Below, one piece after another: positions 1 to 64,000 of a stretch of 64,000 nt of DNA. The stretch's first letter is position 1, and each line of letters opens with the position of its first letter. The stretch spans positions 4,509,617-4,573,616 of the forward strand of contig NZ_CP031123.2 in NCBI RefSeq assembly GCF_002843235.3. The letters are read 5' to 3'. The translations under genes were made by a program, and so were the position numbers. This DNA comes from Providencia huaxiensis. Lineage in GTDB: Bacteria; Pseudomonadota; Gammaproteobacteria; Enterobacterales; Enterobacteriaceae. The notes below the pieces were generated by a model. It made no database searches and was not told the DNA's origin. It was given only the letters and a program-made list of their open reading frames with translations.

Positions 1-224
1 AAAGGAACAAGTATTAATTTATTAATAAATGACCCTTTAGCGACGGACCAAACAACAGGGATCTCCCTATCTGCACGAACACCTGTGACTTGCTGGGCAT
101 TTAGCGCGAGGTCATCACCTAAAACTCCAGAGGTTTTTTTGGCTGCCATTTTAGTCATGACGGAAACATCGTCTAGTACAGCGGCAATATCATCAAGTAA
201 GGTGAGTAAGCTACTTCCAGCCAC
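1..224 (-). CDS. yedI: YedI/DUF808 family inner-membrane protein, N-terminal part
   Basis: The reverse strand reads from a GTG at 224 off the left edge of the window. The visible N-terminus ([19 protein letters not shown], then [21 protein letters not shown]) has the start typical of E. coli YedI, a DUF808 membrane protein of unknown function. A GAGGA ribosome-binding site lies about 7 bases before the GTG. About 74 codons are visible; the membrane segments of the family lie beyond the window. The family assignment is from remembered sequence and is fairly firm; no function is claimed. Confidence 0.8.
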
Positions 225-519
225 AAGGGTATCCTCAATATTTTTTTAAGGTGTCATTAATGTTTATTAGGTCAGTTAATGGATAATTAGTTCACTACAA
301 CATAAGCCATATTTACAAATAAGATAATCCCACTGCAGTTGAAAAGTCTGAATTTTGAATTATTAAATTTTTATGACAATGGAACCAATATGATTTTTTC
401 GTTTCTAAACTATTAATTTTAGTAAAATAACATACAGTTATCTACTATCTTACTTTATGTTTGGTTTAATTATTTAGTTTATAAATAATTTTTAATAGAT
501 TGGTATAGGGTTATAATAC

Positions 520-1506
520 ATGTCTTCTCAGCCAGTTTTGAGTATTGTCGTTGCTGTATATAACGGTGAAAAATTTTTACCTCAGTTCTTTGATAGCTTA
601 ATCGCACAAAAATTAGAAAATTGGGAACTGATTGTTGTAAATGATGGCTCTAAAGATAAAAGTGAAGACATCATTAAGTCTTATGCAGATAAATTTGTAC
701 ATTTGAAAGTGCTTTATCAAGAAAACCAAGGTGTCTCAGTTGCTCGCAATACAGGGATGGTTGAGGCCACCGGGAAATACATTACATTCCCTGATATTGA
801 TGATGAAATTAGCTCACAAATGTATGGGCGCTTATTAGAAATCGCATTATCAAATAATCTCGATGTTGCAACCTGTAATGGGACTTATGTTTACACTAAT
901 GGTGATGCCCCAAAGGCAATTTTTCCACCGAATAAAGTCCCGTCAACTGGTGTCATTTCAGGCCCTGAATGGCTTGAAATTGGCTTAAGCTCTCGCAAGT
1001 TTTTGCATGTAACTTGGCTGAATTTATATCGTTTAGACATGTTGCGCGAACACAAGTTTTTCTTTGAACCCAAATTACATCACCAAGACATTCCTTGGAC
1101 AACAGAAGTGTTGCTCGTGGCAAAGCGCGTGCAATTCATCAATGAACAATACTATCGATATTTAATCCATAACCAATCTGTTTCTCACTCATTGAGTGGT
1201 GATGAACGTTCAGTCCGTAAGATAAAAACCTATTTGAAAATTATTGATATGCTGTTAAATATTTACCAGCGTTATCCTGAACAAGTTAAACAAGCACCGG
1301 CTTGTCTATGGCAGGTAGGAAAAGAAGGCTTAGGGGTGATTCAAGCGCTATTAGCTATCAAATCACCAGATGTACAGAAAGAAATGGTACAACTATTTTT
1401 TGATAAGGGTTATTGGCAAATTGTGTGGGCACATGCAACTACAGTAAAATTAAAATGGCGATTAATTAGGCGCTACACAAAGCTAAAAGAAATTATCAAA
1501 TCATAA
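520..1506 (+). CDS. Family 2 (GT-A) glycosyltransferase
   Basis: This 328-residue protein opens with LSIVVAVYNGEKFLPQ and continues with ELIVVNDGSKDKS and a DIDDE motif near residue 90. That is the nucleotide-sugar-binding and metal-binding layout of GT2 inverting transferases such as those that add sugars to O-antigen, capsule or LPS core. NQGVSVARNTGM is also characteristic of GT2. No membrane segment is obvious, so it probably acts on the cytoplasmic face. It stands alone between yedI and a convergent nucleoside hydrolase gene, so the acceptor cannot be inferred. A shared bidirectional terminator follows. The 295-base upstream gap is very AT-rich and holds no other gene. Confidence 0.85.
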   Translation: MSSQPVLSIVVAVYNGEKFLPQFFDSLIAQKLENWELIVVNDGSKDKSEDIIKSYADKFVHLKVLYQENQGVSVARNTGMVEATGKYITFPDIDDEISSQMYGRLLEIALSNNLDVATCNGTYVYTNGDAPKAIFPPNKVPSTGVISGPEWLEIGLSSRKFLHVTWLNLYRLDMLREHKFFFEPKLHHQDIPWTTEVLLVAKRVQFINEQYYRYLIHNQSVSHSLSGDERSVRKIKTYLKIIDMLLNIYQRYPEQVKQAPACLWQVGKEGLGVIQALLAIKSPDVQKEMVQLFFDKGYWQIVWAHATTVKLKWRLIRRYTKLKEIIKS

Positions 1507-1513
1507 TTTACGG

Positions 1514-1546
1514 AAAAGGTAGCTATTTTAATAGGCTACCTTTTTT
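1514..1546. terminator. Bidirectional intrinsic terminator
   Basis: Arms AAAAGGTAGC (1514-1523) and GCTACCTTTT (1535-1544) flank an 11-base loop, with a T-run on the plus side and an A-run on the other. It sits between the convergent glycosyltransferase and nucleoside hydrolase genes and can serve both. Confidence 0.85.
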
Positions 1547-1551
1547 GTTTT

Positions 1552-2496
1552 CTATTTTTCTAATTGCTTTAGAGAAGCAATAAACATATCCCATAACTGT
1601 GGGTTATCTAACTTTGTTGCAACTTGTGTGTGGCAATCTGCTTTAGCGGGGTGGCGAAAGTCAGTCACGGTCATACCTGTTGTTAAAGCGCCCTGTAGTT
1701 CGATATCAATCGGGGCTTTAATCGTTTCCATTATGGATGGGTCGATAACATAAGCAACAGCACATAGGTCATGAACTGGAGCATGGTCAGTATAGCCATT
1801 ACGTCTGCGGTAACCAGCAGTGTAGTAATTTAGGGACTCAACAACAAAATCACTTACAGGTGTGTTTAACGCAGCAATTGTTTCCATTATTTGGTCGTCT
1901 GGCCTTGCTTGGTGTGTAAGGTCTAGCCCAATCATAGTGATAGGCCAAGTTTCATTAAATACGATATGAGCCGCTTCAGGGTCTATAAGGATATTGAACT
2001 CAGCGACTGCAGTACGGTTACCTGTATGGTAGCCTCCTCCCATTAATACCACTTCTTTGACTAACTCTACAATTTCAGGTGCTTTTCTTACTGCCAAAGC
2101 AATATTTGTGAGTCCTCCAATCGGGACGAGAGTCACCGTTTTAGGGGGATGTGACTTTAGCGTATCAATAATCAAGTCAACAGCATGGCGCGGATCAATA
2201 GGTAATTTAGGTTCGGGGAGGTGAGTGCCGTCAAGGCCTGTTGTACCGTGAACTTCTGGGGCTGTCTGAATGGTTCTCACGAGTGGTCGAGAGCAACCCG
2301 CAGCGATAGGGATATTATTTGCACTAACGAATTCCATAATTGCGCGTGCATTATGAGTGACTTTATCTAAAGTTTGGTTTCCAACGACAGTCGTTACCGC
2401 AAGTAACTCTATATTTGAATTGCCTAATGCTAAGAAAATTGCCATTGCATCATCATGGCCAGGGTCACAATCGATAATAATTTTATTTTTAGACAT
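1552..2496 (-). CDS. Inosine/uridine-preferring ribonucleoside hydrolase
   Basis: This 314-residue protein belongs to the nucleoside hydrolase family (RihA/RihB/RihC type), which cleaves the N-glycosidic bond of ribonucleosides to free ribose and base. The N-terminal IIIDCDPGHDDAMAI is the calcium-binding aspartate cluster of the family. A central VVLMGGGYHTGN and later AEFNILIDPEAA are also family signatures, and the C-terminal HAPVHDLCAV supplies the last metal-ligand Asp. Length matches the family. It is monocistronic, with a good AGGAGA-type site (read on the reverse strand) before the ATG at 2496. Which base is preferred cannot be read from the sequence, so no rih letter is given. Confidence 0.9.
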   Translation of the reverse strand: MSKNKIIIDCDPGHDDAMAIFLALGNSNIELLAVTTVVGNQTLDKVTHNARAIMEFVSANNIPIAAGCSRPLVRTIQTAPEVHGTTGLDGTHLPEPKLPIDPRHAVDLIIDTLKSHPPKTVTLVPIGGLTNIALAVRKAPEIVELVKEVVLMGGGYHTGNRTAVAEFNILIDPEAAHIVFNETWPITMIGLDLTHQARPDDQIMETIAALNTPVSDFVVESLNYYTAGYRRRNGYTDHAPVHDLCAVAYVIDPSIMETIKAPIDIELQGALTTGMTVTDFRHPAKADCHTQVATKLDNPQLWDMFIASLKQLEK

Positions 2497-2761
2497 TATT
2501 TCTCCTTTTCTTAGGTTATTTACTTTTGATTAACATAATATAGGGATGAATTTATTTTTATGTGACGTAAGTTCTATTTTCATGAATGCTAATGTAATGA
2601 AACTATTCATTAGGGTAACTAATGAGGAGTGATGTGATTAACATATTAATAACAATCGTGTTGAGTTTATAAAGATAATGTGTTCTTTATGTAGTTTTAA
2701 GCAATATAAATGAAACCGCCTAGAGGGTTTTTATTAACGAGTTAATGATTGAGGAGGCAGA

Positions 2762-3505
2762 GTGGAGAACTATCTAGAAAGATTACCTGATGTTATTGAT
2801 TCTGTTGCAACTAATCAGTTTTACCCTAATTTATTATCATGGTTGTCTTCACTTATTGCATTCGATAATGCGATTGTTTACTCCTTTGAAAAAGGAGCGC
2901 CACCCCGATTTCTTTCCAAAGTAGAGCGCCGTAATAGCGATAGTATTAACAGAATCTATCAACGAGGTGCTTATTTAATGGACCCATTCTACCAAGAAAT
3001 CCAAAGAGGAGGCGCTTCCAAAGTGTTAACACTAAAAGAACTCGCACCTAAAGGATTTTATCATACGGACTATTATCTCAATTTTTATCGCAAAACAGGG
3101 TGGTGTGATGAGGCTGGGCTGTTATTAGATATTTCAGATGATAGGCAATTAGGTATTTTTTTTGGTAATGAAGATAGGCCTTTTTTCTCGGAAAAATATA
3201 CGCAAGCGCCACTTAAAGATGCCTTCGATATCATTCGTAGTATGGTCAAACTTCATAAAGATATTTCTCCTTCTTCGGTGTCGAATCACTACCAAAATAC
3301 AGATATGCAAACACGATTTGGGCTGACCCCCAGAGAGTGTGAAGTTGTCGAGTTAATTTTAGCGGGTAAAGGCTCACCACAAATTGCACAGGCGCTTTTC
3401 ATTAGTTTAGGGACAGTGAAAAATCACCGTAAGAATATCTATCAAAAGTTAAGTATTAACTCACAAGTCGAATTATTTAACTTATTAATGAATAGGCTGA
3501 GTTAA
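2762..3505 (+). CDS. LuxR-type transcriptional regulator (orphan)
   Basis: This 247-residue protein starts at GTG 2762 behind GAGGAGG. The C-terminal ~60 residues (LTPRECEVVELILAGKGSPQ then LFISLGTVKNHRKNIYQKL) form a LuxR/FixJ-type helix-turn-helix. The N-terminal ~170 residues look like a ligand-sensing domain of the autoinducer-binding/GAF type, but I cannot identify the ligand. No luxI homologue is in the window. It lies just upstream of, and in the same direction as, the oxidoreductase-cupin-aldehyde dehydrogenase operon, and a second LuxR-type gene lies at the far end of that locus. A role in regulating that operon is inferred from position only. Confidence 0.8.
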   Translation: MENYLERLPDVIDSVATNQFYPNLLSWLSSLIAFDNAIVYSFEKGAPPRFLSKVERRNSDSINRIYQRGAYLMDPFYQEIQRGGASKVLTLKELAPKGFYHTDYYLNFYRKTGWCDEAGLLLDISDDRQLGIFFGNEDRPFFSEKYTQAPLKDAFDIIRSMVKLHKDISPSSVSNHYQNTDMQTRFGLTPRECEVVELILAGKGSPQIAQALFISLGTVKNHRKNIYQKLSINSQVELFNLLMNRLS

Positions 3506-3828
3506 GTACAAATTATCGTAATATATTGATTTGATATGGTTTTATGGGATGCTGTCTTTTTTGTTATTACGTTATTTTTTTTGATTTTGTCTAGATGGTC
3601 TTAATGAACTAAAATTAATAAACAATATTGTTAATATGAGAATGGTTTGTTAATTGGTTGATTTTTTTGGTTGTTTAATATTTTTTGTGAATTTCGTTAC
3701 TATTTAAATATTCTACTTGGCTCACATTTGTTAACTTTATGTTTCGAATGTCCCTAAAGGGCTATGTAATTGTTAATGTAAGGTTAAGATAATCGGGTTA
3801 TCGAAAGATACTAAATAGGGTATCCATA
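3506..3828. other. Intergenic region before the catabolic operon
   Basis: This is 323 AT-rich bases without a credible gene. It contains the short palindromes CCCTAAAGGG near 3753 and GATAATCGGGTTATC near 3788, which could be operator half-sites for the adjacent operon. No strong sigma-70 promoter was picked out by eye. Confidence 0.4.
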
Positions 3829-5133
3829 ATGAATAACCAAGTAGAATCATTGACTTACTATGCTGCAACTAAGAAGTATGACTTACGTTTTCCGACATTA
3901 AAGGAAGATCTTGATGTTGATGTCGTGATCATCGGTGGCGGCTTCTCCGGGATCCATACCGCACTAGAGCTATGTGAGAAAGGGATCACCAATATTGCTA
4001 TTTTGGAAGGGCGTCATCTTGGCTATGGTGGTTCAGGGCGAAATGGCGGCCAAGTGATGGCAGGCATTGGTCATGATATCGATGCAATTAAAAAATATGT
4101 TGGGCCAGAGGGTTTAGAAACGATTTTTAAACTCAGTAATATGGGCGCGGGGATCATGCGTGATCGCATCGCTAAATATGATATTGATGCAGACTTTTGC
4201 CGTGGTTACGCATACTTAGGAAGCAACAAGCGCCAAGAAAAGACCTTACGTAACTGGTTAAAAGACGTCAAGTCAGTTGATCCTGATGAAGAAATTGAAT
4301 TTTACAGTGGTTCAGAACTAAAACAGATTATTGGTTCCGATGCTTATACCTGTGGTATCAAGCACATGGGTGGTGGCCATGTCCACTCATTGAATTTATT
4401 ATTGGGTGAAGCGAAAGCGATTAGTGAAATATATGGCGCTAAAATATTTGAAAATAGCCAAGTATTAAATGTGGAGTATGGTAATACCATCAAAGTTAGA
4501 ACTGCGATGGGAACAGTTAAAGCACAGAAAATGCTATGGGCTTGTGACTCATTTCTAAATGGTCTTGAGCCGACGCTTTATCCTAAAACCATTAATACTT
4601 ACGCATATCAATTAATGACTGAAGAATTGCCTGATGAATTAATTGAGCAAATTAGCCCAATCCGTGGTGCTTATAGTGATATTCGCCCCGTTATAGATTA
4701 CTACCGAGTAACGAATGAAAATCGCTTATTATTCGGTAGTTCAACGCATTTTCTTGAATACATTCCATCTGATCTTAAAGCATGGAATCGTAATTTAATG
4801 CTAAAAGTCTTTCCTTACCTCAAAGATGTCAAAATTGAACTAGCTTGGGGTGGACCGATGGCATGTAGTGCAAATTTATTTCCACAAATTGGCTCATTAC
4901 CACAACATAAAAATGTGTTTTATGCACAGGGCTATTCAGGTTTTGGTGTTACGCCTAGCCAGATTGTGTGCAAAGTCTTGGCTGAAGGGATGGTAGAAGG
5001 TTCTCATCGTTATGACTTAATGAGTTCTATCCCGCACGCTAATATTATTGGTAAAGATAGCATGCGTAATGTGATTGTTTCACTGGCAAAAATAATGCAT
5101 CAGACATCCGGTTATTGGCAAGGTCGCCGCTAA
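3829..5133 (+). CDS. FAD-dependent amine oxidoreductase (PuuB/DAO family)
   Basis: This 434-residue protein has an N-terminal dinucleotide-binding motif, DVVIIGGGFSGIHTALEL (residues ~29-46), and the GYGGSGRNGGQ segment that is characteristic of gamma-glutamylputrescine oxidase-like (PuuB/OrdL) flavoproteins. A C-terminal GYSGFGVTPSQI segment closes the FAD site. Such enzymes oxidise amines or amino acids to aldehyde or imine. The genes after it encode a cupin and an aldehyde dehydrogenase, fitting an amine-to-aldehyde-to-acid sequence. The substrate is not determined: the glutamine-ligase partner PuuA of the putrescine pathway is absent here. Spacing to the next gene is 49 bases, consistent with one transcript. 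Confidence 0.8.
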   Translation: MNNQVESLTYYAATKKYDLRFPTLKEDLDVDVVIIGGGFSGIHTALELCEKGITNIAILEGRHLGYGGSGRNGGQVMAGIGHDIDAIKKYVGPEGLETIFKLSNMGAGIMRDRIAKYDIDADFCRGYAYLGSNKRQEKTLRNWLKDVKSVDPDEEIEFYSGSELKQIIGSDAYTCGIKHMGGGHVHSLNLLLGEAKAISEIYGAKIFENSQVLNVEYGNTIKVRTAMGTVKAQKMLWACDSFLNGLEPTLYPKTINTYAYQLMTEELPDELIEQISPIRGAYSDIRPVIDYYRVTNENRLLFGSSTHFLEYIPSDLKAWNRNLMLKVFPYLKDVKIELAWGGPMACSANLFPQIGSLPQHKNVFYAQGYSGFGVTPSQIVCKVLAEGMVEGSHRYDLMSSIPHANIIGKDSMRNVIVSLAKIMHQTSGYWQGRR

Positions 5134-5182
5134 TTCGTTATCCACTTAACTAGTTTATTTAAATCGATTAAAGGTAAAAATT

Positions 5183-5551
5183 ATGATCAGTCCATTACTG
5201 TTAAACAAACCACTGCCAGAACTATTAAATATTGGTAGTGTGACAAACTTAGGTTCTGTGGTTGTTGAAGGCGACCCTCAAGCGAGTGTTGCGATGATCC
5301 ACGGTGAACCAACGGATAACCTGACCTGCGGTATTTTTGCTTGTACTAAAGGTAAGTTTAAAATGGTATATCCATTTGATGAAATGGCGACAGTTCACGA
5401 AGGTTCGGTGAAGTTAACGGATGTGAAAACCGGTGTGACGGTTGAATACCATAAAGGCGATACATGGTTTGCTGCGAAAGGTACTGAAGTTTTATGGGAA
5501 ATTGAAACACCACGCTTCGTAAAACACTACTTAGCTTGTGTAAATGCCTAA
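5183..5551 (+). CDS. Cupin-fold protein (DUF861-like)
   Basis: This 122-residue protein is a single small cupin barrel with FDEMATVHEGSVKLTD and the EYHKGDTWFAAKGTEVLWEIE strands typical of the (S)-ureidoglycine aminohydrolase-like/DUF861 cupins. It lies between the FAD oxidoreductase and aldehyde dehydrogenase genes in the same direction, with 28 bases to the next start, so it is probably co-transcribed. Proteins of this type commonly accompany amine oxidases of the PuuB/OrdL family. Whether it is enzymatic or binds a ligand is unknown. Confidence 0.75.
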   Translation: MISPLLLNKPLPELLNIGSVTNLGSVVVEGDPQASVAMIHGEPTDNLTCGIFACTKGKFKMVYPFDEMATVHEGSVKLTDVKTGVTVEYHKGDTWFAAKGTEVLWEIETPRFVKHYLACVNA

Positions 5552-5579
5552 TTAATTTCTATTTAGTGGAGTGATAACA

Positions 5580-7073
5580 ATGAGCGAGTTAAGCCTATTA
5601 CCAGAAGTCAGTGAGTTTTTGAAGCGCCAGCACGGTCATTTTATCAACGGGTTACCGGTTTCTGGCAAGGGCGATACTTTTTTTGATGTTGTTAACCCAG
5701 CCACAGAACAGGTTATCGCGAAAGTAAAAGAAGGGACCTTAGCAGAAGTGGATGCCGCAATGAATGCAGCTCATACTGCGTTTAAAGGGGTTTGGGCAAA
5801 TACCACACCAATGGAAAGAGGGAATTGCTTAAACCGCCTTGCTGACTTGCTTGAAAAGCACCTTGAAGAGTTAGCCCAGTTAGAGACGTTATGTTCAGGC
5901 AAAACCATTCAATTATCTCGTTTTCTTGAAGTGGGGTCATCTGCGCAGTTCTTGCGTTATTTTGCTGGTTGGGCGACAAAAATCAGCGGGGAAACGTTGA
6001 ATGTTTCATTGCCTTCTTTTAATGGTGAGAAATATTCTGCATTTACTCAGCGTGAACCCGTTGGTGTTGTAGCCGGTATCATTCCTTGGAACTTTTCTAT
6101 TATGATTTCCATTTGGAAATTAGCCGCGGCTTTAACATGCGGTTGTACGATTGTGTTGAAACCAAGTGAATTTACGCCACTAACTATGCTCAGAGTGGTG
6201 GAATTAGCAAAAGAGGCAGGGATCCCTGACGGTGTCATTAATATCGTGAATGGCGGTGGTCGTGAGGTTGGGCCCGCACTGATCCATCATCCGCTTTGTT
6301 CTAAAGTGACATTTACGGGGTCTGTACCGACTGGGCTGGCGGTAGGGCGTTCAGCGATGGAAGGTAAATTAACCCGAGTCACACTTGAACTTGGTGGGAA
6401 AAACGGCGCTGCATTCTTAGCTGACCTCTCGGTTGAAAAAATTGTTAATGGGATTATTGAAGCGGGATATCTAAATCAAGGACAAATTTGCGCAGCTGCT
6501 GAGCGGTTCTATATTCCCTCTAAATTGATGGATGAAGTATTAGCGGAACTAAAAACACGTTTGTCTGCGATGAAAGTGGGTTCTCCATTAGATGAAACAA
6601 CCGAGATGGGGCCGCTGGCAAATAAAGCGCATTATGAAAAAATCTTAGCTTTGTTTGAAAAGGCTCGCGAAGAGGGTAGTGAAATTATTTATGGTGGCCA
6701 GCCAGTTGCAGGTGCTGGGTATTTTGTGCCTCCAACCATTATTCGTGCTAATAGCCCGGATGATGTATTGATGAAAGAGGAAACATTTGGGCCAATAGGG
6801 ACTTTCTTGAGTTACGATGATGAAGAAGAACTTATTGAGATGATGAATAGCACTCCGTTTGGTTTAGCTGCGAGTTTATGGACAAATGATCTCAGTAAAG
6901 CAATGCGCATGATTTCACGCATTGAAGCGGGAACCGTATGGGTGAATATGCATACTTTCCTTGACCCCGCAGTGCCATTTGGTGGCATTAAGTCATCAGG
7001 TATTGGTCGTGAATTTGGTAGTGCCTTTATTGAGTATTACACAGAGTTAAAATCTGTCATGGTGCGTTATTAG
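5580..7073 (+). CDS. NAD(P)-dependent aldehyde dehydrogenase
   Basis: The protein has 497 residues from the ATG at 5580, chosen because GGAG sits 8 bases upstream; an in-frame GTG at 5571 is possible. It has the family's cofactor-binding GIIPWNFS stretch, VTLELGGKNGA with the catalytic Glu, and NQGQICAAAERF with the catalytic Cys, in the expected order. The resemblance is to gamma-glutamyl-gamma-aminobutyraldehyde/phenylacetaldehyde dehydrogenases (PuuC/FeaB type). As the third gene of the operon it would oxidise the aldehyde made by the flavoenzyme upstream. A strong terminator follows, so the operon is likely three genes. Confidence 0.9.
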   Translation: MSELSLLPEVSEFLKRQHGHFINGLPVSGKGDTFFDVVNPATEQVIAKVKEGTLAEVDAAMNAAHTAFKGVWANTTPMERGNCLNRLADLLEKHLEELAQLETLCSGKTIQLSRFLEVGSSAQFLRYFAGWATKISGETLNVSLPSFNGEKYSAFTQREPVGVVAGIIPWNFSIMISIWKLAAALTCGCTIVLKPSEFTPLTMLRVVELAKEAGIPDGVINIVNGGGREVGPALIHHPLCSKVTFTGSVPTGLAVGRSAMEGKLTRVTLELGGKNGAAFLADLSVEKIVNGIIEAGYLNQGQICAAAERFYIPSKLMDEVLAELKTRLSAMKVGSPLDETTEMGPLANKAHYEKILALFEKAREEGSEIIYGGQPVAGAGYFVPPTIIRANSPDDVLMKEETFGPIGTFLSYDDEEELIEMMNSTPFGLAASLWTNDLSKAMRMISRIEAGTVWVNMHTFLDPAVPFGGIKSSGIGREFGSAFIEYYTELKSVMVRY

Positions 7074-7104
7074 TGTTCGATTTATATTTAATTAATCAAC
7101 ATTT

Positions 7105-7128
7105 CCCGGCCACCGTGCCGGGTTTTTT
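7105..7128 (+). terminator. Intrinsic terminator after the three-gene operon
   Basis: CCCGGC (7105-7110) and GCCGGG (7117-7122) form a GC-rich stem followed immediately by six T residues. Confidence 0.9.
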
Positions 7129-7199
7129 GTATTTTATAGCTATCGTTGCTTATTCGTGGTTATGATGAAAGCTCGTTATTATTCATTATGGGTAACAGT

Positions 7200-7943
7200 A
7201 TGAAGAAAGTGTTGATTACAGGTGCTAGCCGAGGGATTGGTCGAGCTACAGCGATTAAATTGGGCAGCCTTGGTATGCATGTACTGATTAACTATAAAAA
7301 TCACCAGCAAGCGGCTGATGAAGTTGTGCAAGAGATTCAATCTGCGGGGGGGATTGCAAATGCACTGCAATGTGATATCAGTGATGAAAATGATGTTGTT
7401 AAATTATTTGCAACCATCAAAGAACAATATGGTGACTTAGATTACTTAGTGAATAATGCCGGAATTTTATTTCAGCAGTGTCGTACAGAGATGCTGACTG
7501 CAGAGCGCATTAATCAGGTATTAGCCACGAATGTCACCGGATTACTGATTTGTTGTCGGGAGTTTATTAAACACGCCTACCATTTTAATCAATTCAAAGA
7601 TAAAGCCATTGTGAATGTTTCATCTGCAGCTGCGCGTTTAGGTGCTGCAGGGGAATATATTGATTATGCCGCTTCTAAAGGCGCTGTAGATTCAATTACA
7701 AAAGGGTTATCACTTGAGCTTGCAGAAGTAGGAATACGTGTTAATGGCGTTCGACCCGGCTATATTTATACTCAAATGCACAAAGATGGCGGTGAGGAAG
7801 GTCGAGTTGACCGTGTTGCTTCGCAATTACCGATGAAAAGAGGGGGAGAACCACATGAGATTGCTGAAATCATCGTATGGCTGTTAAGTGGTGCATCTTC
7901 TTATGTTACAGGTTCAATTATTGATGCGGCGGGTGGCCGTTAG
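7200..7943 (+). CDS. Short-chain dehydrogenase/reductase (SDR)
   Basis: The ATG at 7200 gives 247 residues, the usual length for classical SDRs. An upstream in-frame start at 7146 would add a tail not seen in the family. It has TGASRGIG for NAD(P) binding, NNAG, and the catalytic YAASK (Tyr-x3-Lys) after a Ser-containing strand (VNVSSAAA). The C-terminus SSYVTGSIIDAAGG is that of the FabG-like subgroup. Such proteins are NAD(P)H-dependent oxidoreductases or reductases of unknown substrate here. It is separated from the preceding operon by a terminator and converges with a LuxR-type gene. Confidence 0.85.
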   Translation: MKKVLITGASRGIGRATAIKLGSLGMHVLINYKNHQQAADEVVQEIQSAGGIANALQCDISDENDVVKLFATIKEQYGDLDYLVNNAGILFQQCRTEMLTAERINQVLATNVTGLLICCREFIKHAYHFNQFKDKAIVNVSSAAARLGAAGEYIDYAASKGAVDSITKGLSLELAEVGIRVNGVRPGYIYTQMHKDGGEEGRVDRVASQLPMKRGGEPHEIAEIIVWLLSGASSYVTGSIIDAAGGR

Positions 7944-7951
7944 ATTCATTA

Positions 7952-8614
7952 TCATTTTTCTTGGCGAATGATAAACCCTGATGATACAAGCTCGGTGCGG
8001 TTTGTCACATTCGCTTTAGTGAAGATATTGCGTAAGTGAGTCTTCACTGTTGATAGTGAAACTCCCAATAATAAGGCAATTCGCTTATTACTTGCGCCTT
8101 CCCGTATTAAATGGATGATTTCTTGTTCTTTAGGGGTATAAGAGACTAGCGAGTCGGGTAACACATCGAATGTCATTAGTTCAGCGACAGGCAAGATAGC
8201 ATTTAATCGCATGATTTCTTGCTGGCTAAATGGACTGTCTCGCAGCACCGAAATCCCCGCAATAATTTTATTTTTACGGCGAATAAATATTTCTGCCATA
8301 TCAGTCATGTTATTCGGTTGCATAAAATCATGGAAAAAAGCCTGATTTTGCTGACGTATTTCAGAATCCATTCTCACTAAGCGTAAGTCATCACTGCGAA
8401 AATGGTCGGGGTGCAAAGGGTCTAATTGGTGAAAATAAGTGAGATATTCTTCGTGCATTTTTGCTGGGATCCCATGAAGAACGTAGTTATCTGGCTGGCA
8501 ATGATCATTCACGAGGTAATACACCAAAGCAGAAACTGGAATAATATGTGCAATGGTATTTAGGCAGCAATCAATTAATGTTTGTTGATGAGGCTCGAAT
8601 AATGGTGAATTCAT
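7952..8614 (-). CDS. LuxR-type transcriptional regulator (orphan)
   Basis: Start chosen at the ATG at 8614 because AAGGGA lies about 5 bases upstream. An in-frame extension to 8731 exists but adds an AT-coded tail. The protein has about 220 residues: the C-terminus (YTPKEQEIIHLIREGASNKR then SLSTVKTHLRNIFTKANVTN) is a LuxR helix-turn-helix, and the N-terminal two-thirds is an unidentified sensor region. It is transcribed away from the APC permease gene, with a 20-base palindrome in the gap between them. It therefore probably controls the permease and may act with the LuxR-type protein at 2762. Confidence 0.8.
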   Translation of the reverse strand: MNSPLFEPHQQTLIDCCLNTIAHIIPVSALVYYLVNDHCQPDNYVLHGIPAKMHEEYLTYFHQLDPLHPDHFRSDDLRLVRMDSEIRQQNQAFFHDFMQPNNMTDMAEIFIRRKNKIIAGISVLRDSPFSQQEIMRLNAILPVAELMTFDVLPDSLVSYTPKEQEIIHLIREGASNKRIALLLGVSLSTVKTHLRNIFTKANVTNRTELVSSGFIIRQEK

Positions 8615-8892
8615 CATATTCCCTTGTGTATTAATCGAATTATTATCATGCTCCTTAATGCCATTAACATAAAGTAAACGTATTAATAACGTGAGGTTGA
8701 TAGCAGTATTTAAAACGCATAAAAACTCCACAAATATTGATTGGTAGCTTTTTGGTATCTTTAGAGGATTATTTATTAATATATTAATGAGTTAATTGCT
8801 TGCTACATATTGATATTACTTTAATTATTTTTATTTCCTCTCAAAGTGTGGGTACTTTTCGTGAGTTAAATTTTATTTCCCCTCTCTCTAGG

Positions 8893-8912
8893 TATCGTTC
8901 TTTAGAACGATA
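8893..8912. promoter_or_regulatory. 20-bp palindrome, candidate LuxR-type operator
   Basis: TATCGTTC (8893-8900), spacer TTTA, GAACGATA (8905-8912): a perfect 8-bp inverted repeat, 100 bases before the permease start and in the gap shared with the divergent LuxR-type gene. LuxR-family dimers commonly bind palindromes of about 20 bp. Binding here is an inference. Confidence 0.5.
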
Positions 8913-9011
8913 GCAGCCTGTTTAGGCTTATTTCTATAGTGGATGTGTAGTTACTTTGTTTTTACAAAAAATTCACATTCATGGCTGGGTAGAGAGTGAG
9001 AGGGATGTAAA

Positions 9012-10502
9012 ATGAATTTATCCTCAAAATTGTCGACACATTTAGAAAAAGGGAAAGTTGGCTTTCCGACCACATTGGCGAGTTCTGCCGGCTTGATTAT
9101 GGCTAGCCCCGTTATTTTAACCGTTACGAGTGGATTCGGTATAGGTGGTGATACGTTTGCCCTAGCCGTGCTACTTAGCTTCATTATGATGCAAGCTCAG
9201 CTAACCACATTTTCGGAGGCTGCAGCCATTCTACCAACGTCAGGCTCAGTATATGACTATATCTCTTGTGGGATGGGGCGGTTTTGGGCGATAACTGGCG
9301 CGCTTTCGGCTTATTTGATTGTGCATGTGTTTGCAGGAACTGCCGAAACGATCCTTTCTGGAATTATGGCGCTTGTTAATTTTGAGCATCTCAATACTGT
9401 CTTAGAAACCAGTAATTCGTCTTGGATGGTCGGCGTGGGATTAGTTGTCGCGTTTGGGATTTTAAATGCATTCGGCATTGAAGCCTTTGGTAAGGTTGAA
9501 GTTGTACTGACATTCGCCATGTGGTCTACGTTAGTGATTTTTAGTGTGAGTGGTTTGATATTGCCCTTTCATGTCGATATGGACGGCTGGTTTGGTCAGC
9601 CACTCAATACTGACCCAACATTGATTCTCAGCTTTGTTGGTATGGCGATGTTCATGTTTGTTGGGTGTGAGTTAGTGACACCAATGGCGCCTGAAATTAA
9701 AAATTCCGCTAAGGTGATCCCTCGCGCGATGACAACGGGCCTATTTTGTGTCGCGCTCTGTATGGTGTTATTCGGTGCAGCTTTAGCGAACCAAGTGGAA
9801 AATGTGGTCGTTGACCCGCAAACAGGCACACGTTTACTGGAAACACCAATGGCAATCCCTGCATTTGCTGAAATTGTGATGGGTGAGTTTGGGAAGTATT
9901 GGATAGGTGTCGCATTATTATTGGCTGGTGGAGCAACCATTAATACGTTAATGGCAGCGGTTCCTCGTATTCTTTATGGAATGGCGCTTGATGGGGCATT
10001 ACCACGCATCTTTGCTTATTTACATCCACGTTTCAAAACCCCAGTATTCGGCATTTTAGTGGCCGTGATGATCCCGTGTTTGCATGCTTTTGCTATTCAA
10101 GGCGACCTTGACCGTATCATTCCATTGGTACTGGCGGCGGTGTGTTCTTGGGGAACGGCTTACTTGCTGGTAACGATTTCAGTGGTGTTATTGCGTATTC
10201 GTCGTCCTGACTTACATCGTGCTTATCGTTCTCCTTTTTTCCCTATACCGCAAATTATTTCGAGTGTCGGAATTATTTTAGCTATTGTGTACATTACCCC
10301 ACCGGGTATGAATAAATCGGATATCTATATTCCTTTTGCCATTATGTTAGGTTTAACCGCAGGGTATGCATTAATTTGGACCGTTTTCGTGCAGAAAGTT
10401 AACCCATTTAAACCCGTAGATGTTGAATCCGTTTTATCAAATTCCTTTGCCGATGAAGAAATGGAAGGAGGCCAACTTGAGCCATTACGTCACCTCGCCT
10501 AA
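9012..10502 (+). CDS. APC-superfamily amino acid/polyamine permease
   Basis: This 496-residue protein has about 12 hydrophobic segments. Helix 1 carries the ASSAGLIMASPVILTVTSGFG stretch typical of APC transporters, whose unwound glycine region binds the substrate amine and carboxylate. It would be an inner-membrane uptake carrier or antiporter. The neighbouring amine oxidase, aldehyde dehydrogenase and LuxR-type regulators suggest it imports the substrate of that pathway. The gene is preceded by GAGAGGG near the ATG and overlaps the start of the next gene by 26 bases, implying translational coupling. The exact substrate is unknown. Confidence 0.85.
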   Translation: MNLSSKLSTHLEKGKVGFPTTLASSAGLIMASPVILTVTSGFGIGGDTFALAVLLSFIMMQAQLTTFSEAAAILPTSGSVYDYISCGMGRFWAITGALSAYLIVHVFAGTAETILSGIMALVNFEHLNTVLETSNSSWMVGVGLVVAFGILNAFGIEAFGKVEVVLTFAMWSTLVIFSVSGLILPFHVDMDGWFGQPLNTDPTLILSFVGMAMFMFVGCELVTPMAPEIKNSAKVIPRAMTTGLFCVALCMVLFGAALANQVENVVVDPQTGTRLLETPMAIPAFAEIVMGEFGKYWIGVALLLAGGATINTLMAAVPRILYGMALDGALPRIFAYLHPRFKTPVFGILVAVMIPCLHAFAIQGDLDRIIPLVLAAVCSWGTAYLLVTISVVLLRIRRPDLHRAYRSPFFPIPQIISSVGIILAIVYITPPGMNKSDIYIPFAIMLGLTAGYALIWTVFVQKVNPFKPVDVESVLSNSFADEEMEGGQLEPLRHLA

Positions 10503-11091
10503 ACCGTCTTTGTGGGAAAAAATCGGTAAGCTCACTCAGCAACGTTTGCCTGCCGGATATCAAATAGGATTGACACTTAACCGTGTTGAAAAGGACATGG
10601 CGCCTTATCCATGTGAGTGGGGAGCACCCGGAGAGCTCCTTGTACAGCCTCAACCGGAGTTAACCATTGAGGTGACAGAGCGACCAAAAAAGTTGTTTCT
10701 CGCTTTCATTGTGTATAGCCGTTTTGCGGTGTCAGGCCAATGCACAGATAATATCAATGCAAAAATTGAAGTAAAAACCCGAGGGAGTATAAAGAAAAAA
10801 CATATCCATTTCGTCTCAAAACAAATGGATGGACAGAGAGTTATTGAATGGCTGAATGAATACCCCATTATTAGGCAAACATTAGAAGAGCTGGAATTTA
10901 ATCATTGCGAAATAGAGTTTAGCCATGGTCGTTGGCGTTGTGAAATCGAGCCTTACACCGCATCAGAAATGGTGAGCCGTATTCCTGCGACTCGCCGTTA
11001 TTTGAGATTAGTACAAAAACAACGCTATTATTTATTGAGTGCGCTGCAGTTAATTAACCAATTGGTGGAAAAACGTGCTGTGAGCCATTGA
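10477..11091 (+). CDS. Uncharacterised protein coupled to the permease gene
   Basis: The TTG at 10477 is chosen because AAGGAGG lies exactly 5 bases before it and the gene then overlaps the permease end by 26 bases. The in-frame upstream start at 10420 lies deep inside the permease. The protein (~204 residues) is soluble, with no signal peptide, membrane helix or recognised catalytic motif. It has a central basic segment and a C-terminal helical region (RYYLLSALQLINQLVEKR). I think it may be the DUF3156 family found beside such permeases, but that is a weak recollection. Translational coupling suggests a linked role. Confidence 0.6.
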   Translation: MSHYVTSPKPSLWEKIGKLTQQRLPAGYQIGLTLNRVEKDMAPYPCEWGAPGELLVQPQPELTIEVTERPKKLFLAFIVYSRFAVSGQCTDNINAKIEVKTRGSIKKKHIHFVSKQMDGQRVIEWLNEYPIIRQTLEELEFNHCEIEFSHGRWRCEIEPYTASEMVSRIPATRRYLRLVQKQRYYLLSALQLINQLVEKRAVSH

Positions 11092-11108
11092 GTTTAAAAG
11101 AGTTTTTT

Positions 11109-11127
11109 GATAGTAATAATTATTATC
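11109..11127. promoter_or_regulatory. Fur box upstream of the esterase gene
   Basis: GATAGTAATAATTATTATC matches 16 of 19 positions of the classical Fur box and lies 22 bases before the esterase start codon. This indicates iron-repressed expression. Confidence 0.65.
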
Positions 11128-11149
11128 AATTGACTCGCTGGAATTTGAT

Positions 11150-12718
11150 GTGAAATCTTTGCCTCTTTTAGGTTGTATGTTGCTGTCATCTACTGCAATG
11201 GCAACGCATTCTGACTGCATGCGTTTATCTGAGCTTTCCTTTGTTGAAGGGCTGCATGATAGCGAGGGCCATAGTTGCTTATCTTTTGAAGTATCACAGC
11301 AAGATTTTATAAAACAACGTGGTGAAGGCCTTTCCAAGGTCCTGTTATTGGACTCCAATAAACAGCCTGTGCGTGCATTGCAAGAGTATGGCTCGGTGCG
11401 AGAACCCCATAGCGCAGACTATGTCGTATCAGAAAATGGGGTTTATTATTTAGCATTGAATGGTGAGCCGGGTAAACCTTGGCAGTTAAAGTTTGATATC
11501 AGCGAGTACCAACCTTTAGCCATTAAGAAAGATAATGAACCTATTAGCCCAATGCTACAAAGTTTACTTGATGAACATTATCAAAATGGCGATACAAGCG
11601 CATTTTGGCAAGCTGTCGCCGCGCAAGGAACACCACTGGTTGAGGTGTTTTCAAATCGACAAAAACGCGTGACATTTCTTTGGCGAGGCGCGAAAGCAAA
11701 TGCTTATATTCTAGGGGCACCGTCGGGTAATCACGAAAGAATGGCCCACTTGGCGGGAACGGATATTTGGTATCGTTCTTTTATCATTCCTAATGATACG
11801 TTATCGCAATATAAAATTGCACCGGATATCCCTTCTGTGCCAGAGGGCGGCTTTGCTCAACGTAAGGCGATTTTAGTCACTGCGCAGTCAGATCCTTATA
11901 ATTCTCACGTTATTCCTTCGCAAAGTGTAGATAAATATAACCGTTTTTCGTTGTTATCATTAGTACCGAATATACGCCAATGTCATTTCTCTGATGTAGA
12001 AAACAGGCAGATGAAAGGCCATTTAGAGACATTTACGTTGGCGAGTCAGGTATTAAAAAATAAAAGAAAAATAACGGTTTACCAGCCTAATATCCCAATG
12101 GAAACCCCTGCACTATTGGTGCTATTGGATGGCCAAATTTACCTGCAAAACTATCAAATGGATAAATTCTTTGATAAGTGGATGGATCAAGGGAGTTTCC
12201 CAGCGATGAATATTGTGTTTGTGGACAGCATCAATTCAGCGCGTCGTGGTGATGAGCTTCCTCCTAATGATGCGTTTCCTAAGTTGCTGGCGGATGAACT
12301 TATGCCTCAGCTCGCGGAAATGGGAGTTCAAGCACCTGCAAGCCATACGATTATTGCAGGTTCCAGCTATGGAGGGCTTGGGGCGACATGGAATGCGTTA
12401 CAGTACCCGGAAATTTTCGGTAATGTCATTAGCATGTCAGGATCTTACTGGTGGGCTCCGAAGGATAAAGACCCTGAATGGTTAATTCGTGAAATTGAAA
12501 TGATGCCAACACAACCGATCCGTTTTTTCCTTGAGGCTGGCCTATTTGAACAACGTGGTAGTTGGGGGGGAATTATTCAAAACCACTACCGGTTATTCGA
12601 TGTTCTAAAACATAAAGGTTATCAAGTTGATGCCATTGAACTCCCTAGTGGGCACGACTACGTTTCTTGGTGTGAAACGCTTTATGAGGGAACAAACCAA
12701 CTTGCGTCACAATGGTAA
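11150..12718 (+). CDS. Fes/IroD-like siderophore esterase, probably exported
   Basis: This 522-residue protein starts at GTG 11150. The first ~18 residues (MKSLPLLGCMLLSSTAMA) are a typical Sec signal peptide ending in AMA, so the mature protein is probably periplasmic. The C-terminal half has the alpha/beta-hydrolase nucleophile elbow IIAGSSYGGLGATW (G-S-S-Y-G), an Asp-containing strand and a late His in LPSGHDYVSW, as in enterochelin esterases. The N-terminal half resembles the Fes beta-domain (FLWRGAKANAYILGAPSG). A Fur box lies just upstream. The likely role is hydrolysis of a trilactone-type ferri-siderophore to free iron; which siderophore is unknown. Confidence 0.75.
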   Translation: MKSLPLLGCMLLSSTAMATHSDCMRLSELSFVEGLHDSEGHSCLSFEVSQQDFIKQRGEGLSKVLLLDSNKQPVRALQEYGSVREPHSADYVVSENGVYYLALNGEPGKPWQLKFDISEYQPLAIKKDNEPISPMLQSLLDEHYQNGDTSAFWQAVAAQGTPLVEVFSNRQKRVTFLWRGAKANAYILGAPSGNHERMAHLAGTDIWYRSFIIPNDTLSQYKIAPDIPSVPEGGFAQRKAILVTAQSDPYNSHVIPSQSVDKYNRFSLLSLVPNIRQCHFSDVENRQMKGHLETFTLASQVLKNKRKITVYQPNIPMETPALLVLLDGQIYLQNYQMDKFFDKWMDQGSFPAMNIVFVDSINSARRGDELPPNDAFPKLLADELMPQLAEMGVQAPASHTIIAGSSYGGLGATWNALQYPEIFGNVISMSGSYWWAPKDKDPEWLIREIEMMPTQPIRFFLEAGLFEQRGSWGGIIQNHYRLFDVLKHKGYQVDAIELPSGHDYVSWCETLYEGTNQLASQW

Positions 12719-12739
12719 ATAGCCCTAACGCTCATTCAT

Positions 12740-12768
12740 AAAAAGCAGCTTATATTTAGCTGCTTTTT
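12740..12768 (+). terminator. Intrinsic terminator after the esterase gene
   Basis: AAAAAGCAGC (12740-12749) pairs with GCTGCTTTTT (12759-12768). The symmetric A/T flanks would let it work in both directions. Confidence 0.85.
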
Positions 12769-12804
12769 CACATTTATGACAAACGTCTTCATTTCGCCAT
12801 AAAA

Positions 12805-12822
12805 GCGTCATTCAACTGTCAT
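12805..12822 (+). promoter_or_regulatory. Pho box upstream of phoA
   Basis: GCGTCAT, TCAA, CTGTCAT: two PhoB 7-mers separated by a 4-base AT-rich spacer, close to the CTGTCAT-N4-CTGTCAT consensus and 78 bases before the phoA start. This supports PhoB activation under phosphate limitation. Confidence 0.75.
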
Positions 12823-12899
12823 CTGGCTCCTTTAGCATGCCTTTCATTATTTGAAATATACATCTTCTATTTTCATTATTGATTGGCAAGGAAACAGTT

Positions 12900-14339
12900 A
12901 TGACTGGTAATTTTATGAAATCCCTTTTAGCTGTCACGGTAAGTACTTTAATTTTAGGGAGTACAGTCCCTGCCTACGCGGCTGATAAAAATGATGCGGT
13001 GTCAGAAAACCGTGCGGCGCAAGGTGATATCACCAAATTTGGTGGCGCGCGTCGTTTAGCGACAGAGCAAACTGATATCATGAAAGCGGCACTTCACAAT
13101 GGCCAAGCCAAAAATGTGATTTTATTTATTGGTGATGGTATGGGGGACTCAGAGATAACTGTTGCTCGTAACTATGCAGAAGGCGCTTCAGGGTTCTTTA
13201 AAGGTATCGATGCGCTGCCAATTACGGGTCAGTACACCCATTATGCATTAGATAAAAAAACACAAAAACCCGACTATGTGACTGATTCTGCCGCGTCTGC
13301 CACTTCGTGGTCTTCCGGTGTGAAAACCTACAATGGCGCATTGGGAATTGATGTATTTGGTAACGACCATGAGACATTAATTGAGATAGCTAAACGTAAT
13401 GGTAAAGCTACAGGTAACGTCACAACTTCCGAGATTCAAGATGCAACGCCTGCTGCGCAATTTTCGCATGTGAGTGCGCGTAAATGTTATGGCCCTGAGG
13501 AAACAACAGAAAAATGTGCGACTAACGCGCTAGAAAATGGCGGTCGTGGTTCAATTTCAGAGCAACTGTTGGTAACTCGCCCAGATGTCACACTTGGTGG
13601 TGGCGCTAAGAGCTTCAAGCAAGAAGCAAAGGCGGGTGACTACAAAGGTAAAACGTTGGAGCAACAGGCGATTGAACGTGGGTACAATATTGTGCGAGAT
13701 GCTAAATCATTAGACAGCATTAAAGTCGCAAATCAAGACAAACCTGTTCTTGGCTTATTCCACGATGGCAACATGACGGTTGCATGGGAAGGCCCGAAAG
13801 CGGTTCATTATGGTAATATCAACAATGCGCCGTTAGAGTGTAAACCGAACGCTAAGTTAGACCCTAATGCGCCAACATTAGCTCAAATGACGAAAAAAGC
13901 GATTGAACTGTTAGAAGTTAACCCGAATGGTTTCTTCTTACAGGTTGAAAGCGCTTCTATCGATAAGCAAGATCATAAAGCAAACCCATGTGGCCAAATT
14001 GGTGAAACAGTTGCTCTCGACCAAGCTGTACAAGTTGGCTTAGATTTCGCTAAAAAACATGGTGATACATTAGTTATTGTGACAGCTGACCATTCACATT
14101 CAAGCCAAATTATTCCAGAAGGCACAAAATCAACGGGCTTAACGCAAGCGTTGATTACTAAAGACGGTTCTGTGATGGTAGTGAATTACGGTAACTCTGA
14201 AGAAGATGATTCTCAAGAGCACACCGGTGCTCAGTTACGTGTGGCGGCTTATGGCCCACATGCGGCAAACGTAATGGGTCTAACTGACCAAACTGATTTG
14301 TTCTTTACCATGCGCGATGCAATGGGATTGAAGCAATAA
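12900..14339 (+). CDS. phoA: Alkaline phosphatase (PhoA)
   Basis: The ATG at 12900 is preceded by AAGGAAA. The ~479-residue product has a Sec signal peptide (hydrophobic [20 protein letters not shown], cut after AYA). Key motifs are present: [10 protein letters not shown] for metal binding, [13 protein letters not shown] with the nucleophilic Ser of [13 protein letters not shown] for zinc binding, and TADHSHSSQ. It is a periplasmic homodimeric metalloenzyme that hydrolyses phosphomonoesters. The Pho box upstream and terminator downstream indicate a monocistronic PhoB-regulated gene. The length is that of E. coli-type PhoA. Confidence 0.96.
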
Positions 14340-14353
14340 ACCAACCCTGTAGT

Positions 14354-14392
14354 GAAAATTCTCCGCAATAGGATGTTGCGGGGGATTTTTTT
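14354..14392 (+). terminator. Intrinsic terminator after phoA
   Basis: A stem around CTCCGCAA (14361-14368) and TTGCGGGGGA (14376-14385) is followed by a long T-run. Confidence 0.8.
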
Positions 14393-14545
14393 ATTTTTTA
14401 GTCTATTTTCTCCTTATTTTTCAACCGTTCCTCAATAAACTTACTAAATATTTGCACTTCTTTTTTATCCGTTATCTTGAAAAATTGATTTATCTGATAA
14501 CAATAAATGTGCTTATTCATGGGCACGAATAATGAGAATGGCATA

Positions 14546-15073
14546 ATGAGAGAAGTTCGCGAACTACAACGAGATGAAATCCCATCTGTTTGGTCTATCG
14601 ACCGCACTGAATTAATTGAAAACCTTTATCTGTATCAAAATGGCGAGTTGGTGCTATCCAAACAGCGGTTTGATATGAAAGGTTGGCCAGAAGGTGAACC
14701 TGAAGCCTATACCCCCCATTTGTTGGAAAGTTATGACCAAGGCGCGGTATTTCTTGGGGTTTTTGAACAGGGCAAGTTAATTGCTGCTGCAAGTTTAGAT
14801 AATGTGTGGCGCGGTGAGCAAAAAAATTTACTGCAATTATCTTTCCTGCATGTGAGCCACTCGTACCGTGGCGAAGGTTTAGCAGGGATGTTATTCCAGC
14901 AATGTGTTGAAATTGCGATGCAAAAAGGGGCAAAAGGCTTATATATTTCTGCGACGCCTTCAGAAAATACAGTGCACTTTTATCAATACCTAGGCTGTAC
15001 CTTAATTGCACAACCTGATCCTGAATTATTTGCATTGGAACCTGAAGATATTCACTTTATTTATCTATTTTAG
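14546..15073 (+). CDS. GNAT-family N-acetyltransferase
   Basis: The ATG at 14546 (175 residues) is preferred over the in-frame ATG at 14507 because family homology begins here; the ribosome-binding site is weak in both cases. Motif A of the acetyl-CoA site is visible as LSFLHVSHSYRGEGLAGMLF (R-G-x-G-x-A/G), followed by the alpha4 segment ATPSENTVHFYQYLGC. It would transfer an acetyl group from acetyl-CoA to an unknown amine. No operon partners; it stands between phoA and a Fur-box gene. Confidence 0.75.
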   Translation: MREVRELQRDEIPSVWSIDRTELIENLYLYQNGELVLSKQRFDMKGWPEGEPEAYTPHLLESYDQGAVFLGVFEQGKLIAAASLDNVWRGEQKNLLQLSFLHVSHSYRGEGLAGMLFQQCVEIAMQKGAKGLYISATPSENTVHFYQYLGCTLIAQPDPELFALEPEDIHFIYLF

Positions 15074-15153
15074 TAAGTTTTTATTTTGTAAAATAAGTGT
15101 TAATTTATAGGGCGATGAAATAAAAAAGCATTGAAATTTACTAAAAACTAGAT

Positions 15154-15172
15154 ATTATTGATAATCATTATC
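15154..15172 (+). promoter_or_regulatory. Fur box upstream of a small membrane protein gene
   Basis: A 19-base site ending in GATAATCATTATC matches 16 of 19 Fur-consensus positions, 21 bases before the start codon at 15194. This is a typical position for iron-dependent repression. Confidence 0.65.
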
Positions 15173-15193
15173 ATTTAAGGTGTTGAGGTCACT

Positions 15194-15448
15194 ATGCCAA
15201 CTAGCATATCAAAAACCACAGGTTTAAAGCGTATAGGCGCTGGCCTTTGGGGTGTCTTTGCTGTGATATTGTTGAGCATTGCTTATGTACTCAATAATAT
15301 GGGCTTAGATAATTTAAAAATCATTATGATTATCATGATGGTAGCAACTGCGGGGATGTTATTTAATCGTGGTTCTCGTCGTTTATTGATTATCCCAGCT
15401 GTGATCTCACTTGCATGTTTTATGATGGCCTTTGTACTACAAAGGTAG
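15194..15448 (+). CDS. Small membrane protein, predicted iron-regulated
   Basis: This 84-residue protein has three hydrophobic segments (residues ~15-33, ~40-57, ~63-82) and a short positive N-terminus, consistent with a three-helix inner-membrane protein. GAGGT precedes the ATG. No family is recognised and no function is claimed. The Fur box just upstream suggests a role under iron limitation. It is monocistronic: no gene follows before the tRNAs on the opposite strand. Confidence 0.65.
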   Translation: MPTSISKTTGLKRIGAGLWGVFAVILLSIAYVLNNMGLDNLKIIMIIMMVATAGMLFNRGSRRLLIIPAVISLACFMMAFVLQR

Positions 15449-15643
15449 CTCTATAATCTAATTGATAATTAAATAGAACAGAAAAAAGTGGTATCGAAAG
15501 ATATTGATAATTGAATGGTATTCAAAATAACGGTTTATTTAAATGATTTATTATTGTCTTATAGTAAATAAGGCAAATAAGACAGCGTTAGCATTACAGA
15601 GAAGGTCAAAAGGGCAGGATGTTATAAAAAAATGACTGACCAG

Positions 15644-15729
15644 TGGTGCGAAAGGGGGGACTTGAACCCCCACGTCCGAAGGACACTAACACCTGAAGCT
15701 AGCGCGTCTACCAATTCCGCCACCCTCGC
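15644..15729 (-). tRNA. tRNA-Leu (CAG)
   Basis: The reverse strand folds as a class II tRNA with GGTGGCGGAATTGGTAGACG in the acceptor/D-arm, anticodon loop TTCAGGT (CAG), a long variable arm (GTGTCCTTCGGACG), GGTTCAAGTCC in the T arm and an encoded CCA. It is near-identical to E. coli leuPQVT. Confidence 0.95.
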
Positions 15730-15793
15730 AATACTGTCACATCAATACTACTGTCACATCAATACTATATTATTGTGATTTACCCAAAGCTAG

Positions 15794-15879
15794 TGGTGCG
15801 AAAGGGGGGACTTGAACCCCCACGTCCATAGGACACTAACACCTGAAGCTAGCGCGTCTACCAATTCCGCCACCCTCGC
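15794..15879 (-). tRNA. tRNA-Leu (CAG), second copy
   Basis: This is a tandem copy of the neighbouring tRNA gene, identical except in the variable-arm loop (GTCCTATGGAC instead of GTCCTTCGGAC), with CCA encoded. The two are 64 bases apart in one direction and are probably co-transcribed. Confidence 0.95.
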
Positions 15880-16075
15880 AGTACCTAACTAAACTTTGGT
15901 CCATCAATGCTTTTAACCAGCAATAATGTGGTGCGGATTTTAGGCTAATTTCGACGAACGTCAATAATTTTTTTATGAAGTATTTTTTGATTGATGAAAA
16001 AATGGCCGGTGAAGGATCACCAGCCAATGAGAAGCATGATAAATTGTGCTTTAGCCTAAATTACTCGTGTATAAA

Positions 16076-17089
16076 TTAACGCTTAACTGCTTGGTAAACT
16101 TTAAATTTTCCCGTTTTTGCAAGTACTTCGTGACTACCAAAAGCTTTATCGAGTAAATCAGGGTATGGTAAGAAAGCATTCGCAACGATCCGCAAGCGGC
16201 CCCCTTTTTTCAGGTATTTAGGGGCTTGGTAAATCATATTTTCAACCGCACGATAACTGGTGTTTAGGCCATCATGGAATGGCGGGTTAGAAATAATCCA
16301 ATCAAATTTATCGTTAATATCTGAGTAAGCATCACTAGCGATGACTTTAGCAGTTAGTTTATTGGCCTCAAGAGTGGATGCTGCGGAATCTAGTGCAGAC
16401 GCACTGACATCACTTAAGGTAAGTTTGATCTCTGGGTTTTGTGAGCCGATCACCGCGGCAATCACACCGTTACCGCAAGCAAGATCAAGCAGATCACCAC
16501 TCATTGGATCGGTTAATGTTGATAACAGTAGGTCACTACCGATATCAAGCTCATTATGGCTAAACACCCCTGGTAATGCGTTAATTCTAACATTATCAAG
16601 TTCATAATGACGCCACCAGCGAGCAATATCAAAGGTGGTTGGTTGCTCTAATTCACCATAGTACAAGCCACAGCGACGTGCGGAGTCAATTTTTTGTAAG
16701 CTAGCGATCCCCTCCATAATGGATTCGGCGCTTTTAACACCACTGCGATTCTCACCGACGATAAAGATTTGGCTACCCGCAGCAAGATGAGTACAAAGGT
16801 CATCGAGTTGGAAACAGGCTTCTTGCTTGTTTTTTTGCCAAAAATAAATGAGAGTATCGCAAGGCTGGATAAATTCCGCAGGCGTAGTGGCAGAGAATAA
16901 CGCCATATCTCCCATTAACGGCTGTAAACGCTGCCAGTGATGATACTGGTTGGTGATGACACGAACACTAGCCGCTTCTAAGGTTGCAGCGAGCTCATCC
17001 TGAATGTCACCGGCCAAAATGACATGACGATCTGTAAAATGTTCGAGATGGCGTTGAATAACTTCGCTGGCAGGTGTCAGTAATGACAT
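16076..17089 (-). CDS. rsmC: 16S rRNA m2G1207 methyltransferase RsmC
   Basis: This 337-residue protein has the two-domain RsmC layout: an N-terminal MTS_N domain (MSLLTPASEVIQRHLEHF...) and a C-terminal SAM-dependent methyltransferase domain with LLDLACGNGVIAAVIG (SAM binding, residues ~195-210) and the catalytic IISNPPFHDGL (N-P-P-F). It methylates N2 of G1207 of 16S rRNA in the 30S subunit. It is divergent from holD, the same arrangement as in E. coli. Confidence 0.96.
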   Translation of the reverse strand: MSLLTPASEVIQRHLEHFTDRHVILAGDIQDELAATLEAASVRVITNQYHHWQRLQPLMGDMALFSATTPAEFIQPCDTLIYFWQKNKQEACFQLDDLCTHLAAGSQIFIVGENRSGVKSAESIMEGIASLQKIDSARRCGLYYGELEQPTTFDIARWWRHYELDNVRINALPGVFSHNELDIGSDLLLSTLTDPMSGDLLDLACGNGVIAAVIGSQNPEIKLTLSDVSASALDSAASTLEANKLTAKVIASDAYSDINDKFDWIISNPPFHDGLNTSYRAVENMIYQAPKYLKKGGRLRIVANAFLPYPDLLDKAFGSHEVLAKTGKFKVYQAVKR

Positions 17090-17222
17090 ATTCTGTCAAT
17101 CTCCTAAAATAATAAAAAAACCGATGACATCTTACCAAAGATAAGAGAAATAGCATTGCTCTGTTGGCGCTATTGATCCCCTTTGATAAGATGTGGTTGT
17201 AAAATTGCGACTGGAAAATCAA

Positions 17223-17633
17223 ATGACACGACGTGACAGGCTTTTAGAACAACTGGGGATCACTCAATGGATGGTGAGAAATCCTGCCGTGTTACGTGGT
17301 GAGCGTGGTGTAAGGATCCCAGCGTCGACTAAGCTTATTATTATTACTGATGAGAACCTTGATTTAAATAGCCAATTGCTAAAAGATATTTTTCTTTCCA
17401 TGAATATTGCACAGGACGATGTGGTTTGTGTAAATTCAGAGCAACTAGGTTTAATCCCAACACCAATAATAACACCATGTTGGGTATTAGGTGATGAAAT
17501 CCAGCCTGAAGGTTCAAAAATCATGTTTACTTCACCCGTTTTGTCTGAGCTAAGTACAAGCTGTAGCGCTAAACGGGCACTATGGAAACAAATTTATCAA
17601 TATGATGAAAATTTCAACACTAAAGCAATCTGA
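17223..17633 (+). CDS. holD: DNA polymerase III psi subunit HolD
   Basis: The ATG at 17223 gives 136 residues beginning MTRRDRLLEQLGITQWMVRN, close to the E. coli psi N-terminus that binds chi (HolC). An upstream in-frame start at 17193 adds an atypical tail. Psi links the clamp-loader complex to single-strand-binding protein through chi. The 3' end overlaps rimI by 32 bases, as in enterobacteria. Confidence 0.9.
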   Translation: MTRRDRLLEQLGITQWMVRNPAVLRGERGVRIPASTKLIIITDENLDLNSQLLKDIFLSMNIAQDDVVCVNSEQLGLIPTPIITPCWVLGDEIQPEGSKIMFTSPVLSELSTSCSAKRALWKQIYQYDENFNTKAI

Positions 17634-18054
17634 TCTCGCAACTGCGTACTTAATTGAGAAGTTGAGCCATGATTTTCCATGGACTGAGCGAGTTTTTTAT
17701 GGGAACCAAGGGGAAAAGTACCATAACATAAAAATATCTGTTAATAATCAAATTGTTGGTTATGCAATAACACAGTGTGTTCTTGATGAGGCGACCTTGT
17801 TTAATATTGCCATACACCCTGATTACCAAGGGAAAGGCTATGGCCGTTTGTTGCTAGAACAGCTCATTGAAGAACTCGTAAAGAAAGGTATTCTCACGTT
17901 ATGGTTAGAAGTGAGGGAATCAAATGCATCTGCTTTGCATCTATACGATAAGCTAGGTTTTCATCAAGTGACGGTGCGTAAAGATTATTACCCCGCCAAA
18001 AAAGGCCGAGAAGATGCTTTAGTACTTGCTTTGACTCTATTTTCTGATGAATAA
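17602..18054 (+). CDS. rimI: Ribosomal protein S18 alanine N-acetyltransferase RimI
   Basis: This 150-residue GNAT protein has the acetyl-CoA motif IAIHPDYQGKGYGRLLLEQL (Q-G-x-G-x-G/A) and the RESNASALHLYDKLGFHQV segment typical of RimI. It acetylates the N-terminal alanine of ribosomal protein S18. It is translationally coupled to holD by a 32-base overlap. In E. coli yjjG and prfC follow; here other genes and the ICE intervene. Confidence 0.92.
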   Translation: MMKISTLKQSDLATAYLIEKLSHDFPWTERVFYGNQGEKYHNIKISVNNQIVGYAITQCVLDEATLFNIAIHPDYQGKGYGRLLLEQLIEELVKKGILTLWLEVRESNASALHLYDKLGFHQVTVRKDYYPAKKGREDALVLALTLFSDE

Positions 18055-18089
18055 ATTTAAGTAACAAATAATTTATTACTAATATAATT

Positions 18090-18125
18090 AAAACCCCAAT
18101 ATGTCATGAGACATACTGGGGTTTT
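18090..18125. terminator. Bidirectional terminator between rimI and the BCCT gene
   Basis: AAAACCCCA ... TGGGGTTTT arms with an inner ATGTC/GACAT stem form a strong hairpin between convergent genes. Confidence 0.85.
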
Positions 18126-18141
18126 GTGCTTTTAGTGAAAT

Positions 18142-19698
18142 TTATTTTTCAATTTCAGGAAGAATGGGCTTATTAATTATTTGGATATTATCTTTTAACG
18201 CTTTTTTTGCCGCCGCTTGTGCGTTGACTTCTTCGTTGAGGCCTTTATATGTGGAATAACACATAATTAGCATCATGATGGATAGTGGCACAGCCATGGC
18301 GACCAGTGCGGATTGTAAGCCTGATAAGCCACCCGTCATAATTAGCACAATCGCAATAGCAGCAATAACGACACCCCAAATGGTTTTAGTAACATGAGAA
18401 GGATTTGGGTTGCCATTTTCACTGACCATTCCCAGTACAAATACCGCTGAGTTAGCTGATGTGATAAAGAAAATCAGCACTAAAACAATCGCTAAGACAC
18501 TAATAAATGTCGATGCAGGGAAATAGTCTAAAAACTTAAACAGTGCAGATGTGACGTCAGTTTTTACAGCATCTGCTAGTGCGGTTTGACCTAAGTTTTG
18601 AATTAAATGAATGGCAGAACCGCCCATGACTGCAAACCAGGCAAAAGCACTTAATACAGGAATAAATACTGCGCCAATCATAAACTCTTTAATTGTTCTT
18701 CCTTTTGATATACGCGCCACAAAGCTACCCACTAATGGTGCCCATGCTATCCACCAGCCAAAGTAAAACAGTGTCCAGTTAGCAATCCAAGTGCCGTCAT
18801 TATAGGGCTCAGTGCGAAATGACATACTGACAAAATTTTGGACGTAGTCACCAATACCTTGGAATAAAACTTTTAAGATAGTTTGGGTGGGGCCAGACAA
18901 AAATATAAATGCCATCAATCCTAGGGCAAGTATGATATTTAAGTTTGATAGGTGTTTTATCGCTCCTTGTAATCCAGAGATCGTCGAAGCAACATAAACA
19001 ACGGTAATTATTGCGATCAAGCCAATTTGTACATAAATACTGATGGGCAATCCCCATAAGTAATTCATGCCACTGTTAACTTGTAGTGTACCAAAGCCTA
19101 ATGATGTGGCGATACCAATGACGACGGACAACATCACCAAGATATTGATCCATTTCCCGACAGAGCCGTAGATCCGATCCCCGATTAAGGGATAGAAAAC
19201 CGAGCTGAGTGAGGATGGCAATTTTTTTCTAAATTGGAAATAGCCTAAAGCCACACCGACGAGAGCATAACACGCCCATGCGGAAACCCCCCAGTGCAGA
19301 TAGACATATTGCATAGCTGCTTTGGCAGACTGTTCTGTTAAGCCTTGCCCAACGGGTGGGCTGATATAATAGGAAACTGGCTCTGCCACCCCCCAGAACA
19401 TCAAGCTGATACCAATCGAGGCACTGAATAACATCGCAATCCAGGTGACCGTGCTGTATTCCGGTTTGTCATTGTCATCGCCGAGGCGTATGTGACCAAA
19501 TTTGGAAAAACCGAGAAACATACAGAAGCTGAAAAAGATAAAAACGGAACCTAGGATGAACCAACCTAGGTTGTTATAGATAAAACTTAAGGCGGAATGT
19601 GAAAATGCTTCCAGTTTATCAGGAATAAATGCACCAAAACTGATTAACGCCAGACTAAAGGCTAGCGACACGTAAAATACGGATTTTTTGTGATTCAT
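18142..19698 (-). CDS. BCCT-family betaine/carnitine transporter
   Basis: About 518 residues from the ATG at 19698, which has GAAGAGG at suitable spacing; a second ATG at 19701 and an upstream start at 19722 are alternatives. It has about 12 membrane helices. ISLMFWGVAEPVSYYISPP and the Trp-rich helix 8 region FYFGWWIAWAPLVGSFVARI with SKGRTIKEF are BCCT signatures. It is divergent from the carnitine oxygenase operon and most likely imports carnitine or a related betaine for it, like E. coli yeaV beside yeaWX. The 324-base gap to cntA is AT-rich and presumably holds both promoters; no clear operator was seen. Confidence 0.85.
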   Translation of the reverse strand: MNHKKSVFYVSLAFSLALISFGAFIPDKLEAFSHSALSFIYNNLGWFILGSVFIFFSFCMFLGFSKFGHIRLGDDNDKPEYSTVTWIAMLFSASIGISLMFWGVAEPVSYYISPPVGQGLTEQSAKAAMQYVYLHWGVSAWACYALVGVALGYFQFRKKLPSSLSSVFYPLIGDRIYGSVGKWINILVMLSVVIGIATSLGFGTLQVNSGMNYLWGLPISIYVQIGLIAIITVVYVASTISGLQGAIKHLSNLNIILALGLMAFIFLSGPTQTILKVLFQGIGDYVQNFVSMSFRTEPYNDGTWIANWTLFYFGWWIAWAPLVGSFVARISKGRTIKEFMIGAVFIPVLSAFAWFAVMGGSAIHLIQNLGQTALADAVKTDVTSALFKFLDYFPASTFISVLAIVLVLIFFITSANSAVFVLGMVSENGNPNPSHVTKTIWGVVIAAIAIVLIMTGGLSGLQSALVAMAVPLSIMMLIMCYSTYKGLNEEVNAQAAAKKALKDNIQIINKPILPEIEK

Positions 19699-20022
19699 CA
19701 TACCTCTTCTCCAGTTGCTCACTTATTTTTTCTTTTATGAGAGTTGGCTTGCAGGGAATACTCGTTTTGTTTTTAAGGGTACTTTTTTGTTAATTGCTAC
19801 TTTTGGTTTACAGAGAATAGCCATGCAAAGATTGTGTAGTCAACAAGTAATTAACCAATTATTAACAGTTTCAATAATTAAAATCAATTTAACTTATTGT
19901 TATATAATGATTAAATGTTTTTGGTTAAATTTTTATCAATATTTCGTTTGATCATTAATGCGATCTGCATTAACATTCTCAAAAAAGATGTTAACTATAA
20001 GTTTACATAAGTGAGGGCAATT

Positions 20023-21150
20023 ATGAGCAATGCAGCTAAAGTCATTTCGATTAATGATCACCTTGATATCGATAACGCATGGACAATCCCAGCGCGTTAT
20101 TACACGTCTAATGATGTTTTTGAGTATGAAAAAGAAAAAATATTCGCTAATTCATGGGTTTGTGTCGCACATGTTAGTGAGGTAAAAGAAAAAAATTCGT
20201 ATATTACCCGTGAACTCATTGGTGAAAGCCTTGTGATTGTTCGTGGTCGCGATGATGTATTGCGCGGTTTCTATAATGTGTGCCCACACCGAGGGCATCA
20301 GTTGATCAGCGGTGAAAGTGGTAAGGTCAAAAATGTGATTACTTGCCCTTACCATGCGTGGGCATTCAAGCTAGATGGCCAATTAGCACATGCGACTAAC
20401 TGTGAAAATGTGAATAATTTTGAAGCTGATGCAATGACATTAAGTAGCTTCCATGTTACTGAACATGCAGGGTTTATCTATGTAAATATGACCGTAGGCG
20501 AACCTCAGCCTATTGAAGAGCAACTTCCAGGTTTAGCTGAAAAAATGCAAGAAGCTTGTGCGGTAATTAGTGATTTAAAATTGGCCGCTCGGTTTGTTAG
20601 CCATACACCAGCTAATTGGAAGACCATCGTTGATAACTATATTGAGTGTTATCACTGCCCAACCAACCATGTGAGCTTTGCAAGTTCGGTGGATGTTAAC
20701 GTATACGAACACCAATTATTGGATAATTGGACTGTTCAAATTGGTAAGGCAAAACCTTCTGAGTCCTCCTATCAATTTGATGAATCTGTTTTAGACCCGC
20801 GTTTCTTTGGTTTTTGGATTTGGCCAAGCACTATGTTCAATATGCCTCCAGGCGGCGATTTCATGACAGTCATTTATGAGTTTCCTGTGAGCGCAGGGGA
20901 AACTTTGCAGCACTATGATATTTATTTCCTCAATGAAGAGTTGACTGAATATCAGAAAAACTTAGTGGAATGGTATCGCACGGTGTTCCGCCCAGAAGAT
21001 TTACGGTTAGTAGAAAGTGTACAAAAAGGGTTGAGATCGCGTGGCTATCGAGGCCAAGGGCGTATCATGGCTGACAGGCAGCGCAGTGGGATTAGTGAAC
21101 ATGGCGTTGCTCATTTCCATAAAATCATCGCTGGCGCGCACACTGAGTAA
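20023..21150 (+). CDS. cntA: Carnitine monooxygenase, Rieske oxygenase subunit (CntA/YeaW)
   Basis: Start ATG 20023 after GTGAGGGC; an in-frame start at 20011 is less likely. The ~375-residue protein has a Rieske [2Fe-2S] site C87-P-H89...C108-P-Y-H111 and a mononuclear iron site (H210, H215). The segment DNYIECYHC carries Glu207 at the position where most Rieske oxygenases have the bridging Asp. That Glu is the known hallmark of CntA/YeaW. The enzyme cleaves L-carnitine (and possibly related betaines) to trimethylamine and malic semialdehyde. It is followed by an aldehyde dehydrogenase and the cognate reductase in one operon. Confidence 0.9.
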   Translation: MSNAAKVISINDHLDIDNAWTIPARYYTSNDVFEYEKEKIFANSWVCVAHVSEVKEKNSYITRELIGESLVIVRGRDDVLRGFYNVCPHRGHQLISGESGKVKNVITCPYHAWAFKLDGQLAHATNCENVNNFEADAMTLSSFHVTEHAGFIYVNMTVGEPQPIEEQLPGLAEKMQEACAVISDLKLAARFVSHTPANWKTIVDNYIECYHCPTNHVSFASSVDVNVYEHQLLDNWTVQIGKAKPSESSYQFDESVLDPRFFGFWIWPSTMFNMPPGGDFMTVIYEFPVSAGETLQHYDIYFLNEELTEYQKNLVEWYRTVFRPEDLRLVESVQKGLRSRGYRGQGRIMADRQRSGISEHGVAHFHKIIAGAHTE

Positions 21151-21186
21151 TTACGTTAACCATAAAAATAAAAGGAGAAGTCACAA

Positions 21187-22635
21187 ATGCATCATTTAAC
21201 TCACCCTGCACTATTTCGTCAGTCATGTTACATCAATGGGCAATGGGTTGATTCAGACAATAAAATCCCTGTGACTAATCCTTTTGACCAATCTGTGCTG
21301 GGAACGATCCCCAGCCTGTCGGCCACACAAGTAAATGAGGCGATTGAATCTGCGTATTCTGCGATGGAAGGCTGGAGTAAGCTGACAGCGAAAGCGCGTT
21401 CTATCATTTTACGTCGCTGGTTTGAGCTGATTGAAGCCCATGTTGACGATCTCGGGCGTTTAATGACTCTCGAACAAGGTAAGCCACTGCATGAGGCAAA
21501 AGGTGAAATTCGTTATGCCGCGTCATTTATTGAATGGTTTGCGGAAGAGGGAAAACGTGTTTATGGGGAGACTATCCCTCAAACGGTGGGAAGTAACCGT
21601 CTTTCGACAATCAAGCAGCCGATTGGTGTTTGTAGTGCGATTACCCCGTGGAATTTCCCCGCAGCGATGATCACCCGTAAAGCGGCTCCAGCACTGGCTG
21701 CGGGTTGCAGTATTGTTATCAAACCCGCGACAGAAACGCCTTTTACGGCACTTGCCTTAGCGCAGCTGGCTGATGAGGCGGGTATCCCCGCTGGGATATT
21801 TAACGTCATTACTGGGGACTCTCGCGTTCTAGGGGAACGCCTAACTAAACATGAGCTTATCAGTAAATTTTCGTTTACCGGTTCAACACAAGTTGGCCGA
21901 ATATTGTCTGAGCAGTGCGCATCAACGATTAAGAAAACCTCACTCGAACTGGGGGGGAACGCGCCTTTTATTGTCTTTGATGATGCAGACATTGATAAAG
22001 CGGTAAAGAGTGCGGTTCAAGCGAAATTTCGTAATGGTGGGCAAACTTGTGTTTGTGTGAACCGTTTTTATGTTCAAGATGCGATTTTCGATGAATTTCA
22101 GACCAAGTTCGTTACAGAAGTCGCCAAATTGCAAGTCGGTAATGGTCTTGAAGCCAGTACCGACATTGGGCCGATGATCACAACACGTGCTATCGATGGG
22201 ATGAATGAGTTATTGCAAGATGCATTAGCGAAAGGCGCTCGCCAATTAACCTTAGGGAATGAAGTCACTGAGTATGGCAATTTCTTTAATCCCAAAGTCC
22301 TTGTTGATGTTGATGATTCAATGAAGATTGTTCATGAAGAAATATTTGGTCCCATTGCAACATTGATTCGTTTTAGTGATGAAAATGAAGTGATTACTCG
22401 CGCCAACAATACGATTTATGGCTTAGCGGCTTATTTCTTTTCTCGTGATGTTAGCCGTGTTTATCGTGTTGCTGAAAAGCTACAAAGTGGCATGGTCGGT
22501 ATCAATACAGGCTTGATTTCTAATGAAGTTGCTCCTTTTGGAGGTGTGAAGCAATCAGGTCTAGGAAAAGAAGGCTCTCGATATGGTATTGAGGATTATT
22601 TAAGTACTAAGTATCTGTGTTTAGATATTGAATAA
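21187..22635 (+). CDS. NAD(P)-dependent semialdehyde dehydrogenase (GabD-like)
   Basis: This 482-residue aldehyde dehydrogenase has AITPWNFPAAM, KTSLELGGNAPFIVFDDADI with the catalytic Glu, and RNGGQTCVCVNRF with the catalytic Cys. It is closest in style to succinate-semialdehyde dehydrogenases. AAAGGAGAAG precedes the ATG. Lying between the CntA and CntB genes, it would oxidise malic semialdehyde, the C4 product of carnitine cleavage, to malate. It overlaps the extended cntB reading frame, so the three genes are one transcript. Assignment of malic semialdehyde as the substrate is inferred from context. Confidence 0.88.
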   Translation: MHHLTHPALFRQSCYINGQWVDSDNKIPVTNPFDQSVLGTIPSLSATQVNEAIESAYSAMEGWSKLTAKARSIILRRWFELIEAHVDDLGRLMTLEQGKPLHEAKGEIRYAASFIEWFAEEGKRVYGETIPQTVGSNRLSTIKQPIGVCSAITPWNFPAAMITRKAAPALAAGCSIVIKPATETPFTALALAQLADEAGIPAGIFNVITGDSRVLGERLTKHELISKFSFTGSTQVGRILSEQCASTIKKTSLELGGNAPFIVFDDADIDKAVKSAVQAKFRNGGQTCVCVNRFYVQDAIFDEFQTKFVTEVAKLQVGNGLEASTDIGPMITTRAIDGMNELLQDALAKGARQLTLGNEVTEYGNFFNPKVLVDVDDSMKIVHEEIFGPIATLIRFSDENEVITRANNTIYGLAAYFFSRDVSRVYRVAEKLQSGMVGINTGLISNEVAPFGGVKQSGLGKEGSRYGIEDYLSTKYLCLDIE

Positions 22636-22651
22636 TAAGAGAGGCACTGTG

Positions 22652-23605
22652 ATGAACCAACAAAAATTTGCAGTCAATATTAGCCGAATTGAGCAAGTTA
22701 GCCCAAATATCAAGATGTTCGAATTTGTAGCGCAAGATGGTACTTTTGTGCCTTTTAGTGCAGGTAGCCACGTTACCGTTCACATGGATGGGCAGGCCGG
22801 TTTACAACGTGCTTATTCGTTAATCAGTGACCCACAGCAGTGTGGCAGTTATTGTATTTCTGTATTGCGTGATGAAAACTCGAAAGGCGGCTCTGCATTT
22901 ATGCATGAGCAGCTATCGCCAGGGGACAGTTTGTACCTGTCACCAGCACAGAATTTTTTCTCGTTGGCACCGGATAACCAATGTAAGCATATTTTGATCG
23001 CTGGTGGAATTGGGATCACGCCTTTTCTCTCTTATCTCTATGAATTAGAAGAAAATGGAATGGATTTTGAGCTCCATTACTGTTTTCGTGATAGTGCAAC
23101 AGCGGCATTTCTTGAACATTTGCAACAGCGTATTGGCTCGCGTTTATTTCTTTATGACAGCAGCCAAGGGCAACGAATGTCTGTTGAACAGTTGGTTCAA
23201 GCACAAGCGAGCAATAGCCATCTGTATGTATGTGGTCCCCAATCATTAATTAATGAGGTGATTGAAAAGGGCCATCAGCACCTTGGTGAATCACAGGTTC
23301 ATTTTGAAAATTTTGGGGAAGTTGCCAGCGAAGGGGATTCATTTGAGGTCTATTTTCAACGTTCAGGCTTTAGTTTAGAAATCGGTAAAGATGAGTCCAT
23401 TTTGCAGGTAATCGAAGCAGATAAGCGCATTAACGTGGAATGTTTATGCCGTAATGGGGTTTGTGGAACCTGCGAAACGGCAATACTTGAGGGAGAGGCT
23501 GATCATCGTGACTACTACCTCGATGATGATGAAAAAGCTGAGCAGAAAACGATGATGTTGTGTGTTTCTCGAGCTAAATCTAAACGGTTAGTCCTTGATT
23601 TATAA
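22652..23605 (+). CDS. cntB: Carnitine monooxygenase reductase subunit (CntB/YeaX)
   Basis: Start ATG 22652 behind AGAGG; an in-frame start at 22628 overlaps the previous gene. The ~317-residue protein has the layout of class IA reductases: an FMN-binding domain (QRAYSLISDP), a nucleotide-binding domain (HILIAGGIGITPFLSYL) and a C-terminal plant-type [2Fe-2S] domain with NVECLCRNGVCGTCETAI (C-x4-C-x2-C) plus a distal Cys in MMLCVSRA. It passes electrons from NAD(P)H to the CntA Rieske centre. Confidence 0.9.
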   Translation: MNQQKFAVNISRIEQVSPNIKMFEFVAQDGTFVPFSAGSHVTVHMDGQAGLQRAYSLISDPQQCGSYCISVLRDENSKGGSAFMHEQLSPGDSLYLSPAQNFFSLAPDNQCKHILIAGGIGITPFLSYLYELEENGMDFELHYCFRDSATAAFLEHLQQRIGSRLFLYDSSQGQRMSVEQLVQAQASNSHLYVCGPQSLINEVIEKGHQHLGESQVHFENFGEVASEGDSFEVYFQRSGFSLEIGKDESILQVIEADKRINVECLCRNGVCGTCETAILEGEADHRDYYLDDDEKAEQKTMMLCVSRAKSKRLVLDL

Positions 23606-23612
23606 TCAAAGT

Positions 23613-23639
23613 TGCCCCGCTTAGGTCACAAGTGGGGCA
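23613..23639. terminator. Hairpin between convergent cntB and the regulator gene
   Basis: TGCCCCGCTT and AAGTGGGGCA pair around a 7-base loop. There is no long T-run, so termination strength is uncertain. Confidence 0.5.
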
Positions 23640-23650
23640 GAATACCTGTT

Positions 23651-24556
23651 TTAAATATCTTTTAATTCAAACATTAAAAAAGGCTGTTTTTCATCATTCA
23701 AGTGTTGATAAGCGGTAATTTGCTTGTCTTGAAATACGATTTGCCCCCGCCCAGTCCGAAATACTTCATCTAGCCATGGCTTATGATTAATCACTAACTG
23801 ATACAATAAACGTTGTAGTTCAAGGTAATCTATTTCAGTCGATTGGTTGTGTAAGTTGCTGGCTAATATTTCACCTGCTTTATCGGTAAATACGACTAAA
23901 TGATTGAAATGGGACAATAAAACATCAAAATAGCATTTGATTTTACGCAGGCGCAGTTCAGTATTTTTACGTTCTGTGTTGTCTAAGCTGATCCCAACCA
24001 GTTTTGTCACTTTGCCATTAGGGCCTTTGACGCCTGTGGCTCGGGATGTGATCCAGCGGTAATCGCCTTCCCAGTTAATTTTAAAATCCATTTCATGGGC
24101 ACCCCCTTCACGGATAATTTTGGAATATCCATTAACCAACTTTTCCTTGGAGTCATGGCTCATTAAGGCCCAGAAATCTTCATTACTGGTGATTTTGATG
24201 CCATATACGGCTTCAACGTTGTCGGAGTAGTTCAATTCCCCCGTTAATAAGTCCCACTCCCATGTCACGATATCTGCGGATTCTTGAAGATGGACTTCGT
24301 TGATATTGCGCATGACGCCTGAATTGCTAACAGTGATTTGATTATTGGTATATTCACCGTATTTCAACCATATCTTGTCGACATCCAATAACGTGGCGAG
24401 CTTTTCAAGATTATCTTCATCAATCATGCCGCCTTTCGTCCACTTGTTAACTGCCGTTCGGGAAACGCCAAGGGCTTCAGCTGCCTTTAATTGACTCATT
24501 TTTTTCTGTTTTAGCAATTTCAACAAACGTTCTTTGAATGTCTCTGTTTCTGTCAT
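23651..24556 (-). CDS. HTH (XRE-type) plus PAS-domain regulator
   Basis: About 301 residues. The N-terminal ~65 residues are a helix-turn-helix (MSQLKAAEALGVSRTAVNKW). They are followed by a PAS/PAC sensor region (residues ~90-200: WDLLTGELNYSDNVEAVYGI then DYRWITSRATGVKG and VGISLDNTERK). The C-terminal third is not recognised. It probably binds a small molecule through the PAS domain and regulates the adjacent carnitine genes, to which it is convergent. This fusion of an XRE-type HTH with PAS is uncommon for carnitine clusters. Confidence 0.75.
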   Translation of the reverse strand: MTETETFKERLLKLLKQKKMSQLKAAEALGVSRTAVNKWTKGGMIDEDNLEKLATLLDVDKIWLKYGEYTNNQITVSNSGVMRNINEVHLQESADIVTWEWDLLTGELNYSDNVEAVYGIKITSNEDFWALMSHDSKEKLVNGYSKIIREGGAHEMDFKINWEGDYRWITSRATGVKGPNGKVTKLVGISLDNTERKNTELRLRKIKCYFDVLLSHFNHLVVFTDKAGEILASNLHNQSTEIDYLELQRLLYQLVINHKPWLDEVFRTGRGQIVFQDKQITAYQHLNDEKQPFLMFELKDI

Positions 24557-24590
24557 CAATTCATGTTTACCTTATAACTTATGGGGTTAA

Positions 24591-25505
24591 CTAAAAACCA
24601 TTTGATAAGTGAGTAGCAAGGTATTGCTCTAGATTTTCGATAAAGACTCTAAGGTTAGCACTCGTTCGGAGACTTCTCGAATATACAGCATAAACATCTG
24701 CGGTTTGATGCCATTGCGGTAACACTCGCACTAATTGGCCAGACTGTAACTCAGGCTGCACACTCCATTGGGAGCGCAATAGGATCCCTTCACCACTTAA
24801 GCACCATTGCTTGGCGACTTCACCATTATTGACGGTTAATTTACTATTGGGAGTGACCGTCATACTTTCTTGCTGATGTTCAAGCTTCCATACCGCGGGG
24901 GCTTGATTACGTTCTTTAATCGCAATACAAAAGTGCTTTTGTTCCAGTTCTTGTGGATATTTTGGGTAGCCGTGTGTTGCTAAGTAGCTTGGCGAAGCGC
25001 ACAGGATACGTTGGTTTTGTGCAATCCGCCTAGCAATAAATTGCTCAGCTATCGTACCGCCAATACAGATATCAACATCAATGTTTTCACTAATAATATC
25101 GACAGACTTATCGGTTAAAGTGAGGTCAATGCCTAATAAAGGGTAATTTCCCCGCAATGTCAGTATAAACGGGTTAATGTAAGTACTGCCAAAGCCTGTG
25201 CTACAACTGATACGCAGTGAGCCGCGGATCTCTTCGCGACAGGCGTTGAGTTGCTGTTGCATCTGTTCCAATTCAGCTAGCATCATTTCACTGCTACGCA
25301 AAATAATTTGCCCTTCATGAGTCAGCTTAATTGAGCGAGCAGTTCTAAAAAATAAAGTTTGTCCTAAATTTTCTTCTAGCAACTTAATGCGTTTAGAAAC
25401 ATAAGCTGGGGATACCAACAGCTGTGAAGCGGCTTGAGAGAAACTCATCAAACGGGCAACCGTGACAAAAACGCGGATATCCTCTAACGAAGGAAGCTTG
25501 TTCAT
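24591..25505 (-). CDS. LysR-family regulator (DmlR-like)
   Basis: This 304-residue protein has an N-terminal winged HTH (MNKLPSLEDIRVFVTVARLMSFSQAA...VSKRIKLLEENLG) and a periplasmic-binding-protein-like effector domain, the standard LysR layout. It is divergent from dmlA with a 102-base gap, the same arrangement as dmlR-dmlA (yeaT-yeaU) in E. coli, where DmlR activates D-malate dehydrogenase in response to D- or L-malate. Regulation of dmlA here is inferred from that synteny. Confidence 0.85.
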   Translation of the reverse strand: MNKLPSLEDIRVFVTVARLMSFSQAASQLLVSPAYVSKRIKLLEENLGQTLFFRTARSIKLTHEGQIILRSSEMMLAELEQMQQQLNACREEIRGSLRISCSTGFGSTYINPFILTLRGNYPLLGIDLTLTDKSVDIISENIDVDICIGGTIAEQFIARRIAQNQRILCASPSYLATHGYPKYPQELEQKHFCIAIKERNQAPAVWKLEHQQESMTVTPNSKLTVNNGEVAKQWCLSGEGILLRSQWSVQPELQSGQLVRVLPQWHQTADVYAVYSRSLRTSANLRVFIENLEQYLATHLSNGF

Positions 25506-25607
25506 AGTTTGTAAACCTAAGGATTACACTTCATATCTATACTTTATCACAGCAACCCCTAAACTGGAGAACAAACAGACATAATTCAATTATCAGAGGT
25601 TTTCACA

Positions 25608-26672
25608 ATGTCACAATTTAACATAGCGGTTATTCCTGGTGATGGTATTGGTACCGAAGTGATCCCTGAAGGGTTAAAAGTATTAGAAGCAGCGGCAAAT
25701 AAGCACGGGATAAAATTGCAGTTTACCCATTTTGATTGGTCGTGCGAAACCTATCACCGTACGGGGCGTATGATGCCTGAAGATGGCTTAGAACAATTGA
25801 AAAAATTTGATGCGATTTTCTTAGGCGCAGTCGGGTTCCCAGGTGTTCCTGATCATATTTCATTATGGGGGCTGTTATTACCTATCCGCCGCGCTTTCAA
25901 CCAATATGTTAACCTGCGTCCTGTCCGTCTGTTTGATGGCATTAAGTGTCCGTTAGCAGATAAAAAACCGGGAGATATTGATTTTTATGTGGTGCGTGAA
26001 AACGTTGAAGGGGAATACTCTGCGATTGGCGGTATTCAGTACGAAGGTACTGATGAAGAAATGGTGCTGCAACAAAGTATTTTTACCCGTAAGGGAACAG
26101 ACCGTATTTTAAAATATGCTTTTGATTTGGCACAGTCGCGTGAGAAAAAACATTTAAGTTCAGCGACGAAATCCAACGGACTATTTCATTCAATGCCTTA
26201 TTGGGATAGTCGCGTAGCCGAAATAGCGAAGCAATACCCAGATATCAAAGTTGACCAATTTCATATTGATATTTTTGCTGCAAACTTAGTGAGAATGCCA
26301 GAGTTCTACGATGTGATTGTTGGGTCAAACCTGTTTGGCGATATTTTGTCTGATTTAGGGCCAGCTTGTACAGGTACCATTGCGATTGCGCCGTCTGCCA
26401 ATATTAACCCAGAAAAACAATTCCCATCGATGTTTGAGCCGGTTCATGGGTCAGCACCGGATATTGCAGGGCAAAATATTGCTAACCCGATTGGTACGAT
26501 TTGGGCGGCAGCCATGATGATGCAGCACTTGGGGTGCCCTGAGATGCATGATTCGATTATGTCTGCGGTAGAAACCGCGATTAAACAACGTCAACATTTG
26601 ACTCGTGATATGGGTGGCGATGCCAGTACGCAGGCGTTGGGGGATGAAATAGCCCGTTTGGTCAGTGCTTAG
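25608..26672 (+). CDS. dmlA: D-malate/tartrate dehydrogenase (DmlA/TtuC family)
   Basis: This 354-residue beta-decarboxylating dehydrogenase starts FNIAVIPGDGIGTEVIPEG, then has VVRENVEGEYSAIGG and VIVGSNLFGDILSDLGPA with the metal-binding aspartates, and EPVHGSAPDIAGQNIANPIG. This is the signature order of the isocitrate/isopropylmalate dehydrogenase superfamily, in the YeaU/TtuC branch. It oxidises D-malate (also tartrate) to pyruvate with NAD+ and Mn2+. Beside the carnitine operon it would complete the route carnitine to malic semialdehyde to malate to pyruvate. It is the last clearly chromosomal gene before the ICE-like DNA. Confidence 0.92.
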   Translation: MSQFNIAVIPGDGIGTEVIPEGLKVLEAAANKHGIKLQFTHFDWSCETYHRTGRMMPEDGLEQLKKFDAIFLGAVGFPGVPDHISLWGLLLPIRRAFNQYVNLRPVRLFDGIKCPLADKKPGDIDFYVVRENVEGEYSAIGGIQYEGTDEEMVLQQSIFTRKGTDRILKYAFDLAQSREKKHLSSATKSNGLFHSMPYWDSRVAEIAKQYPDIKVDQFHIDIFAANLVRMPEFYDVIVGSNLFGDILSDLGPACTGTIAIAPSANINPEKQFPSMFEPVHGSAPDIAGQNIANPIGTIWAAAMMMQHLGCPEMHDSIMSAVETAIKQRQHLTRDMGGDASTQALGDEIARLVSA

Positions 26673-26707
26673 TTGATGCATAAAGACGCTGTTTATTGAG
26701 CCAATTT

Positions 26708-26860
26708 CGTGAGCCATCGGGGGACTGTTTTGACTGTTCCTCGGTGCTTTGCTTTTCAATGATGTTCAAGTGTGATTTCGGAAAGTGTGTACAAACTTGA
26801 GTACAAATTCCGTTTTATGGGCCTCTGGCGAAAATTCCATGACATAAACCGTCTTGTATC
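26708..26860. repeat. ICE left-end-like segment, copy A (next to dmlA)
   Basis: From about 26742 the bases TTTGCTTTTCAATGATGTTC, then a GTGTACAAACTTGAGTACAA stretch and a later ATTCCATGACA, recur in the same order at 29643-29760 with scattered differences. Weaker similarity extends left to about 26708. The second copy directly follows the prfC fragment at an ICE end, so copy A is read as a diverged left end of an SXT/R391-like element. The left boundary with chromosomal DNA is uncertain. Confidence 0.55.
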
Positions 26861-27035
26861 CCTTGTTATTCATAGGATTGAGCTAAAAATTTCCATCTTC
26901 GGATGGGACTTGTTCTTTTATCACTTGATCTAGTAACTGTACAAAGCAAACACACCAAAACATTGCAGATATTACTCGCGGACTGGACAAAGTAAGTTTT
27001 CTAATTTTCGGTAGATTTGGTTTAAAAGTTGGAAA

Positions 27036-27059
27036 TTATACGGCGATATTCGCCGTGAA
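27036..27059. promoter_or_regulatory. mosA operator-like inverted repeat 1
   Basis: TACGGC-GATATTC-GCCGTGA: an imperfect palindrome sharing the ACGGCGATATT-N-GCCGT core with the site centred 74 bases further on, upstream of the toxin-antitoxin pair. Confidence 0.6.
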
Positions 27060-27109
27060 TAGAAAGAATAGTAAACCACGCCTTGTTGTGATAGTTTATT
27101 AAGTCTAGG

Positions 27110-27134
27110 TTTTACGGCGATATTAGCCGTAAAA
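27110..27134. promoter_or_regulatory. mosA operator-like inverted repeat 2
   Basis: TTTTACGGC (27110-27118), 7-base spacer, GCCGTAAAA (27126-27134): a perfect 9-bp inverted repeat, 40 bases before the antitoxin start. AbiEi-type antitoxins autorepress by binding two such ~23-bp repeats, so this pair is a likely autoregulatory operator. Confidence 0.65.
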
Positions 27135-27174
27135 TAGTAAAGAGATAAACTAGAAAAAGGTTTGGTGTTTAAAA

Positions 27175-28011
27175 ATGGTTAGTCATTCCCAGCGCGAAAC
27201 GGTGAAAGAGTCTTATAAGCAGTCTCTTAAAACTCTTTTACCTTATGGTATGTTAGCAACAAAAAAATGGCTTGCAGAGCAGGGCTTGAGTGCTCATGCG
27301 TTGGATAACGCTGTCAAAACCGATACGTTATTGCCGCTAGCTATAGGTGTTTACAGCCAGTATTCTCGAACAGTCACTTGGGAAGGCGTAGTCGCTTCTA
27401 TGCAGCGTATGATGAATAAAAGTGCAGATGAACAACTTCCGCCTGTCGTGGTCGGTGGGTTGTCAGCGCTTTCCATATCTGGTTTGTCGCAATATTTGTC
27501 ATTAGGAAGTACACCTCATATTCATTTATATGCAACGGGAAAACTGCCTTCCTGGCTTGAGAGACTGTCATTGCCAATTAAGTTCGAAGGACATAGTACA
27601 AGTAAACTTTGGCCTGAGAGCTTATTCAAAGATAGAGCATTCGTTAAAGAGCATGAATGGGGAGAGCAATTACCACCTGTATATTTTTCATGTCCTGAAA
27701 AAGCCATATTGGAAGTGTTGGTGGATTTGCCTGAAAGTGTGTCATTTGAACATGCCGATGAGCTAATGCAGGGGTTGGTGAATTTATCTCCAAGAAAACT
27801 AGATTCGCTCTTAAAAGCGTGTAAAAGCGTAAAGGTCAAACGATTGTTCTTTTGGCTTGCAAAACGCCAAGCTTATCCTTGGTTTGATAAGTTAAATGTA
27901 GAAAATTACGATTTAGGCTCAGGTAAGCGTGTTGTTGCTAAAGGTGGAAAATTGGATACAGAGTATCTAATAACAGTACCTCAGCATATGGTGTTGGCAA
28001 GTAAAGGATAA
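27175..28011 (+). CDS. mosA: MosA/AbiEi-type antitoxin
   Basis: This 278-residue protein has an N-terminal winged-helix-like region (MLATKKWLAEQGLSAHALDN then TLLPLAIGVYSQYSRTVTWE), the layout of AbiEi antitoxins and MosA of SXT. It is followed by a mixed C-terminal domain thought to neutralise the toxin and contribute to repression. It lies 8 bases before a nucleotidyltransferase toxin gene in the usual antitoxin-first order. Two related palindromes upstream fit autoregulation. In SXT the MosAT pair stabilises the element after excision; here it would do the same or act as abortive-infection defence. The symbol rests on remembered similarity and could be AbiEi-like rather than true MosA. Confidence 0.7.
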   Translation: MVSHSQRETVKESYKQSLKTLLPYGMLATKKWLAEQGLSAHALDNAVKTDTLLPLAIGVYSQYSRTVTWEGVVASMQRMMNKSADEQLPPVVVGGLSALSISGLSQYLSLGSTPHIHLYATGKLPSWLERLSLPIKFEGHSTSKLWPESLFKDRAFVKEHEWGEQLPPVYFSCPEKAILEVLVDLPESVSFEHADELMQGLVNLSPRKLDSLLKACKSVKVKRLFFWLAKRQAYPWFDKLNVENYDLGSGKRVVAKGGKLDTEYLITVPQHMVLASKG

Positions 28012-28019
28012 GTTCAGCG

Positions 28020-28934
28020 ATGGATAGAAACAGTATTTATTACAAGCAAGTACAGCTTTTGATACAGGTATTGCCTTTCGTTGCCAAACAGAAATGCTTT
28101 GCGCTCAAAGGTGGTACAGCAATCAATTTATTTGTCAGAGACTTTCCTCGTTTATCGGTCGATATTGATTTGGTGTATCTGCCAATGAAGAGCCGTGATG
28201 ATGCCTTGCAGGAAATCTGTGATGCACTTGATGCTATTAGCGTGGATTTAAAAATAACATTTAAAGATGTCGAGCTAACGGAAGCTTATCGGTCAAAACG
28301 CGATGCTCTAAGGTTGATCATTGCTCGCAACGGTGTGCAGATCAAAGTCGAGTTATCACCTGTATTGCGCGGTACTGTTTATGAACCAAAGCTGATGGAA
28401 GTTTGCGCAGTCGTAGAAGACGAATTTGGTTATGTTGAAATACCTGTTGTTGACTTAGCTGATCTTTATGCTGGAAAGATATGTGCAGCATTGGATAGAC
28501 AGCATCCAAGAGACTTATTTGATGTGAAGTTGCTTTTGGAGAATGAAGGGCTAACGGATGAAATTCGTAAAGCATTACTCGTTTATTTATCAAGCCATAA
28601 TCGGCCAATGGCAGAATTGCTCAGTCCGCAATTTAAGGATATTACTGCCACCTATGAAGGTGAGTTTACTAACATGGCCGAGACGGATGTCCCGTTGGTG
28701 GAACTGGAAACCGTAAGGGGACGCCTAGTAGACCTCATTCACCAAGGACTGACCGATGTTGAAAAGGCTTTTTTGCTATCCTTTAAAAATCGAGAACCTG
28801 ACTGGTCTTTACTCGGCCTGAATGGAGTCTGTGAGCTTCCTGCCATCAAATGGAAACAAATCAATTTAGCAAAAATGCCGAATGACAAACATACACAAGC
28901 CTTAGAAAAGCTGAAAGATGTTCTCAGTATGTGA
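28020..28934 (+). CDS. mosT: MosT/AbiEii-type nucleotidyltransferase toxin
   Basis: This 304-residue protein has the AbiEii/COG2253 nucleotidyltransferase core: FALKGGTAINL (G31-G32-T33) followed by SVDIDLVY with the catalytic D48-x-D50. A third acidic motif is IKVELSP, and the Lys/Asp-rich DLYAGKICAALDRQHPRDLF motif follows. AbiEii toxins transfer nucleotides to cellular RNA targets and stop growth. It is the second gene of the bicistronic toxin-antitoxin unit. All catalytic residues appear intact, so the toxin is probably functional. Confidence 0.8.
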   Translation: MDRNSIYYKQVQLLIQVLPFVAKQKCFALKGGTAINLFVRDFPRLSVDIDLVYLPMKSRDDALQEICDALDAISVDLKITFKDVELTEAYRSKRDALRLIIARNGVQIKVELSPVLRGTVYEPKLMEVCAVVEDEFGYVEIPVVDLADLYAGKICAALDRQHPRDLFDVKLLLENEGLTDEIRKALLVYLSSHNRPMAELLSPQFKDITATYEGEFTNMAETDVPLVELETVRGRLVDLIHQGLTDVEKAFLLSFKNREPDWSLLGLNGVCELPAIKWKQINLAKMPNDKHTQALEKLKDVLSM

Positions 28935-29476
28935 TTTCTTAAAAATAGATGTTTATGCAGGGCTGATCTTCTGAACAAATCATGCACCTTTCTGACCATT
29001 AACAAGTGGTAAATCAGACGATGAAAAGTCAGATTTATTCAACCAAAACTAGATGTTTTGCTGCTTTGAGTTGTTGGCTCGTCACATTGGTATCATACAG
29101 CAGCTGATCAGCCAGATTTGCTCTGGTAAATCGACTAGATCTCGTTACACCATGCAATACCGAACAACGGCAATTGCAGCATTATTGGCGTAGTACGACA
29201 AGCTATCATCGATTTTTGGTAGCGAAGGAATTTGTGGTTTAGAGACAGTTGTTTATGGGCTGAAGAAGCAACGATTACAAACAGCTACAACTGAGTATTG
29301 GCGCACACTGAGAGTAAATGGTAACAGATTGGATAGCCTTTGATTGTTAATACCCCCAAGATCTGCGAAAATAACCGCCAATTTTGATTAACAAGACGGA
29401 TTTGCGACGCCAAGAGCCACATTGAGCCTCTTCGAATGCTTATACAAATCTGTATATAAACGAAAAGAACGGTTAA
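28935..29476. other. Gene-free stretch with ICE-derived remnants
   Basis: This region has no intact gene. At 28963-29023 it carries CTGATCTTCTGAACAAATCA and flanking bases that recur at 29911-29978 just upstream of xis, so it looks like a second copy of the xis leader. Further on is broken sequence with stops in all frames. The last ~70 bases presumably hold the promoter of the prfC 5' fragment. Confidence 0.5.
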
Positions 29477-29569
29477 ATGACAGATCAGAACTTTCTCCAT
29501 GAAGTTAGCACACGCAGAACGTTTGCTATCATATCTCACCCTGATGCCGCCCAGCCTTTCAACGCTTAA
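29477..29569 (+). pseudogene. prfC: prfC 5' fragment at the ICE junction
   Basis: From the ATG at 29477 the reading frame ends in RRTFAIISHPDA, the N-terminal region of peptide-chain release factor 3 just before its GKTT P-loop. Similarity stops at base ~29549, after GATGCCG, and a TAA follows at 29567. SXT/R391 ICEs integrate in exactly this part of prfC and exchange its 5' end. The fragment is either the host prfC start left at attL or the replacement start carried by an ICE right end. The rest of prfC is not in the window. Confidence 0.75.
29531..29552. other. Putative ICE attachment core
   Basis: The bases around TCTCACCCTGATGCCG mark where prfC-like sequence ends and ICE-like sequence begins. 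Known SXT/R391 integration uses a 17-bp core here. Exact limits need the right-end junction, which lies outside the window. Confidence 0.5.
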
Positions 29570-29642
29570 AACCACCTTTCATTGCACACCACAATCACAT
29601 CTCTACGTACTGAATTTAAAGGCTTTTTGTCTTTTTCTCGTT

Positions 29643-29760
29643 TCTTTGCTTTTCAATGATGTTCAAGCGTAACCTCGGAAAATGTGTACAAACTTGAGTA
29701 CAAATCGCCATATTTACCGTTTTTAGCCAAATTCCATGACACAAACCTAGCTGTAGGCCT
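29643..29760. repeat. ICE left-end-like segment, copy B
   Basis: This is the direct repeat partner of the segment at 26708-26860 (shared TTTGCTTTTCAATGATGTTC and the following ~75 bases). It lies between the prfC/ICE junction and xis, the expected position of the element's left end and integrase arm sites. Confidence 0.6.
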
Positions 29761-30007
29761 TGTTCCTACTGGGTTTTAGCCAAAACTTGCCTATATTTTT
29801 TATGCCAAAAATCGAGAAATGATGGTAAGACGTTCGCGATTATCTCTAATTGTTTGCCGGTTGAGTTGGTTACCGGTTGCTTTCTTGCTGTCCTAAAAGT
29901 TCATTTGTATGGGCCTGATCTTCTGAACAAATCATGCATCTTTCTGACCATCAACAAGTGATGAATCAGGCGATGATAGCTTTACATTGATTTTCAGGAG
30001 AATGCAG

Positions 30008-30196
30008 ATGACAGCAGTAGCGCACCAAGTAACCCCTTTTCTAACGTCTTACGAAGTTATGGCTCGTTACCACATTAGCTATACGACGCTCTGGCGAAGA
30101 ATAAAAGATGGCAGCTTGCCGCAACCTCGTATCAACCGAAATACACGAAACAAGCTGTGGCACATTGAAGACTTGGAGGAGTATGAGAAGAATTAG
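30008..30196 (+). CDS. xis: Excisionase Xis (recombination directionality factor)
   Basis: The 62-residue protein starts at ATG 30008, with AGGAG 7 bases upstream; an ATG at 30002 is in frame but too close to that site. The sequence VMARYHISYTTLWRRIKDGS, followed by a positively charged linker and LWHIEDLEEYEKN, is an AlpA/MerR-like winged helix typical of excisionases. Its place near the left ICE end, with int further in, matches SXT/R391 elements. It would steer the integrase towards excision. A foreign ~2-kb gene separates it from int. Confidence 0.75.
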   Translation: MTAVAHQVTPFLTSYEVMARYHISYTTLWRRIKDGSLPQPRINRNTRNKLWHIEDLEEYEKN

Positions 30197-30341
30197 GAAT
30201 AGATAGCGTAGCTTAGTTTTTCTGTTGGAGCTTGGACTAACGCTTTGAAACGCCGGCTTGTGCCAACAATATAGTTAATATGTACACCAACTTAGGCTAA
30301 GATAGCAGCATGGATTTTTTATTGATTGGATGGATAGGTAA

Positions 30342-32360
30342 GTGACGACTCCTCAAGAACGGACAACAGGTATTACAAATGCGTCGATAAAAAAACGTTT
30401 CGGCTCAATTCCCGCTTGGAAGATGTTGAGTGAATATATCTGGAACGGTTTGGATGCTGGTGCATCAGATATTGATGTCATTATTAACACCTGTGATCTC
30501 GGCGGGGTGGAGTCAATAGAGATCCATGATAATGGTGAAGGAATTGACTTTCATAACCTAGACCGAAATTTTGATAATTGGGATGACTCATCCAAAAAAC
30601 AGGTTACCCAAAAAGGCAGTCAAGGCAGAGGGCGGTATTCATTTCATAAATATGCTGCAACAGCAACCTGGCTTACGAGAAGACAATCTGAGAATGCACG
30701 TATTACCATAGACTCGTCTCGTATTAAAACGTACAAAGTTGAGTTGATCGACGATAAAGAACAGCATAGTAGTATTCTTTCAAATGGAAGTGGGACATCA
30801 GTATTTCTTACGGGCATTACGAGTGAAAAATCTCAAAAAATCCCTAATATTGAAAATATCATGGAGGAGCTTTCAAATGAATTTGGTTGGAAGCTAATAG
30901 TTTTTTCTAACCTTAAAATATCAGTTAATAGAGTCCGAGTGACGCCTCCCCAACATAGGTTGTTTCAAGAGCTTATAGATGTTGATGGAAATATATTTAG
31001 TTCAAGTATCATTCAGTGGATAAAAAAACCATCTGGTGAAAAGTCATACAATTATTTTAGAGATTCAAAAGAACATCAGAAGTATAGAAATCTGACTGGT
31101 TTTAACTACAAAAACAATTTTTTCATAAGTGGATATATACAATCTGAGTGGTTCGATAATTTTCAAGATACCTCATCTCCAAATGCTGATCTCTTCATTA
31201 GTGAAAAGAGTGATGGGAATAAAGTTTTAGCTATGCTGCTAAAAGAACTGCGCAACAAAACAGCCGAGATTTATCAGGGGTTCCTTAGAGAAAGAGCTGT
31301 TCAGCTTGTCGATTCTTTCGAAGAAAAAGGATATTTTCCTGTTTACAATTGGGAGTCTGACGAAGATCGTTCCTTTAGAATTGCACATACGAAGAAATTA
31401 GTAACTAGTATCTGCGTTGCTGATCCAGCAGCTTTTAATGGGCTAAAGGCTAAGCAAACAAAAATTATAATCGGTTTGCTTGATAGGCTATCTACATCAA
31501 GTGAAAATGATAGTTTGATAGATATATTGGAAGGCGTTTTAGACTTAAATAAGGAGCAAATGGATGAATTTGCATCTCAAATAAGTAAATCTAAACTTGA
31601 TTATATAATTAGCACGATTGGACACATTCATAAGCGAGATCTAGTCGTACAGAAAATGAAGTACCTTTTTAAAGAGCACGCTAAAGAAGTTCTAGAAACA
31701 CCAGACTTACAAGGTATTATTGAGGCTAATACATGGTTGTTTGGCCCTCAGTACACAACTATAGGTGCCGAAGAGGATGACTTTTCTAATACAGCTAGAA
31801 ATCTTCGGAATTCAGATATTGAAATATTGGATGGGGACGATATCAGTACCAGTGATCTTATTGAAGGCGCTACCATAGAGGGGGCAAAAGGCCAAGTAGA
31901 TTTGTTTCTTGCACGCAAAATGGTCACAATTGATCATTCTACACAAGAAGAATTTATTAAATGTACGATCATTGAAATAAAAAGACCAAGTGTAGCATTG
32001 AATAAGAAACATTTAGCTCAAGCTGAACGTTATGCTGAGGTACTTGATAAGCATCCTGCCTTTAATGATGAGAGAATGAGATTTGATGTTGTTCTTGTTG
32101 GAACTAAAATCTCCCAGAATGATACTCAAATTACAAGGCGGTTGAAAGACCTTGCTGGTAAGGGCGGCGCGGGCCTTGTTTCCGGGGCGGATGAAAGAAT
32201 TCGAGTATACGTTAAAAGTTGGTCTACAATTTTTAATGATTTCGAGGTGACTCATAGTGCTTTATTACAAAAGCTAAAAATAAAGAGAAGCGAGCTAGAG
32301 TATAAATCTAAGCAAACCCTTGTGGATGAATTGCAAATACCTCTCTCTGAGGCGTCGTGA
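30342..32360 (+). CDS. GHKL ATPase fused to a PD-(D/E)XK-like nuclease domain, candidate defence protein
   Basis: The product is ~672 residues from GTG 30342. Residues ~28-160 carry all GHKL (Hsp90/MutL-type) ATP-binding motifs: SEYIWNGLDAGAS (N box), DNGEGID (G1), GSQGRGRYSFHKY (G2) and GSGTSVFLTG (G3). Residues ~505-600 carry GQVDLFLARK, then CTIIEIKRPS and HLAQAERY: the D...ExK...Q pattern of a PD-(D/E)XK nuclease, similar to the Shedu/DUF4263 domain. The middle is helical and unassigned. It is inserted between xis and int of the ICE and is AT-rich like a recent acquisition. A nucleic-acid-cutting antiphage role is inferred; no experimentally named system is claimed. Confidence 0.75.
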   Translation: MTTPQERTTGITNASIKKRFGSIPAWKMLSEYIWNGLDAGASDIDVIINTCDLGGVESIEIHDNGEGIDFHNLDRNFDNWDDSSKKQVTQKGSQGRGRYSFHKYAATATWLTRRQSENARITIDSSRIKTYKVELIDDKEQHSSILSNGSGTSVFLTGITSEKSQKIPNIENIMEELSNEFGWKLIVFSNLKISVNRVRVTPPQHRLFQELIDVDGNIFSSSIIQWIKKPSGEKSYNYFRDSKEHQKYRNLTGFNYKNNFFISGYIQSEWFDNFQDTSSPNADLFISEKSDGNKVLAMLLKELRNKTAEIYQGFLRERAVQLVDSFEEKGYFPVYNWESDEDRSFRIAHTKKLVTSICVADPAAFNGLKAKQTKIIIGLLDRLSTSSENDSLIDILEGVLDLNKEQMDEFASQISKSKLDYIISTIGHIHKRDLVVQKMKYLFKEHAKEVLETPDLQGIIEANTWLFGPQYTTIGAEEDDFSNTARNLRNSDIEILDGDDISTSDLIEGATIEGAKGQVDLFLARKMVTIDHSTQEEFIKCTIIEIKRPSVALNKKHLAQAERYAEVLDKHPAFNDERMRFDVVLVGTKISQNDTQITRRLKDLAGKGGAGLVSGADERIRVYVKSWSTIFNDFEVTHSALLQKLKIKRSELEYKSKQTLVDELQIPLSEAS

Positions 32361-32489
32361 GACTTATAATAATTATTCGATAAGTTGTTTTTTTGTAACT
32401 GGAAAAACAACTAATCTAAACCGAGCCAAATGCACTACTTGACTCGGTCATTTGTACTAGCTCAGTCTCTTCCTTAATTCAGCTACCCC

Positions 32490-33731
32490 TTATTGTCCGA
32501 AACGCCAGTTGAATGGAAAGCCTGTCGGCTCGATGATGGTTTCTAGTTGTTGATACCAAACGTCGTAAGCATGACGCATTTCGTCCAGGTACTGATATTG
32601 GTTGTAGATAGCATCCAGCCCTTTTTTGCTGTGGCCAATCATCAACTCGGCAACTTCTTGCGTCGTGATGGCAGACATTCGCGTTCGCATCGTTCTGCGA
32701 AGATCATGCATAGACCAGTGTTCCATCTCAATACCAAGCGATCTGCGAGCCCAGATTTTCACATTGTTAGGAATAGTGGTATCAAAGCCATTTGTGGCAA
32801 GCTCTTCTTGTCCGTTCGCGGGAAACAAGTAAGTTGATTTGCTCATCTGCATCGCCAGTTCAATCAGCTCAATAGCTGGCTTAATCAATGGCCGCATGAT
32901 CGGCGCTCCAATTTTCTCACCTTGTTTGCGGATCTCTATGGGCACTGTCCACATTGCAGATTGCAAGTCAAAGTGATGCTTTTCAGCTTGAATGAGTTCG
33001 CCCTTGCGCCCTCCCAATAAGAGAAGCAGTTTTATGTAGATGCGATTCTTCTCAGTGATTTTTGACTCATGCAAATAGCGCCAAAGTATCCTGATCTCGT
33101 TGTCATTTAGCACCCGAGTTCGTTTTCCTTTTTTACCGCCAACCTTTTTTGCTGTGATCCCAGCGGCAGCGTTAATTTCCAAAATTTGTTCATCAATCAG
33201 CCAGTCATAGAACTTATGCAGTACAGACACTAGGCGCTCTGTGTTTGACGGAGACGATTCCGAAACCTCACGAAGACAGTTTCGCAAGGACAATTCAGTG
33301 ATGTCAGTTAATGGATACTTGCCAAGTCGGGGCAGCAAATATATTTCACTGCTGCGTTTTTGGTAGTGCCACGTTTTCTCCTTTAGCCCTTGCTTACCGG
33401 CAGAGTCTATCCAGTCTCGAAAAATCGATTCGAAGCTTTGATTAGCAGAATACTTAGCCCGTTCCTGCTGTAGGTAAAGCTTGGGGTTTCGGCCTTGATC
33501 AAGTACTGCCCTTAACCTATCCAGCTCATTCCTGGCTTCAGCCAGCTTCATAAGGGGGTAAGTACCTATGTCTACCCGCTGTTGCTTGCCATCGAACCGA
33601 TAACGAAACTGAAAAACAATTTTGCCCTTGGGCGATACCCGAGCACTTAGCCCATCTCGGTCGGCTTTTACTACGGTTTCTTTTGCTTCTTTATTTAACC
33701 TGGCATCGAGCCAGCTAACTGATAACGCCAT
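32490..33731 (-). CDS. int: SXT/R391-family tyrosine integrase
   Basis: This 413-residue protein has an N-terminal DUF4102-type arm-binding domain (LNKEAKETVVKADRDGLSAR...IGTYPLMKLAEAR), a core-binding domain, and a catalytic domain with R (LLLLGGRKGEL), H-x-x-R (MHDLRRTMRTRM), H (LMIGHSKKG) and the nucleophile in DAIYNQYQY. The length equals that remembered for SXT Int. It integrates and excises the element at prfC, with Xis. It starts two bases after the end of the preceding small gene, so it is expressed from the partition operon. Confidence 0.88.
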   Translation of the reverse strand: MALSVSWLDARLNKEAKETVVKADRDGLSARVSPKGKIVFQFRYRFDGKQQRVDIGTYPLMKLAEARNELDRLRAVLDQGRNPKLYLQQERAKYSANQSFESIFRDWIDSAGKQGLKEKTWHYQKRSSEIYLLPRLGKYPLTDITELSLRNCLREVSESSPSNTERLVSVLHKFYDWLIDEQILEINAAAGITAKKVGGKKGKRTRVLNDNEIRILWRYLHESKITEKNRIYIKLLLLLGGRKGELIQAEKHHFDLQSAMWTVPIEIRKQGEKIGAPIMRPLIKPAIELIELAMQMSKSTYLFPANGQEELATNGFDTTIPNNVKIWARRSLGIEMEHWSMHDLRRTMRTRMSAITTQEVAELMIGHSKKGLDAIYNQYQYLDEMRHAYDVWYQQLETIIEPTGFPFNWRFGQ

Positions 33732-33732
33732 G

Positions 33733-34008
33733 TTATAAGCCCAGCCCTAGTTTTGATTTTAATGATTGTTTACGTGTTTCTGCTTTGGGTTCTGGCGCTG
33801 TACTCATAGAAGTAACTTCACCATCTGGTGCAAGGCCATCCACCGGTACAGATGTCGTGGATAGATTGGGTTGGCTCATTTGAATTAACCCAAAGGTTGC
33901 CAGCATCCGCAGACGCTCAGCGCGTTCCCGTGGTGGCGTCTTTTCCAATTCTTTGAGTAGTTCTGGGTGGCTCCCTGGGGGAATGTTGACGACAACTCTC
34001 ATGATCAT
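33733..34008 (-). CDS. Small partition-operon protein (SrpR-like)
   Basis: This 91-residue protein starts at ATG 34008, overlapping the stop of the upstream ParM-like gene (ATGA); ATG 34002 is an alternative. RVVVNIPPGSHPELLKELEKT at the N-terminus suggests a ribbon-helix-helix-type DNA-binding domain, as in ParR proteins; the C-terminus is a low-complexity basic tail. With the ParM-like gene it forms a segregation module that in SXT/R391 ICEs (srpMRC) stabilises the replicating circular form. The identity with SrpR is from position and memory, so no symbol is given. Confidence 0.6.
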   Translation of the reverse strand: MIMRVVVNIPPGSHPELLKELEKTPPRERAERLRMLATFGLIQMSQPNLSTTSVPVDGLAPDGEVTSMSTAPEPKAETRKQSLKSKLGLGL

Positions 34009-34979
34009 GCCCCATAAAACCAGAAGCCTCGGACGTTCGCCAAAACAGACTGCTCAGGCACGATGATCTTGCTTCGTGAAAAAATCTCCTTGGCCGCTTC
34101 CTTATAAGCCAAGGCTCCACCTCCGGCGATCAATACCAAGTCCGCATTAATGCTTTCGTCACGCATGGATTGACGCATGGCTGTAAGAGCAACAGGCGCT
34201 ACCTTTTTCATGGCAGCATTCAGATAAGGTGAAATATCGACTTTTTCTCCAAATAGCAGGACCTGTAAGTCGCCGGTTCTCATGGCTTTTTCAAGTCGAT
34301 CCATTCCGACTTTGGCACCATGATCTTCCGAAATCAGCTTATCGATGGTTTCCAGTAGCACGGACATTGCCTGAAGACTGGTTCCTGATGAGCTGTAGCG
34401 AATTTCTCCGGCCTCAAGGGCAACCCAATCAACAGAAAAGAAGCCGGGATCAATGACGACGACACGACCTTCTTCAATCAAGCCCAGATCACCACCCGTT
34501 TGAACCAGATCCATATAGGCACCGGCAGGCTGTGGTAGTACTTTGACGTCATGAACGGTGATGCTGCGCTTAGGCGTCACTTGATGGACACCTTTTAAAC
34601 GCTGCACAAGGTCAGACTTACGTTGTGGTTCATGAAACTGGGAAACCGGTAATCCAGTGACAACCAAATCGATGGATTCTGTTTCAGCCATTAACAAGGC
34701 GGCATGAAAAAGTGCCTTATAGGTTTTTGTGGTGGGATATTCCGGGTGAAGCTCTCGTTCCCAGCCTTGAAGGCGTCCAGCAGGAACACCAGCGGCCCAG
34801 CGCTCATTATCGACAGAGACATACAAACAAGTTTCATCATCGCCTCCACCGATACGCTCCGGCATACGATCCGCTGGACCGGCACCCGCAGGTAGAATAA
34901 TGGTTTTCGGTTCACTACCTGATTGGCCAATTGCCAGCTTCAGGTTTGAGTAACCGATATCTACGCCTAGTACAAACAT
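34005..34979 (-). CDS. srpM: ParM/StbA-like actin-type partition ATPase
   Basis: The ATG at 34979 has AGGAGAT at good spacing; in-frame sequence to 35000 is untranslated leader. The ~324-residue protein has an actin-like phosphate-1 motif (VLGVDIGYSNLKLAI), a phosphate-2 motif (RVVVIDPGFFSVDW) and an adenosine motif (ADLVLIAGGGALAY). That is the ParM/Alp7-type ATPase layout. Such filaments push DNA copies apart. The first gene of the operon srpM-srpR-int, it reads away from the oriT region. Confidence 0.75.
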   Translation of the reverse strand: MFVLGVDIGYSNLKLAIGQSGSEPKTIILPAGAGPADRMPERIGGGDDETCLYVSVDNERWAAGVPAGRLQGWERELHPEYPTTKTYKALFHAALLMAETESIDLVVTGLPVSQFHEPQRKSDLVQRLKGVHQVTPKRSITVHDVKVLPQPAGAYMDLVQTGGDLGLIEEGRVVVIDPGFFSVDWVALEAGEIRYSSSGTSLQAMSVLLETIDKLISEDHGAKVGMDRLEKAMRTGDLQVLLFGEKVDISPYLNAAMKKVAPVALTAMRQSMRDESINADLVLIAGGGALAYKEAAKEIFSRSKIIVPEQSVLANVRGFWFYGA

Positions 34980-35000
34980 ACTTATCTCCTGTGCACTCAA

Positions 35001-35443
35001 AGTGCTCTAACGGTTTTCAATCAACCGCGCTGTTCACGCTTGGGCATTTCCAAGTGCTCTGGCGGTTTACTCAAATGTCATTATCAGGATTCGGTGCACT
35101 GGCGGTGGGCAGAAAGGTGACAAATCCTTTCATCTATCTGCCTATTGCATTTTTGCAAAAGTATGAGAATAGGCTCTGTTTGGCGGCTGGTGACCTAGCC
35201 AAAAAAATTGAGACGCCAAACGTCGTTTGCATTCTGGCCTGAACTTGCCAAACGGTTTGTATCTTCATGGCGATACGTCTTTTTAGGTGTTTTTAAGTGA
35301 AATCAGCCTGTATCCCTTGTCGGGTATGGGATTGAGCGAGTCGATTTATATCGAGACGCCAAACAGTGATTGTGACGGCAGTTTTACGTTTGGCGTTTCG
35401 ATCCAAAAGCCAAACGGATAGTGGTTTTGGCTTTAGGGGTTAA
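35001..35443. other. Putative oriT region of the ICE
   Basis: This 440-base gene-free gap lies between the partition operon and mobI, where SXT/R391 oriT has been mapped. It is rich in repeats: GAGACGCCAAAC occurs at 35210-35221 and 35353-35364, its inverted form GTTTGGCGTTTCG lies at 35388-35400, and AAAGCCAAA (35406-35414) pairs with TTTGGCTTT (35426-35434). Such repeats are usual relaxase and accessory-protein sites. The nic position cannot be identified by eye. Confidence 0.6.
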
Positions 35444-35887
35444 TTGGATGGGGAAATTGGTTTGGTAGAAATCGTCAATGAACAATGGAAAGCAGATGTA
35501 TCAGATTTACTTCAGCAAGAAACGGACAGGCTAAAAGCGCTGGCACGAGCTGAAGTTGATGACTTTTGGGTTACCCATTACAAGGTTCGAGAGAATGAGC
35601 CCTTTAAAGACTGGGGTCTGCTTGGTGTCCGTATCAGAGACTTTAAGTATGGCTTTGGCATAGAGTGGTATATCAACAGTTTTCACGGTCAACGAGGCAA
35701 ACGCGTGGTCTTTAGCAAGGGGCTGCGTATCTCAAAGACGAAGCTGAGATACGCATTTTTAGACTGCCAAGGTTTGGCCAAAGAATGGGAGCTAGCGCTG
35801 GCCATGGAGAAAGAGGAATTCTTCAGTGATATTCGACGCCAGGTTGATAAGCTCAACATGCTGCGTCGCAGAGTGAATGCGTATTGA
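35444..35887 (+). CDS. mobI: Mobilization protein MobI
   Basis: This 147-residue protein starts at TTG 35444 after AGGGG; the exact start is uncertain. The length and position next to the repeat-rich gap match MobI (S003) of SXT, an oriT-associated factor needed for conjugative transfer. It is basic and helical (KTKLRYAFLDCQGLAKEW, RRQVDKLNMLRRRVNAY) with no known catalytic motif. It converges with rumB. Confidence 0.75.
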   Translation: MDGEIGLVEIVNEQWKADVSDLLQQETDRLKALARAEVDDFWVTHYKVRENEPFKDWGLLGVRIRDFKYGFGIEWYINSFHGQRGKRVVFSKGLRISKTKLRYAFLDCQGLAKEWELALAMEKEEFFSDIRRQVDKLNMLRRRVNAY

Positions 35888-35897
35888 GTCAACTGCG

Positions 35898-36942
35898 CTA
35901 CTTCACTCGCGGTAACTGGTCCCAGCGTGTTGTATAAGCGGGAGACAAATGCTCTCGCTTCATCGACCAATCTTTCTTGAGTCCTTGTCCAGCAAAGAAA
36001 ACCTTTCCGGCACCGCTTTGGTTAATGGTGTCCAATACAGACATTAGCTGCTGGCTATTAGAGCGGGTCGATACGTCATCGAATAGTCCTGGTTGAAACA
36101 TGCCAGGATCGTAAAAGTCAGACAGCATGACGCCCGCTTTGGCATAACGAAAACCATCCTTCCATATCCGCTTGAGTAAGTGATTGGCCAGCTCGATAAA
36201 ATCCCGCGTGTCGCAACTGGGGATTAGCAATTCACCCGATGCAGAGTTGCTGTACTGCGGCTCGTTGTCCTTAAAGGGGCTGGTACGTATGAACACGGTC
36301 AGCACTTTGGCTTGCTGCTGTTCTTTGCGAAGTTTCTCAGTGGCGCGGGTTGCGTATTCGCATACGGCTTCACTTAAAAATTCAAAGTGCGTCACTTTTA
36401 CGCCAAATGAACGGCTACAGACGATTTGCTTCTTAGTTGGCGGGATCTCTTCAAGTTCAATGCACGACTCACCATTGAGCTCTCTGACGGTTCTTTCTAA
36501 AACCTCTGAAAACTGGTCTCTGATGGCTCTAGGAGAGGCATTGGCGAGATCTAAGGCTGTGGTGATACCCAACGCATTTAAACGCTTAGAAAGCCGTCTA
36601 CCAACGCCCCAAACATCATCAACCGGGACTAATGCGAGCAATCGACGTTGCCGATCTGGATTGGTCAGGTCTACAACCCCCTGAGTAGCTGGATATTTTT
36701 TGGCGGCATGGTTAGCCAGTTTGGCGAGTGTTTTAGTCGGTGCAATGCCTACACAGACGGTGATCCCAATCCAGTGGCCTATGCGCTCTCGCACTTGTTG
36801 TCCGAACTCGACAAGAGATATGGCAGACTCAATACCGGTTAAATCCAAAAACGCTTCGTCAATAGAGTAAACCTCTACTCGTGGTGCCATCTCCTCCAAA
36901 GTGCGCATCACTCGACTGCTTAAATCTGCATACAGCGCGTAC
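35898..36942 (-). pseudogene. rumB: rumB (UmuC-like Y-family polymerase), 5'-truncated by the resistance insertion
   Basis: From YALYADLSSRVMRTLEEMAP onward the protein is a normal UmuC-type polymerase: VEVYSIDEAFLDLTG with the catalytic Asp-Glu, then helix-hairpin-helix, little-finger and C-terminal regions ending QLPRVK. The first ~75 residues, including the FALVDVNSFYAS-type metal-binding start, are missing. In their place the frame runs for ~43 codons into foreign DNA from about 36942. RumB with RumA forms SOS-induced error-prone polymerase V-like activity; this copy lacks part of its active site and should be inactive. rumB is the classical insertion point for SXT resistance genes. Confidence 0.85.
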
Positions 36943-37345
36943 AGTTGGCTAAGAATTCCCGCTAAAAATAGACGAGTAAGTGAGCAACCATTCTGCCGCA
37001 TGGGTTGCTGGCGTCTAACACCAGAAAAATCACCCAGCCCAACCCGCTGTCTATTTTTTAAGGTGGGCATTCATCTACATGTCTAATTTTTTACCAATTT
37101 GATCGCTAAGATGTACTAATTTGATTACCGAGGGAGACTGACGGACTAATTACTTAGGGGCTTAATCGTACAATCTCCACTCGACACCACACAACTCACT
37201 TCTGGACATTTCTGAGTTGCATTTTAGCTAATTTAGAAAAACATGAATTAGATAAAGTATGGAAATTTCAAATCAATATGAGGCGGACATGAAGAAATTG
37301 AAAAAAGTAGCTTAACTGGGTTGGTCAATTTTGGTTGACCACGTC
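36943..37345. other. Left edge of the resistance insertion, no intact gene
   Basis: This is 400 bases of mixed composition between the rumB break and a Tn3-type transposase remnant. The part to ~37080 is read through in the rumB frame (…RQQPMRQNGCSLTRLF) and resembles broken insertion-sequence DNA, but I cannot name it. The remainder shows no gene, RNA or repeat that I recognise. Confidence 0.4.
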
Positions 37346-37921
37346 ATGTTCCGGTGAGTACGCAAGTCATTGGCGCTAACGAATATGAAGGTCACTTTGC
37401 TTTTGACTTACTCTATAACAACTCTTCAGATATACAGCCTAATACCTTATCGACCGATACGCATGGTACCAATAATGTTAACTTCGCTATATTAGATTTC
37501 TTTGGTTACACATTCGCCCCTCGATACGCGAAAATGAAAAAGGTGTTTTTTGAGCTATTTGAAGTGACTGAAGAGAACGGAGGCCGTATTCAATTAAAGA
37601 AAGATATTAATCATAAGCTAATTGCTGAAGAATGGGACAATATTCAGCATATTGTTTGTTCATTGAGTCGTAAAACCACCACTCAAAGCACAATCATTAG
37701 AAAGTTGAGTAACGGCAAGAGCCGAAGATTGTCAGCATTGCATGAGTACGACCGTTTAATTAAATCTATTTATGTTTTGGAGTATGTTGATAATTCAACG
37801 TTGCGTCATTACGTCCAGCAAGCCTTGAACAGAGGTGAAGCATACCATCAGTTAAAACGTGCTATTACTTCAGTTAATGGCAATAAATTTCGTGGGGGGA
37901 ATGATTACCAAGTATCACAAT
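37346..37921 (+). pseudogene. Tn3-family transposase remnant
   Basis: The reading frame covers ~190 residues aligning with the catalytic C-terminal part of the intact transposase that follows: VIGANEYEGHFAFDLLYNNS against IIGSNEHESHYIYDLLQSNS, and LSTDTHGTNNVNFAILD. It contains one Asp of the Tn3 DDE triad region but lacks the N-terminal two-thirds. It stops where the next element's inverted repeat starts, after ...YQVSQW. So it is a different, related Tn3 transposon cut at both ends. Confidence 0.8.
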
Positions 37922-37996
37922 GGGGTTCTAGGGATTTTCCCCTCTAAAAAGACTTAATCCTCTGTAGACCACACCAATAAATGGCTGCGGAGGTGG
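37922..37996 (+). repeat. Left terminal inverted repeat of the Tn3-family element
   Basis: 75 bp; pairs with 41059-41133. The one mismatch is T versus A in AAGAC(T/A)TAATCC. Confidence 0.9.
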
Positions 37997-38060
37997 GTTA
38001 CTACTTATAAGTGTGGCAAATTAGGTAAATATCGTACATTTAATACGGAACAGCCCTGAT

Positions 38061-41039
38061 ATGGCCATCAAAAACGAAATTACTATTCTCACGAGAGCAG
38101 AACAGGCAGATCTTTATTCCCCACCCATTTTTTCAATCGAAGAACAACGTCTGTACTTTTCTCTGAACGATGCGGAATTGGCAGTTTTTCGGTCAATTCG
38201 TCTCAGAGCTCATAGATGTTACTTTGTCGCGATTTTGGGATACTTCAAATCAAAGCCCGTCATCCTAGATATCGCTTACTCGCAGGTTTCTAAGGATTTA
38301 ATGTTCATCAGTAAAGAGCTGCTTGGCGGCAAGGGGCTCAGACCATTCACTCCCTCACAAAAACAAAAAGATCGACTCTACGCAAAAGTATTAGACCTTG
38401 CTGGTTATCACAAATGGGACGAAAGTCAGCACTTCAATTCTCTTTTCGACCACCTTGTTCAGGTGGGCAATGCCTGGCTGGAGCCGCGTTACCTCTTTGA
38501 TACTGCTATTGAATTCCTAACCAGTCACAGCATTGCTATCCCTAGGTACACCGTACTCCAGAGACTGATAAGCAGAGCGATGCAGCAGGTCAGAAAAGAC
38601 CTGGCGCACCAACTTAATCAACTCACCAGTCCTGAACTTCACGTCTTTCTGGACAGCATAACAGCCATTGATGACGGACTAAGCCTGAACCAGCTCAGAG
38701 GCGGTGCAAAAAGTCTGACCGTACCTGAACTTAAAAAAGAGCTTGCCCTTTATCATCAGTTAGCGCCATGGCGCACGCAAATCAATGGCGTTATCGATGG
38801 GCTTAATCTGTCTCTTAAAAATCGACAACACTTCGGTGAGCTCATCAACTATTACGGTAGTAAACTCAAACGATTCAAACGCGCACAGCAGCATCTATGG
38901 TTGCTATGTCACCTGACAGAGCGGATACAACTGGCACTGGAACGGTTAACTGATGGGTTCATTTACCATATCCGCAAGCAACAAGAAGCTGCCAACACCT
39001 TTGCACAACAAGCAGTGTTCCTGTCCTGGCAGTCAGCCGCGGACAATGTCACGAAAGCGGCAGAGTTACTGCATCTGTTTGTGGATGAGAACATTGATGA
39101 TAATCAACCCTTCTCAGTAGTCAGACAACAGGCATTGAAGGTCATGAATGACAGGGATATCCAGACCCTCTGCCTTTACCTGAAAAAACAGAAACGGACC
39201 GTGGAAGAGTACCAGTGGCAACATTACGATGAACAATGCAATCTCCTGGAGCAACTGTTAAGGCAGGTGTTCTTGTGCCTTGAATGTGAGGCCGGTAAAG
39301 GCTCAGAAGCCGTCGTCGCCCAACTTCAACAGATGCAGACGGAAATCGCATTCGGTGGACCACTGAAGACGATGGATACGTCGCTCATCCCGAAAAAGCA
39401 CCTCCCATGGTTGGTTAAACAGGATAACGTTAACCCGCAACGTTACGAATGGCTGCTCTACCGGCAGTTAACCTCACGACTGAATGGACGCATTTATTTG
39501 CCAAATGTTACCAAATACCGCGCACTGGAAGACGACCTGATCCCCCAGACATCGCAGGATACCTTGCTGGCCTCATCAACACTGGACAGACTAAAACAGC
39601 CCGCAGAGTTATTGTTACAGGAGAAACAACACCGGCTGGAAAGTGCACTCAAAGACGTTGCTCTCCATATTGATGAGGGAGACAATCGAAATGTGATCAT
39701 GAAAAATCGTACCGGTACCCGCTGGCGTCTGCCGACCAAAAGCGCTACATCTCTGGTCAACAATCCCTTTTTTAAGCGAATGCAACCGGTCGGTATCGCG
39801 GATGTACTGCGGTATGTAGAGCGCGAAACCGGGTTCATGAAATGTCTGACTCATGTACTTCCGATACAAAAACAAGGGTTCACTCATCAGGATGATTTAC
39901 TGGCCATTCTGATTGCCAACGCCACTCACCGTGGTGTGTATGGCATGGCGCAGATCTCCGATCGAAGCTATGAACACCTGAGTACGGTGCAGGCCAACTA
40001 TATCCGGCCTGAAACGCTGCATGACGCCAGCGACGTGATCAATAATGCGGTTGCAGCGCTACCCATCTTCCGCCACTACCATATTCAGGAGGACCAGCTG
40101 CATGCCAGTGCGGATGGTCAGAAATTCGAAACCCATCTGGAAACCTTTAAAACCCGGTACTCCTCTAAGTATTTCGGCACCAACAAAGGGATCACGGCCA
40201 TGACACTGGTGGCCAACCACAGCGCCCTCAATGCTCGGATCATCGGTTCCAACGAGCACGAATCACACTATATTTATGACCTGTTACAATCCAACAGCAG
40301 TGAAATCAAACCTGACGTACTCTCGACAGATACACACGGTGTCAATCATGTTAACTTCGCCTTACTGGATCTATGCGGTTACAGTTTTGCACCGCGATAC
40401 GCGCAGTTCAGTAGTGTCATCAATGATCTGTTTGATGTGACTGAAAGTGAACAAGGCAGCACCATACTGGCGCTAAAGAAGCCTATCAGAACGAATGTTA
40501 TTACAACGGGATGGCAAGATATCAGGCGTATTGTTCTGTCACTTCAGACAAAGCGGACGACACAAGCAATGCTGGTAAGAAAGTTGTCTGGTTACCCTTC
40601 TGGACACCCAATATTACAGGCTCTGACGGAGTATAATCGACTGGTTAAAGCGCAATATTTACTTGACTACATCGACGATGCCAGTTTGCGGCAGTATGTG
40701 CAACGTGCCCTGAACCGGGGAGAAGCATGGCACTTCCTTAGACGAGCCATTGCGTCGGTGAATGGTGATCAGTTCCGTGGCAAAAACGAGTCTGAAATCG
40801 CTATCTGGAATGAATGCGCAAGATTGCTTGCCAACGCGATCATCTACTTCAACTCCGCGATACTGAGTCATCTTCTGGGACACTTTGAAGCGAGAGGAGA
40901 TGAAGAGAAAGCGGGTATCACTCGTGCTGTTTCGCCCGTTGCGTGGCAAAATATCAACTTAAGCGGAACGTATAACTTCACTAATACTGGGAAATTGCCC
41001 AATATTGGCGAAATAACAAGGCCGATAGTGGATGATTAG
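38061..41039 (+). CDS. tnpA: Tn3-family transposase TnpA
   Basis: This 992-residue protein has the length of Tn3 transposases (~1000). The N-terminal half is the DUF4158-type repeat-binding region (LTRAEQADLYSPPIFSIEEQ). The C-terminal half holds the DDE catalytic core: ASADGQKFETHLETF, LSTDTHGVNHVNFALLD, and NRGEAWHFLRRAIASVNGDQ with the Glu region, plus NECARLLANAIIYFNSAILS. It performs replicative transposition through cointegrates; with no resolvase in the element, resolution would need host recombination. It appears intact. Confidence 0.93.
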   Translation: MAIKNEITILTRAEQADLYSPPIFSIEEQRLYFSLNDAELAVFRSIRLRAHRCYFVAILGYFKSKPVILDIAYSQVSKDLMFISKELLGGKGLRPFTPSQKQKDRLYAKVLDLAGYHKWDESQHFNSLFDHLVQVGNAWLEPRYLFDTAIEFLTSHSIAIPRYTVLQRLISRAMQQVRKDLAHQLNQLTSPELHVFLDSITAIDDGLSLNQLRGGAKSLTVPELKKELALYHQLAPWRTQINGVIDGLNLSLKNRQHFGELINYYGSKLKRFKRAQQHLWLLCHLTERIQLALERLTDGFIYHIRKQQEAANTFAQQAVFLSWQSAADNVTKAAELLHLFVDENIDDNQPFSVVRQQALKVMNDRDIQTLCLYLKKQKRTVEEYQWQHYDEQCNLLEQLLRQVFLCLECEAGKGSEAVVAQLQQMQTEIAFGGPLKTMDTSLIPKKHLPWLVKQDNVNPQRYEWLLYRQLTSRLNGRIYLPNVTKYRALEDDLIPQTSQDTLLASSTLDRLKQPAELLLQEKQHRLESALKDVALHIDEGDNRNVIMKNRTGTRWRLPTKSATSLVNNPFFKRMQPVGIADVLRYVERETGFMKCLTHVLPIQKQGFTHQDDLLAILIANATHRGVYGMAQISDRSYEHLSTVQANYIRPETLHDASDVINNAVAALPIFRHYHIQEDQLHASADGQKFETHLETFKTRYSSKYFGTNKGITAMTLVANHSALNARIIGSNEHESHYIYDLLQSNSSEIKPDVLSTDTHGVNHVNFALLDLCGYSFAPRYAQFSSVINDLFDVTESEQGSTILALKKPIRTNVITTGWQDIRRIVLSLQTKRTTQAMLVRKLSGYPSGHPILQALTEYNRLVKAQYLLDYIDDASLRQYVQRALNRGEAWHFLRRAIASVNGDQFRGKNESEIAIWNECARLLANAIIYFNSAILSHLLGHFEARGDEEKAGITRAVSPVAWQNINLSGTYNFTNTGKLPNIGEITRPIVDD

Positions 41040-41058
41040 GCTCCAAGCTGAAAGTAAA

Positions 41059-41133
41059 CCACCTCCGCAGCCATTTATTGGTGTGGTCTACAGAGGATTA
41101 TGTCTTTTTAGAGGGGAAAATCCCTAGAACCCC
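41059..41133 (-). repeat. Right terminal inverted repeat of the Tn3-family element
   Basis: 75-bp reverse complement of the left repeat with one mismatch. The tnpA stop lies 20 bases before it. Confidence 0.9.
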
Positions 41134-41220
41134 ATATTGGCGCAAATTAAACCCATAATAAATGATGCGCTACGCATCACTTAAAACGTTGGTTTGTTCT
41201 GCCCTATGAGCGTACAAAAA

Positions 41221-41243
41221 AGGCCGGGTGAGTGGCCCGGCCT
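41221..41243 (-). terminator. GC-rich terminator for the minus-strand ORF at 41248
   Basis: AGGCCGGG / CCCGGCCT arms with an A-run on the plus strand (a T-run for minus-strand transcription) lie directly after the small ORF's stop. Confidence 0.75.
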
Positions 41244-41247
41244 TCGT

Positions 41248-41478
41248 TTAGGTGCTGAATAGGATTGGTTCTGGTGCCAGCCTCATGAGAAGCGCGTCAT
41301 AAAACCACATGAGGGCCGACGCACCAAGGCCGACGCCTGCGACCGATAGCATGATGTGGGTCTTATTGGCCGAGTCCAGCCCAAGCCACATGATCGGTAG
41401 GGTGATGAGACTGGCGAACGAAGCCAAGCCGAGAAGAAAGCGCACCGGGCCGCGCAGCCACCAGAGAATGAGGAACAC
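41248..41478 (-). CDS. Small two- or three-helix membrane protein of unknown origin
   Basis: This is up to 76 residues, hydrophobic (FLLGLASFASLITLPIMWLGL; MLSVAGVGLGASALMWFY) and GC-rich, unlike the AT-rich ICE backbone. Its 5' end abuts the integron end IRi at 41483, so the original start may be lost and the frame may be a 3' fragment. A terminator follows. The codon style suggests plasmid or transposon DNA that accompanied the integron. I do not recognise the family. Confidence 0.45.
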   Translation of the reverse strand: MFLILWWLRGPVRFLLGLASFASLITLPIMWLGLDSANKTHIMLSVAGVGLGASALMWFYDALLMRLAPEPILFST

Positions 41479-41482
41479 CAGA

Positions 41483-41507
41483 TGTCGTTTTCAGAAGACG
41501 GCTGCAC
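41483..41507 (+). repeat. Class 1 integron terminal inverted repeat IRi
   Basis: TGTCGTTTTCAGAAGACGGC followed by TGCAC is the 25-bp IRi of Tn402-like class 1 integrons and marks the outer limit of the 5' conserved segment. The opposite repeat (IRt) is not in the window. Confidence 0.9.
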
Positions 41508-41900
41508 TGAACGTCAGAAGCCGACTGCACTATAGCAGCGGAGGGGTTGGATCCATCAGGCAACGACGGGCTGCTGCCGGCCATCAGCGGACGCAGGGAG
41601 GACTTTCCGCAACCGGCCGTTCGATGCGGCACCGATGGCCTTCGCGCAGGGGTAGTGAATCCGCCAGGATTGACTTGCGCTGCCCTACCTCTCACTAGTG
41701 AGGGGCGGCAGCGCATCAAGCGGTGAGCGCACTCCGGCACCGCCAACTTTCAGCACATGCGTGTAAATCATCGTCGTAGAGACGTCGGAATGGCCGAGCA
41801 GATCCTGCACGGTTCGAATGTCGTAACCGCTGCGGAGCAAGGCCGTCGCGAACGAGTGGCGGAGGGTGTGCGGTGTGGCGGGCTTCGTGATGCCTGCTTG

Positions 41901-41908
41901 TTCTACGG
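41901..41908. repeat. IS26 target-site duplication (left); right copy at 42728-42735
   Basis: TTCTACGG occurs immediately on both sides of IS26 inside intI1: an 8-bp duplication, showing simple insertion rather than recombination between IS26 copies. Confidence 0.95.
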
Positions 41909-42727
41909 GGCACTGTTGCAAATAGTCGGTGGTGATAAACTTATCATCCCCTTTTGCTGATGGAGCTGCACATGAACCCATTCAAAGGCCGGCATTTTCA
42001 GCGTGACATCATTCTGTGGGCCGTACGCTGGTACTGCAAATACGGCATCAGTTACCGTGAGCTGCAGGAGATGCTGGCTGAACGCGGAGTGAATGTCGAT
42101 CACTCCACGATTTACCGCTGGGTTCAGCGTTATGCGCCTGAAATGGAAAAACGGCTGCGCTGGTACTGGCGTAACCCTTCCGATCTTTGCCCGTGGCACA
42201 TGGATGAAACCTACGTGAAGGTCAATGGCCGCTGGGCGTATCTGTACCGGGCCGTCGACAGCCGGGGCCGCACTGTCGATTTTATCTCTCCTCCCGTCGT
42301 AACAGCAAAGCTGCATACCGGTTTCTGGGTAAAATCCTCAACAACGTGAAGAAGTGGCAGATCCCGCGATTCATCAACACGGATAAAGCGCCCGCCTATG
42401 GTCGCGCGCTTGCTCTGCTCAAACGCGAAGGCCGGTGCCCGTCTGACGTTGAACACCGACAGATTAAGTACCGGAACAACGTGATTGAATGCGATCATGG
42501 CAAACTGAAACGGATAATCGGCGCCACGCTGGGATTTAAATCCATGAAGACGGCTTACGCCACCATCAAAGGTATTGAGGTGATGCGTGCACTACGCAAA
42601 GGCCAGGCCTCAGCATTTTATTATGGTGATCCCCTGGGCGAAATGCGCCTGGTAAGCAGAGTTTTTGAAATGTAAGGCCTTTGAATAAGACAAAAGGCTG
42701 CCTCATCGCTAACTTTGCAACAGTGCC
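41909..42727 (+). mobile_element. IS26: IS26
   Basis: Ends GGCACTGTTGCAAA and TTTGCAACAGTGCC are the IS26 terminal repeats. The total is 819 bp, one base short of the standard 820. The missing base is in the transposase gene. Confidence 0.95.
41972..42675 (+). pseudogene. tnpA: IS26 transposase gene with a 1-base deletion
   Basis: The frame starts [20 protein letters not shown] and is normal through DSRGRTVDF. Then a T-run of four (42280-42283), where IS26 has five, shifts it into ISPPVVTAKL and a stop at 42349. The correct frame resumes and ends ...[12 protein letters not shown]. The DDE transposase is split and should be inactive unless the missing T is a sequencing artefact. A similar homopolymer loss occurs in ISCR1 copy 1. 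Confidence 0.85.
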
Positions 42728-43409
42728 TTCTACGGCACGTTTGAAGGCGCGCTGAAAGGTCTGGTCATACATGTGATGGCGACGCACGACACCGCTCCGT
42801 GGATCGGTCGAATGCGTGTGCTGCGCAAAAACCCAGAACCACGGCCAGGAATGCCCGGCGCGCGGATACTTCCGCTCAAGGGCGTCGGGAAGCGCAACGC
42901 CGCTGCGGCCCTCGGCCTGGTCCTTCAGCCACCATGCCCGTGCACGCGACAGCTGCTCGCGCAGGCTGGGTGCCAAGCTCTCGGGTAACATCAAGGCCCG
43001 ATCCTTGGAGCCCTTGCCCTCCCGCACGATGATCGTGCCGTGATCGAAATCCAGATCCTTGACCCGCAGTTGCAAACCCTCACTGATCCGCATGCCCGTT
43101 CCATACAGAAGCTGGGCGAACAAACGATGCTCGCCTTCCAGAAAACCGAGGATGCGAACCACTTCATCCGGGGTCAGCACCACCGGCAAGCGCCGCGACG
43201 GCCGAGGTCTTCCGATCTCCTGAAGCCAGGGCAGATCCGTGCACAGCACCTTGCCGTAGAAGAACAGCAAGGCCGCCAATGCCTGACGATGCGTGGAGAC
43301 CGAAACCTTGCGCTCGTTCGCCAGCCAGGACAGAAATGCCTCGACTTCGCTGCTGCCCAAGGTTGCCGGGTGACGCACACCGTGGAAACGGATGAAGGCA
43401 CGAACCCAG

Positions 43410-43438
43410 TTGACATAAGCCTGTTCGGTTCGTAAACT
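43410..43438 (+). promoter_or_regulatory. Integron cassette promoter PcS
   Basis: TTGACA (43410-43415), 17-base spacer, TAAACT (43433-43438), inside intI1: the strong Pc variant. The second promoter P2 region (TTGTTA ... TACAGT near 43530-43555) has a 14-base spacer, lacking the GGG insertion, and should be inactive. Confidence 0.9.
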
Positions 43439-43605
43439 GTAATGCAAGTAGCGTATGCGCTCACGCAACTGGTCCAGAACCTTGACCGAACGCAGCGGTG
43501 GTAACGGCGCAGTGGCGGTTTTCATGGCTTGTTATGACTGTTTTTTTGTACAGTCTATGCCTCGGGCATCCAAGCAGCAAGCGCGTTACGCCGTGGGTCG
43601 ATGTT

Positions 43606-43663
43606 TGATGTTATGGAGCAGCAACGATGTTACGCAGCAGGGCAGTCGCCCTAAAACAAAGTT
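43606..43663 (+). other. attI1 recombination site
   Basis: The sequence from TGATGTTATGGAGCAGCAAC to CCTAAAACAAAGTT is the attI1 site. The crossover is between G43661 and T43662, where the first cassette starts. Confidence 0.92.
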
Positions 43664-43683
43664 ATGTTCGCTGAGGAGAGTCA

Positions 43684-44082
43684 GTGTTACGAGGATTGAA
43701 TCATATTACTATTGCAGTAAGTGACCTTGAACGTTCCGTGGAGTTCTATACGCGTCTATTAGGAATGAAGGCACATGTCCGCTGGGATAGTGGGGCATAT
43801 CTGAGCTTGGAGGCTACTTGGATTTGCTTGTCTTGTGACGAAGTGCATCCGAGCCAAGATTACTGTCACATCGCGTTTGATGTTTCCGAAGAGAATTTCG
43901 AACCAGTTACTAAAAAGCTTCGCGAAGCACATGTCGTTGAATGGAAACAAAATAGAAGCGAAGGACTTTCTTTATACTTGCTCGATCCTGACGGCCATAA
44001 ATTGGAAATCCATAGCGGTAGCCTACAAAGTCGTTTGGAATCGTTGAAGTCTAAACCCTATCAAGGGTTAGTATGGCTATAA
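43684..44082 (+). CDS. fos: Fosfomycin-inactivating metalloenzyme, FosA-type (cassette 1)
   Basis: This 132-residue protein starts at GTG 43684 behind GAGGAGAG. It is a vicinal-oxygen-chelate protein with LNHITIAVSDLERSVEFYTR (metal His in the first module), QDYCHIAFDV (second His) and YLLDPDGHKLEIHSGSL (Glu metal ligand), and a C-terminal YQGLVW. FosA enzymes use Mn2+ and K+ to add glutathione to fosfomycin in the cytoplasm. As a gene cassette it resembles the FosC2/FosE/FosG group; I cannot assign the allele. It is the cassette nearest Pc and should be best expressed. Confidence 0.88.
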   Translation: MLRGLNHITIAVSDLERSVEFYTRLLGMKAHVRWDSGAYLSLEATWICLSCDEVHPSQDYCHIAFDVSEENFEPVTKKLREAHVVEWKQNRSEGLSLYLLDPDGHKLEIHSGSLQSRLESLKSKPYQGLVWL

Positions 44083-44086
44083 GCAA

Positions 44087-44161
44087 ACATAACAAGTCAA
44101 TTAACTACGCGCCTGCGGCGCCGGACGTGCTAGCGCACGCCGGTTATTTCGGGCGTTAGGC
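44087..44161 (+). other. attC of the fos cassette
   Basis: An imperfect inverted repeat after the fos stop ends in GCGTTAGGC, with the crossover between G44155 and T44156. Confidence 0.75.
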
Positions 44162-44179
44162 ATCACAAAGTACAGCATC

Positions 44180-44734
44180 GTGACCAACAGCAACGATTCC
44201 GTCACACTGCGCCTCATGACTGAGCATGACCTTGCGATGCTCTATGAGTGGCTAAATCGATCTCATATCGTCGAGTGGTGGGGCGGAGAAGAAGCACGCC
44301 CGACACTTGCTGACGTACAGGAACAGTACTTGCCAAGCGTTTTAGCGCAAGAGTCCGTCACTCCATACATTGCAATGCTGAATGGAGAGCCGATTGGGTA
44401 TGCCCAGTCGTACGTTGCTCTTGGAAGCGGGGACGGTTGGTGGGAAGAAGAAACCGATCCAGGAGTACGCGGAATAGACCAGTCACTGGCGAATGCATCA
44501 CAACTGGGCAAAGGCTTGGGAACCAAGCTGGTTCGAGCTCTGGTTGAGTTGCTGTTCAATGATCCCGAGGTCACCAAGATCCAAACGGACCCGTCGCCGA
44601 GCAACTTGCGAGCGATCCGATGCTACGAGAAAGCGGGGTTTGAGAGGCAAGGTACCGTAACCACCCCAGATGGTCCAGCCGTGTACATGGTTCAAACACG
44701 CCAGGCATTCGAGCGAACACGCAGTGTTGCCTAA
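44180..44734 (+). CDS. aacA4: Aminoglycoside 6'-N-acetyltransferase AAC(6')-Ib type (cassette 2)
   Basis: This 184-residue GNAT protein starts at GTG 44180, as usual in this cassette. It has [20 protein letters not shown] and [18 protein letters not shown] (acetyl-CoA binding). Both Trp residues are present and TTPDGPA has Asp, so the two changes of the ciprofloxacin-acetylating -cr variant are absent. At the position that usually reads IDQLL there is IDQSL. That Leu-to-Ser change (residue 119 in common numbering) is known to shift activity from amikacin towards gentamicin. The C-terminus reads RSVA rather than the usual RSDA. Confidence 0.95.
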
Positions 44735-44801
44735 CCCTTCCATCGAGGGGGACGTCCAAGGGCTGGCGCCCTTGGCCGCCCCTCATGTCAAACGTTATGC
44801 T
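44729..44801 (+). other. attC of the aacA4 cassette
   Basis: It begins GCCTAAC, overlapping the gene's end, contains AAGGGCTGGCGCCCTT, and ends at ACGTTATGC with the crossover after G44794. Confidence 0.8.
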
Positions 44802-44870
44802 CTGTGAGCCGGGTTATTGGCGAAGCGAACGTATGACGATTACAGCAATAAACGCAAAGGGTGAAAAAAA

Positions 44871-46091
44871 ATGACATGGAGAACGACCAAAACACTTTTA
44901 CAGCCTCAAAATCTGGACTTCAATGAGTTTGAGATTCTTACTTCCGTAATTGAGGGCGCCCGAATTGTCGGCATTGGCGAGGGCGCTCATTTTGTCGCGG
45001 AGTTTTCACTGGCTAGAGCAAGTCTTATCCGCTATTTGGTCGAAAGGCATGATTTTAATGCGATTGGTTTGGAATGTGGGGCGATTCAGGCATCCCGGTT
45101 ATCTGAATGGCTCAACTCAACAGCCGGTGCTCATGAACTTGAGCGATTTTCGGATACCCTGACCTTTTCTGTGTATGGCTCAGTGCTGATCTGGCTGAAA
45201 TCATATCTCCGCGAATCAGGAAGAAAACTGCAGTTAGTCGGAATCGACTTACCCAACACCCTGAACCCAAGGGACGACCTAGCGCAATTGGCCGAAATTA
45301 TCCAGCTCATCGATCACCTCATGAAACCGCACGTTGATATGCTGACTCACTTGTTGGCGTCCATTGATGGCCAGTCGGCGGTTATTTCATCGGCAAAATG
45401 GGGGGAGCTAGAAACGGCTCGGCAGGAGAAAGCTATCTCAGGGGTAACCAGATTGAAGCTCCGCTTGGCGTCGCTTGCCCCTGTCCTGAAAAAACACGTC
45501 AACAGCGATTTGTTCCGAAAAGCCTCTGATCGAATAGAGTCGATAGAGTATACGTTGGAAACCTTGCGTATAATGAAAACTTTCTTCGATGGTACCTCTC
45601 TTGAGGGAGATACTTCCGTACGTGACTCGTATATGGCGGGCGTAGTAGATGGAATGGTTCGAGCGAATCCGGATGTGAAGATAATTCTGCTGGCGCACAA
45701 CAATCATTTACAAAAAACCCCAGTCTCCTTTTCAGGCGAGCTTACGGCTGTTCCCATGGGGCAGCACCTCGCAGAGAGGGTGAATTACCGTGCGATTGCA
45801 TTCACCCATCTTGGACCCACCGTGCCGGAAATGCATTTCCCATCGCCCGACAGTCCTCTTGGATTCTCTGTTGTGACCACGCCTGCCGATGCAATCCGTG
45901 AGGATAGTATGGAACAGTATGTCATCGACGCCTGTGGTACGGAGAATTCATGTCTGACATTGACAGATGCCCCCATGGAAGCAAAGCGAATGCGGTCTCA
46001 AAGCGCCTCTGTAAAAACGAAATTGAGCGAGGCATTTGATGCCATCGTCTGTGTTCCAAGCGCCGGCAAGGACAGCCTAGTTGCCCTATAG
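44871..46091 (+). CDS. ereA: Erythromycin esterase type I, EreA (cassette 3)
   Basis: This 406-residue protein has VGIGEGAHFVAEFSLARASL with the catalytic His and Glu of erythromycin esterases, FNAIGLECGA, and IILLAHNNHLQK. These are the signature blocks of the Ere family. The enzyme hydrolyses the macrolactone ring of 14-membered macrolides in the cytoplasm. The length is that of EreA2. It is carried as a gene cassette with its own ribosome-binding site (AAAGGG) before the ATG. All motifs look intact. Confidence 0.93.
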   Translation: MTWRTTKTLLQPQNLDFNEFEILTSVIEGARIVGIGEGAHFVAEFSLARASLIRYLVERHDFNAIGLECGAIQASRLSEWLNSTAGAHELERFSDTLTFSVYGSVLIWLKSYLRESGRKLQLVGIDLPNTLNPRDDLAQLAEIIQLIDHLMKPHVDMLTHLLASIDGQSAVISSAKWGELETARQEKAISGVTRLKLRLASLAPVLKKHVNSDLFRKASDRIESIEYTLETLRIMKTFFDGTSLEGDTSVRDSYMAGVVDGMVRANPDVKIILLAHNNHLQKTPVSFSGELTAVPMGQHLAERVNYRAIAFTHLGPTVPEMHFPSPDSPLGFSVVTTPADAIREDSMEQYVIDACGTENSCLTLTDAPMEAKRMRSQSASVKTKLSEAFDAIVCVPSAGKDSLVAL

Positions 46092-46115
46092 GAAACCGGA
46101 AATGAAAATGAGGGA

Positions 46116-46173
46116 GCATAACCTGCCAATCCACCGGACGGTTTTCAACCGCCGGTGATCAGCGCGATTGGGC
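46116..46173 (+). other. Short attC of the ereA cassette with an atypical right core
   Basis: It runs from GCATAAC to GATTGGGC. The usual GTTRRRY core at the crossover is replaced by GATTGGGC, so the border between cassettes 3 and 4 is not a clean core site. Confidence 0.55.
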
Positions 46174-46188
46174 GTCAAGGAAAACTTA

Positions 46189-47016
46189 ATGGCAATCCGA
46201 ATCTTCGCAATACTTTTCTCCACTTTTGTTTTTGGCACGTTCGCGCATGCACAAGAAGGCATGCGCGAACGTTCTGACTGGCGGAAGTTTTTCAGCGAAT
46301 TTCAAGCCAAAGGCACGATAGTTGTGGCAGACGAACGCCAAACAGATCGTGTCATATTGGTTTTTGATCAGGTGCGGTCAGAGAAACGCTACTCGCCGGC
46401 CTCGACATTCAAGATTCCACATACACTTTTTGCACTTGACGCAGGCGCTGCACGTGATGAGTTTCAAGTTTTCCGATGGGACGGCATCAAAAGAAGCTTT
46501 GCAGCTCACAACCAAGACCAAGACTTGCGATCAGCAATGCGGAATTCTACTGTCTGGATTTATGAGCTATTTGCAAAAGAGATCGGTGAAGACAAGGCTC
46601 GACGCTATTTGAAGCAAATCGACTATGGCAACGCCGATCCTTCGACAAGTAATGGCGATTACTGGATAGATGGCAATCTTGCTATCGCGGCACAAGAACA
46701 GATTGCATTTCTCAGGAAGCTCTATCATAACGAGTTGCCCTTTCGGGTAGAACATCAGCGCTTGGTCAAGGACCTCATGATTGTGGAAGCCGGTCGCAAC
46801 TGGATACTGCGCGCAAAGACGGGCTGGGAAGGCCGCATGGGTTGGTGGGTAGGATGGGTTGAGTGGCCGACTGGCCCCGTATTCTTCGCACTGAATATTG
46901 ATACGCCAAACAGGATGGATGACCTTTTCAAAAGGGAGGCAATAGTGCGGGCAATCCTTCGCTCTATCGAAGCGTTGCCGCCCAACCCGGCAGTCAACTC
47001 GGACGCAGCGCGATAA
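46189..47016 (+). CDS. blaOXA: Class D beta-lactamase, OXA-2 group (cassette 4)
   Basis: Start ATG 46189; a start at 46168 would add residues before the signal peptide. The 275-residue protein has a signal peptide ending AHA, the active site S72-T-F-K75, S120-T-V and K210-T-G212, all intact. It closely matches the OXA-2 group; the N-terminus (FSTFVFGTFAHAQEGMRERS) is nearer to what I recall of OXA-21 than of OXA-2, but the allele is not assigned. It is a periplasmic serine enzyme hydrolysing penicillins and some cephalosporins. Its 3' end lies inside its attC. Confidence 0.92.
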   Translation: MAIRIFAILFSTFVFGTFAHAQEGMRERSDWRKFFSEFQAKGTIVVADERQTDRVILVFDQVRSEKRYSPASTFKIPHTLFALDAGAARDEFQVFRWDGIKRSFAAHNQDQDLRSAMRNSTVWIYELFAKEIGEDKARRYLKQIDYGNADPSTSNGDYWIDGNLAIAAQEQIAFLRKLYHNELPFRVEHQRLVKDLMIVEAGRNWILRAKTGWEGRMGWWVGWVEWPTGPVFFALNIDTPNRMDDLFKREAIVRAILRSIEALPPNPAVNSDAAR

Positions 47017-47049
47017 AGCCGCGCAGCGCCGGTTACTTCTACGTTAACC
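46980..47049 (+). other. attC of the blaOXA cassette
   Basis: It begins GCCCAAC within the gene and ends TACGTTAACC, with the crossover after G47043. Confidence 0.75.
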
Positions 47050-47063
47050 TCTGAGGAAGAATT

Positions 47064-47537
47064 GTGAAACTATCACTAATGGTAGCTATATCGAAGAATG
47101 GAGTTATCGGGAATGGCCCTGATATTCCATGGAGTGCCAAAGGTGAACAGCTCCTGTTTAAAGCTATTACCTATAACCAATGGCTGTTGGTTGGACGCAA
47201 GACTTTTGAATCAATGGGAGCATTACCCAACCGAAAGTATGCGGTCGTAACACGTTCAAGTTTTACATCTGACAATGAGAACGTATTGATCTTTCCATCA
47301 ATTAAAGATGCTTTAACCAACCTAAAGAAAATAACGGATCATGTCATTGTTTCAGGTGGTGGGGAGATATACAAAAGCCTGATCGATCAAGTAGATACAC
47401 TACATATATCTACAATAGACATCGAGCCGGAAGGTGATGTTTACTTTCCTGAAATCCCCAGCAATTTTAGGCCAGTTTTTACCCAAGACTTCGCCTCTAA
47501 CATAAATTATAGTTACCAAATCTGGAAAAAGGGTTAA
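47064..47537 (+). CDS. dfrA1: Trimethoprim-resistant dihydrofolate reductase DfrA1 (cassette 5)
   Basis: This 157-residue protein starts at GTG 47064 behind [47 protein letters not shown] and [14 protein letters not shown] are DfrA1 landmarks. It provides NADPH-dependent reduction of dihydrofolate that trimethoprim inhibits poorly. The sequence agrees with DfrA1 as I remember it, except for IWKKG instead of IWQKG at the end. As the cassette furthest from PcS it should be the least expressed. Confidence 0.95.
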
Positions 47538-47626
47538 CAAGTGGCAGCAACGGATTCGCAAACCTGTCACGCCTTTTGTACCAAAAGCCGCGCCAGGTTT
47601 GCGATCCGCTGTGCCAGGCGTTAGAT
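47533..47626 (+). other. attC of the dfrA1 cassette and start of the 3' conserved segment
   Basis: A ~95-base inverted-repeat site ends GGCGTTAGATGC; the crossover after G47620 marks the beginning of the 3'-CS. Confidence 0.85.
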
Positions 47627-47728
47627 GCACTAAGCACATAATTGCTCACAGCCAAACTATCAGGTCAAGTCTGCTTTTATTATTTTTAAGCGTGCATAAT
47701 AAGCCCTACACAAATTGGGAGATATATC

Positions 47729-48076
47729 ATGAAAGGCTGGCTTTTTCTTGTTATCGCAATAGTTGGCGAAGTAATCGCAACATCCGCATTAAAATCTAGC
47801 GAGGGCTTTACTAAGCTTGCCCCTTCCGCCGTTGTCATAATCGGTTATGGCATCGCATTTTATTTTCTTTCTCTGGTTCTGAAATCCATCCCTGTCGGTG
47901 TTGCTTATGCAGTCTGGTCGGGACTCGGCGTCGTCATAATTACAGCCATTGCCTGGTTGCTTCATGGGCAAAAGCTTGATGCGTGGGGCTTTGTAGGTAT
48001 GGGGCTCATAATTGCTGCCTTTTTGCTCGCCCGATCCCCATCGTGGAAGTCGCTGCGGAGGCCGACGCCATGGTGA
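47729..48076 (+). CDS. qacEdelta1: QacEdelta1, truncated small multidrug exporter
   Basis: This 115-residue SMR-family protein starts [20 protein letters not shown] (Glu14, the conserved proton/substrate-coupling residue). The fourth helix is replaced by [13 protein letters not shown], the well-known delta1 fusion made when sul1 was joined. Its efflux of quaternary ammonium compounds is weak. It overlaps the start of sul1 by 7 bases and carries the promoter of sul1 upstream. Confidence 0.96.
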
Positions 48077-48909
48077 CGGTGTTCGGCATTCTGAATCTCA
48101 CCGAGGACTCCTTCTTCGATGAGAGCCGGCGGCTAGACCCCGCCGGCGCTGTCACCGCGGCGATCGAAATGCTGCGAGTCGGATCAGACGTCGTGGATGT
48201 CGGACCGGCCGCCAGCCATCCGGACGCGAGGCCTGTATCGCCGGCCGATGAGATCAGACGTATTGCGCCGCTCTTAGACGCCCTGTCCGATCAGATGCAC
48301 CGTGTTTCAATCGACAGCTTCCAACCGGAAACCCAGCGCTATGCGCTCAAGCGCGGCGTGGGCTACCTGAACGATATCCAAGGATTTCCTGACCCTGCGC
48401 TCTATCCCGATATTGCTGAGGCGGACTGCAGGCTGGTGGTTATGCACTCAGCGCAGCGGGATGGCATCGCCACCCGCACCGGTCACCTTCGACCCGAAGA
48501 CGCGCTCGACGAGATTGTGCGGTTCTTCGAGGCGCGGGTTTCCGCCTTGCGACGGAGCGGGGTCGCTGCCGACCGGCTCATCCTCGATCCGGGGATGGGA
48601 TTTTTCTTGAGCCCCGCACCGGAAACATCGCTGCACGTGCTGTCGAACCTTCAAAAGCTGAAGTCGGCGTTGGGGCTTCCGCTATTGGTCTCGGTGTCGC
48701 GGAAATCCTTCTTGGGCGCCACCGTTGGCCTTCCTGTAAAGGATCTGGGTCCAGCGAGCCTTGCGGCGGAACTTCACGCGATCGGCAATGGCGCTGACTA
48801 CGTCCGCACCCACGCGCCTGGAGATCTGCGAAGCGCAATCACCTTCTCGGAAACCCTCGCGAAATTTCGCAGTCGCGACGCCAGAGACCGAGGGTTAGAT
48901 CATGCCTAG
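48070..48909 (+). CDS. sul1: Sulfonamide-resistant dihydropteroate synthase Sul1
   Basis: Start ATG 48070 gives the standard 279 residues beginning [20 protein letters not shown]; the frame is open from 47983, but that is qacEdelta1 DNA. Signature blocks of dihydropteroate synthases are present: [16 protein letters not shown] [31 protein letters not shown] and [10 protein letters not shown]. It condenses pterin pyrophosphate with p-aminobenzoate while rejecting sulfonamides. The 3'-CS continues only ~23 bases past the stop before ISCR1-associated DNA. Confidence 0.97.
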
Positions 48910-48931
48910 CATTCACCTTCCGGCCGCCCGC

Positions 48932-49142
48932 TAAATATCTCCTTTTGGGTTGTTAATAAAACATCCAATAAGTTGACTGTGCGTGAAAAAGAAAGTTTTG
49001 TGTGATGGCGTTGAAGATCGCACCGTTAAGCTCTTATGTGGGATGGTGCAGAGCTCGACGACTACCGATAAAACGCAACCGCCGCAAACAGACAAGAAAA
49101 AGCCCCAACTGATAACAGTTGGGGCTTCAGTATTGTGATTGG
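48932..49142. other. ISCR1-linked spacer after the broken 3'-CS
   Basis: The 3'-CS stops at CCGCCCGCT (48932) and is followed by ~210 bases not present before ISCR1 copy 2. It contains a strong hairpin, AAGCCCCAACTG / CAGTTGGGGCTT at 49100-49127, preceded by an A-run, i.e. a terminator for minus-strand transcription. No gene is credible in it. Confidence 0.6.
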
Positions 49143-49313
49143 TGGAGCAATAGCACCCTGAACCCAAAACCTTCTCGCTCAACCGGTAGTGGCTGATAAC
49201 AACTCGTGAGGGCTATTGCGGGTTAAGCATTTAGCGATGTCTAGGGCCAGACTGGACGTCTGAACGCAAGCCGCTGATACTGTACATAACCACAGTATCA
49301 GCGGAGGATACCC

Positions 49314-50854
49314 ATGTCGCTGGCAAGGAACGCCACGGCGAGTCAATCGCCCACTCAAACAAACGGTTACGAACGCCACCAACCCGACCAGACGCTGCTC
49401 TACCAGCTGGTTGAGCAGCACTACCCAGCCTTCAAAGCCTCACTCGAAGCCCAAGGTCAACACCTGCCTCGCTACATCCAACAAGAATTCAACGACCTCC
49501 TCCAATGTGGCCGTCTGGAGTATGGTTTCATGCGGGTTCGCTGCGAGGATTGTCATCACGAGCGTCTGGTCGCCTTCAGCTGTAAACGACGCGGCTTTTG
49601 CCCCAGCTGCGGTGCCCGCCGGATGGCCGAGAGTGCGGCGCTGCTGATAGACGAAGTCTTCCCCAAGGAGCCCATTCGCCAGTGGGTGCTCAGCTTTCCT
49701 TTCCAGCTACGCTTTTTGCTGGCTCGCCATCCCCAGCTGATGGGCCAGGTCTTGAGTATCGTCTATCGTACACTCTCAACTCATCTGATCAAAAAGCCGG
49801 TTACACCAAAGCCTCTGCACAAACTGGCTCAGTGACTCTTATCCAACGCTTTGGCTCCGCGCTAAATCTCAATGTCCACTACCACATGCTGTTTCTCGAT
49901 GGTGTCTATGCCGAAGATGACTATGGCAAGCAACGCTTCCATCGTGTCAAGGCACCCACTTACGATGAGCTGAATACGCTCGCTCACACCCTCAGCCATC
50001 GCATCGCTCGCTGCATGGAAAAGCGTGGGATTTTGGAGCGTGATGCCGAGAATACGTGGTTGACACTGGAAGAGGGCGAAGACGATACGCTGACTCAATT
50101 ACATGGTGCTTCGGTTACGTATCGCATTGCCGTCGGCCCCCAGCAAGGGCGCAAAGTCTTCACCCTGCAAACCTTGCCAGGGCGTGAGGATAAAGCCGAC
50201 TCAAGCAGTCGAGTAGCCAACCATGCTGGTTTCTCGCTACACGCCGGTGTGATGGCCGAAGCGCATCAGCGGGATAAGCTTGAGCGCTTGTGTCGCTACA
50301 TTAGTCGGCCAGCGGTTTCAGAAAAACGTCTGGCATTAACCGCCAATGGGCAGGTGCGTTACGAGCTCAAAACTCCGTACCGCAATGGCACCACCCATGT
50401 GATCTTCGAGCCGCTGGACTTCATCGCCAAACTCGCTGCGTTGGTACCTAAGCCGCGAGTCAACCTCACACGCTTCCACGGCGTCTTTGCACCGAACAGC
50501 AAACACCGAGTTCAAGTAACACCCGCCAAGCGGGGCAAGAAGCCCGACAAATCGGAAGGTCTCGATACTAACTGGCGTGACAAGAGTCCTGCAGAGCGCC
50601 ACCGCGCCATGACCTGGATGCAACGCCTCAAGCGAGTCTTCAATATTGATATTGAAGTCTGCGAACACTGCGGCGGTCACGTCAAAGTGATTGCCAGCAT
50701 CGAAGATCCGAAGGTCATTGAGCAGATTCTCAAGCATCTGAAACAGAAAACAGCCAAGGCGAATGCCGCCAAGCAGCGTGAGCTGCCACCAGAACGAGCG
50801 CCGCCACTGACTCCCAGCCTGTTCGATCCATCACAGAGTCGTCTCTTTGACTGA
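49314..50854 (+). pseudogene. rcr1: ISCR1 transposase rcr1, frameshifted
   Basis: The first frame (49314-49835) carries the N-terminal zinc-finger region (CGRLEYGFMRVRCEDC ... FSCKRRGFCPSCGA). At the A-run 49791-49795 (five A; copy 2 has six) it shifts and stops. The second frame, open from 49598, carries the rest, including NVHYHMLFLDGVY (HUH-type histidines) and the Tyr-containing C-terminal part through SLFDPSQSRLFD. The rolling-circle transposase is therefore split here; copy 2 could supply it in trans. Confidence 0.9.
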
Positions 50855-51064
50855 CGACCCCAAATCCAACACTGCTCAACACTGCCAACTTTTAAACGGG
50901 GCGGTGGGGCAGTTTGTATCTCTCGAGCTATCAGGCTAGAGATTTTACCGCCAAATCGAACCTTATTAGAGCGGTTTAGGCTGGACCGGCAGTTAAAATT
51001 GGGGCTTGAGCGGTAAACGAGTGAGGGAATTTCAGGTAAGATACTTCGGATGAGGAGCAAAAAG

Positions 51065-51086
51065 GTGGTTTATACTTCCTATACCC
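51065..51086 (+). other. oriIS of ISCR1 copy 1
   Basis: GTGGTTTATACTTCCTATAC plus CC: the origin end of ISCR1, present once here and three times at the end of copy 2. Foreign DNA starts at 51087. Confidence 0.85.
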
Positions 51087-52566
51087 TTCCCAACTAGCCG
51101 AAAAATCAAAACAAATAGATCCTAATGACATATCAATAAGGTTTCTAGAACACTCAGACATAATTCAATTCCTAGATACCTTAGACGTTAATTTAGATCT
51201 ATTCTATCGACTTTTATGGAGACATATCCTTATAGTTGAGTTACTTAAACTCAGATATAACATCAAGAATGAAACAGACAATCGAAACTTCTTTGACAGT
51301 ATTAGTGATTATTTCAGAAGAGATACTGTAAAGAAAAAAGCCATTGAATACTTTAGAGAATGGGGTGATAGATTTTGGCTTGACACTGATGAACACTTAA
51401 AAGTCATCACTCAAAAGCTTGAAAATGATACCAAAGCAAACTTAGGCGCAAAATATACAGGCTTATCCTTCAGCGTTAGTGGAGCCGAAAAACTAACTGA
51501 TGAACAAAAAATAGAGATAAAACAAAGGGCTAGTCAGGTTGTGAGTGGTCTGCAAATTCAGAAACTGAACGAAATGCTAGATTTAATCTCAGAACACTCA
51601 TTTCATGACCCCCAACAAAAGTTTTATATCGTAATTGATCAATTGGATGAAAGTTGGGCTAACACGATTACAAGATGTAAGTTTATTCGAGCACTAATTG
51701 AGGAAATAAAAACTTTTCGAAAAGTTGAAAATATTAAGATTATCGCGGCTATGCGGAAGGATTTATTAGATCTCGTTTTCGACAAAACGCGGGGAGCTGG
51801 ATTTCAAGAAGAAAAGTATGAATCCTATATTTTACCCATACAGTGGACACGCGATGAGTTGACCGATTTGATAGAAAAGCGCGTCAAAGAAGTATTCAAA
51901 CGGCAATACACCAATGAAGATGTCACATTCAAAGATATATTCCCTTCAGCTACTAAAGGAGGAGGTCAACTAGCCATTGATTTTATTATGGAGCGTACGC
52001 TCTTTCGCCCAAGAGATATTCTTCAATTTGTAAATGAGTGTTTCAAAGTCGCATATGGGCGTGAGCGAATCTCATGGAGAACAATTTATGCTGCTGAAGC
52101 ACAATACTCAGAGAAAAGACTTAAGTCCCTCAAAGAAGAGTGGGGAGAAGTATACCCATCATTTGACGAAACTGTAGAAATACTAAGAGGTTTACAGACG
52201 TCTTTCAAACGTTCAGATCTTTCTGAATCTCGTCTAGAACATATAATTACAGATTTATATGACCAGAAAACAGATGACCCATGTGTTTGTGCCGTAAAGG
52301 ACTATTTCGATACAACGGGAGAAGTCAAACAAGCAGAAATACTAAATAAGATTCTAATTTGTTTATATCGTGTTGGAGCCATTGGAATAAAAATCAGTGC
52401 GCTCAGTACATTTATGTGGTCTTTCTTTGATCAAAGTACGGTGAGTAGGGGGGAAGTGAGGCGTGCTTCTCAAATCAAGGTACATAAAATGCTTTATCGT
52501 TCCTTAGATATACAGGTAACTGGCTCAGAAAGGTTTGAAGTAATAGACACAGAAGATTTACCTTAG
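51087..52566 (+). pseudogene. P-loop ATPase (Sll1717-like), 5' truncated by ISCR1
   Basis: An open frame runs without a start from the ISCR1 end (SQLAEKSKQIDPNDISIRFL...) through MSGLQIQKL at 51541 to the stop at 52566: ~490 residues. FYIVIDQLDESW is a Walker-B-like strand with Asp and Glu, and IKIIAAMRKDLLDL a sensor-like strand, as in STAND-type P-loop ATPases of the Sll1717 family. The Walker A loop (GxxxxGKT/S) is not present, so it was probably cut off. The 5' part was lost at the ISCR1 boundary and the product should be non-functional. DNA is AT-rich, unlike ISCR1. Confidence 0.6.
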
Positions 52567-53158
52567 AGTGTTAGGTTTTTTTCCTGATCTGAAACAACAG
52601 TTTTAGAGTAATAGATCTAGTTCACTTTCATCCAGTAACGAGTTGGCTTTGCACCCCACAAACAGGGAAAAATTCATGGATGAATTTTTAGGTTTTCTGC
52701 GTCGGGAACGCCTAAAACCGTCCCGGCCAGCGAGCGCGAAGCAAAAGACACTTTCTGGATACTCTTTGTGCCTGCAAAGAGTATCTGGTGCGCTTTAACC
52801 AAAGCCACGTGGTTCGTTAAACCCAAAGCGCAACAAACCACATCACATTAAACCATCCCCTCCAGACTGACGGCAAAAAACAAACAGTGGACAAGCACCT
52901 CACCATGGAGATCTGGTGCGCAGCTTATCCTCCAAACATCAAACTCGAATTCCGTCTGTATCCGCCTGTATTGAACGAAACTTTTTTTCAGGTAATTGCA
53001 TTTCCGTTTTCATTTGTTCATGCCTCTAATCGCCAGTTTGGTGCCTTAAAATGGCCATTTTGGGGTGTTTTAAATTGATGTTTTTAAAGGGTTTGTTTTT
53101 CTTGAGAACGGATGTCCCACATGGTAGTCTGCGCACTCCACAGGCTTAGGGGAAAAAC
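52567..53158. other. Non-coding leader with strong hairpins upstream of qnr
   Basis: No credible gene in 590 bases. Perfect inverted repeats: AAAAATTCAT/ATGAATTTTT at 52668-52689 and GATACTCTTTG/CAAAGAGTATC at 52758-52785. Weaker ones: GGTTTT/AAAACC near 52691-52719 and CGGGA/TCCCG. The last 100 bases are AT-rich and presumably hold the qnr promoter; AGGGG precedes the qnr ATG. Confidence 0.55.
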
Positions 53159-53815
53159 ATGAAATTAAATCATCACACTTACCAACAAACTGATTTCTCG
53201 AATCGAGATCTGTCGAACTTAGTTTTCAACAATTGTTGCTTTTATCAATGTAACTTTAGCCGTGCCGACATGCGTGATTCTAAATTCATCAATTGCAGCT
53301 TTATTGAGAAAAGCGATGTGGAGGGATGCAATTTTGCGTATGCCGATCTCAGAGATGCATCTTTTCAACACTGTCGATTGGCGATGGCTCATTTCAGCGG
53401 GGCGGACTGTTTTGGGATTGAACTGAGAGATTGTGATTTAAAAGGTGCCAACTTTTCTCGCGCCCGCTTTGTTAATCAGGTCTCGAACTATATGTATTTT
53501 TGTTCCGCTTACATCACGGGATGTAATTTATCCTACGCCAACTTGGAGCGGCAGTGCCTCGAAAAATGTGATCTGTTTGAAAACCGCTGGATTGGCGCCA
53601 ACTTGCACGGGGTTTCTTTTAAAGAGTCTGACCTAAGTCGTGGTTCATTTTCAGAGGACTGCTGGGAACAAGCGCGTTTCCAAGGCTGTGATTTAACCCA
53701 TATTGAACTGACCGGGTTGGATCCCCGCAGAGTGGATTTAACGGGAGTGAAAATTTGCGATTGGCAGCAAGAACAACTGCTGGAGAAGCTGGGTGTGATT
53801 GTGGTTCCTGACTAA
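53159..53815 (+). CDS. qnr: Qnr-family pentapeptide-repeat quinolone-resistance protein
   Basis: This 218-residue protein has exactly the Qnr length. Pentapeptide repeats of the A(D/N)LxX type run throughout (NFSRADMRDSKFINCSF, ADLRDASFQHCRLAMAHF, GCNLSYANLERQCLEKCDLF), with the two Qnr loops and the C-terminal dimer segment WQQEQLLEKLGVIVVPD. It folds as a right-handed beta-helix mimicking DNA and protects gyrase and topoisomerase IV from quinolones. It mixes residues I associate with QnrA, QnrC, QnrS and QnrVC and I cannot place it in a named class. It is held between two ISCR1 copies, as qnrA often is. Confidence 0.9.
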   Translation: MKLNHHTYQQTDFSNRDLSNLVFNNCCFYQCNFSRADMRDSKFINCSFIEKSDVEGCNFAYADLRDASFQHCRLAMAHFSGADCFGIELRDCDLKGANFSRARFVNQVSNYMYFCSAYITGCNLSYANLERQCLEKCDLFENRWIGANLHGVSFKESDLSRGSFSEDCWEQARFQGCDLTHIELTGLDPRRVDLTGVKICDWQQEQLLEKLGVIVVPD

Positions 53816-54084
53816 TTCGGCATCGTGGCTTTGCCTTCGTGGGGACTGCTTACCATTTACTTTTTTTGGGGAGTTTGATTGTCACGCCGGTCGGTTCATG
53901 AGTTTCTCTCTGTATTGTGGCTGCTTGGTTTTAGGAATGTGTGCTCTCAGAGGGAGAATCGTTTATGCCCCATTTTAAGTTGTGCCTATTTGAATCATTA
54001 TTTCTGAGAGCGGCAATTTGACCTATTTGGGGTCATACTAAAAGTGGCTTCTATAGCGGTAGCTATTCACATAAAGGAACAAAG

Positions 54085-54429
54085 ATGTCTTCAGATCATT
54101 ACGGAACCAGTGCCCGTTACGCACGTAAAGAAGCCGATTACCGAGAGAAAGCACTCAAACTTTACCCTTGGGTATGCGGAAGGTGTGCCAGAGAGTTTGT
54201 CTATTCAAACCTGCGTGAATTAACCGTTCACCACAAAGATCATGACCATACCAACAACCCCGAAGATGGTAGCAACTGGGAGTTGTTGTGCCTCTATTGT
54301 CACGATCATGAACATAGCAAATACCTAGAATATGAACTTCATGGCAGTGAAATAAAGCCCGGAGAAGATGAACATCAGGGGGCAACGTACAATCCATTTG
54401 CTGATTTAGCAAAGATGATGAAGAAGTAA
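54085..54429 (+). CDS. yajD: HNH endonuclease-like protein (YajD family)
   Basis: This 114-residue protein has a zinc-binding HNH fold: WVCGRCAREF (C-x2-C), LTVHHKDHDHTNNPEDGSNW (catalytic His with the Asn region) and LLCLYCHDHEHSKYLEYE (second C-x2-C and final His). The layout and length match YajD, a conserved gammaproteobacterial HNH protein of unknown role. AAAGGAAC precedes the ATG. It was probably captured with qnr from the same donor chromosome. The 270 bases before it contain no other gene. Confidence 0.8.
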   Translation: MSSDHYGTSARYARKEADYREKALKLYPWVCGRCAREFVYSNLRELTVHHKDHDHTNNPEDGSNWELLCLYCHDHEHSKYLEYELHGSEIKPGEDEHQGATYNPFADLAKMMKK

Positions 54430-54581
54430 TTCAAAGTATTAAAACGATTCGAGGTTTGCGCTCTAAAGCATTTTTTTCCTTAGTGTTTTAACGTAAATAC
54501 TCAGTTATGGGGGAGGGGGCTCGCCTCTGAATTTAAAGTACTTTTTCCTATGATAACTAGCCGTAAATGGTCATATCTCTA

Positions 54582-55536
54582 CTACATTGGTAGCAAAATG
54601 ATTTTTCCATGTAAGTTCGTAGATTTGGACTCGATTAGCTTGATAGCGTTCTGAATTTGTTCCAATGGAATACAACGATCTACATCTAGTTGTATTCCAT
54701 TGGTGATGAAATGGTCTAGCATCATCGAAAATTTTTCACGTCGGATATCTTTACCAACAGCATTCTCCCAGTAACGTAAGAAAAATGTACTGAATTCAAT
54801 GTTTAGGTTCTTCGCATACTCAAAGAAATGAGGCTGATAGAACTCCAGAGAAAGAGTTCCATAGTTGATATACCGTCCATTCTCGCCGATGGTATGAATC
54901 AGTTCTGTTCCTTTTTTGCCTCCAATAGCGTCGAACGCAATATTTGGGCCAGGGAAATCAAGTTGCTGTATTTGAGTGAGTAGGTCTACTTTTGCATCTA
55001 TTACATGGTTTGAATCATATGGATAATTTTCAGGCTTCGACGTTACGACAATAAGAGTGAACCCTAGCGATGAAGATAGCTGTGCAAAAATTTTACCTAT
55101 TGCAGAACTTCCAGCGTTGATAATCAGTACATCTTCTTGCTTCAACTGAGCAATTTCGGTGGTTAAAACCCACGCTGTTAGCGCATTGATATACAACTGG
55201 CACGCATAACCTTTGTCCAGGTGCGGCGGAATGATGAAAAGGTTATCTGGTGATACATCGATATATTTCTGCCAAGTACCGCTGGTAGCCACGACAACTC
55301 TTTGCCCTACGGTAAATTCTGCATGGTTGGAGACGATGATTTGTCCAACAGCTTCAAATCCGGGTACTCGGGGCGGCTGATGACTATGCCTGTATTGACC
55401 TACACCATGTATAGACAACAAGTCGCTTGGATTAATATTAGTTGCTTCGATTTTTACTCTGATTTTATCTTCTTCAAGCGAATTCAAAGGTACCTGTTCA
55501 ATCGTCAATGAATCTTGCGGTTGACCGAAACAGAGC
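54582..55536 (-). pseudogene. Zinc-type alcohol dehydrogenase/quinone reductase (MDR), 5' end cut by ISCR1
   Basis: This MDR-superfamily protein of ~320 residues has GHGVGQYRHSHQPPRVPGFE-type GroES-domain features (VKIEATNINPSDLLSIHGVG; PGFEAVGQI) and a nucleotide-binding LIINAGSSAIGKIFAQLSS. It lacks catalytic zinc Cys ligands, as in quinone/2-enoyl reductases. The frame can start at a GTG at 55550 inside ISCR1, giving four ISCR1-coded residues. The native start codon and ribosome-binding site are gone, so the gene is at best expressed from ISCR1 sequence. The loss at the N-terminus is only a few residues. Confidence 0.7.
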
Positions 55537-57481
55537 TGGAGCAATAGCACCCTGAACCCAAAACCTTCTCGCTCAACCGGTAGTGGCTGATAACAACTCG
55601 TGAGGGCTATTGCGGGTTAAGCATTTAGCGATGTCTAGGGCCAGACTGGACGTCTGAACGCAAGCCGCTGATACTGTACATAACCACAGTATCAGCGGAG
55701 GATACCCATGTCGCTGGCAAGGAACGCCACGGCGAGTCAATCGCCCACTCAAACAAACGGTTACGAACGCCACCAACCCGACCAGACGCTGCTCTACCAG
55801 CTGGTTGAGCAGCACTACCCAGCCTTCAAAGCCTCACTCGAAGCCCAAGGTCAACACCTGCCTCGCTACATCCAACAAGAATTCAACGACCTCCTCCAAT
55901 GTGGCCGTCTGGAGTATGGTTTCATGCGGGTTCGCTGCGAGGATTGTCATCACGAGCGTCTGGTCGCCTTCAGCTGTAAACGACGCGGCTTTTGCCCTAG
56001 CTGCGGTGCCCGCCGGATGGCCGAGAGTGCGGCGCTGCTGATAGACGAAGTCTTCCCCAAGGAGCCCATTCGCCAGTGGGTGCTCAGCTTTCCTTTCCAG
56101 CTACGCTTTTTGCTGGCTCGCCATCCCCAGCTGATGGGCCAGGTCTTGAGTATCGTCTATCGTACACTCTCAACTCATCTGATCAAAAAAGCCGGTTACA
56201 CCAAAGCCTCTGCACAAACTGGCTCAGTGACTCTTATCCAACGCTTTGGCTCCGCGCTAAATCTCAATGTCCACTACCACATGCTGTTTCTCGATGGTGT
56301 CTATGCCGAAGATGACTATGGCAAGCAACGCTTCCATCGTGTCAAGGCACCCACTTACGATGAGCTGAATACGCTCGCTCACACCCTCAGCCATCGCATC
56401 GCTCGCTGCATGGAAAAGCGTGGGATTTTGGAGCGTGATGCCGAGAATACGTGGTTGACACTGGAAGAGGGCGAAGACGATACGCTGACTCAATTACATG
56501 GTGCTTCGGTTACGTATCGCATTGCCGTCGGCCCCCAGCAAGGGCGCAAAGTCTTCACCCTGCAAACCTTGCCAGGGCGTGAGGATAAAGCCGACTCAAG
56601 CAGTCGAGTAGCCAACCATGCTGGTTTCTCGCTACACGCCGGTGTGATGGCCGAAGCGCATCAGCGGGATAAGCTTGAGCGCTTGTGTCGCTACATTAGT
56701 CGGCCAGCGGTTTCAGAAAAACGTCTGGCATTAACCGCCAATGGGCAGGTGCGTTACGAGCTCAAAACTCCGTACCGCAATGGCACCACCCATGTGATCT
56801 TCGAGCCGCTGGACTTCATCGCCAAACTCGCTGCGTTGGTACCTAAGCCGCGAGTCAACCTCACACGCTTCCACGGCGTCTTTGCACCGAACAGCAAACA
56901 CCGAGTTCAAGTAACACCCGCCAAGCGGGGCAAGAAGCCCGACAAATCGGAAGGTCTCGATACTAACTGGCGTGACAAGAGTCCTGCAGAGCGCCACCGC
57001 GCCATGACCTGGATGCAACGCCTCAAGCGAGTCTTCAATATTGATATTGAAGTCTGCGAACACTGCGGCGGTCACGTCAAAGTGATTGCCAGCATCGAAG
57101 ATCCGAAGGTCATTGAGCAGATTCTCAAGCATCTGAAACAGAAAACAGCCAAGGCGAATGCCGCCAAGCAGCGTGAGCTGCCACCAGAACGAGCGCCGCC
57201 ACTGACTCCCAGCCTGTTCGATCCATCACAGAGTCGTCTCTTTGACTGACGACCCCAAATCCAACACTGCTCAACACTGCCAACTTTTAAACGGGGCGGT
57301 GGGGCAGTTTGTATCTCTCGAGCTATCAGGCTAGAGATTTTACCGCCAAATCGAACCTTATTAGAGCGGTTTAGGCTGGACCGGCAGTTAAAATTGGGGC
57401 TTGAGCGGTAAACGAGTGAGGGAATTTCAGGTAAGATACTTCGGATGAGGAGCAAAAAGGTGGTTTATACTTCCTATACCC
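55537..57481 (+). mobile_element. ISCR1: ISCR1 copy 2
   Basis: A direct repeat of copy 1 in the same orientation, with an intact transposase gene. The left side lacks the 210-base spacer seen beside copy 1 and joins the truncated oxidoreductase gene directly. The right end is followed by two further copies of the oriIS unit. Confidence 0.93.
55708..57249 (+). CDS. rcr1: ISCR1 rolling-circle transposase Rcr1
   Basis: This intact 513-residue IS91-like transposase, the length known as Orf513, starts MSLARNATASQSPTQTNGYE behind GGAGG. It has the N-terminal zinc-binding region (C-x2-C repeats around CKRRGFCPSCGARRM), an HUH-like NVHYHMLF segment, and a C-terminal Y2-type transposase domain with HVIFEPLDFIAKLAAL and a second CxxC (CEHCGGHVK). 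It nicks oriIS and drives rolling-circle transposition that carries neighbouring DNA. Confidence 0.95.
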   Translation: MSLARNATASQSPTQTNGYERHQPDQTLLYQLVEQHYPAFKASLEAQGQHLPRYIQQEFNDLLQCGRLEYGFMRVRCEDCHHERLVAFSCKRRGFCPSCGARRMAESAALLIDEVFPKEPIRQWVLSFPFQLRFLLARHPQLMGQVLSIVYRTLSTHLIKKAGYTKASAQTGSVTLIQRFGSALNLNVHYHMLFLDGVYAEDDYGKQRFHRVKAPTYDELNTLAHTLSHRIARCMEKRGILERDAENTWLTLEEGEDDTLTQLHGASVTYRIAVGPQQGRKVFTLQTLPGREDKADSSSRVANHAGFSLHAGVMAEAHQRDKLERLCRYISRPAVSEKRLALTANGQVRYELKTPYRNGTTHVIFEPLDFIAKLAALVPKPRVNLTRFHGVFAPNSKHRVQVTPAKRGKKPDKSEGLDTNWRDKSPAERHRAMTWMQRLKRVFNIDIEVCEHCGGHVKVIASIEDPKVIEQILKHLKQKTAKANAAKQRELPPERAPPLTPSLFDPSQSRLFD

Positions 57482-57537
57482 AAAAAGGTGGTTTATACTT
57501 CCTATACCCAAAAAGGTGGTTTATACTTCCTATACCC
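57454..57537 (+). repeat. Three tandem 28-bp repeats containing oriIS
   Basis: The units 57454-57481, 57482-57509 and 57510-57537 are identical: AAAAAGGTGGTTTATACTTC followed by CTATACCC. The first is the normal ISCR1 end; two extra copies lie between it and blaPER. Confidence 0.97.
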
Positions 57538-57564
57538 TAAAAAGGCAGCTTTGGCTGCCTTTTG
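57538..57564. terminator. Hairpin between oriIS repeats and blaPER
   Basis: AAAAGGCAGC and GGCTGCCTTTT-type arms form a strong stem with a T-rich tail: an intrinsic-terminator-like structure from the donor DNA. TATAAT follows at 57565-57570 and could be the -10 of a native promoter. Confidence 0.6.
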
Positions 57565-57599
57565 TATAATTCATATCGACTTATCAAAAGGACAATCCG

Positions 57600-58526
57600 A
57601 TGAATGTCATTATAAAAGCTGTAGTTACTGCCTCGACGCTACTGATGGTATCTTTTAGTTCATTCGAAACCTCAGCGCAATCCCCACTGTTAAAAGAGCA
57701 AATTGAATCCATAGTCATTGGAAAAAAAGCCACTGTAGGCGTTGCAGTGTGGGGGCCTGACGATCTGGAACCTTTACTGATTAATCCTTTTGAAAAATTC
57801 CCAATGCAAAGTGTATTTAAATTGCATTTAGCTATGTTGGTACTGCATCAGGTTGATCAGGGAAAGTTGGATTTAAATCAGACCGTTATCGTAAACAGGG
57901 CTAAGGTTTTACAGAATACCTGGGCTCCGATAATGAAAGCGTATCAGGGAGACGAGTTTAGTGTTCCAGTGCAGCAACTGCTGCAATACTCGGTCTCGCA
58001 CACCGATAACGTGGCCTGTGATTTGTTATTTGAACTGGTTGGTGGACCAGCTGCTTTGCATGACTATATCCAGTCTATGGGTATAAAGGAGACCGCTGTG
58101 GTCGCAAATGAAGCGCAGATGCACGCCGATGATCAGGTGCAGTATCAAAACTGGACCTCGATGAAAGGTGCTGCAGAGATCCTGAAAAAGTTTGAGCAAA
58201 AAACACAGCTGTCTGAAACCTCGCAGGCTTTGTTATGGAAGTGGATGGTCGAAACCACCACAGGACCAGAGCGGTTAAAAGGTTTGTTACCAGCTGGTAC
58301 TGTGGTCGCACATAAAACTGGTACTTCGGGTATCAAAGCCGGAAAAACTGCGGCCACTAATGATTTAGGTATCATTCTGTTGCCTGATGGACGGCCCTTG
58401 CTGGTTGCTGTTTTTGTGAAAGACTCAGCCGAGTCAAGCCGAACCAATGAAGCTATCATTGCGCAGGTTGCTCAGACTGCGTATCAATTTGAATTGAAAA
58501 AGCTTTCTGCCCTAAGCCCAAATTAA
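57600..58526 (+). CDS. blaPER: PER-type extended-spectrum beta-lactamase
   Basis: This 308-residue class A enzyme has a signal peptide ending ETSAQ, S71-V-F-K74, E171 in the omega-loop region (VVANEAQMHADD) and K239-T-G241. It agrees with PER-1 as I remember it almost throughout. The SDN motif, however, reads T135-D-N (SVSHTDNVACD): Thr where class A enzymes have Ser130. The enzyme hydrolyses oxyimino-cephalosporins and aztreonam in the periplasm. ISCR1-blaPER-gst-abc is a known arrangement. AAAGGAC precedes the ATG. The allele number is not assigned. Confidence 0.95.
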   Translation: MNVIIKAVVTASTLLMVSFSSFETSAQSPLLKEQIESIVIGKKATVGVAVWGPDDLEPLLINPFEKFPMQSVFKLHLAMLVLHQVDQGKLDLNQTVIVNRAKVLQNTWAPIMKAYQGDEFSVPVQQLLQYSVSHTDNVACDLLFELVGGPAALHDYIQSMGIKETAVVANEAQMHADDQVQYQNWTSMKGAAEILKKFEQKTQLSETSQALLWKWMVETTTGPERLKGLLPAGTVVAHKTGTSGIKAGKTAATNDLGIILLPDGRPLLVAVFVKDSAESSRTNEAIIAQVAQTAYQFELKKLSALSPN

Positions 58527-58599
58527 CAGACTATCAGCACTATCTAAGCCGCTGACTCTGGTTGTACACTAAAGCTATGGTTTGAAATTGGAGTAGGTT

Positions 58600-59175
58600 A
58601 TGCAGTTATTAGGTTCAGTGGCTTCCCCTTTTGTTCGTCGTTTACGTTTAGTACTGGCAGGGCAACCTTATCAGTTTGTAGCGCTTAATATTTTTGAGTC
58701 TGAAGGCCGTTCAGTGTTGGTACAACATAATCCGGCACGCAAAGTGCCTGTGTTAGTGGATGGAGAGCAGGTTATTTTTGATTCAGGCGTAATTTATCGT
58801 TATTTGGCTTCGAAACTGAAATTCAAACCATTGAGCTGGGATCAGGAAAACGGTCTGACGACCATCAATGCCTGCACAGACTCCTTGGTTGAATTACTGC
58901 TTTGTAAGCGCTCAGGTTTTGACGTGACTGAAGATAAATTGTTTTTTAATCTTCAGCATGAGCGAATTCAGGCGACGCTAGAGGCACTTGAGCAACAAAT
59001 CAGGGCAGGGCATTTCGGTGACTGGGACTATCCTGGTATCAGTCTGTTCACTTTAATCGACTGGATATTGTTCCGCGATTTAGTCGACTTAAAACCCTTC
59101 CCTGTATTATTACAGTTCAGAAATGCGCATTTAAACCGGCCGATGGTCGCTGAAACCGACCCGCGTTTAAGCTAA
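58600..59175 (+). CDS. gst: Glutathione S-transferase family protein
   Basis: This 191-residue protein has a thioredoxin-like N-terminal domain (MQLLGSVASPFVRRLRLVLA; S-P-F-V in the active-site region; ARKVPVLVDGEQVIFDSGVI with the glutathione-binding V-P and D-S) and a short helical C-terminal domain. It lies 73 bases after blaPER in the same direction and is the usual gst of blaPER regions, thought to have moved with it from its Pararheinheimera-like donor. It has no established role in resistance. Confidence 0.85.
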   Translation: MQLLGSVASPFVRRLRLVLAGQPYQFVALNIFESEGRSVLVQHNPARKVPVLVDGEQVIFDSGVIYRYLASKLKFKPLSWDQENGLTTINACTDSLVELLLCKRSGFDVTEDKLFFNLQHERIQATLEALEQQIRAGHFGDWDYPGISLFTLIDWILFRDLVDLKPFPVLLQFRNAHLNRPMVAETDPRLS

Positions 59176-59213
59176 AAACAACAGGTCAGAGCCAAGACTC
59201 TGACCTTTATTAT

Positions 59214-61055
59214 TTATTCCACACCAATAAAGCCGCCGGTTTGATGCGCCCATAATTGAGCGTAAATACCGCCTTTGGCGATCAGTTCCTGATGACTGCC
59301 TTGTTCCACAATACGACCTTGATCCAGAACGATCAGCCTGTCCATAGCTGCTATGGTAGATAAACGGTGTGCAATGGCTATAACCGTTTTGCCTATCATC
59401 AACTGAGTCAGACTATGCTGAATAGCTGATTCTACTTCGGAGTCCAGCGCTGAGGTGGCTTCATCCAAAATCAGAATAGGGGCGTTTTTCAGTAAAACCC
59501 GAGCTATTGCAATACGTTGACGTTGACCACCAGAAAGCTTGACTCCACGTTCGCCCACCTGAGCGTCGTAGCCACTGTTGCCTTTAGGATCGGTAAGCTC
59601 CTGAATAAAAGCATCGGCTTCGGCTAAACGGGCTGCTTCAATCATTTCCGCTTCGGTAGCGCCAGGACGACCATATAAAATATTTTCCCTTACAGTACGG
59701 TGTAGCAGGGAGGTATCCTGGGTCACCATAGCTATATGAGCGCGAAGACTTTCCTGTGATACAGTTTTGATGTCCTGACCGTCTATCAAAATCTGGCCTG
59801 AATTGACATCATAAAAGCGCAGCAGTAAGTTCACCAGCGTGGATTTACCAGCACCAGAACGGCCGACTAAACCTACTTTTTCACCGGGTTTAATCGACAA
59901 GTCCAGACCATCAATCACAGGACCATGTTCACCTGCTGCTTTGCCGTAGTTAAAGTTCAGTTGCTTAAACTCAATCTGACCTTGTGGCACTTCAAGCGGC
60001 TTCGCATCAGCTTTGTCGATGATTTGCTGAGGCTGAGACAAAGTCGCAATACCATCTGCCACAGTACCTATGTTTTCAAACAGTGCACTGACTTCCCACA
60101 TGATCCACTGCGACATACCATTTAAACGCAGCGCCAGACTGACTGCGATGGCAATAGAGCCCACAGTGACGGCATTGACAGACCAAAGCCATATCGCCAG
60201 CGTGGCAATAGAGAACACCAACAGATAGTTCAGACCCTGCACACAAATATTGAGCCAGGTAGCCAGTCGCATTTGTCTGTACACAGGCACCAGAAACAGC
60301 TGCATGCTATCGCGGGCGTATTCTGACTCACGAGCCGTGTGTGAAAACAGTTTAATAGTGCTGATATTGGTGTAGCTGTCGACAATACGGCCTGTCATTT
60401 CTGAACGGGCATCGGCTTGTTCTGTTGCAACTTGTTTCAGTCTCGGCACAAAATAAAACTGCAAGCCGGTGTATATGACTAACCAGGCAATCATCGGCAG
60501 TACCAAGCGCCAATCTGCATCGGCGATCAGATACAACATAGAGCCAAAATACACCACCACATACACCATCACATCCAGCAGCTTGGTGGCCGTTTCGCGC
60601 ACTGCCAAAGCCGTTTGCATCACTTTAGTGGCGATGCGACCAGCGAATTCATTCTGGTAGAAACCCAAACTTTGTTTCAGTAAATAACGATGCGCCAGCC
60701 AGCGGATCGACATAGGGTAGTTACCCAATATAGTTTGGTGGATCAGGGCTGAGTGAAAAAATACCAAACCAGGCAACACCAGCAACATCACTATGGCCAT
60801 AGTGATCAAGGTATCCTGCTCTTCCTGCCAGAAAGTAGCCGGATTCTTGGTTACCAACCAATCGACTAATTGCCCCATATAGCCAAATAAGGACACTTCT
60901 AATGCGGCCAGTAAGGCTGTCGCAATAGACATCAGGATCAGAGGCAACACCATGCCTTGACTGTAATGCAAACAAAATGCAAACAGGCCTTGAGGTGGCT
61001 GAGTTGGCTCTTTATCAGGGAAAGGGTTGGTTAAGCGTTCAAAAAAGCCCAGCAT
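59214..61055 (-). CDS. ABC exporter, fused membrane and ATPase domains
   Basis: The ATG at 61055 has AGAGGA upstream; a start at 61073 is less likely. The ~613-residue half-transporter has six membrane helices in the first ~340 residues and a nucleotide-binding domain: Walker A GLVGRSGAGKSTLVNLLLRF, signature KLSGGQRQRIAIARVLL, Walker B APILILDEATSAL and H-loop IAIAHRLSTI. It resembles MsbA/LmrA-type homodimeric exporters. It converges with gst and is the 'abct' gene of blaPER contexts. The substrate is unknown. Confidence 0.9.
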   Translation of the reverse strand: MLGFFERLTNPFPDKEPTQPPQGLFAFCLHYSQGMVLPLILMSIATALLAALEVSLFGYMGQLVDWLVTKNPATFWQEEQDTLITMAIVMLLVLPGLVFFHSALIHQTILGNYPMSIRWLAHRYLLKQSLGFYQNEFAGRIATKVMQTALAVRETATKLLDVMVYVVVYFGSMLYLIADADWRLVLPMIAWLVIYTGLQFYFVPRLKQVATEQADARSEMTGRIVDSYTNISTIKLFSHTARESEYARDSMQLFLVPVYRQMRLATWLNICVQGLNYLLVFSIATLAIWLWSVNAVTVGSIAIAVSLALRLNGMSQWIMWEVSALFENIGTVADGIATLSQPQQIIDKADAKPLEVPQGQIEFKQLNFNYGKAAGEHGPVIDGLDLSIKPGEKVGLVGRSGAGKSTLVNLLLRFYDVNSGQILIDGQDIKTVSQESLRAHIAMVTQDTSLLHRTVRENILYGRPGATEAEMIEAARLAEADAFIQELTDPKGNSGYDAQVGERGVKLSGGQRQRIAIARVLLKNAPILILDEATSALDSEVESAIQHSLTQLMIGKTVIAIAHRLSTIAAMDRLIVLDQGRIVEQGSHQELIAKGGIYAQLWAHQTGGFIGVE

Positions 61056-61425
61056 AAAATTCCTCTGCAGCAACGAAAAAGGCAGTTATTGTACGTCAAA
61101 GTTTAAAAAACAGATGTAACTATTTGATGAAAGCCCGGTTTAGAACGGCCATCTTATTTTATAACCGATAGCTTGTGACTCGCTTTTTTGCTGAACAGAA
61201 CAGCAGATTGTTGAAAATAAATACAAAAAATCTGAAAAATCCAAAAGATGCTATATCACATGAACTCAGCAGCTTAGATTTATTGAAGGACCGTTAATAG
61301 GTAATAACTGGAAAATCTATAACTTAGCTTCTGTTTTGTCAGCTTGCAAAGGACTTTTTGCTTTCTACACTGAAAATACAGAGTACCCGAATCAGGGTGT
61401 TGTCTCGTCTTACAGGAGTGTTGAA
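61056..61425. other. Intergenic region between divergent genes
   Basis: 370 bases, AT-rich in its middle, between the divergent ABC exporter and the gene at 61426; presumably both promoters are here. No repeat or RNA gene seen. Confidence 0.4.
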
Positions 61426-62127
61426 ATGGATGCCAAAGAATTATTGGTCTACATGAAGCAGGCAGAACTGCAAGCTGAGTTAGTCGTTGAGGCTGGTCAG
61501 CAACTGGACAGAGCCATCAAACAATTACATGACTGGTCTGAAGACTGGGATTGTCAGCGCCGGGCTTGTGAAGATATGTACGATGCCGTGCATTTAATTC
61601 TGATCCATAGCTATCAATTATCCCGGATTTTCTGGCCCGCCAAGTGTTGCGGAGAACTGGGGCTGGATTTGTGTCATAGAGCCATGGCGCTGCGAAGTGA
61701 AATCAACCTGCCTGATCTAAACCATCCACTGCGGAATGAGGCGTTATGGCGTCATGCAGATGAGCTGGATCATTCAGTGCGGGATAATACTGCTCTGCGT
61801 CGTTATCAAGCGCATCATTTAACCGGTTTTAATCAGGTGATCACCTGGATGGATAATGAAGCCATGTTTTGCTGGCTTGAACCTGCCAGTAAAACCTTTG
61901 TGTTTCATGCCGAGGAGTTTGCTTTAGCCCAATTACTGGATGCTGTGCATCAGGTTCAGCAAGATATTCAGAATTTTCTTAACAAGCAGCATCAGTCAAA
62001 TCTAAAGGTGGCCAAAGCTGGCGTGCATCACTATGAGAAGCAGTGGGGGGCATTTAAAATAAGACAAGACAGATCTTGTCCACAGCTTTGTTGTTATGAC
62101 TACTTATCTAATTTAATAAATCCGTAG
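61426..62127 (+). CDS. Uncharacterised helical protein
   Basis: The ATG at 61426 has AGGAG 9 bases upstream; an in-frame start at 61336 exists. The ~233-residue protein is soluble and rich in His, Trp and charged residues (ELQAELVVEAGQQLDRAIKQ, LHDWSEDWDCQRRACEDMYD), largely helical and without a known motif. Its last 28 bases overlap the convergent gene end at 62100. It belongs to the donor DNA that travelled with blaPER. I do not recognise a family. Confidence 0.55.
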   Translation: MDAKELLVYMKQAELQAELVVEAGQQLDRAIKQLHDWSEDWDCQRRACEDMYDAVHLILIHSYQLSRIFWPAKCCGELGLDLCHRAMALRSEINLPDLNHPLRNEALWRHADELDHSVRDNTALRRYQAHHLTGFNQVITWMDNEAMFCWLEPASKTFVFHAEEFALAQLLDAVHQVQQDIQNFLNKQHQSNLKVAKAGVHHYEKQWGAFKIRQDRSCPQLCCYDYLSNLINP

Positions 62128-62429
62128 GCAGAAATCTCGCTGAGCTTATGTTCTCTGATCTTTTTTGCGACTTCTGCTTGGTAGTCTTCAATGTACAGGT
62201 GCAAAAAATCTTTAAACTCTTCATCCAAAGCACGTCTATCCACAGAGTTACCGAACCGTTGCGCTTCGTATGCAAGCAGGCATAATCTATGCGCCCGGAT
62301 CTCCATATCAGCGGCCACCTGCTTTTCGATAATGTTTAATGCATCTGACATTCCAATCAACTTCTTGTAGAAAAACAGACTTAACAGTAAAAAGCCAAAC
62401 GTAATTGCAGACATAACAAAAGTCAGCAT
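62100..62429 (-). CDS. Small single-helix membrane protein, uncharacterised
   Basis: The ATG at 62429 is preceded by AAAGGAA. ~109 residues: one N-terminal membrane helix (MLTFVMSAITFGFLLLSLFF) followed by a charged cytoplasmic or periplasmic helix bundle (VAADMEIRAHRLCLLAYEAQ). It overlaps the end of the upstream gene by 7 bases, so the two are translationally coupled. No family recognised. Confidence 0.55.
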   Translation of the reverse strand: MLTFVMSAITFGFLLLSLFFYKKLIGMSDALNIIEKQVAADMEIRAHRLCLLAYEAQRFGNSVDRRALDEEFKDFLHLYIEDYQAEVAKKIREHKLSEISAYGFIKLDK

Positions 62430-62917
62430 TCCTGAAGTTCCTTTCTGTGCTTGACGGCTCCTGATATGGACCATAAAAATATCGCTAAAATTGCTGCGAT
62501 ATTTATAGCTGGTATTCCATATTTGTATATACCACCCAATAGATCAGTGCCAAATATGACTCTGTCTGTGAATCTCGCTACCTGCAGAACAGAGTGCATC
62601 AAGATGCTTAAACAAATGAATTGAGTGATTTGTTCAACCGCCCATACGAATTTTCTATGAATAACCCAGATGATACCAAGCGTCAATGTTTGACATATCA
62701 CCCAACTTGGGTACCAAAGTAAGCGAGCGAGCTCAGGAGATGTTTCAGATATCCCCATCAGCAAAGGAGCAATCCTGTCTTGAGCTAATCCCGATAAAGT
62801 GAGTATCAATATGGTTATTCGTGCAGATTTACTGGCCGACCAGACTAAGGACAGCAGTAGAGAACCTATGCACAACACCCATAAGTACTCAGCAAGAGTC
62901 GTAATAAATGTCCCCAC
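62423..62917 (-). CDS. Four- to five-helix membrane protein, uncharacterised
   Basis: 164 residues with hydrophobic segments near residues 8-25, 32-55, 66-88, 98-115 and 135-152; consistent with an inner-membrane protein. It is coupled to the next small membrane protein gene on the same strand. No catalytic motif or family recognised; function unknown. Confidence 0.55.
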   Translation of the reverse strand: MGTFITTLAEYLWVLCIGSLLLSLVWSASKSARITILILTLSGLAQDRIAPLLMGISETSPELARLLWYPSWVICQTLTLGIIWVIHRKFVWAVEQITQFICLSILMHSVLQVARFTDRVIFGTDLLGGIYKYGIPAINIAAILAIFLWSISGAVKHRKELQEC

Positions 62918-62927
62918 AAACTACCTC

Positions 62928-63158
62928 TTATTTTGGTGGTTCATTACCCCAGCCACCACCTAATGTAGTCAGTGTTGGATTTATTGCTTTAGATTCTTGC
63001 TGCTCTGCAGCCAGCTTCGCCTTTGCTTCAGCAGATAAGGTGACAGTGTCTGCAGTAGAGGGTGCTGTTGTAGTGGTGGTTTTAGCCTGAGCAGCAGGAG
63101 CAACAGTTTGTATTGTTGATGTAGCCGCTGTGCCCGGAGTATTTAAGTTGATTTGCAT
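62928..63158 (-). CDS. Small Thr/Ala-rich soluble protein, uncharacterised
   Basis: This 76-residue, low-complexity protein has a run of Ala/Thr (VAPAAQAKTTTTTAPSTADT) followed by VTLSAEAKAKLAAEQQ. The phrase DTVTLSAEAKA is common in short flagellin/anti-sigma-linked bacterial peptides, but no assignment is safe. A good AAGGAA site precedes its ATG. It is the first gene of the minus-strand group that contains the two membrane proteins. Confidence 0.5.
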   Translation of the reverse strand: MQINLNTPGTAATSTIQTVAPAAQAKTTTTTAPSTADTVTLSAEAKAKLAAEQQESKAINPTLTTLGGGWGNEPPK

Positions 63159-63201
63159 AACTGTTCCTTACCATTGTCACTAAATCAGAAAACAAATGTA
63201 C

Positions 63202-63478
63202 CGAGGGCTTTACTAAGCTTGCCCCTTCCGCCGTTGTCATAATCGGTTATGGCATCGCATTTTATTTTCTTTCTCTGGTTCTGAAATCCATCCCTGTCGG
63301 TGTTGCTTATGCAGTCTGGTCGGGACTCGGCGTCGTCATAATTACAGCCATTGCCTGGTTGCTTCATGGGCAAAAGCTTGATGCGTGGGGCTTTGTAGGT
63401 ATGGGGCTCATAATTGCTGCCTTTTTGCTCGCCCGATCCCCATCGTGGAAGTCGCTGCGGAGGCCGACGCCATGGTGA
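63202..63478 (+). pseudogene. qacEdelta1: qacEdelta1, second copy, 5' truncated
   Basis: The sequence is identical to 47800-48076 from CGAGGGCTTTACTAAGC onward; the first ~71 bases of the gene, including the start codon and first helix, are missing. It marks where donor DNA behind blaPER re-joins a second 3'-CS. Confidence 0.95.
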
Positions 63479-64000
63479 CGGTGTTCGGCATTCTGAATCT
63501 CACCGAGGACTCCTTCTTCGATGAGAGCCGGCGGCTAGACCCCGCCGGCGCTGTCACCGCGGCGATCGAAATGCTGCGAGTCGGATCAGACGTCGTGGAT
63601 GTCGGACCGGCCGCCAGCCATCCGGACGCGAGGCCTGTATCGCCGGCCGATGAGATCAGACGTATTGCGCCGCTCTTAGACGCCCTGTCCGATCAGATGC
63701 ACCGTGTTTCAATCGACAGCTTCCAACCGGAAACCCAGCGCTATGCGCTCAAGCGCGGCGTGGGCTACCTGAACGATATCCAAGGATTTCCTGACCCTGC
63801 GCTCTATCCCGATATTGCTGAGGCGGACTGCAGGCTGGTGGTTATGCACTCAGCGCAGCGGGATGGCATCGCCACCCGCACCGGTCACCTTCGACCCGAA
63901 GACGCGCTCGACGAGATTGTGCGGTTCTTCGAGGCGCGGGTTTCCGCCTTGCGACGGAGCGGGGTCGCTGCCGACCGGCTCATCCTCGATCCGGGGATGG
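63472..64000 (+). CDS. sul1: Sul1 dihydropteroate synthase, second copy, runs off the window
   Basis: The start ATG at 63472 and the following 529 bases are identical, as far as read, to the first sul1 at 48070. About 176 of 279 codons are visible. The native qacE promoter region is absent because qacEdelta1 is cut at its 5' end, so expression must come from elsewhere. The downstream gene is presumably another ISCR1 or orf5 beyond the window. Confidence 0.95.

Follow-up and report, generated by a model that had tools for sequence, protein, structure and literature searches.

The window, as we call the whole 64,000-nucleotide stretch of Providencia huaxiensis DNA analysed here, carries an SXT/R391 ICE in which a single gene lies between xis and int. 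The features of this region, in window coordinates, are the following:

29987..30196, + strand: xis (excisionase), left border of the cargo; weak HTH_17 match, PHROG excisionase match (4.2e-7), 98.5% to R997
30342..32360, + strand: single-gene cargo, GHKL ATPase / PD-(D/E)XK nuclease; 672 aa, GTG start, TGA stop
30342..30956, + strand: GHKL ATPase domain, residues ~1-205
30432..30446, + strand: N box E31-N35 (EYIWN), from the motif scan and the 40-member alignment A2
30528..30548, + strand: DNGEGID motif, residues 63-69
30615..30641, + strand: GSQGRGRYS motif, residues 92-100
30786..30803, + strand: GSGTSV motif, residues 149-154
30957..31295, + strand: S5/transducer-like middle domain, residues ~206-318; loose fold matches to TRAP1 and MORC2
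31296..31676, + strand: helical linker, residues ~319-445; AlphaFold2 model, low confidence at 386-402 and 406-424
31677..32357, + strand: Shedu-like PD-(D/E)XK nuclease domain, residues ~446-672, from hhalign and fold matches
31893..31907, + strand: QVDLF with D520 (motif, alignment A2)
31974..31982, + strand: E545-x-K547 of IEIK (motif, alignment A2)
32019..32033, + strand: QAERY (QxxxY), residues 560-564 (motif, alignment A2)
32490..33731, - strand: SXT/R391-type integrase, convergent with xis and the cargo; Pfam Phage_integrase and arm domain, 99.3% to the R997 integrase

The open reading frame is intact at the coordinates proposed in an earlier note on this DNA. A search in which 7999 candidates were scored returned 153 homologues of the protein at E ≤ 1e-3, and comparison with the Marinomonas allele, the one pair tested, gave a dN/dS of 0.134 (26 synonymous and 13 non-synonymous differences); the frame is thus a real gene and no chance frame, and it is under purifying selection in that pair. 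The closest protein cluster, at 99% identity, represents 280 sequences. The gene is poorer in G+C, at 37%, than int (46%) and the ParM-like gene (49%). A promoter scan showed no excess over shuffled sequence (8 versus a shuffle mean of 7.8), and three terminator-like sites were found versus 1.2.

ICE R997 (NZ_KY433363) represents the empty site, its annotated xis and int being 16 bp apart. Homology between the window and R997 ends at the xis stop codon and at the int stop codon, which bears out the placement of the gene given in the earlier note. Beyond int lie ParM/actin-like, MobI and UmuC-like genes, common to R997 and other ICEs. The same note had held that this module rarely carries cargo, which does not appear to be so: the xis-int interval is filled in 13 of 22 distinct ICEs, a biased count because most gene-bearing ICEs were found by searching with the window gene itself. 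In nine of the 22 the tblastn ends lie 27-32 bp apart (R997, four order-level genomes, E. coli ET734, XH1815, P. mirabilis H110, H63), seven have an interval of 544-553 bp (E. coli cq9, U90, HNSQ2209 and GZ2408C and three further genomes, one with a partial int), and six have about 2300 bp with the window gene (the window, E. coli WP4-S18-ESBL-08, Providencia rettgeri, Alteromonas antoniana, Marinomonas phaeophyticola and Psychromonas arctica; the ICE of genome G490, on a contig equal in length to the Psychromonas one at 85,175 bp, was counted as the same element).

Searches with int in place of the gene gave the following states. Among 5426 E. coli genomes seven matched, one with the window gene, four with about 550 bp and two empty; at order level there were nine in 295 (two with the gene, window included, two with about 550 bp, four empty and one with only a 42-base match), at class level four in 369 (the window, the partial-int case of about 550 bp and two short matches), and all three matching plasmid records, out of 72,556, were empty. 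The filler of about 550 bp is a second, unrelated occupant of the interval in other SXT/R391 ICEs (positions 5470-6000 of locus L104, and also L096, L098 and L105-L107); the E. coli records annotate within it a short antisense ORF (5522-5734 in L104), for which PHROG gave no match. In literature listings we found no published description of the xis-int interval as an SXT/R391 cargo site.

Two other parts of the window deserve mention. An AbiEi/AbiEii pair (27175-28934) lies outside the stretch common to other ICEs, which begins near 29513. On both sides of the pair (26728-26894 and 28960-29024) lie ICE left-end copies that have diverged, with 88%, 73% and 91% identity to parts of 29625-29791 and 29912-29976. 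The arrangement looks like what is left of another SXT/R391-type left end that carried AbiE as cargo. Farther on, positions 42566-58526 hold ORFs that we take to be integron integrase-like, dihydrofolate reductase-like, OXA-like, sulfonamide-resistance-like and PER-like beta-lactamase-like, and this is apparently a resistance region in the ICE.

The N-terminal half of the protein carries intact ATP motifs. HATPase_c_3 matches in a Pfam profile search (E 4.1e-14), and the GHKL set is complete, as had been claimed, with E31-N35, D63-D69, G92-S100 and G149-V154; N35, D63, G65 and G67 are invariant in the 40-member alignment and E31 is nearly so. The longer fold matches, to TRAP1 and MORC2, reach residue 318 loosely, with rmsd values of 6.4-8.0 Å over 233-280 residues. 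The best sequence matches among solved structures are MutL/PMS1 ATPase domains, and some relatives are named 'DNA mismatch repair protein' in databases, both of which would suit a MutL-like repair or ICE-maintenance protein. These matches, however, are confined to the ATPase part; the best MutL model reached 27.4 bits against a cut-off of 180, over residues 31-77 only, and the fold of the C-terminal model matches PD-(D/E)XK nucleases, with MutL endonuclease absent among the 50 matches listed. The gene is also missing from 16 of the 22 ICEs. We consider such a role very improbable and reject housekeeping mismatch repair, given the sub-threshold MutL models and the nuclease fold. The homologues, checked as possible housekeeping genes, look instead patchy and mobile, family members at E ≤ 1e-20 occurring in 12 of 227 Vibrio species genomes.

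The C-terminal half is nuclease-like by both profile and fold. The core noted earlier (D520 in QVDLF, E545-K547 and Q560-Y564) was confirmed, D520, E545, K547, Q560 and Y564 being invariant in all 40 aligned members. The C-termini of the window family and of Shedu proteins matched by hhalign at 95.7% (E 1.1e-8), with controls lower; the Shedu set comprised 19 proteins from PF14082 places, L074-L076, L078 and L147 being excluded as short or containing stops. Likeness to HSDR_N_2 was 59.0% for the window-family C-terminus versus 15.8% for Shedu. Two models were used for the fold comparison (VIA-align); the best matches of the C-terminal model, which is of moderate confidence (pLDDT 73), are the Shedu structures 8ti9, 8ps4 and 8ps5, with which the restriction enzymes 6qnz (7.5) and 5lhc (7.3) tie within 1 Z. 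The C-terminal profile A6 gave no matches to PDB sequences up to E 10.

In the profile search of both halves suggested in the earlier note, HATPase_c_3 matched and the nuclease proved Shedu-like by hhalign; the Pfam model SduA_C (DUF4263) did not match the protein at E ≤ 1. Nor was SduA_C among the 25 families listed, out of 36, for the 40 aligned members. PADLOC gave no match for the window protein; on 15 relatives its SduA models matched at most four (best 4.2e-4) and its type II restriction-enzyme models up to four (best 1.3e-7). As regards Shedu status, the Pfam signature fails and deeper profile comparison passes. Resemblance to classical Shedu (SduA; PDB 8ti9, 8ps4) holds for the nuclease domain by profile and less sharply by fold; the classical reference L072 (425 aa; 8ps4 at 1.1e-92) lacks the GHKL half, and classical Shedu proteins are described with other N-terminal domains (PMC12409362). 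The phage family phrog_6203 matches the window protein over nearly its full length. In the tree the window gene groups with P0002-P0005, deeper joins being on long branches and unsure.

A family founded by locus L077, which was kept out of the Shedu set for this purpose, links the protein to named enzymes. Its profile is colinear with that of the window family over 482 columns (97.9%, E 3.4e-13), and the C-terminal parts alone match at 85.4% (5.9e-6). L077 itself is of the BbrUII/HgiDII type by NCBIfam NF050001 (797 bits versus a cut-off of 550), and its SduA_C score is 24.5 bits, below the 27-bit cut-off, or 29.2 with neighbouring pieces; in its family SduA_C matched 11 of 25 members at E ≤ 1 (best 3.6e-7). 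The combination of a weak SduA_C match with NF050001 in L077 hints that GHKL-Shedu proteins may be linked to named type II restriction enzymes.

The colinear match to a family with NF050001 members, together with the PADLOC restriction-enzyme hits among relatives, raises the question of whether the window protein is a sequence-specific restriction enzyme, with GHKL and nuclease parts like BbrUII/HgiDII and a protecting methyltransferase elsewhere or lost. M.HgiDII is described as a 5mC methyltransferase with the site GTCGAC (PMC5867850), and an annotated DNA methyltransferase lies ~1.5 kb from a distant Deinococcus relative. The BbrUII/HgiDII proteins share with ours a GHKL ATPase, a C-terminal nuclease and a length of ~660 aa, but are very remote in sequence, and NF050001 does not match the window protein at E ≤ 1. 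Among 123 immediate neighbours of 64 relatives (L008-L071; the gene-bearing ICE loci L004-L007 were excluded) no methyltransferase family was hit by more than one at E ≤ 1e-5, where 25 of 96 families were listed and the remainder had one neighbour each, and a motif scan run without a positive control flagged 3 of 545 ORFs of at least 200 aa in the relatives' loci. The genome's two C5 methyltransferases, from a search of the C5 class only, are on contig C5, and the ICE is on contig C6. Identical copies of the gene, moreover, are present in four named genera, all of which would therefore need the same methylation. The neighbour scan, the motif scan and the C5 search of the genome leave a restriction enzyme with a partner methylase unsupported, and we regard this explanation as unlikely.

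The architecture itself has further precedents. VcSduA of V. cholerae is described as a type I-D Shedu protein with a GHKL ATPase N-terminus and a DUF4263 nuclease, which protects against Drexlerviridae in E. coli and against phage X29 in V. cholerae (PMC12137116). The same source reports that E27A and K557A each abolish activity, so that both active sites are required, that its authors interpreted growth curves as direct restriction, and that such GHKL-nuclease proteins were formerly named paraMORC3. The latter, a computational family of Iyer, Abhiman and Aravind (2008), was described as GHKL plus S5 plus a C-terminal RE-fold domain with E-D-ExK, sporadic and laterally mobile (PMC2292703). 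Compared by these published descriptions, the window protein shares with paraMORC3 an N-terminal GHKL domain with intact ATP motifs and, from the alignment and the fold, an RE-fold endonuclease domain at the C-terminus that carries D and ExK. Like that family, it appears to be sporadic in occurrence and laterally mobile.

With VcSduA the likeness, again by description, covers a single protein with N-terminal GHKL motifs I-IV, a C-terminal PD-(D/E)XK domain, carriage on a mobile island and, presumably for the window protein too, action by one gene. The two differ in that VcSduA is reported with DUF4263, the Pfam model that misses ours, and in location, on island VSP-II versus between xis and int of an ICE (PMC12137116). 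From motif order, E31 and K547 are the presumed counterparts of E27 and K557; the E-to-K spacing is 516 in the window protein versus 530 in VcSduA, the latter taken from residue numbers only. PF14082 was found in 18 of the 227 Vibrio genomes (longest frame 542 aa), and in a search for VcSduA by its E27 and K557 residue numbers no Vibrio candidate fitted both.

Because paraMORC3, BbrUII/HgiDII (NF050001) and VcSduA already have it, the GHKL-nuclease architecture is known and not a new kind of system; the suggestion that it had no named precedent fails, and we reject an undescribed system in view of the published accounts of VcSduA (PMC12137116) and paraMORC3 (PMC2292703). The reading of this ICE cargo as a GHKL ATPase joined to a PD-(D/E)XK nuclease of Shedu-like kind did stand, by profile and fold, and so, by likeness to VcSduA, did the view that the gene is most likely anti-phage. 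Since its design is that of a protein tested against phages, the window gene very probably serves phage defence. We propose, with a probability of roughly 0.8, that it encodes a single-protein anti-phage nuclease of the GHKL-Shedu (paraMORC3) architecture that works like VcSduA and has no methylase partner. Points against this are the missing SduA_C and PADLOC matches, the better restriction-enzyme hits among relatives, the likeness to HSDR_N_2, the tie with restriction enzymes by fold, the weak SduA_C score of L077 and the differing E-to-K spacing.

By analogy, the GHKL and S5-like module would dimerise on ATP binding, and the ATP-bound dimer would close round DNA as a clamp, as in MORC, MutL and Hsp90-type enzymes. 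Phage DNA might be recognised through free ends or unusual topology, as in Shedu, and recognition would license cleavage by the C-terminal PD-(D/E)XK domains while leaving the host unharmed. The gene itself is carried as cargo in the xis-int interval of SXT/R391 ICEs. For the window protein, the closing of the clamp, its trigger, the cutting of DNA and the defence against phages are inferred; anti-phage activity dependent on the ATPase glutamate and the nuclease lysine is published for VcSduA only.

The gene has spread recently. Over its 2019 nt the copies from E. coli, Providencia, Alteromonas and Psychromonas show no difference, and the Marinomonas copy departs from them at 39 nt. The named genera in which the ICE carries it number at least five (Escherichia, Providencia, Alteromonas, Psychromonas and Marinomonas). 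Its place beside xis and int of a conjugative element, its spread with the ICE and the DNA-end sensing described for Shedu-type proteins (PMC12409362) could also indicate a factor in inter-element competition or DNA entry, whose targets would be plasmids entering the cell, competing ICEs or DNA in conjugation, in place of phages or in addition to them. SXT-type xis/int, however, are missing from the fetched flanks of 64 of 68 loci (three of these have a remote integrase, 23-27% identical), and relatives as distant as 21-27% identity turn up in 2 of 50,697 phage and 32 of 72,556 plasmid records, so that the gene is not tied to the xis/int module; we think this role slightly less probable even than a restriction enzyme. 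PADLOC matched 3 of the 123 neighbours with reverse-transcriptase defence models and 2 with PtuA (raw counts with no control set; 25 of 124 families listed). The neighbourhoods, the phage and plasmid occurrences and the phrog_6203 match fit a lone mobile defence gene. Class I tRNA-synthetase models match up to 6 of the same 123 neighbours (L008-L071), a hint of chromosomal insertion spots beside such genes.

As a probable lone anti-phage nuclease of the VcSduA kind, the protein belongs to a branch that surveys built on Pfam SduA_C or PADLOC would undercount, since neither names it. A bolder and improbable version would make this a separate GHKL-nuclease branch, outside the present defence profiles and free of a methylase partner. 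Its Hsp90/MORC-like ATP clamp would respond to the topology or the ends of DNA by firing the Shedu nuclease, and its fixed xis-int position would couple expression to whether the ICE is excised; were this so, the ICE would arm its new host and shut out competing phages and elements at the very time of its transfer. The xis-int interval is marked as a cargo site of SXT/R391 ICEs, and the GHKL-Shedu design, for which VcSduA provided published validation in 2025, is carried here by a broad-host-range conjugative element.
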